A stretch of DNA of 64,000 nt from Myxococcales bacterium (GTDB lineage Bacteria > Myxococcota > Myxococcia > Myxococcales > Myxococcaceae), in contig JAUXRI010000022.1 in NCBI GenBank assembly GCA_030681895.1, forward strand, positions 1-64,000, in the 5' to 3' direction. Below, one piece after another: positions 1 to 64,000 of the stretch (its first letter is position 1; each line of letters begins with the position of its first letter). Made by a program: the position numbers and the translations under genes. The notes under the pieces are model-generated. The model did no database searches and was not told the DNA's origin. It saw nothing but the letters and a program-made list of their open reading frames with translations.

Positions 1-588
1 GCCGAGAAGTACGACGTCAACCGCTCGAGCGTGCGTGAAGCCATGAAGCGGCTCGAGGCGTGGGGGCTGGTGAAGATTCGACAGGGCGGCGCGACGCGGG
101 TGGCCGACCTGCTGCTCGACGCGGGCCTCGGGCTGGTGCCAGCGCTGGTGGAGGGCGGCGGAGAGCTGGGCCTGTCGATCATGCGCGACATCCACGAGGT
201 GCGCGGGCTGCTCTTCGGTTGGGGCGCGGAGCAGGCGGCGCGGAAGGCCGACGCGGCGTCGATGGCGCGGCTGGAGGACCTGGTGCGCCAGCTCTCGGAC
301 CCGAAGCAGAAGCCGACCCAGCTGCAGCAGCTCGACTACGACTTCTTCCACGAGCTGATGCTCATCTCGGGCAACCAACTGCTCACGCTGCTCTCGCGGC
401 TGGTGCGCGACATCTATTTCCAGAGCGCCGCGAAGTACCTGCCGCTCTACCGGCCCGACGTGTTCGACGCGCGTCACCACAAACGCGCCGTGGCCGCGAT
501 TCGCGCGCGCGATTCGCAGGCGGCCTCCGACGCCATGCGCTCTCACGCCGCCACCGGCCTTCGCCTGCTCGAGGAGAAACGTTCATGA
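1..588 (+). CDS. GntR-family (FadR/FCD-type) transcriptional regulator, 5' end outside the window
   Basis: The reading frame is open from base 1 and enters inside a winged helix-turn-helix: the first residues read AEKYDVNRSSVREAMKRLEA, the recognition helix typical of GntR regulators. A helical, ligand-binding FCD-type domain follows (roughly codons 55-190, with IMRDIHEVRGLLFGW at its start and several conserved His/Asp positions). The stop overlaps the next start as ATGA (585-588), so this regulator is translated together with the CrtC-like, small and GMC oxidoreductase genes downstream and probably controls them. FCD members usually sense organic acids or fatty-acyl ligands, but the ligand here cannot be read from the sequence. 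The true start lies upstream of the window. Confidence 0.85.
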   Translation, partial: AEKYDVNRSSVREAMKRLEAWGLVKIRQGGATRVADLLLDAGLGLVPALVEGGGELGLSIMRDIHEVRGLLFGWGAEQAARKADAASMARLEDLVRQLSDPKQKPTQLQQLDYDFFHELMLISGNQLLTLLSRLVRDIYFQSAAKYLPLYRPDVFDARHHKRAVAAIRARDSQAASDAMRSHAATGLRLLEEKRS

Positions 589-1601
589 CCCGACTCGCCG
601 ACGTGTTCGCACGAGAGCCGCTCGACAACGCCATCCGCTACGCCGGAGCGCCTGGGCACATCGAGAGCTGGTTCCTGCGCGCGAACGACCCGTCACGGCC
701 CCGCGCCTTCTGGCTCAAGCAGACCATCCTCGCGCCGCTCACCAGCCCCGCCGTGACCGAGAGCTGGTTCATCTGGTTCGACGGCGAGCGCAAGACGACC
801 ATCGCGCAGAAGGTCACCCAGCCGTTCACCGACGCGAGCTTCGGCGACATCGACGTGGTGACGCGGGCGATGACGCTCCACCTGGGCGATGCAGGACACG
901 CGAGGGGCGCCGTGGAAGCGCCCGAAGGCACGGTGCGCTTCGACGTGTCCTTCCGGCCCGAGTCGTCGCCGTGTGCGCGGCCGCTGTCGATGTTGCCGTG
1001 GAAGTTGCTGCGCACCGGGCCGTTCCCGAAGTCGAAGCTCCTCACGCCGTTCCCCTCGCTTCGTTTCTCCGGCTCCGTCGGGCTGCCGGGCGAGACCGTG
1101 AACGTCGATGGCTGGCACGGCATGCAGGGCCACAACTGGGGCAAGGAGCACACCTTCGAGTACGCGTGGGGCCAGTGCCTCTTTCCCGCTGAGGACGCGA
1201 TGCTCGAGGGCTTCTCGGCGCGGGTGCGGGTCGGTGGCCGAACGACGCCACGACTCTCGGCGCTGGTGGTGCAGAAGGGCGCGCGGAGCTATCGCTTCAA
1301 TCGCCTCTTCGATGCCTGGCGGCAGCAGGCGACCGTCGACGCCGACCGATGGACGCTCGCGATGCGCGGTGACGACGGCGAAGCCACGCTCTCGATGGAC
1401 GCCTCGAAGCAGCCGATGGTGTGCCTCGGCTACGACAACCCCAACGGCGAGCACTCGTACTGCTTCAACAGCAAGCTCGCGGCCGTCGAGGTGACGGTGC
1501 GCCCGAGCGACGGCGCCTCATTCACGCTGCAGAGCGCTCACGGTGGCGCGCTCGAGTTCCTCCGCAGGCAGCCTGACCCCCGGTTCTCACGCGTCGTCTG
1601 A
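585..1601 (+). CDS. CrtC/AttH-like lipocalin-fold protein
   Basis: A 338-residue protein whose ATG overlaps the stop of the GntR gene (ATGA). It has the Trp/Gly-rich pattern of the hydroxyneurosporene-hydratase (CrtC)/tocopherol-cyclase-like lipocalin proteins: ESWFLRANDP near residue 25, a central WHGMQGHNWGKEH block near 180, and YAWGQC just after. No signal peptide is evident, so it is likely cytoplasmic. Known CrtC relatives act on hydrophobic polyene or lipid substrates, which fits a neighbouring oxidoreductase. The exact substrate is unknown and the family call rests on a few motifs only. Confidence 0.55.
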   Translation: MTRLADVFAREPLDNAIRYAGAPGHIESWFLRANDPSRPRAFWLKQTILAPLTSPAVTESWFIWFDGERKTTIAQKVTQPFTDASFGDIDVVTRAMTLHLGDAGHARGAVEAPEGTVRFDVSFRPESSPCARPLSMLPWKLLRTGPFPKSKLLTPFPSLRFSGSVGLPGETVNVDGWHGMQGHNWGKEHTFEYAWGQCLFPAEDAMLEGFSARVRVGGRTTPRLSALVVQKGARSYRFNRLFDAWRQQATVDADRWTLAMRGDDGEATLSMDASKQPMVCLGYDNPNGEHSYCFNSKLAAVEVTVRPSDGASFTLQSAHGGALEFLRRQPDPRFSRVV

Positions 1602-1623
1602 CGCACTCTCGAGGAGCACGACG

Positions 1624-2103
1624 ATGAAGCTCTCGTTCATGGAGACGATGCGCGGTGAAGTCAGCGACGCCGCAGGCCGGAAGTACCCGGTCGCCTTTCA
1701 CGTGCGCACCCGTCAGCTCGAGCGTGGGCACTTCGCGCTCGAAGGCGTGGTGCATGCGAGCGCGTTCGGCGACGAGGCGACGTGCGAGGGCACGCTCACC
1801 CTCAGCGTCCTGCCGGCGTCGATTGCGTACGTCGTGCGGTGGCAGGCAGGAGGCGACACGTACGAGCTGCGCGGCGCCAAGTCGCCCAGCGTGCTCGCGC
1901 CGTTGACCTCGATGCGCGTCTTGCCAGTGACGTTGTTGCGCGCGTCGGGCGACGTGCTCGCGTCGGGCACGATGACGTTCGACCTCTTCGACCTGCCGCA
2001 GTTCCTCGCGTCGTGGGTGCCATTGCCGTTGCTCGCGCGTCGGCGCTTCGAGGCGCGTCAGGTGGCGGTCGCGCGCCGGGCTCTCGTCGGAGACAACCCG
2101 TGA
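1624..2103 (+). CDS. Small conserved-looking protein paired with the GMC oxidoreductase
   Basis: A 159-residue protein. The ATG at 1624 follows a clear GAGGAG ribosome site at 1611-1616; longer in-frame starts would run into the preceding gene. I do not recognise a named family. It begins MKLSFMETMRGEV and appears mostly beta-stranded with a hydrophobic FDLFDLPQFLASWVPLPLL stretch near the C-terminus. Its stop overlaps the GTG of the GMC oxidoreductase (GTGA, 2100-2103), so the two products are made together. I infer an accessory domain or small partner of that enzyme. Confidence 0.7.
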   Translation: MKLSFMETMRGEVSDAAGRKYPVAFHVRTRQLERGHFALEGVVHASAFGDEATCEGTLTLSVLPASIAYVVRWQAGGDTYELRGAKSPSVLAPLTSMRVLPVTLLRASGDVLASGTMTFDLFDLPQFLASWVPLPLLARRRFEARQVAVARRALVGDNP

Positions 2104-4031
2104 GTCTGACGGCGACGGAGCTCGCGCAGCTCGAGGTGTTCGCCAGCACCGTGTTGCCTGCTGGGCAGCTGCTCCCCGCCGCGGGCGCTGAAGCGACTCG
2201 TCGTGCAGCCGCGCTGGTGGCCAGCCTTCCGTCGGCGGCGATGACCGGCTTCAAGGCGCTCCTCAAGGCGCTCGACGTGCAGGCGCTGCTCTCTCATCGC
2301 GCGACGTTCGCGAGCCTGCCGCTGGGCCGACGCGTCGACGTGCTCGAATCACTCGACCGCTCCGAGGCGACCCACCTGGCGCTCCGCGCGCTGCTGGCGC
2401 CCATCAAGCTCGGCTACTTCGACGACCGCTCGGTGTTCGAGCAGCTCGGCTGCCGGTACGTGGTCGAGCCTCCGAAGAAGCTCGAGCCCGCGCGCTGGCG
2501 AGAGCAGCTGGTCGACGCGAGCACGCTCCCTGATGGAGAGACGCTGGAGTGCGACGTCGTCATCGTGGGGACAGGCGCCGGCGGTGCTCCTCTCGCCCAC
2601 TCGCTCGCGCGTCGAGGCCATGCGGTGCTGCTCGTCGAAGAGGGCGCCGCGTTCGACCGCCGCGACTTCAACGGCCGGGCCATCGACATGATGAAGAAGC
2701 TCTATCGCCAGGGCGGTATGACGGTGGCGTTCGGCAACACGGCGATTCCGATTCCACTCGGGAAAGGCGTCGGCGGCACCACGCTCATCAACTCGGGCAC
2801 GTGTTTCCGCGTTCCCAACTCCGTGCTCGAGACGTGGCGCGCCGCGGGCCTGTCGGACTTCACCGAGGCTGCGCTCGCGAGCCACTACGACGCCGTCGAG
2901 CGCGTCCTCGAGGTGGCTCCGTCATCGAAGGCTGCCCTCGGAAAGCCGGCCGAGCTCATCGCGAAGGGCTGTGACGCGCTGGGGTACTCGCACCATCCAC
3001 TGCGCCGCAACGCGCCCGGCTGCGACGGCCAGGGGCTCTGTTGTTTTGGCTGCCCGACCGACGCCAAGCGCTCCATGAACGTCTCGTACGTGCCCGCGGC
3101 GCTCGAGGCCGGTGCGCAGCTGCTGACGGGCTTCAAGGTGGAGCGCGTGCTCTCGGAGCGCGGCACTGCCTTCGGCGTCTCAGGCATCGCGACGGGGAAT
3201 GGGTCGAAGCTCACGGTGCGCGCGAAGGTGGTCGTCGTCGCGTGCGGCGCGCTGATGACGCCGGTGCTCCTCGAGCAAAGCGGGCTCGCCTCGACGTCGG
3301 GGCAACTCGGCCGCAACCTCTCGATTCACCCGGCGTCTGCCGCCATCGGCCTCTTCACCGAGTCACTCGACGCCTCGCGCACGGTGCCGCAGGGCTACGC
3401 CATCGACGAGTTCGCGCGCGAGGGGCTGTACTTCGAAGGCGGCACGACGCCGCTCGACCTCACGGCCGTCTCGCTCGCCGGCTTCGGGCCGTCGTACACG
3501 GCGCTGATGGAGCAGTACGACCGCACCTTCGGATTCGGCTTCATGGTGAAGGACACCTCTCGCGGTCGCGTCACAGCGGCGCGCGATGGCACGCCGCGCA
3601 TCAGCTACTGGGTGAACGAGGCCGACCGCGCGCAGCTCCAGCGTGGCTTCTCGTTGCTCGCGAAGGTGTACTTCGCGGCCGGCGCGAAAGAGGTGCGTGT
3701 GCCCGTGCGTGGCCACGAGCGCCTCACCTCGGCATCGGACCTCGAGAGGCTCGAGCGCGCCTCGGTGCCCGCACGCCACATGGACCTCACCGCCTACCAT
3801 CCACTCGGGACCGCGCGCATGGGCGTCGACCCGCTCCAGTCGGTCGTCGATGGCACGCACGAAGTGCACGACGTCACGAACCTGTTCGTCTGTGACGGCT
3901 CTGCGGTGCCGAGCTCGCTGGGCGTCAACCCGCAGCTCACCATCATGGCGATGTCGCTCCGCGCGGCCGAGTTCGTCGACCGTCGGTTGGAGCGGCTGCG
4001 CGCGCGTGAAGCGACCCAACTCGCGAGCTGA
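2100..4031 (+). CDS. GMC-family FAD oxidoreductase with a cysteine cluster
   Basis: A 643-residue glucose-methanol-choline oxidoreductase. The GTG start at 2100 is chosen because it overlaps the upstream stop and directly opens the coding pattern. About 150 residues precede the dinucleotide-binding motif VGTGAGGAPLA (near 155-165). A Cys-rich insert, GCDGQGLCCFGCPTDAKRS (near 305-323), resembles that of long-chain alcohol oxidase and gluconate-dehydrogenase-type members. The C-terminus has YHPLGTARMG with the likely catalytic His, then VNPQLTIMAMS. The long N-terminal extension resembles membrane-associated fatty-alcohol oxidases. Last gene of the four-gene set; it probably oxidises a hydrophobic alcohol or sterol (inference). 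Confidence 0.85.
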   Translation: MSLTATELAQLEVFASTVLPAGQLLPAAGAEATRRAAALVASLPSAAMTGFKALLKALDVQALLSHRATFASLPLGRRVDVLESLDRSEATHLALRALLAPIKLGYFDDRSVFEQLGCRYVVEPPKKLEPARWREQLVDASTLPDGETLECDVVIVGTGAGGAPLAHSLARRGHAVLLVEEGAAFDRRDFNGRAIDMMKKLYRQGGMTVAFGNTAIPIPLGKGVGGTTLINSGTCFRVPNSVLETWRAAGLSDFTEAALASHYDAVERVLEVAPSSKAALGKPAELIAKGCDALGYSHHPLRRNAPGCDGQGLCCFGCPTDAKRSMNVSYVPAALEAGAQLLTGFKVERVLSERGTAFGVSGIATGNGSKLTVRAKVVVVACGALMTPVLLEQSGLASTSGQLGRNLSIHPASAAIGLFTESLDASRTVPQGYAIDEFAREGLYFEGGTTPLDLTAVSLAGFGPSYTALMEQYDRTFGFGFMVKDTSRGRVTAARDGTPRISYWVNEADRAQLQRGFSLLAKVYFAAGAKEVRVPVRGHERLTSASDLERLERASVPARHMDLTAYHPLGTARMGVDPLQSVVDGTHEVHDVTNLFVCDGSAVPSSLGVNPQLTIMAMSLRAAEFVDRRLERLRAREATQLAS

Positions 4032-4391
4032 TGCTCGGAGCCGCGCTCTTGCTCACCTGCTCGAGCCTCGAGTGCGTGCAAGACGCTCTGCGACGAGAGC
4101 GGAGGAGCATGTCGGGCGCGCTTCGCAGGTCGCCAATGCCCCTGTGGCTCGGGCTCTGCACGCACGTCGTCCTGTTGAGCGGCCGGTTTCGTTCGTCGTC
4201 CCAACGGCTGAGGTGTCGGTCGGGCTGAGCAAGAGTGGTCGCCTCCACCGTGGGTCGGCGACCGCGCCGATTCTGACGTGGCGGGCTCGAGACCACGTGG
4301 GCCATCGACCGCACGCGCGATCTCCCGCCATCGAGGAAACCCACGCGCGCACGCTGGTGTCGACGGGCCACCCATTCCCCGGAGCCCAACG
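4032..4391. other. 360-base intergenic stretch
   Basis: Lies between the GMC oxidoreductase stop and the TPR-like gene. A 65-codon frame opens immediately at 4031 (MLGAALLLT), but it lacks a ribosome site, becomes Arg/Ser-rich and shows no coding bias. No convincing hairpin-plus-T-run terminator is seen. The promoter of the downstream gene must lie here, but no clear -35/-10 could be assigned. Confidence 0.5.
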
Positions 4392-4997
4392 ATGAAGACC
4401 GCTCTCGCTGTGACGTGCCTCGCCTCACTGCTCGCAGCCGACGTCGCGCTCGCGTGCCACAACGGCCTCGAGGTCGAGCGAAAGCCTCCCGACACCCTGC
4501 TCGCCCAGTCGCGTCGCGCCTACAACGCCGGGCGCTTCACCGAGGCCGCGTCGAAGTCGGCGCTCGCGCTGTCAGCGCCTGGCTCCGAGACCGAGAAGCG
4601 CGCGCTGTGGCGAACGCACGGGCTCGCGTGTCTGAAGATCGGCAACCTGAAACGCGCGGTGGAGTCGCTCACCTCACTGTCGCAGCACACGAAGGAGCCG
4701 TTCATTCAGGTGAAGCTCGCCGAAGCGCAGCTCCGCCTCGCCGCGAACGAGGGCCGCCTCGAGACGTCGGCGCAGCAGTCCCTCGAGGCGCTCGCGGAGC
4801 GTGGGCTCCTGGCCGATGCCGATGCGTGGACGGCGCTCGCCACCGCGCGACTGAAGGCCGGGAACGAAGAAGCGGCGAAGGCTGCATGCAAGAGCGCGCT
4901 GCAGCTCCAGCCGGGACATGACGAGGCGACGAAGCTCATCGCGTCCCTGGCACCACACATGCCGAGCGCACCACTGAAGACCGTCGCGAAGCGCTGA
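4392..4997 (+). CDS. Secreted TPR-like protein
   Basis: A 201-residue protein with a clear signal peptide (MKTALAVTCLASLLAADVALAC; cleavage expected near residue 20). GGAG lies 7 bases before the ATG. The mature part is alpha-helical with TPR-like pairs: LLAQSRRAYNAGRFTEAASK (near 37-56), LACLKIGNLKRAVESL (near 80) and ALATARLKAGNEEAAKAAC (near 155). TPRs usually mediate protein-protein contacts in periplasmic or envelope complexes. The gene is single and runs convergently into livM, with only 4 bases between the two stops. Confidence 0.75.
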   Translation: MKTALAVTCLASLLAADVALACHNGLEVERKPPDTLLAQSRRAYNAGRFTEAASKSALALSAPGSETEKRALWRTHGLACLKIGNLKRAVESLTSLSQHTKEPFIQVKLAEAQLRLAANEGRLETSAQQSLEALAERGLLADADAWTALATARLKAGNEEAAKAACKSALQLQPGHDEATKLIASLAPHMPSAPLKTVAKR

Positions 4998-5001
4998 CCC
5001 G

Positions 5002-6066
5002 CTACGCCGTCGCGCGCTTCTTCCACCGGCCCCACAGGTCCCACGCCTCGTGGGTGCCGAAGATGCCCTGCGAGCGCGTCAGCATGATGATCACGAGCAG
5101 CGCGCCGTAGATGGGCATTCGAATCTGGTCGACCTTCGACGCGAGCGACGCGTCGCCGCCACCAATCTGCAGGAAGAGCGTGCGCAGGCCCTCGGGCAAC
5201 AGCGTGAGGATGACTGCCGCGACGATGGCGCCGGTCGTGCTGCCGAGCCCGCCCGCGACGATCATCACCACCACCTCCATCGACTTCACGAAGGTGAACG
5301 AGCCCGGGTTGATGATGGGCACGAAGTGCGCGAACAGCCCGCCCGCGATGCCGGCGAAGAAGCTCGAGACGACGAAGGCGCGCACCTTGTAGCTGGTGGT
5401 GTCGACGCCCATCGCTTCGGCCGCGATCTCGTCTTCCCGAATCGCCTTCAGGCTGCGCCCGTGTGACGAGCCCGCCAGGCGCTTCGCCAGCAGCACCACC
5501 ACGAAGACCCAGAACCACACCATGAAGAAGCTCGAGTGCTGCGGCACGCCCGAGACGCCGAGCGCTCCGCCGAACTGGCCGATGAAGCTGCCGACCATCG
5601 ACAGCACCGGAATGCCGTCGAAGCCCTTCGAGATGCCGTCGGAGTTCTGGATGATGACGCGCAGAATCTCGCCGAAGCCGAGCGTCACGATGGCCAGGTA
5701 GTCACCGCGCAGCCGCAGGCTGGGCAGCCCGACGAGGAAGCCGGCGACACCCGCCGACACGCCACCGATGAGGAGCGAGATGACGAAGAACAGCTGATCC
5801 GACGCGACGGGCCCGAGGAAGCCGAGCTGATCATCCTTCAGCAGCAGCGACGTCGTGCCCGACACGTACGCGCCGACCGCCATGAAGCCCGCGTGCCCGA
5901 TGCTGAACTGGCCCGTCATGCCGTTGATGATGTTGAGCGAGACGGCGAGCACCACGTTCACGCCGACGAGCGACGCCAGGTAGACGAAGTACTGCGACGA
6001 GCCCAGCATTAGCTGGAGCACGCCGAGCACCACCACCGCTGCGACAATCGGCAGAAAGGACTTCAC
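5002..6066 (-). CDS. livM: Branched-chain amino acid ABC transporter permease LivM
   Basis: A 354-residue polytopic inner-membrane protein starting at GTG. It has the LivM signature early on (LNIINGMTGQFSIGHAGFMA near 45-65) and the cytoplasmic coupling segment, including SLRLRGDYLAIVTLGFGEILR. About 8-10 hydrophobic segments are visible and the length is normal for the family. LivM normally works with LivH, two ATPases (LivG, LivF) and a binding protein. None of these is adjacent: the flanking genes are both on the plus strand. The subunit is therefore orphaned here and must pair with partners encoded elsewhere. Confidence 0.93.
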   Translation of the reverse strand: MKSFLPIVAAVVVLGVLQLMLGSSQYFVYLASLVGVNVVLAVSLNIINGMTGQFSIGHAGFMAVGAYVSGTTSLLLKDDQLGFLGPVASDQLFFVISLLIGGVSAGVAGFLVGLPSLRLRGDYLAIVTLGFGEILRVIIQNSDGISKGFDGIPVLSMVGSFIGQFGGALGVSGVPQHSSFFMVWFWVFVVVLLAKRLAGSSHGRSLKAIREDEIAAEAMGVDTTSYKVRAFVVSSFFAGIAGGLFAHFVPIINPGSFTFVKSMEVVVMIVAGGLGSTTGAIVAAVILTLLPEGLRTLFLQIGGGDASLASKVDQIRMPIYGALLVIIMLTRSQGIFGTHEAWDLWGRWKKRATA

Positions 6067-6157
6067 GCACCGCCGCGTCTACACCAGTGCCGGGTCGACG
6101 CCACGTCCGTCGTCGCGAGCCTCGCGCGGGCGCCCTCCCTGCCTAAGCTCGGGTCCG

Positions 6158-7771
6158 ATGCGTTCGCTGGCCACCTTGTTGACCATCATCGCCTCGTCGG
6201 CGTTCGCGCAGGGCTTCTGCCTCGACCCGTCGTTCGCCGACGGTGGCGTCTTCGTGCTCGATGTGGGCGGCGTCGACAACGTCGCGTGGTCTGCCCAGGG
6301 TCTCGACCTTCAGCCAGACGGGCGCATCGTCGTAGGGGGCACGGTCGTCGGAGCCGCGGACGGCCGGCTCATCGCGGTGCGCCTGTCGACGAGCGGCGCG
6401 CTCGACCTCTCGTTCGGCGACGGAGGCATCGTCGAGCTCGTCGTCGGCGCGCCGAACGCGCAGCTCGAGACGATTCGGGTGCAGCCCGACGGCACGCTGG
6501 TGCTCGCGGGAGAAGCTGATGACCCGCTCCTCGACGGTGGAGACCGGTCGCTCGTGGTCGTCGCGAGGCTCACCGCGGCGGGCGCCCTCGATTCGACGTT
6601 CGGTGGCGGCGTGCTGCTGCCGCGGTACCTCCCACACCCCGAGATCGTGAATGGCCAGGTGCCGCTCTCGATGGGGCGGGTGTTGCTCGGCGGGCAGGGG
6701 CGAACCCGCGGCGGCGACTACAACCTGTTCACGCTCGCCCTGCTCCGCGACGGCGGCCTCGACACTTCGTACGGCGATGGCGGCATCAGCGAGATCGACT
6801 TCGGTGGCGGCGACGAGTTCGGTGGCGCCATCGCGCAGGACGCGCTCGGCCGGGTGCTGCTGCCCGCGACGACCTACCGGGGCACGCAGTTCGACTTCGG
6901 CCTCGCGCGGCTGTCCAGCAACGGCACACTCGACCCGTCGTTCGGTGTGGCGCCGCTGACGGGACGTCTGGTGGCCGACTTCTTCGGGCGCGACGACGCC
7001 TGCACCGTCATTCTCGAGCAGCCAGATGGTCGCGTTCTGTGTGGTGGGTCCGTCACGCTGGGTGATGGCGGCTCGAGCGTGGCAATTCTGCGCACGCTGG
7101 CCAACGGGCAGGTCGACCTGACCTTCGGCCCCGGGGGCCACACCCTGCAAGACGGCGCACGGTGGACGCTGCGCGCGCTCGCCGTCCTCGGCGACGGCAC
7201 CATCATCGGCGGTGGTGCTGCGCCTACCGATCGTCCCGACACGGACCTCACGCTGGGCTTCCTCGATTCGACTGGCATCTACCTTCCCGAAAGAGGCTTG
7301 TTTCACCTCGACATCGCGGGAGGTGACGACGGGGTTCGCACGTTGAAGGTCGACGCGCAGGGTCGACTGGTTGTCTTCGGGGCGGCGTCACGCGGTGGCC
7401 AGACCGATCTACTGGTCGCGCGGCTGAGCCGGTGTGCGGCGGGGCCAGATGCTGGGACTCCCGATGCTGGAACTCCTGACGCTGGGACTCCCGATGCTGG
7501 AACTCCGGACGCTGGAACTCCTGACGCTGGAACTCCCGACGCTGGAACTCCCGACGCCGGAATGCCCGACTCCGGAACGCCCGACTCCGGAACGCTCGAC
7601 GCCGGAACGCCCGACTCCGGAACGCCCGACGCCGGAACGCCCGACGCTGGAACGCAGCGCGAGCTCCGCGTGGGCTGCGGCTGCAACGCTGATCCGTCGT
7701 GGTCACTGCTCGCCGCGTTCTTCGTCGTGGCGTTCCGCCGCTCCCGGTCTCGGAGTCGTTCAGCAGCGTGA
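6158..7771 (+). CDS. Secreted delta-60 repeat protein with PDAGT linker and MYXO-CTERM-type tail
   Basis: A 537-residue exported protein. It has a signal peptide (MRSLATLLTIIASSAFAQG), then about 400 residues of beta-propeller-like delta-60 repeats recognised by recurring DLSFGDGGI, LDPSFG and LQPDGRIVVGG segments. A Pro-Asp-Ala-Gly-Thr linker follows (near 430-500). The end has the MYXO-CTERM layout: VGCGCNADPS, a short hydrophobic stretch and an Arg-rich tail (RRSRSRSRS). MYXO-CTERM tails are recognised by a dedicated processing protease (myxosortase) and place the protein on the myxobacterial outer surface; the Cys in GCGC is the expected anchor residue. The function of the repeat region is unknown. 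Confidence 0.85.
   Translation: MRSLATLLTIIASSAFAQGFCLDPSFADGGVFVLDVGGVDNVAWSAQGLDLQPDGRIVVGGTVVGAADGRLIAVRLSTSGALDLSFGDGGIVELVVGAPNAQLETIRVQPDGTLVLAGEADDPLLDGGDRSLVVVARLTAAGALDSTFGGGVLLPRYLPHPEIVNGQVPLSMGRVLLGGQGRTRGGDYNLFTLALLRDGGLDTSYGDGGISEIDFGGGDEFGGAIAQDALGRVLLPATTYRGTQFDFGLARLSSNGTLDPSFGVAPLTGRLVADFFGRDDACTVILEQPDGRVLCGGSVTLGDGGSSVAILRTLANGQVDLTFGPGGHTLQDGARWTLRALAVLGDGTIIGGGAAPTDRPDTDLTLGFLDSTGIYLPERGLFHLDIAGGDDGVRTLKVDAQGRLVVFGAASRGGQTDLLVARLSRCAAGPDAGTPDAGTPDAGTPDAGTPDAGTPDAGTPDAGTPDAGMPDSGTPDSGTLDAGTPDSGTPDAGTPDAGTQRELRVGCGCNADPSWSLLAAFFVVAFRRSRSRSRSAA
7446..7656 (+). repeat. In-frame tandem 15-base repeat coding for PDAGT
   Basis: About fourteen direct copies of a 15-base unit (close to actcccgacgctgga) encode PDAGT/PDSGT inside the delta-60 protein. 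Copies differ mainly at synonymous or T/C positions. The frame is preserved throughout, so it is a coding linker, probably spanning the envelope or spacing the domain from its C-terminal anchor. Such tracts change length by slippage. Confidence 0.85.
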
Positions 7772-7799
7772 GCGCGAGCACCGCACTGACGCGTGCGGC

Positions 7800-8918
7800 T
7801 CACTTCACGAACTGCCGGAGCACCTCACGCACGCCATCGTCGTTGAGCAAATCGACGTGTTCGGCCTTCGTGTTCACGAGTTCGGCCTCGATCGGTTTCG
7901 GCGGCGTCGCCCTCGCGGTCAACACACTGCCATCGCCATCCGCGCGCGTCGGGTTCTTCAAGTCGATGGAGCCGTCGGCCTTCACGCGCCACCCCTCGAC
8001 CGTCGAGCGGCCGGTGCCCACGATGGCGAGCGCCTTCCACGTCGGCGCGGGCCCTGACTCGTCGCCCATGCCGGCCCAGAAGTCATGATGCTCCGCGAGG
8101 CGCTGGGTGAGCTGCGCCACGTAGGCCGGGGAGTTCCGCACCGCCTGCTCCGAGAAGAGTCCCCACTGGCGTTGGCTCCACGCAGCGGCCTCGTACGCGG
8201 GCACCTCGACCGGCGCGCCAGCCTCGTTCACGAAGAAGTCCGGCTGCGGCCCGAGCAGCTGCCACGACGACGGGAACGTGAGCAGCGCCTCGGTCGAGAT
8301 AAGCGCTGTGTTGCTCGCGGTGGGCGTGCCGAGCTGCAGGTCGTCCCACTGGCCCGGGCCACCCTTGAACGGCGTCCCGACGAACGCGACCTTCACCACC
8401 GCCGCGCGCACCGCGTCGGAGCCCAGGCGCAGACACGACAACGACACCAACCCGCCCATGGAGTGCGCGATGAGGCGCACGCGTTTGCCCGGCCCGAGCG
8501 CTTCGATGCGCGCACACAGCCCGCGCCCGCTCTCCCGAATGTCGCGGCGCCAGTCGTACGCGAACACCATGAAGCCGGGCAGCTCGGCCTTCGCCCAGTT
8601 CATCCACGAGGCGTACGGGTTCTGGTCGATGAGCAGCGGAATCGCCGTGAGGCGCGTGAGCGGGCCGGTGACGGTGAGCGGGCCGTACTTCGGGAACTCC
8701 CGCTGCCCGTCGAATGGAAACGCGAGCGAACGGTCGCCCTTCGACAAGCCGCTGCCGACGGTGACGTAGGCGAGCTCGCCGCTTTCGGTCGCGAGGAAGC
8801 TGCCGCGATAGCCGTGCAGGAAGATGGTGACGTCGTCGCCCGTGGGCGGGAGCAGCACCGGTTGCGGCGCGATACAGGCAACGCCGGTGAGCAGACCCAC
8901 GAGGACGACGAAGCGCAT
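7800..8918 (-). CDS. Secreted alpha/beta-hydrolase of the LCAT/lipase type
   Basis: A 372-residue protein with an N-terminal export signal (MRFVVLVGLLTGVAC); the Cys at residue 15 may be lipidated, although the residues before it match a lipobox poorly. FLHGYRGS (33-40) supplies the oxyanion region, AHSMGG (151-156) places the nucleophile at Ser153, and DWRRD (122-126) is typical of lecithin-cholesterol acyltransferase-like lipases. A GDGSV motif near 330 and a His near 353 complete the fold pattern. It probably hydrolyses an envelope or environmental lipid ester. Single gene, convergent with the delta-60 gene. Confidence 0.75.
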   Translation of the reverse strand: MRFVVLVGLLTGVACIAPQPVLLPPTGDDVTIFLHGYRGSFLATESGELAYVTVGSGLSKGDRSLAFPFDGQREFPKYGPLTVTGPLTRLTAIPLLIDQNPYASWMNWAKAELPGFMVFAYDWRRDIRESGRGLCARIEALGPGKRVRLIAHSMGGLVSLSCLRLGSDAVRAAVVKVAFVGTPFKGGPGQWDDLQLGTPTASNTALISTEALLTFPSSWQLLGPQPDFFVNEAGAPVEVPAYEAAAWSQRQWGLFSEQAVRNSPAYVAQLTQRLAEHHDFWAGMGDESGPAPTWKALAIVGTGRSTVEGWRVKADGSIDLKNPTRADGDGSVLTARATPPKPIEAELVNTKAEHVDLLNDDGVREVLRQFVK

Positions 8919-8966
8919 GGCGGCTTCGTAGCGCTCCGTGTGCGCCAGCGCTGGCGAATCACCTCG

Positions 8967-9977
8967 TCAGGCGCGCGCTTTGAGGCGGCTCCAGTCGACG
9001 ACCGACACCCGCTGCGGCGCGATGCGGTACTCCACCTGGCGACGCAGGCCGATGACGTCACCGCCCACCTCGACGGGCACCTCGCGGTCGAACTCCATGC
9101 GGCAGTGCGTGAGGAGGAAGTCGTGGCTGTGCGGGAGCGGGTGCACACCGCGCCACAGCTGCGGAATTCGCAGCGTCGCCTGCGCCGCCGTGGCCGCGTA
9201 CACGCGCGCGTGCATGAAGCCGGGCATGGTGCGGGCGAAGTGGAGCGCCTTCAAGCCGAAGCCCAGCTCCATCGTCGTACCCGCTCCTGCGACGCCATAG
9301 GGCCCGTCGTACAGCACGGTGCCGGGGCCGCTGTTCGGCAGCTCGATGGGGTTGCCGTGCGGATCGAACGTGAAGGCCTTCTCACCGAGGTTGGTGACGC
9401 GCACCTGCGGCCGCTTCTTCGCCATCACGTTGCGCGGAATCGTTCGGCCGAAGAGCGAGGTGAAGTAGCCCAGCTCGCCCTCGACGATGCGTTTGAAGAC
9501 TCCCGGCGCCTGCGCGCGCTGCACCTTGTAGTCGTGAAGAATCTCGGCGCCCCAGCCGGCGTCGGCGAACGGCGTCAGCCGGCCCTCGACCTCGAGCAGC
9601 GAGAAGTCGTTGGTGGGCACCGACTGGTCTCCGCGCGCGACGGCCCGCTGCATCGACTCGAGCGCGGCGCGAGGTGAGGGCGCGTTGGTGCCGATGGCCC
9701 AGGCGTTCCCCGTGCCCAGCGGCACGAGCCCGAGCGCTGGAAACGCGAGCCCTCGCGCGCGCATGGCGTCGAGCAGGCCGATGGCCGTGCCGTCACCGCC
9801 ACCCGACAGCACCACACCGGGCGCGATGCCCCGCGCGGCGTCGTCGACGAAGGCCTTCACGTCGTTGGCGGTGCGGGTCGCCACCACCTTCGAGCCCGGC
9901 AGCGCCTTGCGGGCCCACGCGGCGAACCGCTCCGAGCCCCTGCGCGCGTTCAGATTCACGACGATGGCGATGTTCAT
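8967..9977 (-). CDS. Diacylglycerol kinase-like (YegS/BmrU-type) lipid kinase
   Basis: A 336-residue protein from MNIAIVVNLNARRGSE, the usual start region of this family. The nucleotide site reads GGGDGT (59-64) and PLGTGN (86-91), both diagnostic of the DAGK catalytic domain. The C-terminal half is the beta-rich second domain. An in-frame ATG at 10004 could add nine residues and has a G-rich run directly before it; I prefer 9977 on family grounds. Members phosphorylate diacylglycerol, sphingosine-like or related lipids. It is divergent from the hybrid kinase. Confidence 0.85.
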   Translation of the reverse strand: MNIAIVVNLNARRGSERFAAWARKALPGSKVVATRTANDVKAFVDDAARGIAPGVVLSGGGDGTAIGLLDAMRARGLAFPALGLVPLGTGNAWAIGTNAPSPRAALESMQRAVARGDQSVPTNDFSLLEVEGRLTPFADAGWGAEILHDYKVQRAQAPGVFKRIVEGELGYFTSLFGRTIPRNVMAKKRPQVRVTNLGEKAFTFDPHGNPIELPNSGPGTVLYDGPYGVAGAGTTMELGFGLKALHFARTMPGFMHARVYAATAAQATLRIPQLWRGVHPLPHSHDFLLTHCRMEFDREVPVEVGGDVIGLRRQVEYRIAPQRVSVVDWSRLKARA

Positions 9978-10127
9978 GCGGTATTCGTAAGCGCCCACTG
10001 TCATCCCCCTGTCACCGCAGACCGCCCGTTCGTGTGCGGTGGTTTCGGCTCGCCGAGCGCGGCTGCTTTCGAGGGGTTGCGCGAGACGGTCTCGCCGCGC
10101 ACTGCCATAGTGGGGGGGAGGAGGCGG

Positions 10128-12023
10128 ATGCAGAATCTCGAAGAAGAGAACCGGGTGTTGCGCGCGCGCATCGCCCAACTCGAGCGTGCCACCACCTCGC
10201 GGGCCGACCCGTTGCTTCAGGCCCTCCTCGAACACTCGACGCCGTTCCTGTCGGTCGTCGATACGCACGGCCGGTTCCTGGCCACTGGCCGTACCTCACC
10301 CAACTTCGGCTCCGTCATCGGCCGGAGCATCCTCGAGTTCATTCCAGCCGAAGAGCACGAGCGCATCCGCACGGCCCTGGCGCAGGTCGTCGCGACCGGC
10401 AAAGCCGTCTCGTACGAAAACCAGGGGTACGGCGAAGACGGCACGCCGGGGCACGTCTACCTGGTCCGCGCTGCGCCCGTCTTCGACGCCGAGAACGTCG
10501 TCGCCGTGGTGCTCGTGCCCATCGACATCACCGAGAGGGTTCGGCTCGAGCGCTCGCTCGCCGAGCGCACCCACAGCCTTCAGCTCGCCGTCGAAGCGAC
10601 CCAGCTGGGCATGTGGCGCTGGGACCTGCGAACGAACGTCGTCGACTGGGACGAGCGCGTGCTCGAGATCGTCGGTGCGAGCAAGCCGCCCTCGTTCGAA
10701 GACTTCCTCGAGCTGGTGCACCCTGACGACCGCGATCGCCTGAAGACCATCTTCAGCGAAGTGCTCGCCACTGGCGTCTACCCGGTCTTCGAGCACCGCC
10801 TCGCCGCGCACGAGGGCTCGCCCGAGAAGTGGCTCTTCGCCTCTGGAACGGTGGTGAAGGACGGCGATGGAAAGCCGGCGGTGTTGATGGGCGGCCTGCT
10901 CGACATCACGGAGCAGAAGCGGCTGTCGGGGCAGCTCCAGCGCGCCGAGCGGGTCGAGGCCGTCGGCCAGCTCGCCGCGGGCATCGCGCACAACATCAAC
11001 AACCTGCTCGCCGCGATTCTGCCGAACGTCGAGTACGCCCTCGGGCTCGTCGGCGGCGAGGCCCGAGAGGTGCTGACCGTCGCGCTCGATGCGTCGATGC
11101 AGGCGCGGGGCGTCGTGCAGAGCCTGCTCTCGTTGTCGCGAAAGACCCCCACCGACGGAGTCGAGCCCGCCGAGGTCAGCACCGTGCTCGCCAGCGTCGA
11201 GAGGCTCTGCCGCATGACGCTGCCGAGGGAGATCGACCTGCAGTTCTCGTCGGTCGCGCCCGGCCACGCCGCGATGTCGGCCAGTGACCTCGAGCAGACG
11301 GTGCTCAACCTCGTCTTGAACGCTCGCGACGCGGTCGAGTCGTCGAAGGTTCGGCGAATCTCGGTCGTCGCGAGGCGGCCGACCCCGCACGCCATCACCC
11401 TGCAGGTCACCGACACCGGCGCCGGCATGACGGAGGAGGTGCGTCGGCGGGCGTTCGAGCCGTTCTTCACCACCAAGTCGCCTCACCGCGGCACGGGCCT
11501 GGGGCTCGCCAACGTCGTCGCGCGGGTGAGAGAGGCCGGCGGCCAGCTCGACTGCCAGAGCGAGGTCGGCGTCGGCTCGACCTTCACGCTCGTCTTGCCG
11601 TCAGCGCCGCGCCCGGTGCAGCAGGAGCGCAGCCCGGCCCCTGAGCCGCAGCCGCTCACGGGTCACACCATCCTCATCGTCGACGACGAGCCCATGGTGC
11701 GCCGCTCGCTGCGTCGGCTGCTCGAACACGACGGGTTCACCGTGCTCGACGCGCCCAGCGCGAGCGAAGCGCGGCTCACCCTCGACACTCACGGCGCGGC
11801 GGTCGACGTCATCATCCTCGACCACTCCATGCCCGACGAGACCGGGGTCGAGGCGCTCGCGTCGTTGCGAGACCGGAGCCGCGCGAAGATCGTGCTGTTC
11901 TCGGGGCTGAGCCCAGAAGAAACGGGCGCGGTCGACGCAGTGCTGTCGAAGCCGGCGCGCTCGGAGGAGATCAGCCGCGTGCTGCGCGAGGTGTTCGCGA
12001 TGCCGGGTGCGCGCGTCGACTAG
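10128..12023 (+). CDS. Hybrid sensor histidine kinase (PAS-PAS-HisKA-HATPase-receiver)
   Basis: A 631-residue soluble kinase. The ATG at 10128 follows a strong GGGGGAGGAGG tract at 10113-10124. After a short coiled coil there are two PAS domains (about 30-140 and 150-262, each ending in DITE), then a HisKA dimerisation helix with the phospho-acceptor His288 in GIAHNINNLL. The ATPase has the N-box NLVLNARDAV, G1 DTGAGM and G2 GTGLGL. The C-terminal receiver has ILIVDDEP, IILDHSMP with the acceptor Asp, and a KPAR lysine. No membrane segment is present, so the signal is cytoplasmic. No DNA-binding partner is adjacent. Its stop overlaps the convergent acetyltransferase stop (ctag). Confidence 0.92.
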   Translation: MQNLEEENRVLRARIAQLERATTSRADPLLQALLEHSTPFLSVVDTHGRFLATGRTSPNFGSVIGRSILEFIPAEEHERIRTALAQVVATGKAVSYENQGYGEDGTPGHVYLVRAAPVFDAENVVAVVLVPIDITERVRLERSLAERTHSLQLAVEATQLGMWRWDLRTNVVDWDERVLEIVGASKPPSFEDFLELVHPDDRDRLKTIFSEVLATGVYPVFEHRLAAHEGSPEKWLFASGTVVKDGDGKPAVLMGGLLDITEQKRLSGQLQRAERVEAVGQLAAGIAHNINNLLAAILPNVEYALGLVGGEAREVLTVALDASMQARGVVQSLLSLSRKTPTDGVEPAEVSTVLASVERLCRMTLPREIDLQFSSVAPGHAAMSASDLEQTVLNLVLNARDAVESSKVRRISVVARRPTPHAITLQVTDTGAGMTEEVRRRAFEPFFTTKSPHRGTGLGLANVVARVREAGGQLDCQSEVGVGSTFTLVLPSAPRPVQQERSPAPEPQPLTGHTILIVDDEPMVRRSLRRLLEHDGFTVLDAPSASEARLTLDTHGAAVDVIILDHSMPDETGVEALASLRDRSRAKIVLFSGLSPEETGAVDAVLSKPARSEEISRVLREVFAMPGARVD

Positions 12024-12619
12024 CCCGTCGACTCGTTCGCGGCCTCTGACGGCTTCACCCGGGCCGTGACGACGGCCTCGGCAGGCTTCACGAGCGAGTT
12101 CGGCGGCACCGAGCGGGTCAACACGGCGCCGGCCATGATCTTCGTGCCATCGCCGACGTGAATGGGCCCCAGGAGCGTCGCGCCAGGCCCGACGTGAACG
12201 TTCTTTCCCAGCGTCGGCGCGCCGCTCTCTTTCGTCACCGGATCGAGGCCTTCACCCAGCGTGACGTTGTGAAACAGAATGCAGCCTTCTCCGATGACGG
12301 CGCGGTGGCTCAACACCAGGCCGGTGCCGTGCACCAGACAGACGCCGCCGTCGACCTCGGTGTCCCAGTGAATCTCGGCGCCGTAGAGGTGCCGAATGAG
12401 CCGGCTGCCCACCTGCCCGCCGAGCGGGACGTGGAGGTCGCGCGCCAGCCGCATCGCGCGCGTGGCGAGCATCATCTGGAAGCCGATTTTGCGAACGGCG
12501 TCGATGGGCAGGCGCGTCAGCGGAATGGCCTCGGCATGGTACTTCTGCCGGTACATCTGCATCGAGCCGTAATCCGCTCGAACGGCGCGGGCGAAGTCGA
12601 CCATGGCCTTGCGGATCAT
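12020..12619 (-). CDS. Serine O-acetyltransferase-like hexapeptide-repeat transferase
   Basis: A 199-residue left-handed beta-helix acyltransferase. An N-terminal helical part (about 1-65) is followed by hexapeptide repeats: YGAEIHWDTEVDGGVCLVHG, then VIGEGCILFHNVTLGEG, with the active-site His in that region, and GPIHVGDGTKIMAGAVL. The layout resembles CysE-like enzymes recruited to polysaccharide loci. GAGGG sits before the ATG. The gene lies at the left end of the ligase/ACP/amidotransferase locus; another SAT-like gene (23312-23848) lies at the right end. Donor acetyl-CoA is expected; the acceptor is unknown and may be a sugar. Confidence 0.8.
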   Translation of the reverse strand: MIRKAMVDFARAVRADYGSMQMYRQKYHAEAIPLTRLPIDAVRKIGFQMMLATRAMRLARDLHVPLGGQVGSRLIRHLYGAEIHWDTEVDGGVCLVHGTGLVLSHRAVIGEGCILFHNVTLGEGLDPVTKESGAPTLGKNVHVGPGATLLGPIHVGDGTKIMAGAVLTRSVPPNSLVKPAEAVVTARVKPSEAANESTG

Positions 12620-12701
12620 CCCTCATGACTAACCGGGAGCGCGCTGCGGGTCCACCTCGGGCCTCGACCTCGACCGAGGTGCGCGGTACGTGGAGCCTCG
12701 C

Positions 12702-13733
12702 ATGAGCACGCCCAGGTTGAGTGTGGTGATCGCCACGTGGAACCGGCTCCAGCTGCTCGGAGAGCTGCTCGACGCGCTGAACCGCCAGACGCTCCCGGCC
12801 GCCGATTTCGAGGTGCTGGTGGTGGACGATGGCTCGAAGGTGCCGGTCGCTTCCGAGCTCGGCAAGCGCCACGACGCCTACGCGCTGCGCGTGCTCACCC
12901 AGCAGAACGCGGGCGCCGCGGCCGCGCGTCACGCTGGCGTGCTCGAGGCGAAGGGCGCCATCGTCGTCATCACCGACGACGACATGCTCGTGCCTCCCGA
13001 GTTCCTCGCGGAGCACCTCAAGGCCCACGACGCCGGCTACACGCTCGTGCTCGGGCACATCGACAACGAGCCGGGCCTCGCGAACAAGCCGCTGTTCGAG
13101 CGCTTCCACGCCGAGCAGCTCGCCCGCTTCGTCGCGCGGTACAGCCGAGAGCCGACGGGCGTGCGCGGCGTGATGGTGTGCACCGGCAACGTGTCGTTCC
13201 GCCGTGACGACTACCTTCGGGTAGGCGGGTTCGACCGCTCCCTCGACCGCTCTGAAGACCGCGAGCTCGGTGTCAGGCTGCAGAAGGCGGGCGCGCGGCT
13301 GTTCTTCGCGAAAGACGCGCGCACCATCAACCGCAGCGACCACGCCGACCTCGACGTGTGGATGACGCGCAACTTCCGCTACGGCATCTACGACAGCCGC
13401 ATTCACGTGAAACACCCCGAGGTCGTCGACGCCGACCCGTGGCACTTCTTCTTTCTGGTGAACCCCGTCTCTCGCGCGCTGTTGCTGGTGTCGGCGTCGG
13501 CGCCGGCGGTGGGCAAGACGCTCTCGCGCGCGGCGTACGCGGTGGCCGAGCGGCTCGACGGGCAGAAGGCGCTCCACCCGCTGCTCGGGCGCGCCGCCGT
13601 CGCAGGCGCCACCTTGAGCTACGGCCTCGACTACTTCCGCGGCGTGCGTGAAGAGGCCGGCAGCCTGCCGAAGGCGTGGCTCGACCTCGCGAGACACACG
13701 GTGGCCCACGTGAAGCGCAAGGTGACGACGTGA
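12702..13733 (+). CDS. Family-2 glycosyltransferase
   Basis: A 343-residue GT2 enzyme. The ATG at 12702 is preferred over an in-frame GTG at 12690 because GGAG at 12692-12695 is well spaced for it. The fold shows LSVVIATWNR (6-15), VLVVDDGS (38-45) and the metal-binding TDDDM (91-95). A conserved acceptor-side segment follows (SFRRDDYLRVGGFDRSL and SEDRELGVRL). There is no convincing membrane anchor. The stop overlaps the GTG of the following hydrolase, starting a coupled set of GT2 and two hydrolases. The substrate is not predictable. Confidence 0.85.
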   Translation: MSTPRLSVVIATWNRLQLLGELLDALNRQTLPAADFEVLVVDDGSKVPVASELGKRHDAYALRVLTQQNAGAAAARHAGVLEAKGAIVVITDDDMLVPPEFLAEHLKAHDAGYTLVLGHIDNEPGLANKPLFERFHAEQLARFVARYSREPTGVRGVMVCTGNVSFRRDDYLRVGGFDRSLDRSEDRELGVRLQKAGARLFFAKDARTINRSDHADLDVWMTRNFRYGIYDSRIHVKHPEVVDADPWHFFFLVNPVSRALLLVSASAPAVGKTLSRAAYAVAERLDGQKALHPLLGRAAVAGATLSYGLDYFRGVREEAGSLPKAWLDLARHTVAHVKRKVTT

Positions 13734-14590
13734 AGACGTGGACCCCGGGCGACGCGCTCCCCGGCGCCGAGATTCCCTCGTACCTCGCGCACGCCGACGC
13801 GCAGCTCTACCTGGTGCACCACGCGTGCGCAGCCGCCCGCCCGCGCGCGACGGTCGTGCTCGCCGGCCCGATGACGCTGGAGCGCACGCAGAGCTACTTG
13901 AGCTGGGTGCGGCTGGCCCGCAACCTCGCGCTCAACGGCTACGACGTGGTGCGGTTCGACTACCGCGGCTGCGGCGAGAGCACCGGCGACTTTCGCGCCC
14001 AGACGTTCTTCACGTGGCGGGCAGACCTGATGGCCGTGGTGACGCACGCGAAGGCGCTCCATGAAGGCCGGGTCGTCGTGCTGGGCCTGCGCCTCGGCGC
14101 GCTGCTCGCCAGGCCCCTCTTCGAAGACGGTCTCATCGACGGCCTCGTCGCGTGGGAGCCGCCGGCCACTGGCCGCGTGATGATGATGGACATGCTGCGG
14201 CGCAAGCTGGCGGCCGACTACATGGAGTTCCCCGACGCGCCCCGGAAGGTGCGCGACGACTACGTGCGCGACCTGGAGCGTGGCCTCGAAGTGGAGGTCG
14301 AGGGCTACCCGTGGACGAAGGGCGTGTGGGCCAGCGCCGAAGCGTTCTCGTTCGCCGAGCCCGAGCGCATCGGGGGCGAGTGGCTCACCGTGTTCCTCGA
14401 CGGGCGCGCGGCCGACAAGCTGCCGGCCTCACGGCGCGAGCACTACGCCTCGTTCAAGATTCCGAGGCCGTCGTTCTGGCTGCAGAGCACGCACCTCGTC
14501 GCCGACCTCGCCGACCTCTTCACGGTGACGCAGGAGCGGCTGCACCAGTGGACCAACGCCTGGAGCGTGACGGATGGAGGTGCCTCGTGA
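13730..14590 (+). CDS. Alpha/beta-hydrolase-like protein, exosortase-system hydrolase type, nucleophile Ser replaced by Arg
   Basis: A 286-residue alpha/beta-hydrolase fold starting at GTG overlapping the GT2 stop (GTGA). FDYRGCGES (77-85) is the typical strand after the oxyanion region. The nucleophile elbow reads VLGLRLGALL (117-126), so Arg121 sits where the catalytic Ser of GxSxG is expected. From memory, the exosortase-A-associated hydrolase 2 family shares a GLRLGA elbow; that link is an inference. It is followed by a second hydrolase, again with GTGA overlap. It may be a non-catalytic or non-Ser acyl-handling protein. Confidence 0.65.
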   Translation: MKTWTPGDALPGAEIPSYLAHADAQLYLVHHACAAARPRATVVLAGPMTLERTQSYLSWVRLARNLALNGYDVVRFDYRGCGESTGDFRAQTFFTWRADLMAVVTHAKALHEGRVVVLGLRLGALLARPLFEDGLIDGLVAWEPPATGRVMMMDMLRRKLAADYMEFPDAPRKVRDDYVRDLERGLEVEVEGYPWTKGVWASAEAFSFAEPERIGGEWLTVFLDGRAADKLPASRREHYASFKIPRPSFWLQSTHLVADLADLFTVTQERLHQWTNAWSVTDGGAS

Positions 14591-15594
14591 AGTCGACGCG
14601 CGTGCTCGACGTGCTCGACCTGCCGCACGGCCGCTGCGTGGGGACGGTGCATCGCCCCGAGACGCGAACCAGTGACATCGGTCTGTTGTGGGTGAACTTC
14701 GGCTACGTGCCGCGCGATGGACATGGAGGGCTGGCGAGTCAGGCCAGCGACGTGCTCGCCAGCGATGGCGTGCCCTGCTTCCGGTACGACCTGCCGGGGC
14801 TCGGCGATGCGCCGGGGCCGCTCCCGAAGGTGACCCACGACTTCTTCCCCGTCGTCACGGGCGGCAGCTTCACGAAGGTGACGGTCGAGCTGGTCGAGGC
14901 AGTGTGCGCGCGTGAAGGGCTCGCGGGCGTCGTCGTCGCGGGCCTGTGTGGTGGCGCGGTGAACGCCATCTTCACGGCCGACGCCGCGAAAGAGCGCGTG
15001 AAAGGGCTCATCCTGCTCGAGCCCGAGCTGTACCAGAGCGAGCCGAAGGCGGCCGACGGCACCGTGGAGCCGATGCGTTTGCGCGCGTGGCTGCGGCAGC
15101 TGTTGCCCGCCGACCGTGGCTTCGCGCTCTCGCTCGTCGACCAGGCGCTGCAGGCGAGGCTGCCGATGGAAGACGTGGTGAAGGCGGTGGTCGCGCGCGC
15201 GGTGCCGAAGCAGGCCTTCAACTACTGGGGGTGGATGCGGCTGCTCACCTCGGAAGGCAAATACTCCCGGTTCGTGCCCTTCCCGCGGCGCGCGATTCTC
15301 GACTTCCTGATGAGCCGCTCGGGCCTGCCGTCGGTCACCAACATGGCGCTCGCGGCCATCTGGAAACGATGGGTCGAAGCCGGCCACCCGGCGCTCGTCA
15401 TCACGGCCGAAGGGAAGCTGCGCGAGATCTTCTTCGACCGCATCAACGCCGGCATGGACGTGCGCCTCGACACGCCGTCATACGTGCACGCGCGCCTGCC
15501 GGGGACGAATCACATCTTCACGACCGGCGGCGCCATCGCGACGGTGACGAAGCACCTGGAAACGAACTGGAAGCTGTTCTCCAGAGCGACGTAA
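14587..15594 (+). CDS. Alpha/beta-hydrolase-like protein with Cys at the nucleophile position
   Basis: A 335-residue protein starting at GTG overlapping the upstream stop. It has RYDLPGLGDA (66-75) and an elbow VVAGLCGGAV (116-125) in which Cys121 occupies the nucleophile position, as in thiol-type hydrolases or acyltransferases. Such a Cys elbow matches what I recall of the exosortase-A-associated hydrolase 1 group. A His suited to the triad lies near the end (GTNHIF). With the preceding hydrolase and the nearby ligase, ACP and amidotransferase it probably processes an acyl or amide intermediate for a surface glycan (inference). Confidence 0.65.
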   Translation: MKSTRVLDVLDLPHGRCVGTVHRPETRTSDIGLLWVNFGYVPRDGHGGLASQASDVLASDGVPCFRYDLPGLGDAPGPLPKVTHDFFPVVTGGSFTKVTVELVEAVCAREGLAGVVVAGLCGGAVNAIFTADAAKERVKGLILLEPELYQSEPKAADGTVEPMRLRAWLRQLLPADRGFALSLVDQALQARLPMEDVVKAVVARAVPKQAFNYWGWMRLLTSEGKYSRFVPFPRRAILDFLMSRSGLPSVTNMALAAIWKRWVEAGHPALVITAEGKLREIFFDRINAGMDVRLDTPSYVHARLPGTNHIFTTGGAIATVTKHLETNWKLFSRAT

Positions 15595-15674
15595 CAGACC
15601 GTTTTTACTGACGCTAGATATCTCTCCACTCCGGGATTACTCTCCTCTTCGAGATAATTTCCAGGAGAAGAGCG
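15595..15674 (+). promoter_or_regulatory. A+T-richer leader with palindromes before the AbiE-like pair
   Basis: This 80-base gap is clearly richer in A/T than its surroundings. It holds the palindrome agatatct (15616-15623), and tatctc (15619-15624) repeats inverted as gagata at 15651-15656. The next gene has a good AGGAGAAG ribosome site at 15663-15670. Antitoxins of this type usually repress their own operon by binding inverted repeats, so this is the natural operator/promoter region. No exact -10/-35 is claimed. Confidence 0.4.
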
Positions 15675-16769
15675 ATGGACGTCCTTCACCAGTTCCTCGT
15701 GCGTGCCGGCTGGAAGCCGAGGGCGAGCAACGTGTGGGCCTCGCGAACCGGGCGCTACCGCGTCCACACCGAAGACGCGCCGGCCTCGTGGGAGCGGACG
15801 TTGGCGCCATTTCTCGCCAAGGCGATTCTCCACGCCAGAACTGGAACGGCTCCTGACGTCGAGGCCATCGCCGCAGTCGAGGTCAAACGAGCCACGCCGC
15901 TGACCGATGAGAGGCTCGAGCGTTTCGTCGCAGAGGTCGCGCCCGGGCAGAGCTGGATTCTGTTCGACAAGGAAGGGCGAGTCTTCCCTCACGTCGCGAA
16001 GGAACCTGGCCTGAGGAAAGTCGCGGCCGAGCAACCCATCGCGTCGGTGAGCGCTCCCACCACCCGAAAGCGAGCGTCGCTCTTCACCGACCTCAATCAG
16101 TGGATGCTCAAGGTGCTCCTCGCACCGCAGCTCCCGGTCACCCTGTTGAGTGCGCCACGGACTCCGATTCGGAATGCGACGACGCTGGCCTCGGTGGCCG
16201 ACGTCTCTCCAGCTGCGGCGGCACGTTTCGTTCAGGCACTGAGTGCTGAAGACCAGCTCGACACTCGTTTTGGAGATCTCCGAATTGCCCGACCGCTCGA
16301 CCTCTTGAAACAGTGGCGTGACCGGCTCGGCGAAAGTTCGACGCATCCCGCAGCGGTGGACGCTGGATTCGTTCGCGGTCCCATGGACCTTCGCGTGCTC
16401 GCAGACGTCGCGAAAGTGAGCGCGCAGGCCCGACGAGAACACCCGCCACTCGTGCTGCGCATGCACACGGCCTGCGCTGAGCTCGGCTTCGGTCACGTCT
16501 CAGGGCCAACCCCGATGGCGTGGGTCCCGTCGTTTGAGCCGAAGACACTCGAGCCGCTCGGCCTTGTCGCCATGTCGAATGCGCGAGTCGACGTCGTGCT
16601 CTCTGTGCCGCGCTACCCGGAGTCTCTGTACCGAGCGATGCTCGCGACGGGCGTGCCAACGAGCGACATCATTCAGTGTTGGCTCGATTGCTCGCACTAC
16701 CGGCTCCGCGGCCAGGAGCAGGCTGACTTTCTGTGGAGGCGGGTGTTGCAGCCTGCGTTCAAGTCGTGA
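15675..16769 (+). CDS. AbiEi-like type IV antitoxin with N-terminal PD-(D/E)XK-like region
   Basis: A 364-residue protein. The middle has a winged-HTH-like stretch (LASVADVSPAAAARFVQAL, near 175-193) followed by LRIARPLDLLKQW. The end carries the AbiEi-type closing pattern IIQCWLDCSHYRLRGQEQAD. The N-terminal 110 residues are unusual: a helix, then PD at 60-61 and EVK at 69-71 followed by a helix and WILFDKEGRVF, which looks like a minimal PD-(D/E)XK nuclease core. The stop overlaps the start of the nucleotidyltransferase gene (GTGA). Antitoxin call moderate; nuclease-like region speculative. Confidence 0.55.
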   Translation: MDVLHQFLVRAGWKPRASNVWASRTGRYRVHTEDAPASWERTLAPFLAKAILHARTGTAPDVEAIAAVEVKRATPLTDERLERFVAEVAPGQSWILFDKEGRVFPHVAKEPGLRKVAAEQPIASVSAPTTRKRASLFTDLNQWMLKVLLAPQLPVTLLSAPRTPIRNATTLASVADVSPAAAARFVQALSAEDQLDTRFGDLRIARPLDLLKQWRDRLGESSTHPAAVDAGFVRGPMDLRVLADVAKVSAQARREHPPLVLRMHTACAELGFGHVSGPTPMAWVPSFEPKTLEPLGLVAMSNARVDVVLSVPRYPESLYRAMLATGVPTSDIIQCWLDCSHYRLRGQEQADFLWRRVLQPAFKS

Positions 16770-17584
16770 GCTGGCTCAGCGACGCAGAGAAAGATGTCTT
16801 CCGCCGGCTGCTGACAGCGCTCGAGGGCACGAAGAACGAGTTCATCGTCGTTGGAGGGCAGGCCGCACGGCTCTTTCGCTACCACCCCTGGGCGCGAACC
16901 GTGGACTGGCAACCAATTCTGACGAGCGACATCGACGTCGCCACCGATGACAAGGGCCACCGAGCGGGTGTCGACCTCGGCGCGCGCGTGAACGAGCAAG
17001 GCTTCGAGGGCCAGATGGAAGGTGATGATCGACCTCCTCGGACGCTGTACGTCTCAGCCTCGGGGCCCGCAGAGATCGAGTTCATCACGCCCGATCGCCC
17101 GAAGCGGAACCCGACAGGAGTGACTGTCGACGTGCTCGGCATCAGCGCGAAGAAGGTGCCCCATCTCGAGATTCTGCTCGTCGAGCCGTGCGTGGTGACG
17201 GTTCCCGACGTCGGCGACGTTCGACTCCCGAGCCCTGCGGCGTACATTCTCCAGAAGACCCTGACGCTCACGAACCGAAGAACGAAGGAGCAGCGGGGCA
17301 AAGATGCGCTCTACGCACACGACGCGCTCCAGCTCTTCTCGACGCCCCAGGGTGTGCTGGGCGAAGTCGTTGCGCAGGCCACCCACGTGCGCTCGACGCT
17401 TGGAAGGAAGCAACTCGCCGAGCTTCAACTGAACGCGGCGAAGCTCTCCGACCCACGGACCGACTTCGTCGCAGAAGCCTCGCGTCAGGCTGCAGCGGCG
17501 GGGCGACGTGGCCAGGGACCAGAAAGCATCGCGCTCGCGAACAAGCTCGGGTTCAGGGACCTGAGCCTTCTCCCGAAACCCTGA
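16766..17584 (+). CDS. AbiEii-like nucleotidyltransferase toxin
   Basis: A 272-residue protein from the GTG that overlaps the AbiEi-like stop. It has the nucleotidyltransferase signature VVGGQAARLF (28-37) and, after a short insert, TSDIDVAT (53-60) with the metal-binding Asp pair (Asp55, Asp57). AbiEii-type toxins transfer nucleotides to tRNA or another target and stop growth, protecting against phage. They are neutralised through transcriptional repression by the AbiEi partner. Size and order (antitoxin first, overlapping toxin) fit. The C-terminal part is helical and Ala-rich. It ends 2 bases before the convergent amidotransferase stop. Confidence 0.65.
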   Translation: MSWLSDAEKDVFRRLLTALEGTKNEFIVVGGQAARLFRYHPWARTVDWQPILTSDIDVATDDKGHRAGVDLGARVNEQGFEGQMEGDDRPPRTLYVSASGPAEIEFITPDRPKRNPTGVTVDVLGISAKKVPHLEILLVEPCVVTVPDVGDVRLPSPAAYILQKTLTLTNRRTKEQRGKDALYAHDALQLFSTPQGVLGEVVAQATHVRSTLGRKQLAELQLNAAKLSDPRTDFVAEASRQAAAAGRRGQGPESIALANKLGFRDLSLLPKP

Positions 17585-17586
17585 AG

Positions 17587-19578
17587 TCACCCGAGCTTCA
17601 CGACGACCGTCTTGAACGGCGGCCGCTTCGTCGACGGCGTCTCTCGCACCAACTGCTGATGCACCAACTGCGTCGACAGAATGCCCACCACCGCCATGTT
17701 GTCGGTGTTCGAGAACTGGTCGTCGTTGGCGCGCGTGAGGCACTTCTTCCACAGCGCACCGACGGGCCCGGGCGCGAACACACCTGACGTCTTCAGCGCC
17801 GCCTCGCTCATCGCCTCGTCCACCCACTCGGGCCGCGTCGGGCCGATGAAGCTGAGCGCGTCAGGAGCCCGGTACGGCTGCTTCGGGCGCTTCAGAATCT
17901 CGTCCGTCACCAGCCCACGGGCCACGCGCTTGAGCACGTGCTTCTCGTCGAGCACCTTCAACTTGAACGACGGCGGCAGGCTGTTCGCGAGCGCCATCAC
18001 CTCGCGGTCGAGGAACGGGAAGCGCCCTTCGACGCTGTTGCCCATCAACATGCGGTCGCCCTGCGACGAGAGCAGGTAGCCCGACAGGAGCGTGCGCACC
18101 TCGAGGTACTGGTCCTGCGCGAGGTGGGGCCATGAGGCGAACTCCGTTGGCAGCGAGCCCAGGAGCTTCGCGCGCGCGTCGAACCCCGCGACGGCCGCCG
18201 TCACCTCAGGCGAGAACAAGCGCTTGAGCGCCGCCGTGCCGTTCCACCGAGTCTCATGTGAGAAGCCCGGCAACTTCGCGCGCTCGAGCCCACGCCCGAA
18301 GAACTGTCTCGTGAGCGCCTGCTGCGACACCGGCGAGCGCGAGAGGTACGGGTAGAGCCTTTCCAGCAACCGGTGCCGCCACTTCGAGTCGGGCTGCCGC
18401 GCCCAGAAGCGCCGCACACGCGCCTCACGGAACAAGTCGTACCCGGCGAGCATCTCGTCGGCGCCTTCACCGGTGAGCACCACCTTGATGCCCGAGTCGT
18501 GCACCAGCTTCGACAAGAGGAACAGCGGTGCCGGCGCCGTCCGCAGCACCGGCCGCTCGGTGTGCCGAATCACCTTCGGGAAGACGTCGGCGATGTCCTT
18601 GCGCGAAACGACGACCTCGGCGTGCTCGGTGCCGAGGCGCTCCACCATCGCGCGTTGGTAGGGCGTCTCGTCGTACTCGGCGTCTGCGAAGCGCAGCGAG
18701 AAGGTGCGAAACCCCGACGGCTTCGCGCGGCTGGCGAGCGCGGCGACGAGCGAGCTGTCGAGTCCACCCGAGAGGTAGCTCCCAACCGGCACGTCGGCCC
18801 GCACCATGCGCAGCTTCGTCGCGGTCTCGAGCGCGTTCGTCAGCGCGTCCGTCGCCTCATCGAGCGTGCCGTTGAAGCGATGCTCGGCGCCGACGGGATA
18901 CTTTGGCGCCCAGAAAGCGACGTCGTGAACGAACAGGCCGTTGCGCCACACGGCCACGTGGCCAGGCTCGAGCTCGCGCACGCCCTTGAAGACCGACTGC
19001 GGCGGCACGACCGTCCAGAAGGTGAACGTCTCGTCGAGGCCGATGGGGTCGAGCTCGCGTGAGAAGCCAGGCGCGCCAGCGAACAGCGCCTTCACCTCGC
19101 TCGCGAAGTACAGGCGCCCCTCGTGCTCGAGCATGAAGACCGGCCGCACACCGACGCGATCTCTCGCCAGCACGAACGTGCGTGTCGTCGAGTCCCACAG
19201 CGCGACGGCCCACTGCCCGTTCATGCGCTCGAACGCGGCCTCACCCCACGCCTCCCACGCGTGCACGATGACCTCGGTGTCGCTCTTCGTGCGGAAGCGG
19301 TGGCCGAGCGTCTCGAGCTCTGCGCGCAGCTCGACGTAGTTGAAGATCTCTCCGTTGAACGAGATCCACAGCGTGCCGTCTTCGTTCGCCAGCGGCTGCT
19401 GCCCGGTCGACAGGTCGATGATGGACAGGCGCGAGTGGCCCAGCCCGCAGTGACGGTCGAGGTAGAGCCCGAACTCGTCGGGCCCGCGGTGCTCGAGCGC
19501 GCCGGCCATGAACTCCAGCGCGTCACGCGACGGAGGCGCCGAAGCCGAGAGGTTCACGATGCCGGCGATGCCGCACAT
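17587..19578 (-). CDS. asnB: Asparagine-synthase-type glutamine amidotransferase
   Basis: A 663-residue AsnB-family enzyme with Cys2 as the glutaminase nucleophile (MCGIAGIVNL), HRGPDE (30-35), FNGEIFN (74-80) and the ATP-pyrophosphatase loop SGGLDSS (270-276). Full length for the family. In the classic reaction it activates a carboxylate with ATP and amidates it using glutamine. It is last in an operon with acyl carrier protein (10 bases upstream), methyltransferase, ligase and NAD synthetase. Such AsnB-like amidotransferases occur in exosortase-A-associated polysaccharide loci, where they are thought to amidate a sugar or acyl carboxylate rather than make asparagine. That role here is an inference. 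Confidence 0.88.
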   Translation of the reverse strand: MCGIAGIVNLSASAPPSRDALEFMAGALEHRGPDEFGLYLDRHCGLGHSRLSIIDLSTGQQPLANEDGTLWISFNGEIFNYVELRAELETLGHRFRTKSDTEVIVHAWEAWGEAAFERMNGQWAVALWDSTTRTFVLARDRVGVRPVFMLEHEGRLYFASEVKALFAGAPGFSRELDPIGLDETFTFWTVVPPQSVFKGVRELEPGHVAVWRNGLFVHDVAFWAPKYPVGAEHRFNGTLDEATDALTNALETATKLRMVRADVPVGSYLSGGLDSSLVAALASRAKPSGFRTFSLRFADAEYDETPYQRAMVERLGTEHAEVVVSRKDIADVFPKVIRHTERPVLRTAPAPLFLLSKLVHDSGIKVVLTGEGADEMLAGYDLFREARVRRFWARQPDSKWRHRLLERLYPYLSRSPVSQQALTRQFFGRGLERAKLPGFSHETRWNGTAALKRLFSPEVTAAVAGFDARAKLLGSLPTEFASWPHLAQDQYLEVRTLLSGYLLSSQGDRMLMGNSVEGRFPFLDREVMALANSLPPSFKLKVLDEKHVLKRVARGLVTDEILKRPKQPYRAPDALSFIGPTRPEWVDEAMSEAALKTSGVFAPGPVGALWKKCLTRANDDQFSNTDNMAVVGILSTQLVHQQLVRETPSTKRPPFKTVVVKLG

Positions 19579-19588
19579 GGGCTTCGGC

Positions 19589-19834
19589 TCAGCCCTTCTT
19601 CTTCTGCACGAACGCGGTGATGTGGTTCACCGCGTCGAGGTTCTCGGGCACCATCTCGGCGTCGTCGACGGTGATGCCGAACTCGCCCTCGATGAAGGTG
19701 ATGACCTCGAGCACGCCCGTCGAGTCGACGATGCCGGCGTCGAGCAGCGACGCGTCGTCGTTCAGCGCGGCCGGGTCGGCCACGTAGAAGTTCGAGATGA
19801 TGAACTGGCGGACCTTCTCTTTGACGTCTGACAC
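19589..19834 (-). CDS. Acyl carrier protein
   Basis: An 81-residue carrier protein from a GTG at 19834 with gaaagg upstream. The phosphopantetheine site is AGIVDSTG with Ser38. The acidic helix EFGITVDDAEMVPENLD and C-terminal VNHITAF are typical. It sits between the methyltransferase and the amidotransferase, with a ligase two genes upstream. This arrangement suggests the ligase loads an acyl or aminoacyl group onto this ACP for transfer, as in D-alanyl carrier or exosortase-associated systems. It is not part of a fatty-acid synthesis cluster. Confidence 0.88.
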   Translation of the reverse strand: MSDVKEKVRQFIISNFYVADPAALNDDASLLDAGIVDSTGVLEVITFIEGEFGITVDDAEMVPENLDAVNHITAFVQKKKG

Positions 19835-19857
19835 GTGATGCCTTTCGTGGTGTTTCG

Positions 19858-20541
19858 TTAGAGCTTCGTCGCGACGACCACCCGTGGGGCGCCCGACTCG
19901 TTGTTCGCGAACCGCACGTTCTCGTACGCCCTCGAACGATTGAAGAGCGCCGTCATCTGCTTCTCCTGCCCCAGGCCGAACTCGAAGAGCAGGTGGCCCT
20001 TCGGCTTGAGCAGCGCCAGCGCGTCTTTGATGACGCGTTGATGAATCGACAGCCCGTACGGCCCACCGTCGAAGGCCTCGCGCGGCTCGTTCTCGAGCAA
20101 CGTCGCGCGGTCGGCGGCGAGCCGGCCCGTCGAGATGTACGGTGGGTTGCAGACGATGACGTCGACGGAGTGCGCCTCCACCACGCCCGACAGCGGCGCG
20201 AGCAGGTCTCCCTGAAACACGCGCACGCGCTCCGAGAGGCCGAGGTGCGTGACGTTCTTCTTCGACAGGTCGAAACAGCCGTCGGTGAGGTCGCTCGCGA
20301 ACACCTTCGCGGCCGGCACGTGATGCGCGATGGCGCAGGCCAGGTTGCCGGAGCCGCAGCACACGTCGATGACGATGGGCGCCGCTCCCGCCGCCTGCAC
20401 GAGCGCGATGGCTTCACGGCCGAGCAGCTCGGTCTCGGGGCGGGGAATCAACGCGCCGGGCGCCACCAACAGCTCGAGCCCCATGAAGGGGAACTTGCCG
20501 CGCTGGTACACGTCACGAACGTCGGGCTGGGTCTCGCTCAT
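19858..20541 (-). CDS. PrmC/HemK-like SAM methyltransferase lacking the N-terminal domain
   Basis: A 227-residue methyltransferase with LIPRPETELL (31-40), the SAM loop VIDVCCGSGNLA (57-68) and the catalytic NPPY (132-135), which in PrmC methylates a glutamine side chain. Normal PrmC is about 280 residues with an N-terminal helical domain that binds release factors. Here only about 15 residues precede the core, so release-factor methylation is doubtful. It lies 4 bases downstream of the ligase stop and 23 bases before the ACP start, so its target is probably tied to this pathway. A paralogue for translation should exist elsewhere. Confidence 0.75.
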   Translation of the reverse strand: MSETQPDVRDVYQRGKFPFMGLELLVAPGALIPRPETELLGREAIALVQAAGAAPIVIDVCCGSGNLACAIAHHVPAAKVFASDLTDGCFDLSKKNVTHLGLSERVRVFQGDLLAPLSGVVEAHSVDVIVCNPPYISTGRLAADRATLLENEPREAFDGGPYGLSIHQRVIKDALALLKPKGHLLFEFGLGQEKQMTALFNRSRAYENVRFANNESGAPRVVVATKL

Positions 20542-20545
20542 GGCG

Positions 20546-22165
20546 TCAGGCCAGGCCCGTCTTCTTGATCTTCCCCGTCGTCGTCTTCGGCAGCTCGGCG
20601 AGGAAGGCGATGTGTTTGGGCACCATGAAGTTCTCGAGCCGCTTCTGGCACTCCTTCATGATGTCCTTCTCGGTCATCGTCACGCCCTGCTCGAGCACCA
20701 CGAAGGCCTTCACGGCCTGACCGAGCACCTCGTCGGGCACGCCGACCACCGCGGCCTCCTTCACGCCGGCGATGTTCATGATGGCGCCTTCGACTTCTTT
20801 CGGAGCGACCTTCTCACCACGCGACTTGATGATGTCGTCGCTGCGGCCCACGAAATAGAGGTAGCCCTCTTCGTCGAGCCGGCAGAGGTCTCCGGTGTAG
20901 AGGACGAACTCGCCGGGCACCGGGCCGGGCTTGAGCTTCTCGGCCGTGGCTTCAGGCTTTTCCCAGTAGCCCTTCATCACCGTCGCGCCGCGAATGACGA
21001 GCTGGCCGACGACGTCGGGGCCGACCTTCTTGCCGTTCTCATCGACGATCCACAGCTCGGTGTCGGGAATGGCGAGGCCGACACTGGTGGGCTTTCGGTC
21101 GATGTCCTTCGGCGGCAGGTACGTGCAGCGCTTGCACTCGGTGAGGCCGTACATCGAGTAGATGCGCGCCTGCGGGAAGAGGTCGCGCAGCATGGTGATG
21201 TGCTTCACGGGCAACGCGGCGGCGGTGTTGGTGACGAAGGAAATGGCCGAAAGGTCGAAGTCCTTCAGCTGCTTCATCTCGGCGAGCACCGCGTAGATGG
21301 TGGGCACGCCGGGGAAGCCGGTGACCTTCTCGTCGACCATCACCTTCAGCACCGCGGCCGGGAACGCGAAGCTGCGCTCGAGCACCAGCCGGCCGCCAAC
21401 CCGGAACGTCATGATCAGCTGGTACAGGCCGTAGTCGAACGCGAGAGGGAGCACGCCCAGCACCACGTCGCTCTCCTTCATCTCGAGGTACGTCGAGATG
21501 CTGGTGCCCGCGGTCAGCATGTTGCGGTGGGTGAGCATCACGCCCTTGGGGTCGCCGGTGCTCCCCGAGGTGTAGATGATGGCCGCGAGATCGTTGTCGA
21601 TGCAGCGCCGCCCGGGAGGGCCGTGCTTCACGTGCGCGAAGTTCGCCTGCTGCTCCGAGAGCGCCGCGCCACGCGCCTGCGCACTCGCCCACGCCTCGGG
21701 CTGCTTCACGCCGGCGAGCTTCGTCTCGTCGAAGGCGCCCGCGACGATCGTGCGCACCAGGTGCGGCGTGTTCGGCGCGCTCTGCGTGAAGACCGACGCC
21801 AGGTGCATGTCGGTGAGCAGCACCTTCGCGCGAGAGTCGTTCAGGTAATAGGTGAGCTTGTCGTGCTTGGTGAGCGGGTTGATGATGCTGACGATGGCGT
21901 TGGCCTTCATCACGGCCCAGAACGACACCACGGTCTCGACGGTGTTGTCGGCGAAGATGACGACGCGATCGCCTCGCTCCACGCCTGACGCGATGAGCGC
22001 GTGGGCCAGCGCGTTGGCCTGGCGGTCGATCTCTGCGTAGGTGACCCGCACGCCCTTGCACACGAGCGCGACCTTGTCGGGCAGCCGCGCGGCGCTGTGC
22101 TCGAGGAAGTCGTGGAGGAGCGGCGTCGCGAGCCGGTGCAGCGCGGGCGGTGGAGCGAAGGTCAT
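20546..22165 (-). CDS. AMP-forming acyl-CoA ligase/acyl-ACP synthetase-like enzyme
   Basis: A 539-residue ANL-superfamily enzyme. The ATG at 22165 follows GGGGA. It has the P-loop YTSGSTGDPKG (198-208), a MYGLTE adenylate motif, YTGDLCRLDEEGYLYFVGR and a C-terminal PKTTTGKIKK with the catalytic lysine. Enzymes of this family activate a carboxylate with ATP and load it onto CoA or a carrier protein. The ACP two genes downstream is the obvious acceptor. The set resembles the exosortase-A-associated ligase/ACP/amidotransferase group (from memory). The substrate is unknown. Confidence 0.85.
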   Translation of the reverse strand: MTFAPPPALHRLATPLLHDFLEHSAARLPDKVALVCKGVRVTYAEIDRQANALAHALIASGVERGDRVVIFADNTVETVVSFWAVMKANAIVSIINPLTKHDKLTYYLNDSRAKVLLTDMHLASVFTQSAPNTPHLVRTIVAGAFDETKLAGVKQPEAWASAQARGAALSEQQANFAHVKHGPPGRRCIDNDLAAIIYTSGSTGDPKGVMLTHRNMLTAGTSISTYLEMKESDVVLGVLPLAFDYGLYQLIMTFRVGGRLVLERSFAFPAAVLKVMVDEKVTGFPGVPTIYAVLAEMKQLKDFDLSAISFVTNTAAALPVKHITMLRDLFPQARIYSMYGLTECKRCTYLPPKDIDRKPTSVGLAIPDTELWIVDENGKKVGPDVVGQLVIRGATVMKGYWEKPEATAEKLKPGPVPGEFVLYTGDLCRLDEEGYLYFVGRSDDIIKSRGEKVAPKEVEGAIMNIAGVKEAAVVGVPDEVLGQAVKAFVVLEQGVTMTEKDIMKECQKRLENFMVPKHIAFLAELPKTTTGKIKKTGLA

Positions 22166-22229
22166 GGCGGTGTCCCCGAATGGAAATTGGTGAGGCGAGC
22201 ACCGGAGCGTGGGGCGCTCCGGCAGTCCG

Positions 22230-23219
22230 TCACATCTCGTTCGTCTCGTGGAAGATGGGCTCGATGAGCAGCGGCGGCAGGTGGCCGTAGCGCGTCGCGC
22301 GGCGCTTCGACGCGATGTCCTTGAACACGCGCTCGACCTGCTCGGCCGACAACCCAATCACCGGAGCGACCTCGGCCGCAGGCACCTGGTGGTTCACGGC
22401 CCACAGGCACAGGTCCATGCGGTCGTACGGGAGCGCGAAGTAGAACTCTTCCTGCGTCTGCGGCAGCGAGTACGTGTCGGTGGTGGGCGGGCGGCGGCGA
22501 ATCTCTTCGGGCACGCCCAGCGTCTCGGCCAGGGCGTAGACCTGCGTCTTGTAGAGGTGCGCGATGGGCTTGATGTCGGCCGTGCCGTCACCCTGCTTCA
22601 CGAAGAAGCCCTGGTCGTACTCGAGCCGGTTGGGGGTGCCCACCACGGCGTAGTTGAGGCGGTCGGCGTGGTAGTACTCCATCATCTTTCGCACGCGCTG
22701 CTTGTCGTTCGTCGCGGCCACCAGTTGGAGATACGACGCCAGCGGCATGCGCGCGGTCTTCAGCTCACCCGACGGCGACTGCACGGTGAGCTGGAAGACG
22801 TTCAGCCGGTCCGAGTCGATGATGGACGGCAGGGTGATCTTGCTCTTCCACCCCGTCGTGTACTCGGGGAACACCACCCGAATCGCTTCATCCTGTCGGG
22901 CGTAGCAGCCAGCACCTTCGAGCGCGGGCGCGATGTTCTCGGTGACGGCCTGAATGCCGAGCGACGTCGCGAGCAGCTGGCCGAGGTCGAGCGATTCACC
23001 CGCCGAGTGGTGCTCGGGCATGAAGACGCCGAACACCTTGTCGGGGCCGAGCGCCTTGACCGCCAGCGCCGCGCACACCGAGCTGTCGATACCACCCGAC
23101 AGGCCGATGACGACGCCGCGCTTCTTGAGCGTGCCCATCACTCCCGCCTTGAACCACGTGGCGATGCGCGCAACTTCTGCGGGGCGGTCGAACGACAACA
23201 CATCTTTCGAGAAGGCCAT
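22230..23219 (-). CDS. nadE: NAD synthetase (NadE-type, no glutaminase domain)
   Basis: A 329-residue N-type ATP pyrophosphatase with SGGIDSS (41-47). NAD-synthetase features include EHHSAGESLDLGQLL, a GTPNRLEYDQGFFVKQGDG stretch and PIAHLYKTQVYALAETLGVP. There is no nitrilase-type glutaminase domain, so it would use free ammonia, or ammonia from another enzyme such as the amidotransferase in the same operon. It is the first gene of the operon. It is longer than typical ammonia-dependent NadE (about 275). It could be a normal NAD synthetase or a relative recruited for amide formation on the pathway product. Confidence 0.8.
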   Translation of the reverse strand: MAFSKDVLSFDRPAEVARIATWFKAGVMGTLKKRGVVIGLSGGIDSSVCAALAVKALGPDKVFGVFMPEHHSAGESLDLGQLLATSLGIQAVTENIAPALEGAGCYARQDEAIRVVFPEYTTGWKSKITLPSIIDSDRLNVFQLTVQSPSGELKTARMPLASYLQLVAATNDKQRVRKMMEYYHADRLNYAVVGTPNRLEYDQGFFVKQGDGTADIKPIAHLYKTQVYALAETLGVPEEIRRRPPTTDTYSLPQTQEEFYFALPYDRMDLCLWAVNHQVPAAEVAPVIGLSAEQVERVFKDIASKRRATRYGHLPPLLIEPIFHETNEM

Positions 23220-23311
23220 CGCGCGAACCTTGCCTCGACGGGAGTGCTGACGCACGCGGTTTCACTGCCACGGCACGAGCAAACGGCGGTCGCCAGCGTT
23301 AGAGAAGAATC

Positions 23312-23848
23312 GTGACTCCCGGCTTCCTTTCACACCTCCTCGACGATGCCCGCGAGATGGCGCGCTCCTACAGCCACCCCGTGCGCAAGCGCAGGGTGAT
23401 GGGGACCGACGGCTACCAGCTCCTCGTCATCCAGCGCTTGCGCGAGCGCGCTCGGGAGTTCCACGTGCCCCTCGCGAACCACCTGCTGCGGCGCTTCGCG
23501 ACGGCGGTGTACGGCGTCGAGATCGGCAACGAGGTGACCATCGGTGTCGGCGTGAACTTCATTCACCCGATGGCGGTGGTGATTGGCGGCGACGCGAAGG
23601 TCGGCGCTCGCGTGCGCTTCATGGGCAGCAACACCGTCGGTACGGCGCGAGACAACGGGTACCCGGTCATCGAAGACGACGTGATGGTCGGCGCCGGCGC
23701 GCGCATTCTCGGACCGATTCGAGTGGGCAAAGGCGCCATCATCGGCGCGAACGCGGTGGTGCTGCACGACGTGCCTCCGGGGGCCGTGGTGACAGGCGTG
23801 CCCGGCGTGGTGCGGACGCCTGACGTGGGCGAGCGGCAGACGGGCTGA
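23312..23848 (+). CDS. Serine O-acetyltransferase-like hexapeptide-repeat transferase
   Basis: A 178-residue left-handed beta-helix protein starting at GTG with agagaaga upstream. Helical N-terminus (1-65), then [21 protein letters not shown] with a His in the active-site region, [52 protein letters not shown] and a short tail. It lies divergent from the NAD synthetase, 92 bases away, and is related in layout to the enzyme at 12020-12619. It probably O-acetylates a sugar or serine-like moiety; cysteine biosynthesis is less likely given the context. Confidence 0.78.
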
Positions 23849-23902
23849 CGACTCCGCGAGGAGCAGTGGTCGACCGATGAGAACCCGGTGCTCTGCTGTA
23901 CG

Positions 23903-24613
23903 ATGTCGCTCGTGAAGCGTTTCCCACTCCTCCTGCTGGCCGTCGCGACGGCGAACGTGCTGGCGCCTGGCTGCAGCTGCGGCCGCTTCGACGCGCGCTA
24001 CGACGAGATCTGCGAAGGCGTGTGCCCCTGGCTTGATGGTGGCGAGATCGCCGGTGGAGCCGCTTCGGGAGGGCCCGGAGGCGGAAGCGCTGCGGGAGGA
24101 CGACCGGGCGGCGGCACCGCGACCGCGGGCGGAACAGCGACGTCGGGCGGCATCGCGTCAGGCGGCGGCGCCACGAACGCAGGTGGCACAGCCACCGCGG
24201 GCGGCACGGGCGCTGGCGCCTCAGGGGGGACGGCGACTGCGGGCGGCGCTGCGACCGGCGGTGGCGTCGGGGCCGGACCCGCTGGAGGCCCTGCAGGCGG
24301 CTCGCCCGTCGCTGGTGGATTGGCGACTGGCGGTGGAGGCGCGCCGGTCTGCTCTGGTCGCTTCGGTGCCTGCAGCGCCACCCAGCCCTGCTGCGCCAAC
24401 GTGAACTGTGTGCTCGGGCGCTGCGAGGGCTGCAGTGGTGGCTGCTTCCCCCTGCTCTGCTGTAACGCCGTCACCAACTCGACCTGCGGCGTTCAGACCG
24501 GAAACTATTGCCGGACCACGGCTGACTGCTGCTCGGGCTGTTGCGGCGGCCCATTCGACGGCGGGTACGGCGTCTGCGGGGAAGTCTTCCTCGGGTGCAT
24601 GACCATCGACTGA
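23903..24613 (+). CDS. Lipoprotein with Gly/Ala-rich linker and Cys-rich domain
   Basis: A 236-residue exported protein. ATG at 23903; other in-frame starts (GTG 23888, GTG 23912) are possible. Signal sequence FPLLLLAVATANVLAPGC ends at the probable lipidated Cys. A Gly/Ala/Thr tract (AGGTATSGG-like, nucleotides about 24040-24345) acts as a flexible linker. The C-terminal 90 residues hold about 18 Cys in patterns such as CSATQPCCANVNCVLGRCEGC and TTADCCSGCCGG, which resemble disulfide-knotted Cys-rich domains seen in predicted myxobacterial surface proteins. The function is unknown. It is convergent with the peroxidase gene. Confidence 0.72.
   Translation: MSLVKRFPLLLLAVATANVLAPGCSCGRFDARYDEICEGVCPWLDGGEIAGGAASGGPGGGSAAGGRPGGGTATAGGTATSGGIASGGGATNAGGTATAGGTGAGASGGTATAGGAATGGGVGAGPAGGPAGGSPVAGGLATGGGGAPVCSGRFGACSATQPCCANVNCVLGRCEGCSGGCFPLLCCNAVTNSTCGVQTGNYCRTTADCCSGCCGGPFDGGYGVCGEVFLGCMTID
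24040..24345 (+). repeat. Degenerate Gly/Ala/Thr-coding repeat tract
   Basis: About 300 bases of imperfect gcgggcggca-type repeats encode GGTATAGG-like units. The reading frame is kept and it serves as a linker in the Cys-rich lipoprotein. The sequence is low in complexity and likely unstable in length. Confidence 0.7.
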
Positions 24614-24618
24614 GCTGA

Positions 24619-25800
24619 TCAGCGGTCAGGCCACCCATTCCACGGCAACGGTGGATCGCTCGCGTCGAGCACGGTGAAGAAGAGGAGGAGCGCCTCGAGC
24701 TCCGAGCCCGTCACCATCGGGTCGGCGTGCCCTTGAACGGCAGCGGCGAGCGTGGCGAAGCGGCCGTCGTGGCCCCAGGGCCCGGTGCGCGTGACGTTGC
24801 GCAAGGTCGGCGTGCGGTAGGCGCCTTCGTCTGACGCGCGTCTCATCGGCAGCGTCTGCTTCGCGCCATCGTGAAACGCTCCAGCGGCCGTGAAGGGTGA
24901 CGCCTCGAGCACCACGAACGCCTCGGCCCTCGCGCGCGGCGGAGCATCGACCAGCCCGACCGCGTGAAAGTCGTCGTCAGACATCAGCCCGCCCGCGTGA
25001 CACGAGACACACCCACGGCGAATGAAGACGGCGAGGCCCTCCCGTTCACCGGTGGTGAGCGCCTTCGCGTCGCCATCGACGAAGCGCTCGAGCAGCCCCC
25101 GCCTGAACGCGAGCTTTCGCTGGTACGCCTCGAGCGCCTTCCCGACGTTCGCGGCCACGAGGTTGATGGCGTCCTGATCTGCCGGGGCCATCGCGTCGAA
25201 GGAGGCTTGCCCCGGCTTGCCCCTCGGGGGAAACCGCGCGCCGTCTTCGAGGGCAGGCAGCGCGCCGAAGAGCGCTTCGTAGCGCTCGCGATACGTCACC
25301 TTCACGCGATGGGCGAGCTCGAGGCGGGTGAAGTCCATCTCCTTCGGGTTCTCGAACGCGAGCAGCGGCTGCGCCCACAACGAGTCGGCGCGGCCGTCCC
25401 ACATCTGCCAGCGGTGCCAGGCCGCGCCATGGAGCGACGGACTGTTGCGGTCGACGAGCTCGAGCCCCAGCGACGTCGCGCGGGCATCGCCGAACACGCG
25501 CTCGGGAATGTGGCAGGTCGCGCACCGCACCGAGCCGTCACGGCTGAGGCGCGCGTCGAAGAACACCTCGAAGCCCAGCAACGCGGCGGGCTCATCGTCG
25601 GCGAAGCGATTTCCAGGCGAAGGCGGCACCGTGTCGGCGAGCCGCAATGACGCCACGACGGCACACTCTTTCCCCGACAGACCAGGTGAGAGGGGGCACT
25701 CGACGCACGACGCGAGCCATGGCACGAGGCCCAGCATGAGGAACCGAGCGGACACGGGGCGCACTTGGTCTGAAACGGCATTTTTCGCCAGTGCCCTCAT
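24619..25800 (-). CDS. Dihaem cytochrome c peroxidase/MauG-family lipoprotein
   Basis: A 393-residue protein with a lipobox-like LASC at 29-32 and two haem motifs, CATCH (93-97) and CVSCH (264-268), plus the conserved TPTLRNVTRTGPWGHDGRF near the end. This is the architecture of bacterial dihaem peroxidases and MauG relatives, which reduce hydrogen peroxide or modify proteins in the periplasm. The start is uncertain: 25800 gives a long n-region, while an ATG at 25737 would fit the signal sequence better and reduce the overlap with the divergent lipoprotein gene. No electron donor gene is adjacent. Confidence 0.85.
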   Translation of the reverse strand: MRALAKNAVSDQVRPVSARFLMLGLVPWLASCVECPLSPGLSGKECAVVASLRLADTVPPSPGNRFADDEPAALLGFEVFFDARLSRDGSVRCATCHIPERVFGDARATSLGLELVDRNSPSLHGAAWHRWQMWDGRADSLWAQPLLAFENPKEMDFTRLELAHRVKVTYRERYEALFGALPALEDGARFPPRGKPGQASFDAMAPADQDAINLVAANVGKALEAYQRKLAFRRGLLERFVDGDAKALTTGEREGLAVFIRRGCVSCHAGGLMSDDDFHAVGLVDAPPRARAEAFVVLEASPFTAAGAFHDGAKQTLPMRRASDEGAYRTPTLRNVTRTGPWGHDGRFATLAAAVQGHADPMVTGSELEALLLFFTVLDASDPPLPWNGWPDR

Positions 25801-27496
25801 TCACTTCGCGTCGTGCTCCGGCGTCGCGACGATGGACCCGAAGCCCACGCCCGAGACGCCCGTGGACATGCCGGGCCAGCAGGTGGCCGTCGTCGTCGAC
25901 AAGGCGACCCGGCCCGACTCGGAAGATGGCACCGCGTTCGGAGGCCCCGACGCGCCGCTGCTCGAGGGCGTGCAGGTGGTGGCCAACCGTGACAGCGCCA
26001 TCGTCGTGCTGCCCGTCGTCGCTGGCGCCGTCGACTATCGCGTCTTCCGCCTGCCGGCCGGGGCCCGCGTCGCCACCGACGCCATGGGCGAGAAGGTCAC
26101 TGGCACCACGCTCCACTGCGCGGGCTACCGGCAGCACAACGACACCGCGACCGCGAGCCGTGAGCTGCTGAGCGTCGTCGAGGTGACCGACCTCTCGGAG
26201 CCCACCGCGCTCGTCGTCGAGGCCATCGACACCGCGTGCCCCTTCCCCGGGCTGCTCGCGCCCCGTCACGCCGACCTGCAGGTCACCATCGACGAGGTGC
26301 CCGTCGTCGACCGCGTGCCGTTCGGCCTCTTCACCGAGGCCGAGGTGACGGCGCGGTACGGCAGCCTCATTCGCAACGGGCACGGCAAAGGGCCGACGCT
26401 CGCCAGTCAGGGGCTGGTGGAAGCGGCCTCTCCGAAGGTGCTCGCGCGCACCACCATTCGGGTCACGCCGAGCGGAAAGGCGCAGCCGCGCACGAGGGAC
26501 TTCTTCGACGACTTCGACGGCACGTCGGGCCCCATCGTCCAGAACGGCGCCACCACCTCGGGCCGCCGCGCGCACATGGACGGGCGCAGGTCGTCCAACT
26601 CGAAGTGGGACTTCTTCATCTACAACGACGAGGAAGAGGCGGCGCAGCTCGACGAGGTGCACGGCCTGATGCGCATCACCCTGCCCGACTGGATTCAGGA
26701 CGTCTTCGCGACGGTCGTGGCGGTGCCGCGCCGGCCCGCGAAGCTGTCAGAGACGAACTACCTGCACCTCACCTTCGAGGTGCCCTCCAACGCCACCGCC
26801 AGACGCTACTGGTGGGTCGGCATCTGCGGCGCAGGCACGGCGGGCGCGACCTTCGACGCGAACAACCACTTCACGGGCAACCTCGTGCAGACGCCGTTCT
26901 TCTACCAGGACGACGGCCTCAACCTCTCGCTCGAGAAGTGGAACTGCCTGCAGTTCTTCCCGCGTGATGGCTCGCCGTTCGACATCGCAGGCGCCTCGCG
27001 CTCCGAGTCCGACGTGCGCGTGATGCTGAACAAGGCCGGCGGTGGAGACCGCGACAGCGTCGTCAACCTCTCACCCGCGCAGTACCCCGCGTCGGCGGCC
27101 AAGCCGAGCTGGTTCCGCATGCAGTCGGCGAGCGGCGTGCTGGGCGCCGGCGTACTCGATGATCAGCTGCTCATCTCACCGCGCACCCGCTTCGATGCGT
27201 GGGTTCGGCGCGATCGTCTGGTGCTCTTCGTCAACGGCCAGCAGCGCCTGTGCAACGATTTCGGCCCGCACCGCCTGACGATGGCAGAGGGCGCGGTCGC
27301 CGTTGGCCAGGTGCTCTACCACTCGGCCGCCGAGCGCCTCGAGTTCAGCCGCAGCTTCAACGACCGCACCGGCCAGCGGTTTTATCTCGAGAACGCCGCC
27401 TACGCAGACGAGCGCGAGTGGGACAACGTCGGTTACGAAGAAGACATGGGTCCTCCAATGGGGTTCGACGCTTCCACCTGCTACGTCGCCAAGTGA
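25736..27496 (+). CDS. Large secreted lipoprotein of unknown function
   Basis: A 586-residue protein. The only in-frame ATG suited to export is at 25736, giving AFFASALIHFASC with a lipobox-like FASC. This start lies opposite the 5' end of the divergent peroxidase gene, so one of the two starts may be wrong. I recognise no family. The sequence alternates short beta strands and Trp/Tyr-rich patches (RRYWWVGICGAG, FFYQDDGLNLSLEKWNCLQFF), which recalls extracellular jelly-roll or carbohydrate-binding proteins. An FFDDFDG motif starts the second half. It lies just upstream of an acetyltransferase gene. Confidence 0.68.
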   Translation: MRNRADTGRTWSETAFFASALIHFASCSGVATMDPKPTPETPVDMPGQQVAVVVDKATRPDSEDGTAFGGPDAPLLEGVQVVANRDSAIVVLPVVAGAVDYRVFRLPAGARVATDAMGEKVTGTTLHCAGYRQHNDTATASRELLSVVEVTDLSEPTALVVEAIDTACPFPGLLAPRHADLQVTIDEVPVVDRVPFGLFTEAEVTARYGSLIRNGHGKGPTLASQGLVEAASPKVLARTTIRVTPSGKAQPRTRDFFDDFDGTSGPIVQNGATTSGRRAHMDGRRSSNSKWDFFIYNDEEEAAQLDEVHGLMRITLPDWIQDVFATVVAVPRRPAKLSETNYLHLTFEVPSNATARRYWWVGICGAGTAGATFDANNHFTGNLVQTPFFYQDDGLNLSLEKWNCLQFFPRDGSPFDIAGASRSESDVRVMLNKAGGGDRDSVVNLSPAQYPASAAKPSWFRMQSASGVLGAGVLDDQLLISPRTRFDAWVRRDRLVLFVNGQQRLCNDFGPHRLTMAEGAVAVGQVLYHSAAERLEFSRSFNDRTGQRFYLENAAYADEREWDNVGYEEDMGPPMGFDASTCYVAK

Positions 27497-27507
27497 AGGA
27501 CATCCCC

Positions 27508-28161
27508 ATGAAGTACGTCATCAAACGCGCGCTCACGATGCTGCGCAGAGACACGAAGAAGGGGTTGTCGCCGCGCGCCCTGCTGAGGCGGGCCGCGCGG
27601 TACTCGTACGAAATTGGCGGCGCCCAGCTGTGGCTGCGCGACGTGAACGAGCTCGGCAGAGGCGTGCGCTGCTACCACAAGCCCCGCGTCGTCAACGACG
27701 GCACCATGCGCATCGGCCGCAACTCGCTGCTCCGGAGCATCCTCGTGCCGATCGAGCTCACCTGTGCAGAAGGGGCGCTCCTGGAAATCGGCGAAGACTG
27801 CTTCATCAACTACGGCGTCAGCATCGGCTGCACCAAACACATCTCCATCGGAGACCGCTGTCGAATCGGCCCGTACACGATGATCATCGATACGCCGTTC
27901 CACGACGTCTACGACCGGCTCAAGCGGCCCGAGGGGCAGTCGACCATCATCGAGACCGACGTGTGGATCGGAGCGAAGGTCAGCATCATGCCGGGCGTCA
28001 CCATCGGGCACGGCTCGGTCGTGGGCACGGGCGCGGTGGTGACGAAGGACGTGCCGGCCTACTCGGTCGTCGGCGGCGTGCCCGCGAAGATCATCGACAC
28101 GCTCGACCCCGACAAGTTCGTGATGCCGCCGGGGTTCTCGCCGAACCGCGATCTCCGCTGA
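27508..28161 (+). CDS. WbbJ/maltose-acetyltransferase-type hexapeptide acyltransferase
   Basis: A 217-residue acyltransferase. The ATG at 27508 follows gaagga and is 11 bases after the lipoprotein stop. A basic N-terminus (1-40) precedes hexapeptide repeats: LLEIGEDCFINYGVSIGC, ISIGDRCRIGPYTMIIDTPFH with the catalytic His, then IETDVWIGAKVSIMPGVTIGHGSVVGTG and a closing VGGVPAKII. This is the usual pattern of sugar O-acetyltransferases. It is likely to act on a surface polysaccharide; the acceptor is unknown. Confidence 0.85.
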   Translation: MKYVIKRALTMLRRDTKKGLSPRALLRRAARYSYEIGGAQLWLRDVNELGRGVRCYHKPRVVNDGTMRIGRNSLLRSILVPIELTCAEGALLEIGEDCFINYGVSIGCTKHISIGDRCRIGPYTMIIDTPFHDVYDRLKRPEGQSTIIETDVWIGAKVSIMPGVTIGHGSVVGTGAVVTKDVPAYSVVGGVPAKIIDTLDPDKFVMPPGFSPNRDLR

Positions 28162-28169
28162 GCACGCAG

Positions 28170-29963
<1,794 letters not shown>

Positions 29964-30000
29964 TGCTTCACGATAAGCAGCGCCAGCCGAGGTGCCGAAA

Positions 30001-30018
30001 TGAGGCGAATGAGCCTCA
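30001..30018 (-). terminator. Hairpin, possible intrinsic terminator of the GH44 gene
   Basis: A perfect inverted repeat, tgaggc-gaatga-gcctca, lies 11 bases past the GH44 stop. Read on the minus strand the stem is followed by TTTCGG, a short T run. It is weak as an intrinsic terminator but well placed between this gene and the regulator gene. Confidence 0.4.
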
Positions 30019-30029
30019 ACCAGTTGATG

Positions 30030-32270
30030 TCAGCGAGGAACCAGCACTGACACGCTGTATGCGGGCATCGAGTACAGGAACCCGTTACGCGTCGTCGCGC
30101 TCACCGAAGCAGCCGCGCGCAACGTCGGCGACGCGTCCGTGAGCTGCCAGACGTTCGCGGTGGAATAGGTGCCGTACGCCGCGAGGCTGAGCGACGCCGT
30201 CACCGGAGCGCCCGTCTTGTTGATGGCCACGATGACCATGCGGCTGCGGTTCGAAGCGTCGATGCTGGCGTAGACGCTGGTCGAGGTGACGTTGCTCGAG
30301 GTGGCCCGCACCGAGGTGTCGCCGAAGTGGGCGCCGGCCTCGTCGAAGCTCGTGAACGCGCGCATGCCCGCGTAGACGAAGTCGGCCGGTTCGTTGAGCT
30401 CCCAGAAGTTGGCGAGGTACACGTCTTCACGCCCGAAGACGCCGAGCACGTCAGCCTGGGCGATGGCGCCCGAGATGTGCGCGCCGCCACCGTAGGAGTA
30501 CTCGGTGAAGCCGAGCTTCGTGCCCGGGTAGTGCGCCGCGATGCGCGCCTTCATGTTGGGGATGAGCTGAATCGGCCCACCCTCGACGTTCGCCACCCAG
30601 CTCGTCTCGGTGTACGTCGGGTCCCACAACGAGCGCGGAGCCTGCATACGCGCCGTGGCCGAGCCCGCCGAGGTGCTGGTGCCGATGATGCGCTGCCCGT
30701 CGCCCGTCGCTTCGGGGTACCAGTGCAGGTCGAGCACGTCGAGGAGCCGGGTGTTGGCCGCGACGCTGGCCACGCGCAGCTCGTCGAGGAAGTGCGCGGT
30801 GAAGTCACCGCTGTACCCACCCTGGAGCGTGGCGAAGCCGTAGTACCCGTACGAGACGAAGCCCGTGACGAGCGCGGTGGGAATGACGGACTTCACGGCG
30901 CTCGCGAACTCGATGCTCTTCGAGATGAGCGACGCTGACGTCACCATCGACGGCTGAATGCGGGGGTGCGAGTCGGACCAGAGGTCGGGCTCGTTATCGA
31001 GGCTGAAGAGAATCTTCGACGAGGCTCCGTTGAACGACGTCGGGTACTGCGTCTTGAGCCAGTTCACGAACTCGTCCTGGTAGACGATGCCGTCGCTCGT
31101 GTTCGGGCTCAGCGAGAACGCGGCGTTCTTTCGCGCGACGGTCTGCTTGAAGCGCGTCTGCAGGAAGTTCGACGACTGGTTCACGTCGCCGTTGCCCAGC
31201 GCGTCGGCAGCCACGTAGCCCTGAATGGGAACCGTCACGAGCGTCGCGGCTCCGTTCGCCATCGCGTTGGCCGTGCGCGCGCGCACCGCTTCACCTGGCG
31301 TGGTGGCGTTGGGCAGCCCCTGCATGAGGTAGCCGTCGTTCTGGTTCTGGTAGTCGACGCCGGCGTTCGAGGCGTTGGTTTCCCAGTTGTACGCCGTCCA
31401 CCGGTTGCCGCCGGCGCGCACGAGCCCAACGCCGCGCTGGGTGGTGGCGAGGTCGCGCACCTGGTTGACGCCGTAGATGAGCGGGCTGATGGCGTGCACG
31501 TCGCTGTCGGCTCGAATCGCGAAGGTGACCTGGCCAGCACCTGGGCTCACCGGCTCGACGATGGCGCCGACCGGAGGCGTCACCACGCCGGCATCGACAG
31601 GAACGGGAACGGGCGTCACGCCTGCGTCGACGGGCACGGGGACGGGGGTCACGCCTGCGTCGACAGGAACAGGCACGGGAACGGGAGTCACGCCCGCGTC
31701 GACAGGGACGGGAACGGGAACGGGAACGGGAACGGGAGTCACGCCCGCGTCGACAGGGACAGGAACGGGCACCGGGGTCACGCCCGCATCGACGGGCGCA
31801 GGCGTCACGCCAGCATCAAGCCTCGGCCGGCGATGTTTGTGCGCGAAGAAGACGCTCTTCCCGTTGATGCGCTTCCCCGAAGCGCTGCGGAACACCGAGT
31901 ACGCCTGCCACGTGCCCTCGGCGTCGGCGTCGGTGAACGTTCGTGACGCGACGACCTGCACGGCCCCGCCGGGCTCAATCGTCGTCGAGCCGACCGGCGG
32001 CACGAGCGTGTCAGAGACCTTCGCGTCAGGCCCGATGACCTCGATGGATACGTTCTCGACCAACAGGGCCGACGAGCCCGCGTTCCGATACGTCACGGAG
32101 GCGGTGAGCGTGTCCTCCTCGACGGTCGGGGAAGACAACGTCAACGGACTGCTGATCTCCAGGGCATCGGTCGGCGACGACTGCGAGGTCGGTGGCCCAT
32201 CTTCGAGCACACCCACCCCACAACCGCTGAGGACGGTGAACAACACGACTGCGAGCGAACGCTTCGTCAT
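30030..32270 (-). CDS. Secreted glycoside hydrolase family 44 lipoprotein with Pro-Val linker
   Basis: A 746-residue protein. The ATG at 32270 follows a perfect AAGGAGGT. Lipobox LSGC (near 14-17). An N-terminal beta domain (about 40-150) leads into a DAGVTPVPVPV linker (about 150-230), then a GH44 catalytic domain: ISPLIYGVNQ, FSLDNEPDLWSD with the acid/base candidate Glu427, LDLHWYPE, and GFTEYSYGGG with the nucleophile candidate Glu590. A C-terminal beta sandwich closes it. GH44 enzymes cleave beta-1,4-glucans, xyloglucan and related polymers. A paralogue is found at 46996-48804, and the two flank the exopolysaccharide genes. Confidence 0.88.
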   Translation of the reverse strand: MTKRSLAVVLFTVLSGCGVGVLEDGPPTSQSSPTDALEISSPLTLSSPTVEEDTLTASVTYRNAGSSALLVENVSIEVIGPDAKVSDTLVPPVGSTTIEPGGAVQVVASRTFTDADAEGTWQAYSVFRSASGKRINGKSVFFAHKHRRPRLDAGVTPAPVDAGVTPVPVPVPVDAGVTPVPVPVPVPVPVDAGVTPVPVPVPVDAGVTPVPVPVDAGVTPVPVPVDAGVVTPPVGAIVEPVSPGAGQVTFAIRADSDVHAISPLIYGVNQVRDLATTQRGVGLVRAGGNRWTAYNWETNASNAGVDYQNQNDGYLMQGLPNATTPGEAVRARTANAMANGAATLVTVPIQGYVAADALGNGDVNQSSNFLQTRFKQTVARKNAAFSLSPNTSDGIVYQDEFVNWLKTQYPTSFNGASSKILFSLDNEPDLWSDSHPRIQPSMVTSASLISKSIEFASAVKSVIPTALVTGFVSYGYYGFATLQGGYSGDFTAHFLDELRVASVAANTRLLDVLDLHWYPEATGDGQRIIGTSTSAGSATARMQAPRSLWDPTYTETSWVANVEGGPIQLIPNMKARIAAHYPGTKLGFTEYSYGGGAHISGAIAQADVLGVFGREDVYLANFWELNEPADFVYAGMRAFTSFDEAGAHFGDTSVRATSSNVTSTSVYASIDASNRSRMVIVAINKTGAPVTASLSLAAYGTYSTANVWQLTDASPTLRAAASVSATTRNGFLYSMPAYSVSVLVPR
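31578..31818 (-). repeat. Coding repeat for DAGVTPVPVPV linker
   Basis: About seven irregular units encode Asp-Ala-Gly-Val-Thr-Pro followed by variable numbers of Pro-Val pairs. At DNA level this is a hexanucleotide repeat (ggaacg/cgttcc type) interrupted by the DAGVTP codons. The frame is maintained and the copy number of Pro-Val pairs varies between units, as expected from slippage. Confidence 0.8.
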
Positions 32271-32307
32271 CAGAAACCTCCTTGGGTGATTCGACGACCG
32301 GCGCTTG

Positions 32308-32323
32308 TGCAGTGCGGGGGCCA
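32308..32323 (-). promoter_or_regulatory. Candidate sigma-54 promoter of the GH44 gene
   Basis: Read on the minus strand the site is TGGCCCC-CGCA-CTGCA: GG at -24 and GC at -12 with the correct 12-base phase and a TGCA -12 box (consensus TGGCACG-N4-TTGCA). Transcription would begin near 32297, about 27 bases before the ATG, leaving just room for the AAGGAGGT site. The neighbouring regulator gene encodes a sigma-54 activator. Not tested statistically. Confidence 0.5.
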
Positions 32324-32691
32324 TGTCGCGTGCCGACCCAAGACGTCGCATTCAGGAGCCACCGACGAACCACGCGCGACGCGTCCGTGCACTCGTGCAC
32401 GCCCCGACGAGAGCCCGACGCCCAACCTCGGCGGATCAGGCGGCTCCACGGCGTGCGGTGATGCACGCGCCCATTCGTGATTCGTGCGTCGAAAGGCTGC
32501 CACTCGGACAGGTCGCACCTCGCGCGAACGCTCCAACGTCACGCGTGTGCCACGGAGCACGGAGCGCCGCGGCTCTTCGACGCATGCACCGCGACTCGCG
32601 CGTACTCCAGCGTGTGCCTCGACACACACCACGGCACATGCACCTCGACGAATTCAGCGTGCGCTTCGCCCGCCGCCGTGTGCGCTGCGCC
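32324..32691. other. Non-coding stretch upstream of the GH44 gene
   Basis: No frame here shows a recognisable protein, and codon pattern is poor in all six frames. It is possibly decayed coding sequence belonging to the receiver-domain remnant that follows. Any upstream activator sites for the candidate sigma-54 promoter would be expected here, but none could be assigned. Confidence 0.4.
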
Positions 32692-32802
32692 CCCGCGCTC
32701 ACGGCGAACGCGATGGGCTCGGACCAGCTGTCGTGCACCGCCGCAGGAATGGATGGGTTTCTCAGCAAGCCCGTCGAGCCGAAGGAGCTGGCGCCAGTGT
32801 GA
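32692..32802 (+). pseudogene. Remnant of a response-regulator receiver domain
   Basis: The translated segment contains ALTANAMGSDQLSCTAAGMD followed by GFLSKPVEPKEL and a stop. This is the C-terminal third of a receiver domain of the hybrid-kinase type, where (A)LTANA, AGMDGFLSKPV and EL are highly conserved. The acceptor-Asp part and everything upstream are not recognisable in any frame, and no ribosome site or start fits. It is therefore a decayed 3' end of a hybrid histidine kinase or receiver gene. Confidence 0.7.
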
Positions 32803-32803
32803 A

Positions 32804-33062
32804 GCTCGCCTCACCGTCGACGCTGCCCCGCATCGCGAGGGCTCCGCTCACCGTCGACGCCCTGCCCGCATCGTGAGGCCCAGCTCAGCGCGTGTGCGTG
32901 CGCCCGTATCGTGACGATCGGCTCAGCGCGTTCGCTGCGCCGCCTCTGAGACTCAGCCCTGTGCGCTGCGCGGCATCGTGAGGCTCACCTCCGCGCGTTC
33001 GCTGCGCGACGCGGCATCGCGACGCTCAGCTCACCGCGTGCGCTGCGCCCGCATCGTGCGCA
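32804..33062. repeat. Degenerate tandem repeat next to the WecG-family gene
   Basis: About seven imperfect copies, 33-40 bases each, of a unit close to gctcagctcaccgcgttcg + ctgcgcccgcatcgtgag. The last copy (about 33024-33062) is the 3' end and stop of the WecG-family gene itself. The others appear to be decayed copies of that end. Copies differ by point changes and small indels and there are no unique spacers, so this is not a CRISPR array. Confidence 0.6.
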
Positions 33063-33786
33063 GCAGAATCGCGACGAAGCGAGGGTCGTTGATCAGGTAA
33101 CGCCGCCACAAGCGCGTGGGCTCCTGGCTGAGCCGGTAGAGCCACTCGAAGCCCGTCTTCCGCATCACCGCCGGCGCGCGCTTGATGGTGCCCGCGAGGA
33201 AATCGAGGCTCGCGCCGATGCCCAACAGCACGGCGGGCTTCACGCGCTCGGCGATGCGGTCGATGAGCAGCTCCTGCTTCGGCGCGCCGAACGCCATCAT
33301 CACCAGGTCAGGCTTCGCGGCGGCGAGCTGCGCGGCGATGGCGTCGACCTTCGCGGTGTCGTCGAGCCGCACCATCGGAGCGTCGGTGCCGACGATGAGC
33401 GCGCCGAACTTCTCCTTCGCGACGACGGCGGCCTTCTCGGCCACGCCCGGCGCGGCGCCGAGGAAATAGACGCGATAGCCGCGGCGCGCGGCGAGGCGCA
33501 GCGCCGGCTCGATGAGGTCGGAGCCCGCGACCCGTTCCGGCAGCGGCTGGCCCAGGAGCTTCGAGGCCCACACCAGCGGCATGCCGTCGGCGAGCGACAG
33601 GCTGGCGCGTTGGTAGGCCGCAGCGAAGGCCGGGTCGTCCTCGACGTTCACGACGTGGTCGACGTTCGGGGTGAAGACGAAGCCCCCCTGCTTCGCGTCG
33701 ACGAGCGCCTCGATGCGATCGATGGCCTGAGAGAACGTGACGACGTCGATGGGGACTTTGCCGATGGTGAGACGCTGAGGAGACAT
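33031..33786 (-). CDS. WecG/TagA/CpsF-family glycosyltransferase
   Basis: A 251-residue GT26-type enzyme. It has VFTPNVDHVVNVEDDPAF (near 38-55), SLADGMPLVWASKLLG, the VAGSDLI segment, FLGAAPGVAEKAA (near 109-121) and LVMMAFGAPKQELLID, then GIGASLDFLAGTIKRAP. These are the family's conserved blocks. Members add a ManNAc(A)-like or other sugar to an undecaprenyl-linked acceptor early in repeat-unit assembly. It is divergent from the polysaccharide deacetylase with only 30 bases between the starts. The last codons form one copy of a decayed repeat array. Confidence 0.93.
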   Translation of the reverse strand: MSPQRLTIGKVPIDVVTFSQAIDRIEALVDAKQGGFVFTPNVDHVVNVEDDPAFAAAYQRASLSLADGMPLVWASKLLGQPLPERVAGSDLIEPALRLAARRGYRVYFLGAAPGVAEKAAVVAKEKFGALIVGTDAPMVRLDDTAKVDAIAAQLAAAKPDLVMMAFGAPKQELLIDRIAERVKPAVLLGIGASLDFLAGTIKRAPAVMRKTGFEWLYRLSQEPTRLWRRYLINDPRFVAILLRTMRAQRTR

Positions 33787-33816
33787 CGGCGCCTATGGTA
33801 GGGCCATGGCCAGCCC

Positions 33817-34755
33817 ATGAGTGAGATTTCCCCGCGACGCTTCAGTCCTGATGCCCTCGCGGCGATGACGGGGCGAACCTTGCCGCGGCCGGCGCTCGAG
33901 TTCTCGGTCGGCGCGGCGCTCGCTGGGCTCGGGGTGTCGCTGTGTCTGCATCGGGTGGGCGAGACGCGGCGGGCGAGCGACTGGCAGCCCGGGCTCTGCA
34001 TTCCACCGTCGACGCTCGACGACCTCGTCGAGCTGCTGCTCTCTCGTCGGCCGGGCTCGAGCGCCAACTGGCTCTCGTTGTCCTTCGACGACGGCTACCG
34101 CGACGCCGCCGAGTACATCCGCACCCGCGCCGCGCGCTTCCCGGCGGTGGAGTTCTTCTTCTTCGTCTGCCCCCAGAAGATCGAACGTCGCGCCGGCTTC
34201 CGGTGGGACCTGGTCGAGGAACGCTTGAAGCGCGGCGCGCCGAGAGAGACGGCGCTCCAGCTGCTCGACGCGCCGCACGTCGTCGCGACCGAGAACACGC
34301 GAGACGACCTGCACGGCCTCGCCGACGAGCGCGACTTCGCGATGGTCGACCTCGCCGAGGTGCGCGCCCTCGCGGCGATGCCCAACGTCATCGTCGGCAA
34401 CCACTCCACGATGCACGCGAGCCCGAGGTCGCTCTCGAACGAGGTCGCCGAGGCCGACTACCGCACCTCGCGCGATGACTTCGAGCGCCTCATCGGCCCG
34501 CAGCAGCACTTCGCGTTTCCGTTCGGCACGCCCCGGCACCACATCGAGCAACGCCACGTCGACGTGCTCCGTGGGCTGGGCGATTTCATGGTGTGGACCA
34601 CCGAGGCCCGGCCGTACCGGCTCTCGGAGCGAAGACCTGGCGCCGTGCTCCCCCGCTTCCCCATCGATGGCCTGAAGCCAGCGAGCGAGTTGGCCGCGTC
34701 GATTGCGGCGCGCTCGTTGGCGTTCCGGTTGCGCGGCACGAAGCACCACTACTGA
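33817..34755 (+). CDS. Polysaccharide deacetylase (NodB-type)
   Basis: A 312-residue carbohydrate esterase family 4 enzyme. LSFDDGYRD (near 88-96) carries the catalytic base Asp and metal Asp. GNHSTMH (near 193-199) supplies the metal-binding HxxxH. No signal peptide is visible, which suggests a cytoplasmic or membrane-associated action on lipid-linked sugars, or an unrecognised export route. In this setting it probably removes N-acetyl groups from the exopolysaccharide repeat unit. Convergent with the SDR gene. Confidence 0.87.
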   Translation: MSEISPRRFSPDALAAMTGRTLPRPALEFSVGAALAGLGVSLCLHRVGETRRASDWQPGLCIPPSTLDDLVELLLSRRPGSSANWLSLSFDDGYRDAAEYIRTRAARFPAVEFFFFVCPQKIERRAGFRWDLVEERLKRGAPRETALQLLDAPHVVATENTRDDLHGLADERDFAMVDLAEVRALAAMPNVIVGNHSTMHASPRSLSNEVAEADYRTSRDDFERLIGPQQHFAFPFGTPRHHIEQRHVDVLRGLGDFMVWTTEARPYRLSERRPGAVLPRFPIDGLKPASELAASIAARSLAFRLRGTKHHY

Positions 34756-34756
34756 G

Positions 34757-35542
34757 TCATGACGAGAGCTGCGGCGCCTTCGGCTTCACCGGTGACTGCC
34801 CGCCCATCATGTTCACCATCACCTTGCGGGGCACCACGCGGGTGCTGAAGAACACCATCGCCTTGTTCGTGAAGCTGGTGAGAATCGTCGGTGACGAGCG
34901 GGCCTCGAGCGCCTGCATTGCGACGCTCACGACGTCGGCCGAGGTCTGCGAGATGGCCTCAGGAGGCTTCGTGTCGGCCGCCCCACCCGCGGCGTCGTGG
35001 AAGTTGGTCTTCGTCACGCCGGGCAACAACGCCGCCACGTAGACGCCGCGCGGCTTGTTCTCGAACCAGAGCCCCTCGGAGAAGGCCGTGACGAACGCCT
35101 TCGTCGCGCAATAGACGGCGGCGCCGGGGAACGAGAGCAACGCGAGCGTCGACGCGACGTTCATCAGCGCGTCACCCCTCTTCGCGCCCTGCAGAAACGC
35201 ATGCGAGAGCTCGACCAGGCTGTCCATGTTCAGGCGCATCATCGCTCGCGTCGGCTCGAGCGGCCCCTCGGCGAACGTCTCGTAGACTCCGCTGCCGGCG
35301 TTGTTCACCAGCAGGTCGTACTTCGTCGCCCGCACGTCGTCGGCGACCCGCGCGATGTCTGTGGGAAGCGAGAGGTCGGCAGCGAGGAAGCGGTGGCCCG
35401 TGCCCAGCCTCGCGACGTGTTCTGCCAGCTTCGCTCCACCTCGCGCGACGAGCGTCACGTGATAGCCCTGCTTCGCGAGCTGCTCCGCGAACTCGAGCCC
35501 GATGCCGCCTGAAGCGCCCGTCACCATCGCCGTTCGTGTCAT
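34757..35542 (-). CDS. Short-chain dehydrogenase/reductase
   Basis: A 261-residue classical SDR. Cofactor site TGASGGIG (near 8-15), NNAGSG (near 80-85), and the catalytic Ser (NVASTLAL) with YCATK (Tyr and Lys four residues apart). The C-terminal tail is basic and Met/Val-rich (VVPRKVMVNMM), which may bind the membrane. It is the last gene of the minus-strand exopolysaccharide operon, 65 bases after the kinase-like gene. The substrate is unknown; lipid or sugar modification are both possible. Confidence 0.85.
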   Translation of the reverse strand: MTRTAMVTGASGGIGLEFAEQLAKQGYHVTLVARGGAKLAEHVARLGTGHRFLAADLSLPTDIARVADDVRATKYDLLVNNAGSGVYETFAEGPLEPTRAMMRLNMDSLVELSHAFLQGAKRGDALMNVASTLALLSFPGAAVYCATKAFVTAFSEGLWFENKPRGVYVAALLPGVTKTNFHDAAGGAADTKPPEAISQTSADVVSVAMQALEARSSPTILTSFTNKAMVFFSTRVVPRKVMVNMMGGQSPVKPKAPQLSS

Positions 35543-35607
35543 GCGCGCACGATAAGCGGGCGAGCCTCACCCGACCGTGAAGTCGTGTGAAGCGAGGCTT
35601 CCACGTG

Positions 35608-36051
35608 TCAGCGCATCGACTCGATGGTGACGGCGCCGATGAACTTCTGCTTCCCGATGATGCCGACGGTGCTCTCGGCGTCTTCCATGCGCGTGACCCC
35701 CAGGTGCACGACGAGCAGCGCTGCGTCACACACCATCGCGATGGGCACGCCCGCCTGCTGCGACACCACCGACTCGACGCACACCACCGCGAGCCCGCCC
35801 GAGTCGACGTGATGGCTCATCTCGACGATGAGCTTCGACACGCCGGCCTTCTCGAGGCCTTCGGTGAGGAACAGCCGCGCCGGCGCTCCACGCGAGAGCC
35901 GCGCCACCTCGACCACCGCGTCAGCGAACGCGCCGGCCGACATCGACGGGCTGGCTGGCACCACCGCGAGCGACTGCCAGGTGCCGCGCATCACGCCGGC
36001 GAGCTGCTGGTACACCTGCTGGGTCAACTTCGGCTGGGTCGTCTTGCTCAT
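35608..36051 (-). CDS. BY-kinase/Wzc-like protein without a P-loop
   Basis: A 147-residue protein whose second half matches the end of bacterial tyrosine autokinases (Wzc/CpsD/CapB): IAMVCDAALLVVHLGVTRME, then VGIIGKQKFIGAVTIES. The first half aligns with the kinase Walker A region but reads VVPASPSMSAGAFADAVVEVA (30-50), with no GxxxxGK[ST], so ATP binding should be lost. There is no Tyr cluster at the C-terminus. It starts in an ATGA overlap with the GT2 stop and belongs to the wzz-containing operon. It may be a non-catalytic regulator of the Wzz protein. Confidence 0.65.
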   Translation of the reverse strand: MSKTTQPKLTQQVYQQLAGVMRGTWQSLAVVPASPSMSAGAFADAVVEVARLSRGAPARLFLTEGLEKAGVSKLIVEMSHHVDSGGLAVVCVESVVSQQAGVPIAMVCDAALLVVHLGVTRMEDAESTVGIIGKQKFIGAVTIESMR

Positions 36052-37265
36052 GGCCGCGTCTCGTTCTCGCGCGTCGTGCGGACCCACGCTGAAGGTTTCT
36101 GCCCTGCCTTGCCTCGGAGCCCAAGCGCGACCTTCCACGCGACGTACGCGGGCGCGAACGCGAGGTCCATCAGGCCGCGCAGCCCGGTGCGCGAGTGCAG
36201 CCACCCCGCCGTGACGTAGAGGAAGAGGGCCATGGCGCATGCAGTGAAGAGAGACAGCGGCGCCACGACGGCAGGCGACGGCCAGAGCAAGGCGAGCGCC
36301 CACGAAGCGATGAGGCCCGCGCCAGCGGCCAGCACGACCCGACTCAACGGCGGCACCAGCACGTCCATCGCGAGGTCGAGCAGCATGCCGTTGCGCGTCT
36401 TCAGCGCCTTCGACAGCAGCGGCCACCCGTGCTGCTTCACCAATTCGGCCCGCCCGTGCTCCCAGCGGCTGCGTTGCGACCGCGAGGCCGCTTCGCCCGA
36501 CACCATCTCACCCAGCACGTCGGCCTCGCCCACCCACCACACGCGGTGCCCGCGCTGACCGATTCGAATGCCGTACTCGACGTCCTCGACGATGGAGAAC
36601 GCGTCGTGCGGCACCTCACGCAGCAGCGCCGACGAGAAACACATGCCGTTGCCGCGCAGGCCACACGAGACGCCGAGGCGCTCCCGGGCCGTGGAGCGCA
36701 CCTGGTGGAACATGGCCAACGCGATGCGCATCAGCCGCGTGCGCCACGACGCGTTCGGGTTGGCGACGCCGTAGTGCGCCTGCATCGCGTTCGCGCCCTT
36801 CGCCAGCCGGGCCGCGTAGGCCGAGAGCAGGTTCTTCGAAGCCAGCGTGTCGGCGTCCACCACGCAGCAGGCGTCGGCGAAGCCCTGCGCGAGGCTCCAC
36901 TCGAAGGCGTGGAAGAGCGCAAAGCCCTTGCCGCGCCGCTCGGTGTCGGTTCGCTCGAGCACCGTCGCACCCGCCGCGCGCGCCTTCGCCGCCGTGTCGT
37001 CGGAGCAGTTGTCGGCCACCACCACCACCCGCCGCAGGTCGGCCGGGTAGTCGATGGCCAGCAGGCTCGTCACCGTCGCAGCGATGCCGAGGGACTCGTC
37101 ATGGGCCGGCACCACGATGTCGAAGCGCAGCGTCGCGGGCGATGGAGGCGGCGGGGCCGGCAGCGGGCGCGACAGCAGCGCGAGGGCGCCGAGGTAGCCG
37201 CACACCAGGAGCACTGGCAGGCCGAGGAGCGCCAGCACCACCGCGGCGGCGAGCGCCGGCGTCAT
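36048..37265 (-). CDS. Membrane family-2 glycosyltransferase
   Basis: A 405-residue processive-type GT2. An N-terminal membrane segment (about 5-30) is followed by FDIVVPAHDES, VVVVADNCSDDT, a CVVDADTL DxD motif, and a Q/R-x-x-R-W-type motif in QRSRWEHGR that is typical of synthase-like enzymes. Two or three C-terminal membrane segments follow. The start at 37265 overlaps the wzz stop (ATGA). The enzyme probably extends the lipid-linked repeat unit or makes a homopolymer; the sugar is not predictable. Confidence 0.88.
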   Translation of the reverse strand: MTPALAAAVVLALLGLPVLLVCGYLGALALLSRPLPAPPPPSPATLRFDIVVPAHDESLGIAATVTSLLAIDYPADLRRVVVVADNCSDDTAAKARAAGATVLERTDTERRGKGFALFHAFEWSLAQGFADACCVVDADTLASKNLLSAYAARLAKGANAMQAHYGVANPNASWRTRLMRIALAMFHQVRSTARERLGVSCGLRGNGMCFSSALLREVPHDAFSIVEDVEYGIRIGQRGHRVWWVGEADVLGEMVSGEAASRSQRSRWEHGRAELVKQHGWPLLSKALKTRNGMLLDLAMDVLVPPLSRVVLAAGAGLIASWALALLWPSPAVVAPLSLFTACAMALFLYVTAGWLHSRTGLRGLMDLAFAPAYVAWKVALGLRGKAGQKPSAWVRTTRENETRP

Positions 37266-38791
37266 TTCAGCGTCACCTGGCTCAACACCGGCAAGTCGAG
37301 GCGGCGGCTGACCTGCCACCCCTCGACGAAGGTGCCGCTGCGCAGGTCTCTCGTCGCGCCCGCCACCAACGCGAGGAAGACTGCCGCGACCAACGCGACG
37401 ACGAAGAGCACCACCACGTTCGGGGCCGCCGGCTTGCGCGGCACCGAGGCCGGGCGCACCACGCTGTAGCGGTACTTGAAGGCCGCGCGCGCCGTGTCCT
37501 GCTCGATGCGCGCGCCGTCGATGCGCATCATCAGCTCTTCGTACTTGGCCGCCGCGACGCGCAGGTTGTTGCGCGAGTGCTCGACGAGCGGGTCGTCGGC
37601 GAGCTCCGAGTTGGTGAGCGCCACCTGCGTCTGCTGCGAGCGACGCACCAACGGCCGGTTCGAAGGCCGTGAAGGCTCGACCAGCGCGTCGGCGTCTTTC
37701 CCTCCCTTGCGGTGGTACTCGGCGTTGAGGCTCTCGATGTCGCCCTTCACCTGCATCATCTGCGGCGAGTCGTGCTTCATCTGCGTGATGCGCTGCTCCG
37801 CGTCGATGACGACGGGGTGCTGGTCGGCGTACTGCACGCGGAACTCCTGCAGCTGCACGGTGAGCTCCGAGAGCCGCCGGCTGCGGAAGTCTTCGAGGTC
37901 GGCGAGCGCGCGCTTCTTCGAGTTGAGCAGGAACTTCAGCTGTGCGAGCTCCTGGTCGTTCGCAGCAGGGGCGGCGTTGGGCGGCAGCTCCGCCACGGGC
38001 GTCACGCTGGGCGGCAAGATGCCGGTGGCCGTCTCTCCGCCCGGCGCGGGCAGGGCAGCGCCAGAGCCCCCTTTGCGGCGGTCTTCACGCACGCGCTCCA
38101 GCTCGTGCAGCGAATCGTCGACGGCCTTCTGCACCTGGGAGGCGTGGCTCTCGAGAATCGCCAGCGCCTCGCTGATGGCCGTCATCTCGGTCACGTGCCG
38201 CGTCTCGAGGAAGTTCTGCTGCGCGGTCTCGACGAGCAGGTAGGCGGTCTGCGGGTCCTGCCAGTCGACGCTGATGGTGACGGTCTGCGCGTCGGTCTCG
38301 ACCTTCAGCCGCTTCTCGAGGGTGCCCACCATCGCGTCGATGCGGTCTTCTTCGGTGATGGGGCCCGTGATGAGCCGCATCAGCAGGTCCTTCACCCGCA
38401 CCACCGGCGGCCGCTGCGCTTCCCAGCTCTTGAGCAGGCTCGTCTGCTTGATGAGCGAGACCAGGTTGTCGTGGGCGAAGATGAGCTCACGCGCCGCGCG
38501 GGTCGGGTCATCGGACTGCAGGCTCGAGCGCGGGTTGCCGAGCGCGCGGATGATCTCGTTCTGGTTCGCCAGCAGCCTCGCCTCGGCGTGCCAGGTGCGC
38601 GGCACCAGCATCACCGCGACCGAGCCCAGGCCAAGAATGAACGTGAACACGGCGAGGGACAGCAGCCGGTGCCTGCGCACGCCGCGGAAGACGAAGCCGA
38701 TGACGTTGCGAATGAGCGTGTAGTCGAACAGGTCGAGCGACTCTTCACGGTTCATCGACGTCGGCGGCAGCGGCGCGGCGGGGTCGGTCAC
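37262..38791 (-). CDS. Wzz-type polysaccharide co-polymerase
   Basis: A 509-residue chain-length regulator. The GTG at 38791 overlaps the receiver gene's stop (GTGA). A cytoplasmic N-terminus is followed by a first membrane helix (near 42-64). A long periplasmic part has coiled-coil stretches (ILESHASQVQKAVDDSLHEL and LEDFRSRRLSELTVQLQEF). A Pro-rich RPASVPRKPAAPN motif precedes the second membrane helix. There is no kinase domain; the P-loop-less protein at 35608-36051 may stand in for it. The locus has a second Wzz region fused to Wzy. Confidence 0.88.
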   Translation of the reverse strand: MTDPAAPLPPTSMNREESLDLFDYTLIRNVIGFVFRGVRRHRLLSLAVFTFILGLGSVAVMLVPRTWHAEARLLANQNEIIRALGNPRSSLQSDDPTRAARELIFAHDNLVSLIKQTSLLKSWEAQRPPVVRVKDLLMRLITGPITEEDRIDAMVGTLEKRLKVETDAQTVTISVDWQDPQTAYLLVETAQQNFLETRHVTEMTAISEALAILESHASQVQKAVDDSLHELERVREDRRKGGSGAALPAPGGETATGILPPSVTPVAELPPNAAPAANDQELAQLKFLLNSKKRALADLEDFRSRRLSELTVQLQEFRVQYADQHPVVIDAEQRITQMKHDSPQMMQVKGDIESLNAEYHRKGGKDADALVEPSRPSNRPLVRRSQQTQVALTNSELADDPLVEHSRNNLRVAAAKYEELMMRIDGARIEQDTARAAFKYRYSVVRPASVPRKPAAPNVVVLFVVALVAAVFLALVAGATRDLRSGTFVEGWQVSRRLDLPVLSQVTLK

Positions 38792-39174
38792 GGGGCGTCC
38801 TGGCTCAGGGTCTCTTGCACGGCGGCGACGAACTGCGCCTGGGTGAAGGGCTTGGCGAGGTAACACTTCACGCCCAGCTCTTCGGCGTAGGCGCGGTCTT
38901 CCGGCATGGTGCGGGCGCTCACCATCAGAATGAGCAGCCCCTTGAGCGCCTCGGTCTTCCGAACGTGCTCGCACACGTCGTAGCCAGACGACTCGGGGAG
39001 CATCAGGTCGACGCACAACAGCAACGGCCGGCTCTCGTCGAGGCGCTTGATGGCGGAGCGGCCGTCGCTCGCGAACGAGACGGTGAAGCCCAGGCGCGTC
39101 AAGTACGCGCCGAGCACCTTGCGGATATCGGGGTCATCATCGACGACCAGGGCAGTTTTTTCGGTCTGACTCAC
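38788..39174 (-). CDS. Stand-alone response-regulator receiver protein
   Basis: A 128-residue single receiver domain: VVDDDPD (10-16), acceptor Asp in CVDLMLPE (near 56), a MVSAR Ser/Thr position and AKPF Lys. No output domain. It is embedded in the exopolysaccharide operon, between the barrel gene (33 bases upstream) and wzz (GTGA overlap), so phosphorylation probably adjusts assembly or export through protein contacts. Its kinase is not adjacent. Confidence 0.92.
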   Translation of the reverse strand: MSQTEKTALVVDDDPDIRKVLGAYLTRLGFTVSFASDGRSAIKRLDESRPLLLCVDLMLPESSGYDVCEHVRKTEALKGLLILMVSARTMPEDRAYAEELGVKCYLAKPFTQAQFVAAVQETLSQDAP

Positions 39175-39207
39175 GACGGGGGATTCCTGTGGCGGGTGTA
39201 GCAGAAC

Positions 39208-40413
39208 TCACCAGGACGTGGTGTCGCGGTCGCGAACCACGGCGGCGAGGGTGAAAGCCCAGAGCATCTGCCCGGGCGACATGGTGCGGGGTTGTTCCGT
39301 CCACACGGCGCGGCCGGTGCCGACGAGGGCGAACCAGTTGGTGCGGTCCCACCGCAGCGACGCTTCGGCGAAGGTCGCGCTGTCGCCGGCCTGTGGCGCG
39401 CGGCCGAGGTCGATGGCGTAGCCGGTGCCGAGTGATGCCCCTGCGGTGAGCTCACGGGTGAGGCGCGAGTTGGCCGAGGCGCGGCCTTCGAGGCGCTCGT
39501 AGACGAAGCCGGTGAAGCGGTCGGCGAACGGCGAGAGCTGCACGCCAAGCTGCAGCTGCACCGGAATGCCTTTGAGGTCGAGGGTTGACGCCAGGCCCGC
39601 CTGCGCGACCGGTAGCGCCTCGAAGAAGAGGCCGGGCGGCGGGCCTCCTTCGAGCTGGACGACGCGCTCGCGGGTGAGCGCCACGCCCGCGCTGAGCGTG
39701 AGCGTCGTCGGGCGCGCCAGGGCCCACTGCAACCCTTCGGTGAAGAAGCCGATGCTCTGCTCTCCGCCGGTGTTGAAGACGGCGTGGCTGGCCTGCACGG
39801 TGGTGATGAGATGCAGGCGCCGGTCGACGGTGAGGTTCAACGTGGCCGTCCCGGCAGGCCCGGACTGGAGCGGCAGGGCACGGCCACCCGTCGGGTCGCC
39901 TGACAACAGCCAGGCGGCCGAGAGCGTCGCCGTGACGCGGTCGTTCGGGCGCACGTCGAGCACGGCGTACGAGGCCGAGCGCACGTAGGGCACGGCGCCG
40001 AGGGTCTGCACCTCGAAGACGCCAGTGGGCATGGCTCCGGCGGGCAGGCGAAGCGAGCCGATGTCGGCCACGCCGTACGAGGCGTCTTCCGACAGCAGCA
40101 ACGACGCACGCGTGAAGCGGTGCTGCAAGGTGACGATGGCGTTGTGGAGCGGCAAGACGCGCGCGGCGACCTGGGGCTCCCTGATGATGAGCTGCGGGGC
40201 GTAGCGCAGCGTCAGGAGCGTGCGCGTCCACTGAATCGCGCCGGCAGCCACCGGGTCGAGCTGCAGGTCGGTCGTCGCGCCGATGGCCACGTCACCCGGC
40301 AGCGGCGCGCGGGTCGCGACCGTCGCGGTGGCAGACACCTCGTACCCCACGACGGCGGCCGCAGCGTCGAGCGCCAACAGCGCAAAGCCGACGGTGGCGG
40401 CGCGAACGTTCAT
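39208..40413 (-). CDS. Outer-membrane beta-barrel of the exopolysaccharide export pathway
   Basis: A 401-residue exported protein (MNVRAATVGFALLALDAAAA signal). The mature part consists of alternating amphipathic strands with Gly/Thr/Arg/Asp turns and ends in an aromatic residue (DRDTTSW), as many outer-membrane barrels do. It is coupled by ATGA overlap to a short OPX protein upstream. In Myxococcus, short OPX proteins need a partner barrel (such as EpsX/Wzp) to cross the outer membrane, and this gene fits that role. The family call is by structure and context rather than motif. Confidence 0.75.
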   Translation of the reverse strand: MNVRAATVGFALLALDAAAAVVGYEVSATATVATRAPLPGDVAIGATTDLQLDPVAAGAIQWTRTLLTLRYAPQLIIREPQVAARVLPLHNAIVTLQHRFTRASLLLSEDASYGVADIGSLRLPAGAMPTGVFEVQTLGAVPYVRSASYAVLDVRPNDRVTATLSAAWLLSGDPTGGRALPLQSGPAGTATLNLTVDRRLHLITTVQASHAVFNTGGEQSIGFFTEGLQWALARPTTLTLSAGVALTRERVVQLEGGPPPGLFFEALPVAQAGLASTLDLKGIPVQLQLGVQLSPFADRFTGFVYERLEGRASANSRLTRELTAGASLGTGYAIDLGRAPQAGDSATFAEASLRWDRTNWFALVGTGRAVWTEQPRTMSPGQMLWAFTLAAVVRDRDTTSW

Positions 40414-41021
40414 TCCGCGACGACGACGTCCAGCGGCTGGAGCAGGAACTTCACCGACGCCTGGTCTCCCGAGGTGAGGTTTTCCCACGTGAAACGAATG
40501 CGCACCGGCTTCGTGGTCGGCCCCGGCTTGCGCACCACGAACAGCCCATCTTTGTGCGCGAAGTCCGTCAGGCCGCCCGAGGCCGCGATGGCGTGCAGCA
40601 CGCCCGCGCCAGGGTCGAGCGTCACCACGCCGGGGCGCACCACCTCGCCCACCACCGACACCGACAGCGGGCGCATCTCTTCGAGCGAGACGGTGACGAC
40701 GGGCGTGTTGATGAACTCCTTGAGGCGCACCTGCAGCTCGACGGCGACCTGCGTCGGCATCTTGCCGGCCACCACCCAGTCGTTCACCAGCGGCAGCGAC
40801 ACCTTGCCGTCGCCGCGCACCCGCACCCGCGCCGACATCGCCTCTTGCTGGAAGACGCGGACCTGCAGGGTGTCGCCGGGTGAGATGATGTACTCCCCGG
40901 GCACGCTCGCGCCGTAGGCGTCGACCGGAATGAAGATGCCTTTGGGGGCCCAGCAGGCCGCGAGGGCAGGAAGCAACATGAACAGCAATCGTCGGGAGAG
41001 CGTCATGGCGGCTTCGTTCAT
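40410..41021 (-). CDS. Short OPX (Wza-family) polysaccharide export lipoprotein
   Basis: A 203-residue export protein. The start at 41021 overlaps the wzx stop (ATGA). A lipobox LAAC lies near residue 22. Poly_export domain: YIISPGDTLQVRVFQQ (near 44-59), VRVRGDGKVSLPLV. A SLBB-type domain follows: LSVSVVGEVVRPGVVTLDPG and LHAIAASGGLTDFA. It lacks the C-terminal amphipathic helix that forms the outer-membrane pore in E. coli Wza, so it needs the neighbouring barrel protein. Confidence 0.92.
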   Translation of the reverse strand: MNEAAMTLSRRLLFMLLPALAACWAPKGIFIPVDAYGASVPGEYIISPGDTLQVRVFQQEAMSARVRVRGDGKVSLPLVNDWVVAGKMPTQVAVELQVRLKEFINTPVVTVSLEEMRPLSVSVVGEVVRPGVVTLDPGAGVLHAIAASGGLTDFAHKDGLFVVRKPGPTTKPVRIRFTWENLTSGDQASVKFLLQPLDVVVAE

Positions 41022-42559
41022 GGCACGACTGGGGAGACGTTCAACGGGGCATCAGGTTCGGTCTGCGTGGCGCGAGCAGTGCGGACGAAGGCGAGCAGCT
41101 CACGGATCTTCACGGCTCCCGTGCCCACCACCAGCAAGACGTAGACCGCGGCGTCGACCGACAGGCGCAGGGCCGGGTGAACGCGCTCCAGCAGCCAGTA
41201 GTCGAGGGCCGAGACGACCGCGCACACCACCAGCGTTCGCCCGATGACGCTCAGCGAGCGGCGGTCGAACGCACGGCGCCCCACGAGGGCCGTCATGGCA
41301 ATCGTCACCACCACCTCGGTGCCCAGCTGCGAGATGGCCGCGCCGATGCCAGCCCCGCCCACACCGAACCACCGCATCGACGGCCCGATGAAGAGCCAGT
41401 TGAAGAGCGGGTTCGCGATGAGCCCGCCGATGGAAATGAAGGCCTGCGCCCAGGCCCGCCCAGTCAGAATGAGCGCGTTGGCCGACAGAATCGCGACGTA
41501 GGTCAGCACGAAGATGCTCGAGAGCACCTTGAGCGAGGTCGCGGCAGGCGCGTACGCGGCGCCGTACAGCAGCACCACCCACTCCTTCGCGCCGAGCGCC
41601 ATGAAGAGCGACGTGGGGAACGCGATGGCCAGCACCAGCTCGAGCGAGCGGCGCATCACCAGCGAGTACTCCTCGTCGGAGCGGGCCCGCGCGCGCGCGA
41701 ATAGCGGCATCAGCACCCAGCCGATCATCGGCGTCACCATCAGCGCGAGGCCGGCGATGAGGCTCGCGGCGCCGTACCAGCCCACCTCTTCTTCGCCGGC
41801 GACCAGCGCGAGGATGCTGACGTCGAGCTTGTTGTAGATGGTGTGCGCGGCGAGGTTGACGAACATCGGCAGCGAGCCCACCAGCGCCAGGCGCGTGTTC
41901 TTCACGTCGATGACCCAGCGCAGCGCGAGGTGTTTGCGCGCGAGCCGGGCGCTCACCACCAGCTTCAACCCTTCGCTCGCGACCCACGGGAGCCCCAGCA
42001 TCCACAGCGGCTGGTGCAGCACCACCACCAGCACCGTGCCGACGCCCCAGACGACCTTCGCGGCGATGTTCAGCACCGACAGCTCGTTCACGGTGCCGCG
42101 CGCGTGGAGCAGCGAGGCGAGGCTCTGGCTGATGGTGGCGAGGAGCGCCGAGACGGCGAACAGATGCACCAGCGCCCACGTCTCGGGCGGCCGATGCGCC
42201 AGGACGAGGAAGGCCTGCGTCGCGCCGAAGAGCACCAGGCCCGTCAGCAGTCGCAGCGCCGTCACGCCGCCGAAGAACTCCGAGGCGTGCGAGTACCGGA
42301 CCGACACTTCCTTGCGGATGTACGTGTCGATGCCGAACGAGGTGAGGATGAAGAGGGTCGAGACGAACGCGTCGGCGAAGTTCATCGCGCCGAAGCCTTG
42401 CGGCCCGAGGTAGCGCGGCAACATCAGCCGCACACCCAGCGCGATGCCCCACGTCACCATCAGCGAGCCGAACAGCTTCACCGCGTTGAGGGCGGCGAGG
42501 CGCGTGTCCCCCTGCGCCGAGCGCTGCTCGTTCACAGGAGGTGGTGCAGCGTCACTCAC
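41018..42559 (-). CDS. Wzx-type polysaccharide flippase
   Basis: A 513-residue MOP-superfamily transporter with about 12-14 hydrophobic segments, starting at GTG. The N-terminus has the family's RYLGPQGFGAMNFADAF pattern near 48-65. It flips undecaprenyl-linked repeat units across the inner membrane. It lies 9 bases downstream of the sugar transferase stop and overlaps the OPX gene, so this is the core of a Wzx/Wzy-dependent pathway whose polymerase is in the neighbouring operon. Confidence 0.9.
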   Translation of the reverse strand: MSDAAPPPVNEQRSAQGDTRLAALNAVKLFGSLMVTWGIALGVRLMLPRYLGPQGFGAMNFADAFVSTLFILTSFGIDTYIRKEVSVRYSHASEFFGGVTALRLLTGLVLFGATQAFLVLAHRPPETWALVHLFAVSALLATISQSLASLLHARGTVNELSVLNIAAKVVWGVGTVLVVVLHQPLWMLGLPWVASEGLKLVVSARLARKHLALRWVIDVKNTRLALVGSLPMFVNLAAHTIYNKLDVSILALVAGEEEVGWYGAASLIAGLALMVTPMIGWVLMPLFARARARSDEEYSLVMRRSLELVLAIAFPTSLFMALGAKEWVVLLYGAAYAPAATSLKVLSSIFVLTYVAILSANALILTGRAWAQAFISIGGLIANPLFNWLFIGPSMRWFGVGGAGIGAAISQLGTEVVVTIAMTALVGRRAFDRRSLSVIGRTLVVCAVVSALDYWLLERVHPALRLSVDAAVYVLLVVGTGAVKIRELLAFVRTARATQTEPDAPLNVSPVVP

Positions 42560-42568
42560 TTCGACGCG

Positions 42569-43954
42569 TCAGCTCGCGCCGCGGCCAGTGAAGACGACCG
42601 GGAAGGTCTTGAGGATGAGGCCGATGTCTTTCGAGAAGCTCCAGGTGTCGATGTACTGGAGGTCCATGTACATCCACTGCTCGAAGGAGATCTCGTTGCG
42701 GCCGCTGACCTGCCAGATGCACGTCAGGCCGGGGCGCACCGAGAGGCGGCGGCGCTGCCAGGTCTGATACTTGGCCACTTCTTGCGGCACGGGCGGGCGC
42801 GGGCCGACGACGCTCATGTCGCCACGGAGCACGTTGACCAGCTGGGGCAGCTCGTCGATGGAGAACTTCCGCAGGAACTTACCGATTGAGGTGATGCGGG
42901 GGTCGCTCTTGATCTTGAAGACCGGGCCGTCCATCTCGTTCTTCGCCGACAGGCCGGCCTTCAGCGCCTCGGCGTTGTCCACCATCGTGCGGAACTTCAG
43001 CATGCGGAACGGGCGGCCGTGCAGGCCCACGCGCGTCTGGCGGAAGAGCAACGGGCCACGCGAGGTGAGCTTGATGAGAATGGCCACCACGATGAGCAGC
43101 GGCGAGAGCAGCCAGAGCGCGACGCCAGACGAGAGAATGTCGAAGCCCCGCTTGAACGCCATCGCGACCGGCCGCGAGGCGACCGTCTGGTAGTGCAGGT
43201 ACCCGTCCTTGATGCCGTGGGTGCCCATGGGGCTCGCGCGGTCGAGGCGGAACATCGAGGCCGGCAGCGCGAACGGAATGCCGAAGGACTCGCAGACCTT
43301 GATGGCCTTCTGCATCTCAGCGGCGTTCGAGAGGCCCGTGTTCGCGAAGTACACCTCGGCGACCGGCAGGGTGCGCAGCACGCCGTCGAGCTCGTCCGTC
43401 GAGCCCAGCACGCGGCCCTTCAGTGACGTGGGGCTGGCCTCGGCAGGGAAACGAACGAAGCCCGCGACGCGCATGCGGCCCTTGGTCTGCACTTCGTCGG
43501 CGGTCGCCCGGCCCAGCGCGCCCACGCCGACGATCAACACGTCGTCGATGGGGCCCGACTGCGTCGAGAAGGTGCGGAACACCGAGAAGCGCATGCCGAC
43601 CGCGAGCGGCCAGAGGATGAGGAGGAAGACGCCGACGTTCGGCAGGCCCTGAACTCCGAAGACCAGGCTCGTCAGCGCCAGCACGGTCGTGACCGCGAGC
43701 ACCAGCACCGACGTCATCGCGGCGTCGTCGAAGGCCGCGCGCTCCGACGCCCACGGATCATAGTGACGCAGCGCCATCGCAATGATGAGCCAGGTCAGCA
43801 GCGCCGGGAGCACCAGGCTCAGCGTCATCGGCTGGAGCGTGTGGGAATTGACCCAGGAGGCACCGACGAGTGCGATCAGGACGAGGAGCAGGTCGAGCAG
43901 GAAGCTCACCCGCGCCACGGCGCCTGCTGCGATTCGCCCGAAAAGTGAGTGCAT
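42569..43954 (-). CDS. Initiating undecaprenyl-phosphate sugar-1-phosphate transferase
   Basis: A 461-residue WbaP/WcaJ-type enzyme. The ATG at 43954 has CGGAG nearby. Four or five N-terminal membrane helices (about 10-145) precede a Rossmann-like domain with DDVLIVGVGALGRATADEV. The catalytic domain starts at FKRGFDILSSGVALWLLSPLL and includes FRMLKFRTM and DELPQLVNVLRGDMSVVGPRP, the signature for this family. It transfers hexose-1-phosphate to undecaprenyl phosphate to begin repeat-unit synthesis. First gene of the long minus-strand operon. Confidence 0.94.
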   Translation of the reverse strand: MHSLFGRIAAGAVARVSFLLDLLLVLIALVGASWVNSHTLQPMTLSLVLPALLTWLIIAMALRHYDPWASERAAFDDAAMTSVLVLAVTTVLALTSLVFGVQGLPNVGVFLLILWPLAVGMRFSVFRTFSTQSGPIDDVLIVGVGALGRATADEVQTKGRMRVAGFVRFPAEASPTSLKGRVLGSTDELDGVLRTLPVAEVYFANTGLSNAAEMQKAIKVCESFGIPFALPASMFRLDRASPMGTHGIKDGYLHYQTVASRPVAMAFKRGFDILSSGVALWLLSPLLIVVAILIKLTSRGPLLFRQTRVGLHGRPFRMLKFRTMVDNAEALKAGLSAKNEMDGPVFKIKSDPRITSIGKFLRKFSIDELPQLVNVLRGDMSVVGPRPPVPQEVAKYQTWQRRRLSVRPGLTCIWQVSGRNEISFEQWMYMDLQYIDTWSFSKDIGLILKTFPVVFTGRGAS

Positions 43955-44061
43955 GTGGGATTCTCCGGAATGACTTGACGGAAGTTGCTTTAAATCAAGG
44001 TGGCGTGTCGCATAACGCACCGCATCAGGCAAGTGCCGGTGCTTCCTTCTCATGATTCCAT

Positions 44062-44078
44062 GTACATCGGGCGTGCCA
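44062..44078 (-). promoter_or_regulatory. Sigma-54-like element upstream of the exopolysaccharide operon
   Basis: On the minus strand the sequence reads TGGCACG-CCCG-ATGTA. The -24 box is perfect, and the spacing is right, but the -12 box has GT instead of GC (consensus TTGCA). Start would be near 44050, about 95 bases before the ATG at 43954. Tentative, because the -12 GC is normally invariant. Confidence 0.3.
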
Positions 44079-44169
44079 TTTGTGTGTCGGTGTGGGTCGC
44101 ATCGCCGTTCCACTTGTATTATTCCACTCAGGCCAAAACAACATGACGGACGTCAAGGTCATGATTTCA

Positions 44170-44187
44170 GGATTCTTTTGTGAATCC
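44170..44187. repeat. Inverted repeat ggattc/gaatcc
   Basis: Six-base arms with a six-base T-rich loop in the A+T-rich gap. There is no T run on either side, so it is unlikely to be a terminator. It could be a regulator site or chance. Confidence 0.3.
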
Positions 44188-44353
44188 GGGAGCCTCCAGC
44201 CACGCTGGGAGATTTCCGCCAACAGTCAAACTCAGCGTTCGGCTCAGCCGAGGTATGTACCTGTGCGACATCTGTGCCAGCACATCTTCCCCGAGCTGCG
44301 CCGGGAATGCGTTGGATCGCGTGACCGCAGCAGCCAATGCGTGACGGACGTGG

Positions 44354-46822
44354 CTACAGACTCGGAGCTGGAGCGCGCCAGACGCCGTGCCGGCTCGCCG
44401 ATCGCCCGATGATGGCGACCGCGACCGAGACGAAGAAGACGAACTGCATCGCCTGCGTGCCCATGTCGCCGAACGACTGCAGCAGGTACGTGATGATGAC
44501 GCCAATGGCGACGAGCAGGCCCACGCGCTCGCTGACGTCCGAGGCCCGGCGCAGCGCCCTGGCGAAGAAGAAGCTGGTGATGCCCAGGTAGAGCCAGACG
44601 CCGAAGAACCCGAAGATGCCGCCAATCCACAGCAGCCAGAGCACCGAGTTGTGGCCGATGTGCCCGAAGGACGACTGCGCGAAGTCGTTCGACGGCAGGA
44701 ACTCCTTGAAGGCGTGGCCGAAGCCCTGGCCCAGCATCGGGTCGCGCTCCCACGACTTGAGCAGGTTGAAGTTCTCGATGTCGCGCTCGACGTTCGAGCT
44801 CTCTTCTTCGGTGTCGGCGGCCGGCGCGATGATGGAGCGCACCTTCACCACGGGCTTGAAGATGCCGCCGCGCGCGTTCCACCCGACCGCCGTGTAGATC
44901 AACAACACGGGAATCATCACCACCATCACCTGGGTGGCGAAGCGCTTGGTGCGATGCATCGGGCTGAGCAGGTAGACGAAGCCCAGCACCATCGCGATGT
45001 CGACGTAGGCGATGCGCCGGTCGTTGAGCCGCAACGCCATCGCCAGGAACGGCAGCCACAGCAGCGCCTCGCCGAGGTTGCGCCACGACGGCCACTCCCA
45101 GACGCGCACCAGCGCCAGCACCACGCCGATGACGAACACCATCGTGTCGTTGTGCCCGGTGGTGTGCGGCGGGTACTCGCCCATGGGAAGGGCGACCCGG
45201 TAGATGAAGTACGTGCCGAGCAGCGCCTTCACGACGCTCCCGAAGACGAGCACCCGGCCGACGAGCCGCAGGTCCTTCGGGAAGTCGAAGGCGACGAGCG
45301 CCAGCATCGCGACCACCGGCATCGAGAGCAGCGCGCGGAACTGCCAGAGCGCCTCACGGAAGACGCCGCCTCGCAGCACGCCCCACGCGATGAGCCAGCA
45401 CACGGTGAGAAACGAGACCAGCAGCGCAGTCCTCAACGGCCCGGGACCGGGAAGGCCAGGCGCCTCGGCCTTTGCCGACAGTCCGAACAGCCGCCGCAGC
45501 ACCGTCAGCGCCGCCAGGCCCATCACCGAGAGCTCGAAGCCCGTGAACCACAACACGTTGGTGAAGAAGAGCCGCCCGACCGGCCACAGGGGTGAGCGCC
45601 AGAGGTTGTAGTAGGGGCGATCGGTCGGGTCGTCGACGGTGACGGCGACGAGGAGCAGCACCAGCAGCGGCCACTTGAGCGGCAGCCGCCACAACGCGAC
45701 GGCCCCGACGAGCAGCAGCGTGGGCACCAGGCCCGCTGCAAGCGACCCTCTCCCTGCGGCGAGCGCGAGCCCCGACGCCAGGCCCAGGGCGACCCCGGGG
45801 AGCGCCGTGCGCCACTCGGCCCGCACCATGATGCCCGACCACCCCAGCCGCAGCCGCCCCACCACGGGCAGGCCCAGCGAGTCCACCAACTGCCCTTCCG
45901 AGACCACGCGCCCGCTGCGGTAGGCCGCAAGCACAGCCGCGGCGACGAAGACGGTCACCGCCGTGACGAGGAACGCCAGCACCCACCCCATCGTGTTCGC
46001 GCCCTCGGGCCGCCGCGGGGGCAGCGCGGGCCGCGTCACCAGGTAGCGGTGGCTGCTCGACCGGGCCATCGCCTCGGCGCGCAGGTGCACGTTGAAGCCC
46101 TGAAGCCACAGCTCCGAGCGCCTCGCCCCGTCACGCAAGAGCTGCTCCTGGGCCCCTGCGTACTGCGGCCAGCGCCGGGCCGCGGCGGCCGCGCGTTGCT
46201 CCGTCCCGATGAACTCGAGCCGCTGCTGCATCTCGGCCTCGACGCCGGCCCTCTGCGCATCGAGCGCCTGCGCCGACGACTCGAGCGCCTTGATCTCCCG
46301 CTCCTGCCGCAGCCCCTTGAGCGCCTGCACGGTGCCCTCGACGACGGCCACGGCGATGTCACGCTCGGGCCACTCGCACGCGATGAAGACGCGATCGCGC
46401 TCCACCCAGACGTTCAGCTTCTGGTCCACCATCGAGACCAGCGCGTCGAGCTGATCAGCCTCGGCCACCGGCCCGCGCACCTTCTCCATCACTGCGCCCT
46501 TGAGCCGTAGGAGCAACGGCCGCGAGCTCTCCCACCGGTCGATGAGGTTGGTGCGCTTCACCATCTTGACGAGGTGGGCCTTCGCAGTGAGCTGCTCGGG
46601 CAGCTGCTCCAGCCCGCGGTCGAGCGCGGGCACGGCGTCGAAGGGCGAGGTGAGCCGGTACGTCGTCGAGCCCTCGGCGACCAGCACCTCGGCCTGCACG
46701 TGCCAGACCGGCGGCTGGGCGGCCTGAATGACCGCAGCGGCCAGCGCACACGCCAGGACAGCCGCGGCCCCGGCAGCCCGGTGCCTCGACAGACTCACCC
46801 GCAGGCCCTGGCGCGCGTCCAC
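44354..46822 (-). CDS. Wzz-Wzy fusion: co-polymerase domain joined to O-antigen-ligase/polymerase domain
   Basis: An 822-residue protein starting at GTG. Residues 1-340 look like a complete Wzz: a first membrane helix (about 15-35), a periplasmic region with helices such as LESSAQALDAQRAGVEAEMQ, a Pro-rich RPALPPRRPEGAN before a second membrane helix (about 283-308), and a VSEGQLVDSLGLPVVGRL tail. Residues 345-820 carry ten or more membrane segments with GHNDTMVFVIGVV and, near the end, the ligase/polymerase-type IGHNSVLWLLWIGGIFGFF. Wzz and Wzy are normally separate. Fusion would fix their 1:1 stoichiometry. It is third in an operon after GH44 and a micro-protein. Confidence 0.83.
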   Translation of the reverse strand: MDARQGLRVSLSRHRAAGAAAVLACALAAAVIQAAQPPVWHVQAEVLVAEGSTTYRLTSPFDAVPALDRGLEQLPEQLTAKAHLVKMVKRTNLIDRWESSRPLLLRLKGAVMEKVRGPVAEADQLDALVSMVDQKLNVWVERDRVFIACEWPERDIAVAVVEGTVQALKGLRQEREIKALESSAQALDAQRAGVEAEMQQRLEFIGTEQRAAAAARRWPQYAGAQEQLLRDGARRSELWLQGFNVHLRAEAMARSSSHRYLVTRPALPPRRPEGANTMGWVLAFLVTAVTVFVAAAVLAAYRSGRVVSEGQLVDSLGLPVVGRLRLGWSGIMVRAEWRTALPGVALGLASGLALAAGRGSLAAGLVPTLLLVGAVALWRLPLKWPLLVLLLVAVTVDDPTDRPYYNLWRSPLWPVGRLFFTNVLWFTGFELSVMGLAALTVLRRLFGLSAKAEAPGLPGPGPLRTALLVSFLTVCWLIAWGVLRGGVFREALWQFRALLSMPVVAMLALVAFDFPKDLRLVGRVLVFGSVVKALLGTYFIYRVALPMGEYPPHTTGHNDTMVFVIGVVLALVRVWEWPSWRNLGEALLWLPFLAMALRLNDRRIAYVDIAMVLGFVYLLSPMHRTKRFATQVMVVMIPVLLIYTAVGWNARGGIFKPVVKVRSIIAPAADTEEESSNVERDIENFNLLKSWERDPMLGQGFGHAFKEFLPSNDFAQSSFGHIGHNSVLWLLWIGGIFGFFGVWLYLGITSFFFARALRRASDVSERVGLLVAIGVIITYLLQSFGDMGTQAMQFVFFVSVAVAIIGRSASRHGVWRAPAPSL

Positions 46823-46828
46823 GGCTCG

Positions 46829-46999
46829 TCAGCCCAGCCTGGGAACGACGACGCGCAGGAGGAACGCGTAGAACAGGTGAAAGGTGAACAGCCCCAGCAA
46901 CGCCAGGCGCATGCCTTTGAGCGGGTGCGCCTGCCTCGCTGCCCGAATCGGAATGACGACGAGCGCCACCACGATGGACAGCAGGACGAGCTTGCTCAC
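46829..46999 (-). CDS. 56-residue membrane micro-protein
   Basis: A short gene translated from GTG at 46999, overlapping the GH44 stop as GTGA, and ending 6 bases before the Wzz-Wzy GTG. Two hydrophobic helices are apparent: SKLVLLSIVVALVVIPIRAA and LALLGLFTFHLFYAFLLRVV, with a basic loop RQAHPLKGMR between and a PRLG end. Tight spacing on both sides argues for real translation. The family is not recognised. Given its place it may be a small accessory of the Wzz-Wzy protein in the inner membrane. Confidence 0.7.
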   Translation of the reverse strand: MSKLVLLSIVVALVVIPIRAARQAHPLKGMRLALLGLFTFHLFYAFLLRVVVPRLG

Positions 47000-48804
47000 G
47001 GTTGGAGCACCAACACCGACACCGACAGCGGGGGCATCTGGTAGCGGAAGGCGTTGGTCGCGGTGGCCATGACGGCCTGCCCACGCATCAACTGGGCCAT
47101 CGTGCCCGAGAGGGTGAACGGCACCAGCGACTGGTAGCGCTGCGGGTGCGCGACGGTGATGGCGGCGGTGCGGGCCGTGGTGTCCTTGTTGATGACGACC
47201 AGCACGGTGCGACCCGGGTTCGCCGCGTCGACGCTGGCGTAGATGGAGGCCATGGGGACCTGGCTCGAGGTGGCCTCGAGCGAGGTGTCGGCGAAGGCGC
47301 CGCCCTGCCCGTCGAAGTTGCGGAAGGCCTCGAACGCCGCGTCGGCGAAGGGCTCGGCGCCGTTGAGCTTCCAGTAGGTCGCCAGCTCGACCGAGTCGCG
47401 CCCGAAGATGCCCAGGACGTCAGCCGTCGCGACCGCGCCGCTGATGTGGTCGCCAGCGCCGTAGTTCCACTCGGTGAAGGCCAGCTTCGTGCCCGGGTTG
47501 AGGCGGGCAATCTTCTCGCGCATGCGGGGCAGCAACCGGACGGCCTGGTTGTTCAGCGTCTGCACGATCCAGCTCGACTCGACGTAGCTCGGGTCCCACA
47601 GGCTGCGGGGCGCCTGCACCCGCGCGGTGATGGACGCGGCGCTAACGTCACGGCCGATGATGCGCACGTTGCCGCCGCGGGCCTCGGGGTACCAGTGCAG
47701 GTCGAGGTAATCGACGAGACGTTTGCCTTCGGCCTGCTCGGCCGTGTGCACCTGCGCGAGGAAGTAGTCGATGAACTCGCCCTTGCCCGCGCGGTCGGGA
47801 GCGTTCTGCAGGTTCACGTAGCCGTTCCACCCGTACGAGACGAAGCCGGTGACCGGCGCGTCAGGCCACGCACGCTTGATGGCCTTCGCGTAGTCGATGG
47901 AGCGCGTCGTGAGCTCGACGTAGGTGAGCGCGGCCGGGTGAATCTCGGCGTGGGTGTCGCTCCAGAGGTCGGGCTCGTTGTCGAGGCTGAAGAGCACCGG
48001 CGTCGTGCCTGCGTTCGCGCGCACCCAGGCGACGAACTCGTCCTGGTAGACGAAGGCGTCATTCGTATCGGGCGTCATCGAGAGCGCCGAGGGCTTGGTG
48101 TGCCGGTTCTGCTTGAAGCGCGTCGTCAGGTAGTTCGCGCCTGAGTTGCGCACGTCACCGCCGCCGTTCTTGTCGGCCGCGACGTATTCGACGATGGGCA
48201 CGGTCGCGAGCAACGCGGCCGAGATGGCCCGGGCCGCCGTCAGCCGGTCGGTGAGGAGCGCGCCCGCGACGTTGGAGCTCGAGAGGTAGTTGTCGTTCTG
48301 GAACTGGTAGTCGCTGCCGGCGTTCGAGGCGTTGTTCTCCCAGTTGAACGCGGTGAGCCGATTGCCGCCCAGGCGCAGCAGGCCGTAGCGGTTGCGCGTC
48401 GGGTTCGCCGGCTGGTTGGTGCCGTAGATGAGCGGAGAGATGGCGTGCCGTCCGCGATTGCTGCGCACCTCGAGCGTGACGTCGGCCATGCCTGCGCTGC
48501 CAGGAGTGAGCGGCTGGTCGAGGTCGAGGCTCGAAGCACCACCACCGGTCGCCACGCCTCCGCCAGTCGCCGAACCACCGCCCATCGCAGTGCCTCCGCC
48601 AGCCACCGAGCCTCCGCCCATCGCAGCGCCGCCCGCCGCGGAGCCTCCGCCAGTCGCCGCGCCGCCACCGTTCGAGAACCCGCCGTCGGCCGTGCGGCCC
48701 GAGAGCTCGTCACCCGGCGGCTGCAGGGGTCCTCCGTCGATGGCAGAGACGAGACCGTTGCACGACACCATCACCACGACCGACGCGAGCAGAAGAGGAC
48801 GCAT
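46996..48804 (-). CDS. Secreted glycoside hydrolase family 44 lipoprotein with Gly-rich linker
   Basis: A 602-residue protein from ATG 48804. Signal MRPLLLASVVVMVSC ends in a lipobox (MVSC). A GGGSAAGGAAMGGGS-like linker (about 40-90) leads to the catalytic domain: ISPLIYGTNQ, FSLDNEPDLWSDTH (acid/base candidate Glu277), LDLHWYPEA, AFTEWNYGAG (nucleophile candidate Glu445), and a C-terminal beta sandwich. It is closely similar to the gene at 30030-32270 apart from the linker. First gene of the operon with the micro-protein and Wzz-Wzy, so its likely substrate is the locus's own polymer or a related glucan. Confidence 0.88.
   Translation of the reverse strand: MRPLLLASVVVMVSCNGLVSAIDGGPLQPPGDELSGRTADGGFSNGGGAATGGGSAAGGAAMGGGSVAGGGTAMGGGSATGGGVATGGGASSLDLDQPLTPGSAGMADVTLEVRSNRGRHAISPLIYGTNQPANPTRNRYGLLRLGGNRLTAFNWENNASNAGSDYQFQNDNYLSSSNVAGALLTDRLTAARAISAALLATVPIVEYVAADKNGGGDVRNSGANYLTTRFKQNRHTKPSALSMTPDTNDAFVYQDEFVAWVRANAGTTPVLFSLDNEPDLWSDTHAEIHPAALTYVELTTRSIDYAKAIKRAWPDAPVTGFVSYGWNGYVNLQNAPDRAGKGEFIDYFLAQVHTAEQAEGKRLVDYLDLHWYPEARGGNVRIIGRDVSAASITARVQAPRSLWDPSYVESSWIVQTLNNQAVRLLPRMREKIARLNPGTKLAFTEWNYGAGDHISGAVATADVLGIFGRDSVELATYWKLNGAEPFADAAFEAFRNFDGQGGAFADTSLEATSSQVPMASIYASVDAANPGRTVLVVINKDTTARTAAITVAHPQRYQSLVPFTLSGTMAQLMRGQAVMATATNAFRYQMPPLSVSVLVLQP
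48536..48685 (-). repeat. Coding repeat for Gly/Ala/Met-rich linker
   Basis: Imperfect 18-24-base units (gtggcgga/ggctcggt types) encode GGGSATGG-like repeats in the linker of the second GH44 protein. The frame is intact. Confidence 0.7.
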
Positions 48805-48901
48805 GGGAGCACGCGGCGTAGCCGATCGCCGACGCGCGCGCACCTTCGGGAGCCGATTGTCACGCATTCCGGTTCGGCCGCGGGTTATGCGAACAAGGCG
48901 A

Positions 48902-49843
48902 ATGAACGTCTTCACCACCGATGCGTTCCTCGAAACGGCCGCGCAGGTCTTCTTCCCGGGCCGCCCTCACGCCATCGAAGTCTTCCGTATCGAGGGGCGG
49001 CTGATGAAGCTGCTCGTCGTCGACGGGCGCTTGATCGAGCGCATGCCGTTCTACGATTTCCCCCAGCCGCTCGACGCGTGGGCCGGGCCGGTGAAGGAGC
49101 AGTGGTACTTTCCCCGAACGGTGCAACGCACCACCGCCGTCTCCGAGCGCACGCCTGAGCCGCCGGGTCTTCAGCCCTCGCCCTACATCGACTGGACGCG
49201 CTTCGCCGACGAGAAGGCGTTTCGGGCGCACGTCGAGGCGTCGTCGCACCTCAAGCACAACGACTCTGCGCGCCAGCGCCGGCGGGCGGAGCGCGACCTC
49301 GGCCCGTTGAAGTTCGTGTGGGACGACGACCGCCCCGAGGTGTTCGACGCCTGCGTGAAGTGGAAGTCGGCGCAGTACGTGTCGACGGGCGTGGGCGACA
49401 TGTTCGCGGCGCCACAGAACGTCGAGCTGTTCCGGAAGCTCAAGGCCCTCGGGGTGGTGAAGGTGGCGAGCCTGTCGGCGAAAGACACGCTGCTCGCGGT
49501 GCACTTCGGCACGCACACCGACCGGCGCTTCACCTGGTGGATTCCCGCGTACGACGCGACGTACTCGAAGTACTCGCCGGGCCGCCTGCTGCTCTAGAAC
49601 CTGCTGCAGCAGTCGCAGGCGCAGGGCGACCTCGAGTTCGACTTCCTCATCGGCGACGAGGCCTACAAGTTCATGTTCGCCACTCACAACCGGGTGATTG
49701 GGCCCATCGGCGCGCCGCCGGTGTCGCTGCTGCTGCGCACGATGGCGAAGCAGCAGGCGAAGGCGATGCTCGAGCGGTACCCGAAGGCGATGTCGCTCGC
49801 GCGTGACGTGAAGCGCCGCCTTGGTTGGCAGGGGCCCCTATGA
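48902..49843 (+). pseudogene. GNAT-6 (CelD/BcsL-type) acetyltransferase gene interrupted by an amber codon
   Basis: The frame from ATG 48902 is a CelD/GNAT-6-type acetyltransferase, with WWIPAYDATYSKYSPGRLLL ending in TAG at 49595-49597. Reading on in the same frame continues the domain perfectly: NLLQQSQAQGDLEFDFLIGD, then EAYKFMFATHNRV and a helical tail, to TGA at 49841-49843. That TGA overlaps the next gene's ATG (ATGA), the junction style used throughout this region. A GAG or CAG to TAG change in an intact 313-codon gene, or a sequencing error, explains this best. The truncated product would lack the acetyl-CoA site's end. Divergent from GH44, so probably polysaccharide-related. Confidence 0.82.
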
Positions 49844-50469
49844 CTCGCATCATCCTCGTCAGTGCTGTCGTTGGCGTGCTGTCCGGGTGCCCTCAGCCGA
49901 TCGAGGAGCCTGACGCGGGCTCGGTCGATGCGGGCCGGAGCGATGCTGGACGAACCGACGCTGGCCTCGCGGTGGACGCCGGTGTCGATGCCGGCACCAC
50001 CGTCGATGCGGGCGTGACGCCAGATGCAGGCCGCGGCGCGCTCGTCGCGGTCATCAGCGGAGCCGTGAGCGGCACGTTCCCCTGCGACGGCCGCGCGCTC
50101 GACGAGGGCGCCACCGAGCCCATCATTCGTATCGGCGCAGCCGGAGGCATGCCGTGGCTGGGCCTCCAGGTCGTCTGTCGCGCCGGTGTCATTCCCCAGC
50201 CCGGCACGTACACCGGAGACATCATTCCCCCAGCCACCACCCCGAGGTGTACCTCGCTCGTGCAGGTCGCCTTGCCCGACGCCGGGCTCGGCATGGCGTG
50301 GGCCTCCTACGTGCGCGGCTCGACGTTGTCGGTCACCATCGACCGCGTGATTCCCGTGTTGCCCGACGCCGGGTTCTACGACGTCGAAGGCAGCGCCACT
50401 GGCACGCTCAACTTCGAGTTCCCACCGGGCGTCGACGCTGGCGCGGTGTCGTTCTCAGCGCTGTTCTGA
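49840..50469 (+). CDS. Lipoprotein with Asp-Ala-Gly repeat linker
   Basis: A 209-residue lipoprotein: ATG 49840, signal MTRIILVSAVVGVLSGC with lipobox LSGC. A linker of irregular (V/S/T)DAG units follows (about 27-66), then a beta-rich domain (LVAVISGAVSGTFPCDGRAL, LNFEFPPGVDAGAVSFSALF) with three Cys. The family is not recognised; the domain's start and end resemble small extracellular beta-sandwich proteins of myxobacteria. The start overlaps the end of the broken GNAT frame. The 3' end overlaps the convergent hydrolase gene by 15 bases. Confidence 0.75.
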   Translation: MTRIILVSAVVGVLSGCPQPIEEPDAGSVDAGRSDAGRTDAGLAVDAGVDAGTTVDAGVTPDAGRGALVAVISGAVSGTFPCDGRALDEGATEPIIRIGAAGGMPWLGLQVVCRAGVIPQPGTYTGDIIPPATTPRCTSLVQVALPDAGLGMAWASYVRGSTLSVTIDRVIPVLPDAGFYDVEGSATGTLNFEFPPGVDAGAVSFSALF

Positions 50470-51405
50470 GCCCTTCGGCAGTCGCGCGACCACCCATGCG
50501 ACGACGAGTTCGATGACCTGCTGACGCTCGGGCTCGTGGAGCAGGTCGTGGGAAACGCCCTCCCACGTCTTCAGCGTCTTGTCGGTGCTTGCCGCCTTCT
50601 CGTTCAGCTCGACGCTGCCCGCGGGGTTCGTCGCCGTGTCTGCCGTGCCGTGCATCACGAGGAACGGCACCTTCACCTCGGCGAGGTGCCCCTGGATGAA
50701 GTCGATGGCGTCGAGCGCCATGGCGGCCGAGCGCGCCGGCAGGTTGGCGTGGTCGACGAGCGCATCGTCGGCGAGCGCCTTCTTCGCGGCCGCCTCTCGC
50801 ACGAACGTGGTGTCGTCGAGCGCCTGCACCTTCAGGCCCGGAATCAGCGTGCTGAACAACCGCGCCCCAGCCTTGTCACCGTCCGACACGCCGGGGAGCA
50901 GCTTCAACGCCGGGCCGCTCAAGACGAGGCCGGCGAGCTCTTCGCCATGTTTCACGGCGTACGTCGTGCTGATCAGCCCACCCAGCGAGTGCCCGAAGAC
51001 GAACAAGGGGAGGCCCGGGTTGCGCTTCTTCGCTTCGGTCACCTCGAGGTGCACATCGGCCACCAGCTCGTCCATCGAGTCCAGGCGCTGTCTGTCGCCG
51101 CCCGAACGGCCGTGCCCTCGCATGTCCTGCGCGAAGACGACGAAGCCCTGCTTCACGAGCGCCTCCGCGAGCGCGTCGTACCGAACCGAGTGGTCTCGCA
51201 GGCCATGCACGACCACGACGACGCCGCGCGCGGGAGCCGCCGCCTTCCACTCGTATGCCTGCAGGCACTGCGCGCCTGTCGCCTGGACGCGAAACGGCGT
51301 GCGCGTCACGTCATTGGTGACGGAGACGTCGGGCATCGGGTCGATGCACGGACGCGTCGAGGCACAGCCAGACAGCAGCAACAGCGGAAGGATGAGGTGA
51401 CGCAT
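50455..51405 (-). CDS. Lysophospholipase/monoacylglycerol-lipase-like lipoprotein
   Basis: A 316-residue alpha/beta-hydrolase. ATG 51405 follows AAGGAG. Lipobox LSGC (11-14). VVVVHGLRDHSVRYDALAEA gives the oxyanion strand, FAQDMRGHGRSGG and the nucleophile GHSLGG are the usual marks of monoglyceride lipases, HGTAD offers the acid and GVSHDLLHE the His. Expected to sit in the envelope and cleave monoacylglycerols or lysophospholipids. Single gene. Confidence 0.87.
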   Translation of the reverse strand: MRHLILPLLLLSGCASTRPCIDPMPDVSVTNDVTRTPFRVQATGAQCLQAYEWKAAAPARGVVVVVHGLRDHSVRYDALAEALVKQGFVVFAQDMRGHGRSGGDRQRLDSMDELVADVHLEVTEAKKRNPGLPLFVFGHSLGGLISTTYAVKHGEELAGLVLSGPALKLLPGVSDGDKAGARLFSTLIPGLKVQALDDTTFVREAAAKKALADDALVDHANLPARSAAMALDAIDFIQGHLAEVKVPFLVMHGTADTATNPAGSVELNEKAASTDKTLKTWEGVSHDLLHEPERQQVIELVVAWVVARLPKGSEQR

Positions 51406-51481
51406 GGGGCTCCTTGAGTGAATGGTGGGCGCACCGTGCCCACCATCCAGCAGCCCTGAATCGGCCAGATGGCCTACGCCG

Positions 51482-51895
51482 TCACTTCGAGGGCGGCGCG
51501 ATGAACTCGATGACCTGACGGTCGTTGCGTCGATAGACGGCAAAGTCACGGCGGTCGAGCGTCAACACCCGCGCACGCGGCCACCGCTCGGTCATCGAGA
51601 CCAGACACGCATCGGCGAGGTCCATCTGGGCGTAGCGAGCCATGAGGGTGCGCAACCTCGGCCAGTGTGCAGTGAAGTCGAAGTCGACCTCGAGGGCGCC
51701 GCGCTCGACCATCTCGAACAGCACGTCGGGGTCGAGTCGGTCTTCTCGCAGGAAGTACGCGGTCTCGGTCAGCACCGCCTCGCACGTGCGGAGCGGCGGG
51801 CGAAGCGCTCGCATCTGCTGCACCGCCCACTCGTGGTGCGGGTCGTTTCGGTTGAAGTACGCGACGAGCGGCCCTGTGTCACAGATGGTGATCAT
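51482..51895 (-). CDS. vapC: VapC-type PIN-domain toxin
   Basis: A 137-residue PIN ribonuclease. Acidic active-site residues are in place: CDTGPLVAYFNRND (Asp6), the Glu in TETAYFL, and the Asp pair in MDLADACLVS, then VLTLDRRDF. VapC toxins cut tRNA or rRNA when freed from VapB. The start overlaps the antitoxin stop (ATGA), the standard antitoxin-first order. Confidence 0.88.
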   Translation of the reverse strand: MITICDTGPLVAYFNRNDPHHEWAVQQMRALRPPLRTCEAVLTETAYFLREDRLDPDVLFEMVERGALEVDFDFTAHWPRLRTLMARYAQMDLADACLVSMTERWPRARVLTLDRRDFAVYRRNDRQVIEFIAPPSK

Positions 51896-52119
51896 CGCCG
51901 GAACTTGCGCCGGTCGTTGGTCGCAGAGGCCCGACTGCCCTTCTGGCTCCCGGCCAGATCTGCCGTCATCGCGTGAACCGAGTCGCTGGGAGCACTACCT
52001 GCCCTGCGTTCTTCGACCAACTCTCGAAGGAAGGTGCCGAGCTTCCGGCCACGGGCGTTCGCCTCGGCCTTGAGCCACGCCAGCGTCTCTTCGGGGAACT
52101 TCACGGTCATGCCTCGCAT
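51892..52119 (-). CDS. vapB: VapB-type ribbon-helix-helix antitoxin
   Basis: A 75-residue protein starting at 52119 or 52110 (MTVKFPEET), the latter with GAGG suitably placed. The N-terminal MTVKFPEETLAWLKAEA and LGTFLRELVEE form a CopG-like ribbon-helix-helix fold that binds DNA as a dimer. The tail (basic, SQKGSRASATNDRRKFRR) likely wraps the toxin. Couples translationally to vapC and probably represses the pair. Confidence 0.8.
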   Translation of the reverse strand: MRGMTVKFPEETLAWLKAEANARGRKLGTFLRELVEERRAGSAPSDSVHAMTADLAGSQKGSRASATNDRRKFRR

Positions 52120-52164
52120 GCCTGGAAAGTAACCCCTGGCTGACAGACGGGCAATACCCTGCCG

Positions 52165-53697
52165 CTACGCCAACAACCCGCGTTGTGACGCCACCATCGC
52201 GGCGCCGGCGCGCGTGTCGACGCCGAGCTTCTCGTAGATGTGAATCGTGTGGTGCTGCACCGTGCGCGGCGAGAGGCCCAGCGCCACGGCCACCTCTTTG
52301 TTCGTCTTGCCCCGCGCCACGAGCCGCAGCACCTCGAGCTCGCGCTCCGACAGCGACGACGCCGGCCTCGGCTTCGCCGAACGTTCGCCCATCACCGACA
52401 GCACCGCCTCGACGACCTCACCGTCGAGCTGGCCGGACTTCACCATCGCGCGCAGCTCCATGGCCGCGCCGGCCGACGTCATCGCGGGCCGATGCGGGCG
52501 GTCCTTCACCAGCGCCGACGCGACGTCACACACCGCGAGAATGCGCGCTGGCCGTCCAATGGCACCACCAGAGGAGCCCCGATGATACCCGCCCCCGTCG
52601 AGGCGCTCATGGTGCGCACCTGCCACCTTCGCCACCGCGCTCAACGGAGCGGCCCCCGCCAGCACACGCTCGGTGAAGAACGCATGCGCCTTCGCGCGCT
52701 CGCGCTCCGTCGGTCGATGCACGCGCGCCATCGTCCAGATGCTGGTCGGCACCGCCACCTGCCCGAGGTCGTGCAGGTGCGCCGCGCGGCTGAGCGTCGT
52801 CACCTCGTCGGCCGGGAGCTGGAGCGTGGCCGCCACCTGCCTGCACCACGCCGCCACCTCACGAGCGTGCCCGCGCGTGTGAGGTGCCTGCAGGTCCGCG
52901 AAGTCTCCGAACGCTTCCGCCACGTCGTCGAGCGTCGTCGGGAGCGACTGTCTCTCGGCGAAGCGCAGCACCGCGTCGTGCTTCTGCCCGAGGTACTCCG
53001 CCGGCGACGAGAGCTGCTTCACCAGCGCCACCGCCCGCTTCACGAGCGCGGGGTCCAGGGCCGTGCCCGCGCGCGCCTGGAGCACCTCGGTCGCCCGCAC
53101 CGGCCCACCCTCGAGCGCGAAGACCGTCGCCACGTGCGCCACCGTCGCTACCCGCCCCGCGCTCGACAGCGACGCGCCGCCCCACCCATGAGGCGCGCCC
53201 GTGCCGTCGTAGCGCTCGAACACCTCGTCGAGCGCGCGCGTCACCTTCGGCCCCAGCTCGAGCCCCTCGGACAAGAGCCGCGCCGCGCCACACGCCTCGA
53301 GCGTCAGCGCCGCCTCGAGGTGCTGGCCCTTCGCCGCCAGCTGAACGACCCCTCGACTCTTCCCGAACACGCCCTGCCCCGCGTCTGCGACGGCCGCCAG
53401 CACGTCGAGCGCGCGGCTCGAGTCGCGCCGGTGGAGGCCCCGCCGCAAGGCGATGTCGTCACCCGCCACCTCGGCCTCGACGCTCGCGTACGCCGTACAG
53501 CCCAGGTGCCGCAGCATCGCCGCCAGGAGCGCCGCCCACTGCTCGTCCTCCGGCAGGCCCGCGTCCTTCGCGAGCTCCCACGCGAACGTCGCCGCCAGCA
53601 CGCTCTTGTCCTCGGCGAGCCCGTTGGCGAGATCGAGAATGACGGACAACGCCGACAAGCACTCGAACGCGGGGTTCACGGGCGTAGAGTCGGTCAC
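52165..53697 (-). CDS. HD-GYP phosphohydrolase fused to LuxR-type DNA-binding domain
   Basis: A 510-residue regulator from GTG 53697 with AAGGAG on the correct side. Two HD-GYP-like halves: the first (about 40-215) has a degraded HD (LRHLGCTAYA) and RYDGTGAPHGW; the second (about 255-430) retains HLHDLGQVAVP and HHERLDGGGYHRG, with GYH for GYP. A LuxR-type HTH follows near 445-505 (LSERELEVLRLVARGKTNKEV and GLSPRTVQHHTIHI). HD-GYP domains hydrolyse cyclic di-GMP or related signals, so the protein may link nucleotide turnover to DNA binding. Its start codon lies 2 bases from that of the divergent gene. Confidence 0.88.
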   Translation of the reverse strand: MTDSTPVNPAFECLSALSVILDLANGLAEDKSVLAATFAWELAKDAGLPEDEQWAALLAAMLRHLGCTAYASVEAEVAGDDIALRRGLHRRDSSRALDVLAAVADAGQGVFGKSRGVVQLAAKGQHLEAALTLEACGAARLLSEGLELGPKVTRALDEVFERYDGTGAPHGWGGASLSSAGRVATVAHVATVFALEGGPVRATEVLQARAGTALDPALVKRAVALVKQLSSPAEYLGQKHDAVLRFAERQSLPTTLDDVAEAFGDFADLQAPHTRGHAREVAAWCRQVAATLQLPADEVTTLSRAAHLHDLGQVAVPTSIWTMARVHRPTERERAKAHAFFTERVLAGAAPLSAVAKVAGAHHERLDGGGYHRGSSGGAIGRPARILAVCDVASALVKDRPHRPAMTSAGAAMELRAMVKSGQLDGEVVEAVLSVMGERSAKPRPASSLSERELEVLRLVARGKTNKEVAVALGLSPRTVQHHTIHIYEKLGVDTRAGAAMVASQRGLLA

Positions 53698-53699
53698 CC

Positions 53700-54236
53700 A
53701 TGGCTCCTTCGGAAACGAGATTGAGAGAGGTCTTCAACGTGCTCGAGCGTCACATCGAGCAGCGCTACGGCATTCCAGTTCGAATTCGCGACGTGCCCAA
53801 CCCCTTCACCGGCGACCTCGACGGCGCCGAGATTCACGTCGACTTCGCCGAAGACGTCGAGAGCGCGCTCTTCATCATCGCCCACCTCTTCGGCCACACC
53901 GTGCAGTGGAATACGTCGGAGGCGGCCCGCGAGCTGGGCTACCGCCTCTTCCCGAACCCGTCGGACGAGCTGCTCGAGCGACTCAAGGCGTACGAGCTCG
54001 AGGCCTGCCAGTTCTCGATGCAGCTCTTTCACGAGGCCGGCGTGAACGATCTCGACCAGTGGCTCTCCGACTACTCGACCTGCGACTTCGCCTATCTGGT
54101 CGACTTCTACCGGACCAATCAGAAGAAAGACTTCAGGGCGTTCTGGCGCGATGGAGCCCCGCTTCTGACTCCGAAGCCGATCCCCGACTTCCACCCGACG
54201 AAGTGGGTCTCGCGGTGGGCCGGAATCGTCGTCTAG
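53700..54236 (+). CDS. ImmA/IrrE-like protein with altered zinc motif
   Basis: A 178-residue protein. ATG 53700 has no obvious ribosome site; a GTG at 53739 preceded by gagagagg is a possible alternative that would leave 41 bases between the divergent starts. The central helix reads IIAHLFGHTVQW, similar to the ImmA/IrrE metallopeptidase HExxH helix but with Leu for the catalytic Glu. A downstream EACQFSMQLFHEAG resembles the family's E-x-x-A-x-x-F-A helix. The protein is therefore probably a non-catalytic relative, or zinc-binding only. Divergent from the HD-GYP/LuxR regulator. Confidence 0.6.
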   Translation: MAPSETRLREVFNVLERHIEQRYGIPVRIRDVPNPFTGDLDGAEIHVDFAEDVESALFIIAHLFGHTVQWNTSEAARELGYRLFPNPSDELLERLKAYELEACQFSMQLFHEAGVNDLDQWLSDYSTCDFAYLVDFYRTNQKKDFRAFWRDGAPLLTPKPIPDFHPTKWVSRWAGIVV

Positions 54237-54386
54237 CCCTCGTAAGCACTCACTTTCACGGCAGGGGAGTCTCTTTGCGCGTGAGCCCAGCCCCGAGTGT
54301 CTTCCGGGTGCGCACATCAGGGGTGGGGCACTGGATCCAGAACCCCACCTTGTCGTAGGTGTACGTACCTCATGAGGGAGCCCGGG

Positions 54387-57300
54387 ATGACGACCAAATC
54401 AGTGGCATTGCTCGTGTTGTCGGCCGCAGCATTTGCGGCCTGCGACGGCTGTAACAGCCGGCGCCCGGGGCTGCAGTCGAGCGTCGGCGAGCTTGCCCTG
54501 GTGTGGCAGGGCCCCGACTTCGCGCGCATGGTCGACCGCGATGCGAAGTACGACTTCGGCTACGCCCTCGTCGGCGAGACGCGCCAGGCCGTGGTCGTCG
54601 CGAAGAACGTCGGCACCGGCCCGCTGACCCTCACCGCGCTCGCGCGCCTCGAAGGCGATGAGGTGTCGATCGCGCCGCTCCTCCAGCCGACGGCGCCGTT
54701 CGCCGCTGAGTTCACCTCCAGGACGCTCACCGCCTCGGAAGAAGCCTCGTACGTGGTGACCTTCTCACCGCGCGGCGGCCGCTCGGCGTACTTCACCAAG
54801 CTGCGCCTCTACGCCGACGGCGCGCTCGAGACGGCCAGCACCGCCGACATCACCCTCGTCGCCAAGGGCGACCTCGGCAGCTGCGACCTGCCCCGCGTCA
54901 TCGACCTCGGCAACGTGCCGGTTGGCGACACCTTCGCGTCGGCCTTCAAGTTCAAGAACGCCACCATGCAGGACACCGAGGCCACCATCGGCGGCTTCGA
55001 GGGTGGCGACGCGGCGGCCTTCGGCTTCGGCGAGAACACCGCCGCCGGCAAGGTGCTGGTCGCGGCGAATGGCGAGACCACGGTCTTCTTCACCGTCAGC
55101 CCCACCGAGCAGCGCGCTTACGAGACGACCATTCAGCTCGCTGGCGCCGGCCCGTCGTGCGAGCCCGTCACCGTCGTCGTGAAGGCCAACGGCGTCGAAG
55201 ACGTCCTCTCGTGGACGCCGATGAACCTGCGCTTCGGCCTCGTCTCGCCCGGCTTCGAGCGTGAGATGCAGGTCGTCTTCACCAACACCGCGACCGGCCC
55301 CGTCGAGCTCACCAACATCACGGTCTCGAGCCCGCAGGACTTCTCGCACGTGGTGGCCCCCGGCGCCGACGACACCCGCCTCACGATTCCCGGCGGCGGC
55401 ATGCCCGTCTCGATGAAGGTCACCTGCTCGCCCGCGATGCTCGGCAACCGCTCGGGCACGCTCTCGTTCGACACCGGCCTGCGCAAGACGCCGCGTGGCT
55501 CCATTCAGCTCGACTGCACCGGCGGTGGCCCCAAGATTCGCGTCAGCCCGCGCCCGAACATCGCCTTCGGCCACGTGCCCTTCTTCCAGGGCAACCCGGT
55601 TCCCGCGACCCGCCGCATCAGCGTGCAGAACGTCGGCGTCGCGCCGGCGAACCCCGACCCGAGCTTCAACCTCCTCCTCGGGAAGATCGACATGGCCGGC
55701 ATGCCCGGTCAGGCGCCGATGTTCGAGCTCCGCCCCACGGGCACGGACACGCAGCCCGGAGAGTTCACCCTCTCGCTCGCGAGCTCCTATGACTCGCGCA
55801 TGGGCCTGCGCCCCGTCGCCGGTCAGAACGAAGTGACGCTGCAGGTCAGCCTGCTCCCCCGCACCTCGGGCCAGAAGACCGCCGACATCATCATCCACTC
55901 GAACGACACGGCCGAGCCCGACGTCACGCTGACCGTCACCGCCGACGTGCAGATTCTGCCCCCGTGCAACTACCGCATCAGCCCGCAGCTCGCGAACTTC
56001 GGCATCGTGCCCGCCGGCACCACGAAGGACCTGCCCGTCACCATCACCAACCTCGGCACGGGCCGCGGCGACAGCTGCTTCCTCTCGAACTTCGCCATCG
56101 CCATGGGCAGCGACCCCGCGTACGCCTTCGTCGGCACGCCGCCGGTCGAGAAGGAGCTCCGCGCGCAGGAGAGCTGGCAGCTCGTCATTCGCGTCGCGCC
56201 TCGCGGTCCAGCGCCCGCCACGCTCACGTCGCTCGCTGGCGTCGTCACCTTCGACGTCACGAACCCGCAGAACCCCCAGGGCCGCATCGACCTGCGCACC
56301 TCGGTCGGTCCGTCGTGCATCACCGCGACGCCTGACCCGCTCGACTTCGGCACCGTGAAGACCGTGCCGCCGCCGGGCATGCGCTGCTCGAGCCCCAACA
56401 AGACCATCACCGTCTACAACACGTGCAGCTCGCCCATCACGATTCGGGGCGTCTCGATGTCGGCGGCGGCTGGCCAGACGGCTGGCGGCCCGGCGTGCGC
56501 CGGAGGTCAGCCCTGCCCCGAGTTCTTCCTCGTGCAGAGCCCGATGATTCCCGCCGCAGGCCTCACGCTGAGCCAGGGCTCGATGCCCGTCACGCTTCAG
56601 GTGCGCTACTCGCCCATCGACCTCGGCTCGGACTCGGGCGCCATCGCGCTCGACGTCACGCAGTCGGGGCAGCAGGTGCAGTACCTGGTTGCGATTCAGG
56701 GCCGCGGTGACGTGGGTGGCCGGCAGACCGACACCTTCCAGCAGGACCAGCAGCCCCGCGCCGACATTCTGCTCGTCGTCGATGACTCGTGCTCGATGTA
56801 CGACAAGCAGACGAGCCTCGCGAACAACTTCACCTCGTTCATTCAGTACGCGGTGACGGCGAACGTCGACTACCAGATTGGCGTCGTCACCACCGACGTC
56901 GGGCAGAACGGGGTGCTCCGCACCACCACCGCTGGCGGCAAGTTCCTCGCGAACACGACGCCGAGCGTGCAGACACACTTCGCCAGTCTGGTTCGGGTCG
57001 GCACGCTGGGCAGCGGCAGCGAGCAGGCCCTCGAGTCCGCGACGCGCGCGCTGACCTCTCCGAACATCGCGGGCGCGAACGTCGGGTTCGTTCGCAACGA
57101 CGCGAACCTGGCCATCGTGGTGGTCTCCGACGCAGGCGACCAGTCGAACCAGCCAGTCAGCTACTACGAGAACCTGCTCATCAACGTGAAGGGCTTTAGC
57201 CGCCTGTCGAACTTCACCTTCTCGACCATCGGCCCGTTCCTGCCGACGGCACCGTCCGGCTGCTCCTACGACAGCCCGGCTGGCGCCACGCGGTACCAGT

Positions 57301-57590
57301 CGCTCATCACCCGTACCGGAGGCGTGCGCGAAGAGATCTGCAGCACCAACTGGTCGGCCGCGCTCCAGGGCCTGGGCCGCACCGCCTTCGGCTTCCGCAC
57401 CCAGTTCTTCCTCACCAACACGCCGGACCTCACCGGTGGCGGCAGCATCAACGTGCTCATCAACGGCACGCCGGCGCCTCCGTCGACGTACTCGTACGAC
57501 GCGGCGTCGAACAGCATCCGGTTCCAGCCGAACACCACGCCGCAGCCGGGCCAGACGCTGACCGTCGACTACGCGACGACCTGCTTCTGA
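54387..57590 (+). CDS. Large ASH-repeat (choice-of-anchor D) lipoprotein with C-terminal VWA domain
   Basis: A 1067-residue exported protein. The ATG at 54387 is preferred over 54372 because GAGGGAG at 54375-54381 is well placed. Lipobox FAAC (near 20). Residues 50-780 hold multiple Ig-like ASH/choice-of-anchor-D units (LDFGTVKTVPP, ANFGIVPAGTTKDLPVTITNLG, IAFGHVPFFQGNPV). A VWA domain follows from ADILLVVDDSCSM, with the MIDAS start Asp799-Ser801-Ser803, TDVGQNGVL and VVVSDAGDQS. It probably adheres to or binds partners at the cell surface through a metal site. A paralogue lies at 59885-63268 on the other strand. Confidence 0.85.
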   Translation: MTTKSVALLVLSAAAFAACDGCNSRRPGLQSSVGELALVWQGPDFARMVDRDAKYDFGYALVGETRQAVVVAKNVGTGPLTLTALARLEGDEVSIAPLLQPTAPFAAEFTSRTLTASEEASYVVTFSPRGGRSAYFTKLRLYADGALETASTADITLVAKGDLGSCDLPRVIDLGNVPVGDTFASAFKFKNATMQDTEATIGGFEGGDAAAFGFGENTAAGKVLVAANGETTVFFTVSPTEQRAYETTIQLAGAGPSCEPVTVVVKANGVEDVLSWTPMNLRFGLVSPGFEREMQVVFTNTATGPVELTNITVSSPQDFSHVVAPGADDTRLTIPGGGMPVSMKVTCSPAMLGNRSGTLSFDTGLRKTPRGSIQLDCTGGGPKIRVSPRPNIAFGHVPFFQGNPVPATRRISVQNVGVAPANPDPSFNLLLGKIDMAGMPGQAPMFELRPTGTDTQPGEFTLSLASSYDSRMGLRPVAGQNEVTLQVSLLPRTSGQKTADIIIHSNDTAEPDVTLTVTADVQILPPCNYRISPQLANFGIVPAGTTKDLPVTITNLGTGRGDSCFLSNFAIAMGSDPAYAFVGTPPVEKELRAQESWQLVIRVAPRGPAPATLTSLAGVVTFDVTNPQNPQGRIDLRTSVGPSCITATPDPLDFGTVKTVPPPGMRCSSPNKTITVYNTCSSPITIRGVSMSAAAGQTAGGPACAGGQPCPEFFLVQSPMIPAAGLTLSQGSMPVTLQVRYSPIDLGSDSGAIALDVTQSGQQVQYLVAIQGRGDVGGRQTDTFQQDQQPRADILLVVDDSCSMYDKQTSLANNFTSFIQYAVTANVDYQIGVVTTDVGQNGVLRTTTAGGKFLANTTPSVQTHFASLVRVGTLGSGSEQALESATRALTSPNIAGANVGFVRNDANLAIVVVSDAGDQSNQPVSYYENLLINVKGFSRLSNFTFSTIGPFLPTAPSGCSYDSPAGATRYQSLITRTGGVREEICSTNWSAALQGLGRTAFGFRTQFFLTNTPDLTGGGSINVLINGTPAPPSTYSYDAASNSIRFQPNTTPQPGQTLTVDYATTCF

Positions 57591-57801
57591 GTTCCACCTC
57601 GGCCCGTTGAGTCATCGGCTCCGGGCAACCGTGGCCGTGCAGGGTCGTGCCGAGCACGGAGCACGTCGCTCGCGCTGGCCGTCGGCTCCTGAGTTCGACC
57701 TGCGGTCCTCTCACGGCAAGCGCACCGGTGCAGGCCGACCGTCTTCCGTCTGGCGTGCAGGTGACAGCGCCGCGCGCACGTCACCAGCAGGTGCGCGCAC
57801 G

Positions 57802-58701
57802 TCACCGCCCGAGCAGGCGCTTCCACCACGGTCTCGACGGCGCGAGGTTGACTCTCGGAGCTGGCCTGACCTGCGACGGCACGGGCTGCCGTGGCCTCGG
57901 CGGGGCCGCGACTGCGCCACGCACACCCGGGCCGTCGGGCTCCACCAGCTCGCCGTCCCACGCCTCGTCGTCGATTCGCACCGAGGCACAGACGCCCTCC
58001 CGAGCGAGCCGAAGCGCGGCAGCTTCATCGGTGACTCGCACCACCACCTGACGGCAGGTCGAACAGACCCGCTCCGTCGCCGAGTCGGTCTCCAGCATCT
58101 CGTCCCATGCTCTGGGGCACCGGAACGCCCAACGCACGCCGGAGCACCCCGCGATGTCGCGACCCACGAGGTAGCGGAACGTGGGACCCACCACCGACGA
58201 GAGCGCACGGAGCCGGCGCACGCCGTCGAGAAACTGCGTCGTGTCGACCTCACCGAAGCCCTGCAGCTCGAGCTCGAGCCGCACGTACTCTGCCTCGGCC
58301 ACCGCGCCGACCTCTTCGAGCACGTCGCACAGCACCAGCCTCGTCGCCGCGGGGTCGTCGGCGCGAATGGCGTCGATGGCCGTCAGCACTCGTGGTGACG
58401 GCAACACCCGCGAGCGGGCGTCATCGACGCGAAAGAGCACCACCTCGAGCACGCCTCCGGGCGCGGTGACGAGAAACGGGACCGTGAGCGAGGCCGGTTC
58501 GCGCTCGTCGGGGACCTGGACCTGCACCCTCGCGTCGCCTCGGAGGAGCGCCACGTGGCCCACGCCGCGGGGACTGACGCTGGCGCCGAAGACCTCGAGG
58601 CCAAACCCCGAGAGCTCCACCGCGTCTCCGCTGGCAACCCGTACGTGCCAGCCCCGTGCGCCGCGCAGGCGAGCCATCATCACCAGCGGTCCCACCGGCA
58701 T
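57802..58701 (-). CDS. Repeat-companion domain (TIGR02996-like) protein with Cys motif
   Basis: A 299-residue cytoplasmic-looking protein. The central part carries the repeat-companion motif TRLVLCDVLEEVGAVAEAEY, then VRLELELQGFG (near 119-150), common in Myxococcota and Planctomycetes. A C-terminal part with RCPRAWDEMLETD and RVCSTCRQVVVRV (near 193-225) resembles a small Cys-based zinc site found in related proteins. The end is Pro/Arg-rich. The N-terminal 100 residues are beta-rich and could be an FHA-like or other sandwich, but I see no firm motif. Start 58701 has no ribosome site; a Met at 58680 is possible. Confidence 0.72.
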   Translation of the reverse strand: MPVGPLVMMARLRGARGWHVRVASGDAVELSGFGLEVFGASVSPRGVGHVALLRGDARVQVQVPDEREPASLTVPFLVTAPGGVLEVVLFRVDDARSRVLPSPRVLTAIDAIRADDPAATRLVLCDVLEEVGAVAEAEYVRLELELQGFGEVDTTQFLDGVRRLRALSSVVGPTFRYLVGRDIAGCSGVRWAFRCPRAWDEMLETDSATERVCSTCRQVVVRVTDEAAALRLAREGVCASVRIDDEAWDGELVEPDGPGVRGAVAAPPRPRQPVPSQVRPAPRVNLAPSRPWWKRLLGR

Positions 58702-59089
58702 CGACCGAGTCTGCCATCAGTCAGGTGGTGCGTGCAGCGACGCGAGCGCTTGTCACCCAGCGCGACGTCGTCGCCGAAGAGCGCGCCCGGCGTGTCGTGC
58801 CCCGAGGCACCCCAGTCGCGCGCGAACTCGAGGTGCTGACGTTGATCGCGGCCCACCGGCACGAAGTCCCGCGTGTTTTCTGCCGCGAGCAACGACGACG
58901 GCGCCCGAGAGCGCTCAGGAATCTCGGTCGGCGCCCGCAACGACGCCTTGCTGGAGCTGGGGCTCCGTCTCGACCGCCGAGTCTGCGGCACCTTGCCTTC
59001 GGGCGGCTGCCAGCGGCCCATGCTGCGAAGCGCCGCGGTCCGAGCCGACTGGAAAACAGCGAAGTGCGCGAGGTGTCCTCAGCGCCACC
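58702..59089. other. 388-base intergenic region with decayed sequence
   Basis: Between the TIGR02996-type gene and a Cys-rich lipoprotein gene. Only the tryptophanyl-tRNA-synthetase-like fragment is recognisable. No terminator or promoter could be assigned. Confidence 0.5.
58815..58871 (-). pseudogene. Fragment resembling tryptophanyl-tRNA synthetase
   Basis: On the minus strand this segment reads RDFVPVGRDQRQHLEFARD. VPVGxDQxxHLExxRD is a hallmark of class-I TrpS (the region after the ATP site). The frame either side is Arg/Ser-rich and does not resemble TrpS, and the continuous open frame is only 113 codons with no ribosome site. It is therefore best read as a short remnant of a trpS gene or paralogue. 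Confidence 0.5.
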
Positions 59090-59413
59090 TCACTGCTGCA
59101 TCGGCTGCTCCTTGAGGGGCTCCGCGAGGCGGCACACCTTCCCGTCGGAGCCGTCTTCACACCGGAAGCCCTCGACGCAGTTCATGTCGCTCTCGCACGC
59201 CGGCAGACAGACGCGGCGCTTTCCCTCGGAGGAGCAGCGGTAGTCAGCCGGGCACGCCGCCATGTCGCAGACCCTCGTGCAGAGCTCGGCGCGGGAGCAG
59301 TAGCCCTCGGCCATGGCTCGACAGTCGGTGTGCTGGGCGCACCGGGTGCCCGTGGGTGGCTGCGGACACGCGAAGACCAGCGACGAGAGCAGGAGCAGCA
59401 GCACGCGCTTCAT
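59090..59413 (-). CDS. Cys-rich small lipoprotein
   Basis: A 107-residue exported protein: MKRVLLLLLSSLVFAC with lipobox VFAC. The mature part has 12 Cys in TRCAQHTDCRAMAEGYCS, LCTRVCDMAACPADYRC and KVCRL patterns that suggest disulfide-linked, EGF-like or knot folds. The start overlaps the stop of the upstream Cys-rich lipoprotein gene (ATGA), so both are made with it. Function unknown; it is likely to work with the VWA lipoprotein upstream. Confidence 0.78.
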   Translation of the reverse strand: MKRVLLLLLSSLVFACPQPPTGTRCAQHTDCRAMAEGYCSRAELCTRVCDMAACPADYRCSSEGKRRVCLPACESDMNCVEGFRCEDGSDGKVCRLAEPLKEQPMQQ

Positions 59414-59841
59414 TCGGGAGGCCCCACGCTTCGGTTCCCCTTGAACGGCGAGGGCCCGTAGAGATCGTAGTCACAGCCGCCGTCCTGCAGCGGGCACGTG
59501 TCCTTCTGGCAGTAGCCACCCAGACAGACCAGCCGGCGCGTCTCGGGGCAGTACCCTTCGTCCATCACCTCGGTGTACGTGCCGCCGTCGGGCAGGCGCA
59601 TGTATGGCACCGCGTCACTGCGGCACCCCTGCTCGACCTTCACCCAGCAGTCACTCGTCTGCTCGCAGGTGCGCGTGCAGACCTCGGCCAGCGGGCAGTA
59701 GTAGCCAGACGGACAGTTCTGTTTGCGGGGCTCGCATGGGCCGCCGGCAGGCGCCGGGCACGAGCCCTGGCCCAGCGGCGTCGCGCACGAGATGAACGCG
59801 AACACGCACCACCAGAATGCGCGCTGTGGAGTCGACCTCAC
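59410..59841 (-). CDS. Cys-rich lipoprotein
   Basis: A 143-residue protein. The GTG at 59841 is chosen because it gives a short export signal (QRAFWWCVFAFISC) ending in a lipobox-like FISC; no other in-frame start before it does. No strong ribosome site is visible. About 14 Cys, in patterns similar to the next gene (NCPSGYYCPLAEVCTRTCEQ, GYCPETRRLVCLGGYCQKD). It begins 43 bases after the large VWA lipoprotein, in the same orientation, and overlaps the following gene. Confidence 0.72.
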   Translation of the reverse strand: MRSTPQRAFWWCVFAFISCATPLGQGSCPAPAGGPCEPRKQNCPSGYYCPLAEVCTRTCEQTSDCWVKVEQGCRSDAVPYMRLPDGGTYTEVMDEGYCPETRRLVCLGGYCQKDTCPLQDGGCDYDLYGPSPFKGNRSVGPPE

Positions 59842-59884
59842 CGGCTCGAGCCTGGGAGCGATTGGTCGCTCCCGCAATTGTTCG

Positions 59885-62800
59885 TCAGAGGCACGCCACG
59901 CGGTAGCTGATCGACAGCGTCTTGCCGGGCTCGGGCACGTAGAGCGGCTCGAAGATGACGGCGTTGATGGCCGAGTCGTAGCGCCACACGCGCGCGCCAC
60001 GGGCGTCTTGCTGCGGCAGCGCCTGGCCGTCGATGGCGACGTCGACCATGTTCCCGGCCGACGGCGTGCCGTTGAGGAAGAACGTCGTGCGGAAGCCGAA
60101 CGCGCCCTTGCCGATGTTCTCGAGCGCGGTCGCCCAGTTCGGCGTGCAGATCTCTTCGCGCAGACCGTTGGTGCTCGTCACGAGGGTGTTGTGGCGGCCG
60201 TCGTCCTGGCCTTCGACGGAGCACGGCGACGGGAACGGCGTGAACGGGCCGATGACGTTGTACGAGAACATGTTCGGGCGCTGCACGCCTTTGATGTTCA
60301 GCATCTGGTTCAAATAGAAGCTCATCGGCTGGTTGGCCTGCTCGAGCGCGTCGGTCACACACACCACGGCCAGCACGGCGTCGGGGCGAATGAAGCCGGC
60401 GTTCTTCGCAGGGTCGGTAATCTTCGGCGCCGTCAGCGCACGCACCGCGGGCACCACACACGTCTCGGAGCCCGAGCCGTTGGTGCCGAGCGCCACGAGG
60501 CTCCCGAACGCGGTCTCGATGTTGGCGGTCGTCGGCGTGATGATGCGGTCGCCCGTCCCGCCAGCACAGCCTGTGCCCGTGACGCCACCCACCCTGCAGA
60601 GGTCACCCGTCTCGCAGTTGGGGCACGACGTGTCGTCGTCAGCGTCGGTCGACGTCACGCCAATCTGGAAGTCGACCTGGCTCGTGGTGGCGTACTTGAT
60701 GAAGTTGTTGAAGTTCTGCGCGAGCGCCGTCTGCTCCTCGAACATCGAGCACGAGTTGTCGATGACCAGCAGGATGTCGGCCTTGGGCCGCGAGTCCTGG
60801 CGGAACGTGTCGGTGTTGAAGCCCATGGTGTCGCCACGGCCGGTCAAGGTCACCACGTAGTCGACCTGCTGACCGCCCTGGACCACCTGGATGCGGTACG
60901 CGCCCGAGTCGGTGCCGACGTTGAGGGGCCGGTACTTGAGCTGGAACGAGATGGGCGCTCCGCCCTGGTTGAGACAGGGGCCTGAGCTCCCGCCGACGGT
61001 GCAGGTCGGCAGCGACGCCGTCGCCGGCTGGTTGACGACGTTGAACTCCTGACACGCCGTGGAGCCCGCGCAGTTCATCGTCATCGGCATCGCCGTGTCA
61101 CCCGAGGCGATGAGCGACGCGCCGACCCAGCGCACCGGCTGCGGGCACGCGTTGTAGACGGTGAAGGTGCGGTCGGGCGAGTTGCAGCCCTGCTGCACGG
61201 TGCCGAAGTCGAGCGTGTTGGGCGAGATGACGAGGCAGCTCGGCGCCAGCGTCGCGGTCAGCTGCACCACCGGCTGCGAGCGGCCGGGCGTCGGGTCCGA
61301 GATGGAGAACGTCACCGAGCCGTTCACCGTGGTCGGCGTGTTGGGCAACGCGCCCTGCGGCCACGCGCGCGTCTGCACCGTCATGCACTCCTGCGGCGCG
61401 AGCTCGCGCTCCTGCAGCGCACCGGCCGGCAGCGAGAACATCGCGTCGGAGCCCGTGCCCAGGTCGAGGTTGGTGACGAGGCAGATGTCACCGGTCGCGG
61501 TCGCCGGCGCGATGTTGCAGACCTGGAACGTCAGGTCTTTCGTCGAGGGCGGCGTGACGACACCGAAGTTCAGGCTCAGCGGCGTGACGGTGTAGTTGCA
61601 GGGCGGCAGCGTGACCGGGCGCGCCGTCACCGTCAGGCGAACCTCGGGCTCGTCGGGGTCGTTCGAGAAGAAGGTGATCTCCCACTCCTTGTTGCCCGAC
61701 GCGCCGACCGTGGTGTTCGCTGGCGCGATACGAATCGGAATGTCGAGCGTCGCCGCGGCGCCAGAGGCCTCGATGCCGACGGCCGGGTTGTACGAGCCAG
61801 GGCCCGTCGCCGGCAGGTCGTCGGTGCAGGCGTTCGTCATGGTGTCGAAGCGGCCGACGCAGATCTCCGAGAGCGACGACTCGGCGTTCTTCGCAGTCAC
61901 CGTCCAGTAGGGCCGGCCAGCGCCCATCGCGCCGAGCTTCAGGTTGGCGCGCGGGTCGGCGGGCGTGGGGCGCGTGCCGACGTTGCGGAGTGTCACGCGG
62001 CGGGTCGCCGACGAGGTGTTGCCCGAGAAGTACGCGATACGGCCGAAGTTGAGCGTGTTGGCCGGCTGAACGTCGATATCGGGGCCGCCACCGATGCCCC
62101 GGAGCGGAATGGTGAAGCTGGGCTGGTTCCGCGCGTCGGTCGAGCCGCTGAACGTGCCCTGACGTGCGCCGAGCAGCACGGGGCGGAAGCTCAGGGTCGC
62201 CTTGGCGGTGCCGGGGACGATGGCGTTGGTCGCAGCGTTGCGGCTCGCCGCGGGAATCGTCAGCTTCGTGAGGTCACCCATGTTGGCCGCGGTGACGCGG
62301 TAGATGTTGCTGGGGTTCGCACCCTCACGCGTCGTCATGGCGCTCAGCTCGATGGCCTTGAAGCTCTGGTTGCTGAAGGTGACGTCGCCCGTGACGGTGA
62401 GGCTGGGCTGCACGTAGCCAAAGTCGAGCGTCGTCGGCGTCCACGAGAGCACGTTGGCGACGCCGCTCCCGACGAGGCGCACGTTCACCTCGGGGCAACC
62501 GTCAGCCGGCAGAATCTTGATGGTGGCGAAGTAGTCGCGGCTCTCGGTCGGCGCGAACTGGAAGGTGACGTTCTTGTCGCGCATCGGCGCGAGCGAGAAC
62601 TCGCCGCGCGGCGAGTCTGACGAGAGCGAGAACACCATGTCGGCCGAGGTGACGTCGCCGACGCGCGGGAACGACTCGGTCGCGCGGCGGTTCTTGAGGG
62701 CCTCGACGATGGTGAAGGTGTCTCCAGTGGCGACCGCGCCGAAGTCGATACGCGCCGGGAAGTCACACTCGCCGCGGAGCGCGAGGCCCTTGAGGGTCAG

Positions 62801-63268
62801 GAGCGTCGGCGCTGCCATCGGGTCGGCGTTCGGCATGGTGAGCTTCAGCTTCACCTCGTGCGCGACCGTCACCTGGGCGGGGTCTTCGGGCGGGTGGAAG
62901 AAGAACGTCAGCTCGGCCGTCTCGCCGATCGCCACGTCGATGGGCTCGAACTCGATGCCGAACACGGGGTCGGGCTCGACCACCGTCGTGCCCAGCTTCA
63001 CGGCGGGACCGGTCCCGTCCTTCGCGAAGCCCTCGAGGCGGAGCGGCGCGCGGCCGACGTTGCGCAACGTGATGACCTGGGTGACCTTCTTGGTCATCGG
63101 CACCGTGCCGAAGTCGACCTCGGTCGTCGCGACGTTGGCGCCGTCTTTCTCGATGAGGAGCACCGGCTCGCCAAAGACCGAATCGCGTTTCATTTCCCGG
63201 CAGCCTTCGCAGCCAACCATGGCAACGGCGAGGCTCGCAGCGAGCGTGAGTTTCAGAAGGGAGTTCAT
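59885..63268 (-). CDS. Large ASH-repeat lipoprotein with C-terminal VWA domain (paralogue)
   Basis: A 1127-residue protein from ATG 63268. Signal LLKLTLAASLAVAMVGC with lipobox MVGC. ASH/choice-of-anchor-D repeats (VDFGTVPMTKKVTQVITLRN, LDFGYVQPSLTVTGDVTFSN, LNFGRIAYFSGNTSSATRR) lead to a VWA domain at ADILLVIDNSCSM with Asp837-Ser839-Ser841. Domain order and the closing block (TALENIGKGAFGFRTTFFLN) match the gene at 54387-57590 (LQGLGRTAFGFRTQFFLTN). It heads an operon with two Cys-rich lipoproteins. It probably makes surface contacts. Confidence 0.85.
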   Translation of the reverse strand: MNSLLKLTLAASLAVAMVGCEGCREMKRDSVFGEPVLLIEKDGANVATTEVDFGTVPMTKKVTQVITLRNVGRAPLRLEGFAKDGTGPAVKLGTTVVEPDPVFGIEFEPIDVAIGETAELTFFFHPPEDPAQVTVAHEVKLKLTMPNADPMAAPTLLTLKGLALRGECDFPARIDFGAVATGDTFTIVEALKNRRATESFPRVGDVTSADMVFSLSSDSPRGEFSLAPMRDKNVTFQFAPTESRDYFATIKILPADGCPEVNVRLVGSGVANVLSWTPTTLDFGYVQPSLTVTGDVTFSNQSFKAIELSAMTTREGANPSNIYRVTAANMGDLTKLTIPAASRNAATNAIVPGTAKATLSFRPVLLGARQGTFSGSTDARNQPSFTIPLRGIGGGPDIDVQPANTLNFGRIAYFSGNTSSATRRVTLRNVGTRPTPADPRANLKLGAMGAGRPYWTVTAKNAESSLSEICVGRFDTMTNACTDDLPATGPGSYNPAVGIEASGAAATLDIPIRIAPANTTVGASGNKEWEITFFSNDPDEPEVRLTVTARPVTLPPCNYTVTPLSLNFGVVTPPSTKDLTFQVCNIAPATATGDICLVTNLDLGTGSDAMFSLPAGALQERELAPQECMTVQTRAWPQGALPNTPTTVNGSVTFSISDPTPGRSQPVVQLTATLAPSCLVISPNTLDFGTVQQGCNSPDRTFTVYNACPQPVRWVGASLIASGDTAMPMTMNCAGSTACQEFNVVNQPATASLPTCTVGGSSGPCLNQGGAPISFQLKYRPLNVGTDSGAYRIQVVQGGQQVDYVVTLTGRGDTMGFNTDTFRQDSRPKADILLVIDNSCSMFEEQTALAQNFNNFIKYATTSQVDFQIGVTSTDADDDTSCPNCETGDLCRVGGVTGTGCAGGTGDRIITPTTANIETAFGSLVALGTNGSGSETCVVPAVRALTAPKITDPAKNAGFIRPDAVLAVVCVTDALEQANQPMSFYLNQMLNIKGVQRPNMFSYNVIGPFTPFPSPCSVEGQDDGRHNTLVTSTNGLREEICTPNWATALENIGKGAFGFRTTFFLNGTPSAGNMVDVAIDGQALPQQDARGARVWRYDSAINAVIFEPLYVPEPGKTLSISYRVACL

Positions 63269-63454
63269 CGAGGTTCCGGGGGAAGGGGCGAGAGGGCGGC
63301 CTGAACCCGCAATTGATACGGGGTGTGCACTCCCCGTCAACCCTTCCGCCACGAGAAAGGAACAGCCGGGAGACAGGCGCTCGCAGAAGGTCTCGAACGG
63401 CTCCTGCCGCGTGGTACATCGGCCCCGATTTCTCAGCCGTTTACAGGAGCGTGC

Positions 63455-63991
63455 ATGCCGCTGCAGGACCTCAACGTGAAGAAGGCGCAGAAGCTGCTCT
63501 CGCGCATCATGGAGTTCGAGCTCGCAGGGGTCGTCCGCTACACGCACTACTCCCTGATGGTCGCGGGGCCGAACCGCATTCCGATCGTCGCGTTCATGAA
63601 GGCGCAGGCGAGCGAGTCGCTGCTCCACGCGCAGCAGGCTGGCGAAATCCTCACCGGCCTTGGTGGGCACCCCACGCTCACCATCGCGCAGATTCCCGAG
63701 TCGTATCAGCACTCGGTGAAGGACATTCTCGAAGAGTCACTGGCGCACGAGCGCAGCGCGCTGACGCTCTACAAGGAGTTCCTCGACGTGGTGGAAGACC
63801 GCAGCGTCTACCTCGAGGAGTTCGCGCGCACGCAGATCGCCCAGGAAGAGATGCACGGCCTCGAGGTGCGAAAGATGCTCCGCGACGTCGCCGTGACGGC
63901 GCCCGACTTCGACCTCGGCCACCACGACCACGACGGGAAGTCGGAGAAGAAGAAGGACAAGAAGAAGAAGGACAAGAAGCGCAAGGCGTAG
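63455..63991 (+). CDS. bfr: Bacterioferritin-like ferritin with Lys-rich tail
   Basis: A 178-residue four-helix ferritin-like protein. ATG 63455 follows AGGAG. Di-iron ligands are readable: Glu in MEFELAGVVRYTHYSL, SLLHAQQAGEIL (family E-x-x-H slot), SLAHERSALTLYKEF, and IAQEEMHGLEV. The usual bacterioferritin haem-binding Met is not obvious. After the fold comes a His-Asp segment (FDLGHHDHDG) and a tail of Lys (EKKKDKKKKDKKRKA), which is not part of normal bacterioferritins. Divergent from the VWA lipoprotein gene. Confidence 0.85.
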   Translation: MPLQDLNVKKAQKLLSRIMEFELAGVVRYTHYSLMVAGPNRIPIVAFMKAQASESLLHAQQAGEILTGLGGHPTLTIAQIPESYQHSVKDILEESLAHERSALTLYKEFLDVVEDRSVYLEEFARTQIAQEEMHGLEVRKMLRDVAVTAPDFDLGHHDHDGKSEKKKDKKKKDKKRKA

Positions 63992-64000
63992 CGAGGCGTG

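Follow-up and report, generated by a model that had tools for sequence, protein, structure and literature searches.

What does a co-polymerase do when it forms one polypeptide with a polymerase, in a gene cluster that encodes an ordinary co-polymerase as well? The question arises from a 64,000-nucleotide stretch of a Myxococcales genome (assembly GCA_030681895.1, contig JAUXRI010000022.1; hereafter the window), which exhibits a single open frame of 822 codons on the minus strand (44354-46822), running from a GTG start to a stop codon. A first reading, made from the sequence alone, took its product for Wzz and Wzy in one protein, pointed to a stand-alone second Wzz at 37262-38791, and supposed that the fused copy may have a different task. 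The protein and its two parts are delimited here as follows.

44354-46822, minus strand: fused co-polymerase/polymerase, 822 aa (frame, NCBIfam matches, alignment, AlphaFold2 model)
45845-46822, minus strand: PCP (polysaccharide co-polymerase, EpsV-like) domain, residues 1-326, with TM1, TM2 and cytoplasmic tail (NF041864, hhalign, model)
44357-45790, minus strand: Wzy_EPS polymerase domain, residues 345-822 (NF041870, E-value = 3.4e-114; Foldseek match of the whole model to WaaL)

A domain search assigned each of the two parts to a family of its own. Residues 362-815 match Wzy_EPS (NCBIfam NF041870, profile positions 27-485 of 486, E-value = 3.4e-114, 382 bits), and residues 7-206 match EpsV (NCBIfam NF041864, E-value = 9.1e-16, 57.5 bits, below the 800-bit curated cut-off). 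Since 382 bits is less than the 670-bit equivalog cut-off, the Wzy part is a relative of that family, uncertified as an equivalog. The stand-alone EpsV of the window is also below the cut-offs, scoring 357 bits against NF041864 (cut-off 800) and 16.7 bits against Pfam Wzz (cut-off 25.5). Pfam Wzz is found at residues 10-53 of the fused protein with an E-value of 0.074 (13.8 bits, below the 25.5-bit cut-off), and Pfam Wzy_C has no match in this fused protein; at an E-value of 0.1, the fused family exhibits Wzz in 6 and Wzy_C in 2 of its 11 members. Aligned by hhalign with a profile of seven EpsVs, the 11 fused relatives match over columns 9-329 against EpsV 34-508 (99.8%, E-value = 2.3e-29). 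At the level of sequence comparison, the gene is shown to be an end-to-end fusion of an EpsV paralogue with the EPS polymerase Wzy_EPS, and the assignment to this myxobacterial EPS pair, rather than to the O-antigen pair Wzz/Wzy, is supported.

The DNA is GC-rich (GC3 of the fused frame is 0.88-0.98 across all 60-codon blocks) and two of the five remaining frames are also stop-free over residues 280-360, so that the case for the fusion rests on homology and on relatives. Residues 300-360 align without gaps with three relatives. No frame break was found near residue 340, and the frame reads through the joint in each of the 11 aligned members. The claim of an 822-residue co-polymerase-polymerase fusion is upheld: the frame is open, both halves are matched (NCBIfam, hhalign) and relatives share it.

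The fused gene lies in an EPS cluster, the assigned genes of which (33031-48918) are all on the minus strand, in the order GH44 (EpsB-like), fusion, EpsZ, Wzx_EPS, EpsY, EpsX, EpsW, EpsV, EpsU, probable EcpK, EpsA.

46996-48918, minus strand: EpsB-like glycoside hydrolase (GH44), immediately upstream of the fusion (NF041873, E-value = 5e-63; Pfam GH44, E-value = 1.3e-55)
42569-43954, minus strand: EpsZ initiating phosphoglycosyl transferase (NF041877, E-value = 2e-191)
41018-42559, minus strand: Wzx_EPS flippase (NF041871, E-value = 2e-128)
40410-41021, minus strand: EpsY, OPX export protein (NF041843, E-value = 6e-57)
39208-40413, minus strand: EpsX outer-membrane exporter component (NF041842, E-value = 5e-15)
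38788-39174, minus strand: EpsW single-domain response regulator (NF041866, E-value = 2e-38)
37262-38791, minus strand: EpsV, kinase-less stand-alone EPS co-polymerase, 509 aa (NF041864, E-value = 1e-106, below the curated cut-off)
36048-37268, minus strand: EpsU glycosyltransferase (NF041865, E-value = 4e-171)
35608-36048, minus strand: probable EcpK, tyrosine pseudokinase partner of EpsV, 146 aa (neighbourhood in relatives)
33031-33786, minus strand: EpsA glycosyltransferase (NF041872, E-value = 3e-93)

The second Wzz seen at 37262-38791 is thus present, and is the ordinary EpsV of the cluster. No family model identifies EcpK at 35608-36048; the gene is so named because many relatives have a homologue adjacent to epsU, wzy or epsD, and because of the published place of ecpK within eps clusters (PMC12004946, in excerpt). 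In Myxococcus xanthus, the same kind of cluster contains homologues of both halves, EpsV (MXAN_7421), a kinase-less PCP-2 (PMC12004946, in excerpt), and Wzy_EPS (MXAN_7442). There they are two proteins encoded by separate genes (PMC7484181, in excerpt), whereas here Wzy is joined in one chain to a shortened copy of EpsV, with a separate EpsV encoded besides.

An AlphaFold2 monomer model of the full fused protein (pLDDT 75.7, pTM 0.67) exhibits both PCP helices and the polytopic part. TM1 lies at about 15-35 and TM2 at about 277-303, followed by a cytoplasmic tail at about 304-326; the PCP part further contains strands of the membrane-proximal domain (39-48, 136-141, 144-151) and a two-helix hairpin (154-215, 222-258). 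The linker (residues 306-334) has pLDDT < 50, and after this low-confidence cytoplasmic stretch the polymerase part forms about 14 membrane helices; TM2 should end in the cytoplasm, and the polymerase should begin there. Foldseek matches of the whole model include WaaL (7tpg_B, E-value = 3.7e-7), Wzc (9r62_I, 3.2e-4), WzzE (8p3p_A, 8.2e-4) and KpsE (8tsh, 8.5e-4), of which the first probably belongs to the polymerase part and the other three to the PCP part. In the model the polymerase part has the WaaL-like polytopic fold of a predicted polymerase. It carries IGHNSVLW at residues 722-729, and R489, R602, R680 and H724 are invariant in the 11 fusions; arginine and histidine residues in loops matter in Wzy. 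The polytopic polymerase/ligase with an IGHNSVLW-type block had accordingly been recognised correctly. A profile search of PDB sequences gave PslE, which we take to be a PCP, as the only match below 1e-3 (E-value = 3.7e-5, columns 114-215). The model of the stand-alone EpsV is of low confidence (pTM 0.28), and a profile of the seven EpsVs had no match to solved structures at an E-value of 0.1.

The anatomy of the PCP part was read from an alignment of 11 fusions and 7 EpsVs. Residues 1-326 of the window protein (P0001) align with EpsV 28-508 with one single-residue insertion, and are 25% identical (81/326) to the EpsV of the same genome. Residue 326 pairs with EpsV residue 508 of 509, so that the natural C-terminal end of EpsV is joined to the polymerase. 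The Wzz-like region with both helices stands as an EpsV-type PCP, its extent being 1-326 rather than the 340 residues first given. It was wrongly called whole, since it lacks 156 EpsV residues of the periplasmic arm (240-380 and 386-400), as well as the N-terminal tip. We take the missing arm stretch for the distal helical arm. Retained are TM1, the membrane-proximal periplasmic domain, the first and last arm helices, TM2 and an EpsV-like tail. Before TM2 stands RPALPPRRP (264-272), a proline-rich motif in this place being a mark of PCPs. Its P269, like W151, does not vary among the 18 aligned rows, fusions and EpsVs together.

The fusion is shared by relatives. In the family survey (96 genomes, 88 matching either part), ten genomes, the window's included, match across both parts. 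The divergent G089 is an eleventh; the first search saw its Wzy only, and the fusion was recognised on reading the locus. These 11 genomes represent four genera (g1, g4, g19, g26) of one family, and the fused relatives are 41-82% identical to the window protein. The class survey (147 genomes, 106 matches) adds G124, of a different family, in which 1023 codons encode a near full-length EpsV part (profile positions 43-356 and 396-472) and Wzy. The phylum survey (Myxococcota; 195 genomes, 112 matching either part) yielded no further fusion, giving 12 fusions in the 112 matching Myxococcota genomes. The Wzy frames of 81 of the 112 were read with HMMs and the other 31 genomes were judged by match coordinates. 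A fusion is possible in three of the 81 (G146, G048, G083), in which the frame is truncated by a contig end where the polymerase starts or close to it, and in G085, in which it is truncated in this way 139 residues ahead of the polymerase. Among the 31, frames of at most 587 codons are too short for a fusion in 29, and G129 and G131 have no Wzy among the matches listed. G103 (match 198-815) was rejected as a fusion, being two overlapping genes, and so were the long Wzy frames of G047 (1046 codons), G001 (912), G068 (1009) and G086 (1343), in which an HMM search found no PCP. A scan of genome contigs with two short polymerase patterns gave ten loci, all fused, all belonging to the main fused clade (the truncated copy of G009 among them) and all metagenome-assembled (labelled Archangium, Myxococcus, Myxococcaceae, Archangiaceae and Myxococcales); plasmid records gave no tblastn match.

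A separate EpsV accompanies the fusion in 11 of the 12 genomes (in G013 as two pieces on two contigs). No stand-alone EpsV was found in G009, a genome 80% complete in which a contig end cuts the fusion copy before TM1. The fused genomes have no second wzy_EPS among the matches listed. In three of the seven genomes of the window's genus (G090, G092, G094), two of them 98-100% complete, neither the fused protein nor EpsV has a match, and the EPS cluster may be absent from them.

The two halves differ in conservation. Mean identity to the window protein is 0.43 for residues 1-340 vs 0.64 for residues 341-822 (nine relatives, without G009 and G124). Nei-Gojobori dN/dS was obtained for the pairs G000-G091, G000-G093, G091-G093, G000-G095 and G008-G011. 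In this order it is 0.28, 0.36, 0.42, 0.53 and 0.55 for the PCP part, 0.21, 0.24, 0.31, 0.30 and 0.39 for the Wzy part, and 0.26, 0.29, 0.29, 0.33 and 0.28 for the stand-alone EpsV. The PCP part evolves fastest, with dN/dS above both Wzy and EpsV in five of five pairs, which share genomes and are not independent. Judged by these ratios, the fused PCP is under purifying selection, weaker than that on EpsV or Wzy. Across the joint (residues 300-360), differences at codon positions 1, 2 and 3 number 10, 11 and 25 with G091, and 29, 29 and 27 with G095; differences thus concentrate at the third position with G091 but not with G095, which indicates little constraint on the joint itself. The PCP of G089 is strongly diverged with a degenerate tail, and given this divergence the domain may be losing its function.

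Phylogenetic trees bear on the origin of the fusion. The PCP tree (49 rows) unites the 11 fused PCPs in a single group (100/100), on a long branch outside the EpsVs, and places the fused PCP of G124 with its own EpsV (79/95). In the Wzy tree (52 rows, 51 genomes), the 11 fused sequences are again one group (100/100) and G124 is elsewhere; the well-supported branches of this tree force two changes, so that two fusion events are favoured. An AU test on the PCPs (G089_FUS excluded for its long branch) left a single origin of the main clade and G124 unrejected (p-AU 0.064), as it did a derivation of the fused PCP from the EpsV of the main clade itself (p-AU 0.31). From the trees, the G124 fusion looks like an independent event. 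It occupies the ancestral place before EpsU, and its contig carries another EpsV close to EpsC and Wzx.

L053:5932-9000 and L092:8989-11310, minus strand: EpsV-Wzy fusion of G124 with the long arm kept, and separate EpsV on the same contig (HMM)

Gene order suggests how the main clade may have arisen. Of 30 unfused loci that hold EpsV, 13 have no more than 90 nt between the end of EpsV and the Wzy match; such an arrangement, with epsV directly upstream of wzy, is a likely source of the fusion. In seven more of the 30, EpsV and Wzy are about 1.3 kb apart with an EpsU homologue between them, in another seven they are further apart, and in three they are on opposite strands; ten additional unfused loci lack a complete EpsV. 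The outgroup G047 has the order EpsZ-EpsY-EpsX-EpsW-EpsV-Wzy-EpsU-EcpK. In the fused clade, EpsU comes next after EpsV, with no wzy in between, in every case where the two share a contig, and EpsZ stands immediately after the fusion in nine of 11 genomes (G000, G009, G011, G012, G013, G053, G091, G093, G095), this adjacency being unseen on the contigs of G008 and G089. Wzx stands between EpsZ and EpsY in G000, G091, G093, G095 and G013; no wzx homologue stands there in G053, G011 and G012 (L062, L066, L067), as in G047. Judging from gene order, the ancestor would have had epsV directly upstream of wzy; the pair would have been copied to the front of the operon and then fused, after which the original wzy and the distal arm would have been lost.

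Related systems suggest what such a protein may do. According to excerpts of PMC10030265, the WzzE octamer of enterobacterial common antigen synthesis holds one WzyE in its membrane lumen (about 8 to 1), and TM helices and a membrane-proximal motif common to PCPs are central to the contact with Wzy. An 8:1 Wzc-Wzy complex has been modelled with moderate confidence (PMC12881504, in part). In these papers, the evidence on the meeting of Wzy with a PCP ring, and on their ratio, is one low-resolution complex and models (PMC10030265 and PMC12881504, both in part). WzzE-WzyE is like the fused protein in placing a polymerase with a PCP ring, but it consists of two separate chains, with one PCP and no covalent link. 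Wzc (PCP-2a, a PCP with a tyrosine kinase) resembles the fusion in carrying one more domain, which follows TM2 and is cytoplasmic in location; that domain is a kinase in Wzc and a polymerase here. The kinase-like partner in the EPS pathway is a separate pseudokinase, EcpK (PMC12004946, in part), to which EpsV is modelled to bind by its cytoplasmic tail (same excerpts); the fused PCP has a tail like the one so modelled. EpsV has also been modelled with two helical stretches, and EpsV and EpsY are proposed to span the periplasm jointly (PMC9601211, in part). We found no Wzz/PCP-Wzy fusion in the literature searched, which covered few subscription journals, and none is mentioned in the excerpts of PMC12004945, PMC4594306, PMC7310880, PMC12004946 and PMC7484181.

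We consider it somewhat probable that the fused protein contributes a membrane-proximal co-polymerase subunit to the EpsV ring, an assembly that we infer, and tethers one polymerase inside it. The fused PCP would be an anchoring subunit, taking one place in a ring otherwise built of EpsV, and the attached polymerase would then lie in the membrane cavity within the ring. One fused chain and about seven EpsVs would give about one polymerase per ring, polymerase and ring could not separate owing to the covalent link, and the long-armed EpsV subunits would still hand over to the exporter EpsY/EpsX. Because the fused PCP keeps the part expected to face Wzy and is without what we take for the far arm, a division of labour is suggested, EpsV serving the exporter and the fused subunit the polymerase. 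The different task supposed for the fused copy would be docking or anchoring, rather than a separate setting of chain length. With so low an identity to its own EpsV (25%), its joining the same ring is not assured. It is a more tentative proposal, falling short of an even chance, that a second EpsV paralogue was welded to the EPS polymerase twice independently, and that every co-polymerase ring would thereby surround exactly one polymerase. The main-lineage copy would be a dedicated nucleator without the arm that is supposed to reach the exporter, and its hetero-ring of one fused chain and about seven EpsVs would fix the polymerase stoichiometry through the covalent link.

The chief rival is that the PCP part is a relic, the remnant of an epsV-wzy pair joined by loss of a stop codon, and that EpsV alone works as co-polymerase. 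Intact EpsV is indeed encoded alongside, the distal arm is lost, and slow decay would fit both the strongly eroded PCP of G089 and the raised dN/dS of this fastest-evolving part. However, that dN/dS (0.28-0.55) is below 1 in five of five pairs, and the architecture is the same in all 11 members (G009 as far as its contig end allows). Moreover, the membrane-proximal domain and the TM2 region are kept, including the W151 and P269 common to all 18 rows. We judge a relic unlikely. Less probable still is an autonomous short co-polymerase, in which the fused chains form a separate ring of PCP-1 size producing a second, shorter chain class, and EpsV shares a polymerase from elsewhere. Eight fused chains would mean eight polymerases, and the published cavity takes one (PMC10030265, in part); with no second wzy_EPS among the matches listed, EpsV would also be left without a polymerase of its own. 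What recommends this alternative is the domain of about 326 aa, near PCP-1 length (the WzzE chain in 8p3p has 332 residues), its two-helix hairpin, the Foldseek match to the PCP-1 protein WzzE, and the precedent of pathogens with two O-antigen chain-length regulators (review PMC12004945, in excerpt).

It is hardly credible that two genes were joined by a sequencing or assembly error. The window assembly is fragmented (352 contigs) and all ten named relatives are metagenome-assembled, but a fusion common to 11 genomes of four genera, at 41-82% identity and with a gap-free joint against three relatives, leads us to reject an artefact. A natural fusion lends independent evolutionary support to a direct polymerase-PCP partnership, and such a fusion, kept alongside a normal EpsV, suggests an inherent means of keeping one polymerase in each ring. 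A polymerase unable to leave its co-polymerase would be a ready reagent for structure work, and could help to decide between ratio and ring geometry as the determinant of chain length.

Several other genes of the window adjoin or accompany the cluster. Two EpsB-type GH44 hydrolases (30030-32351 and 46996-48918, both minus strand) flank it at both ends. Adjoining it at 28170-29963 (minus strand) is a sigma-54 activator (AAA+, Fis-type HTH) with an N-terminal PilZ domain, possibly a c-di-GMP-linked regulator, homologues of which are found near wzy in G063 and G076. EpsD and EpsC homologues are located on the opposite strand away from the main cluster (12690-13733 and 23312-23848, both plus strand). 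Within the cluster, also on the opposite strand, is a polysaccharide deacetylase-like gene (33817-34755, plus strand); several relatives have homologues of it close to their eps genes.
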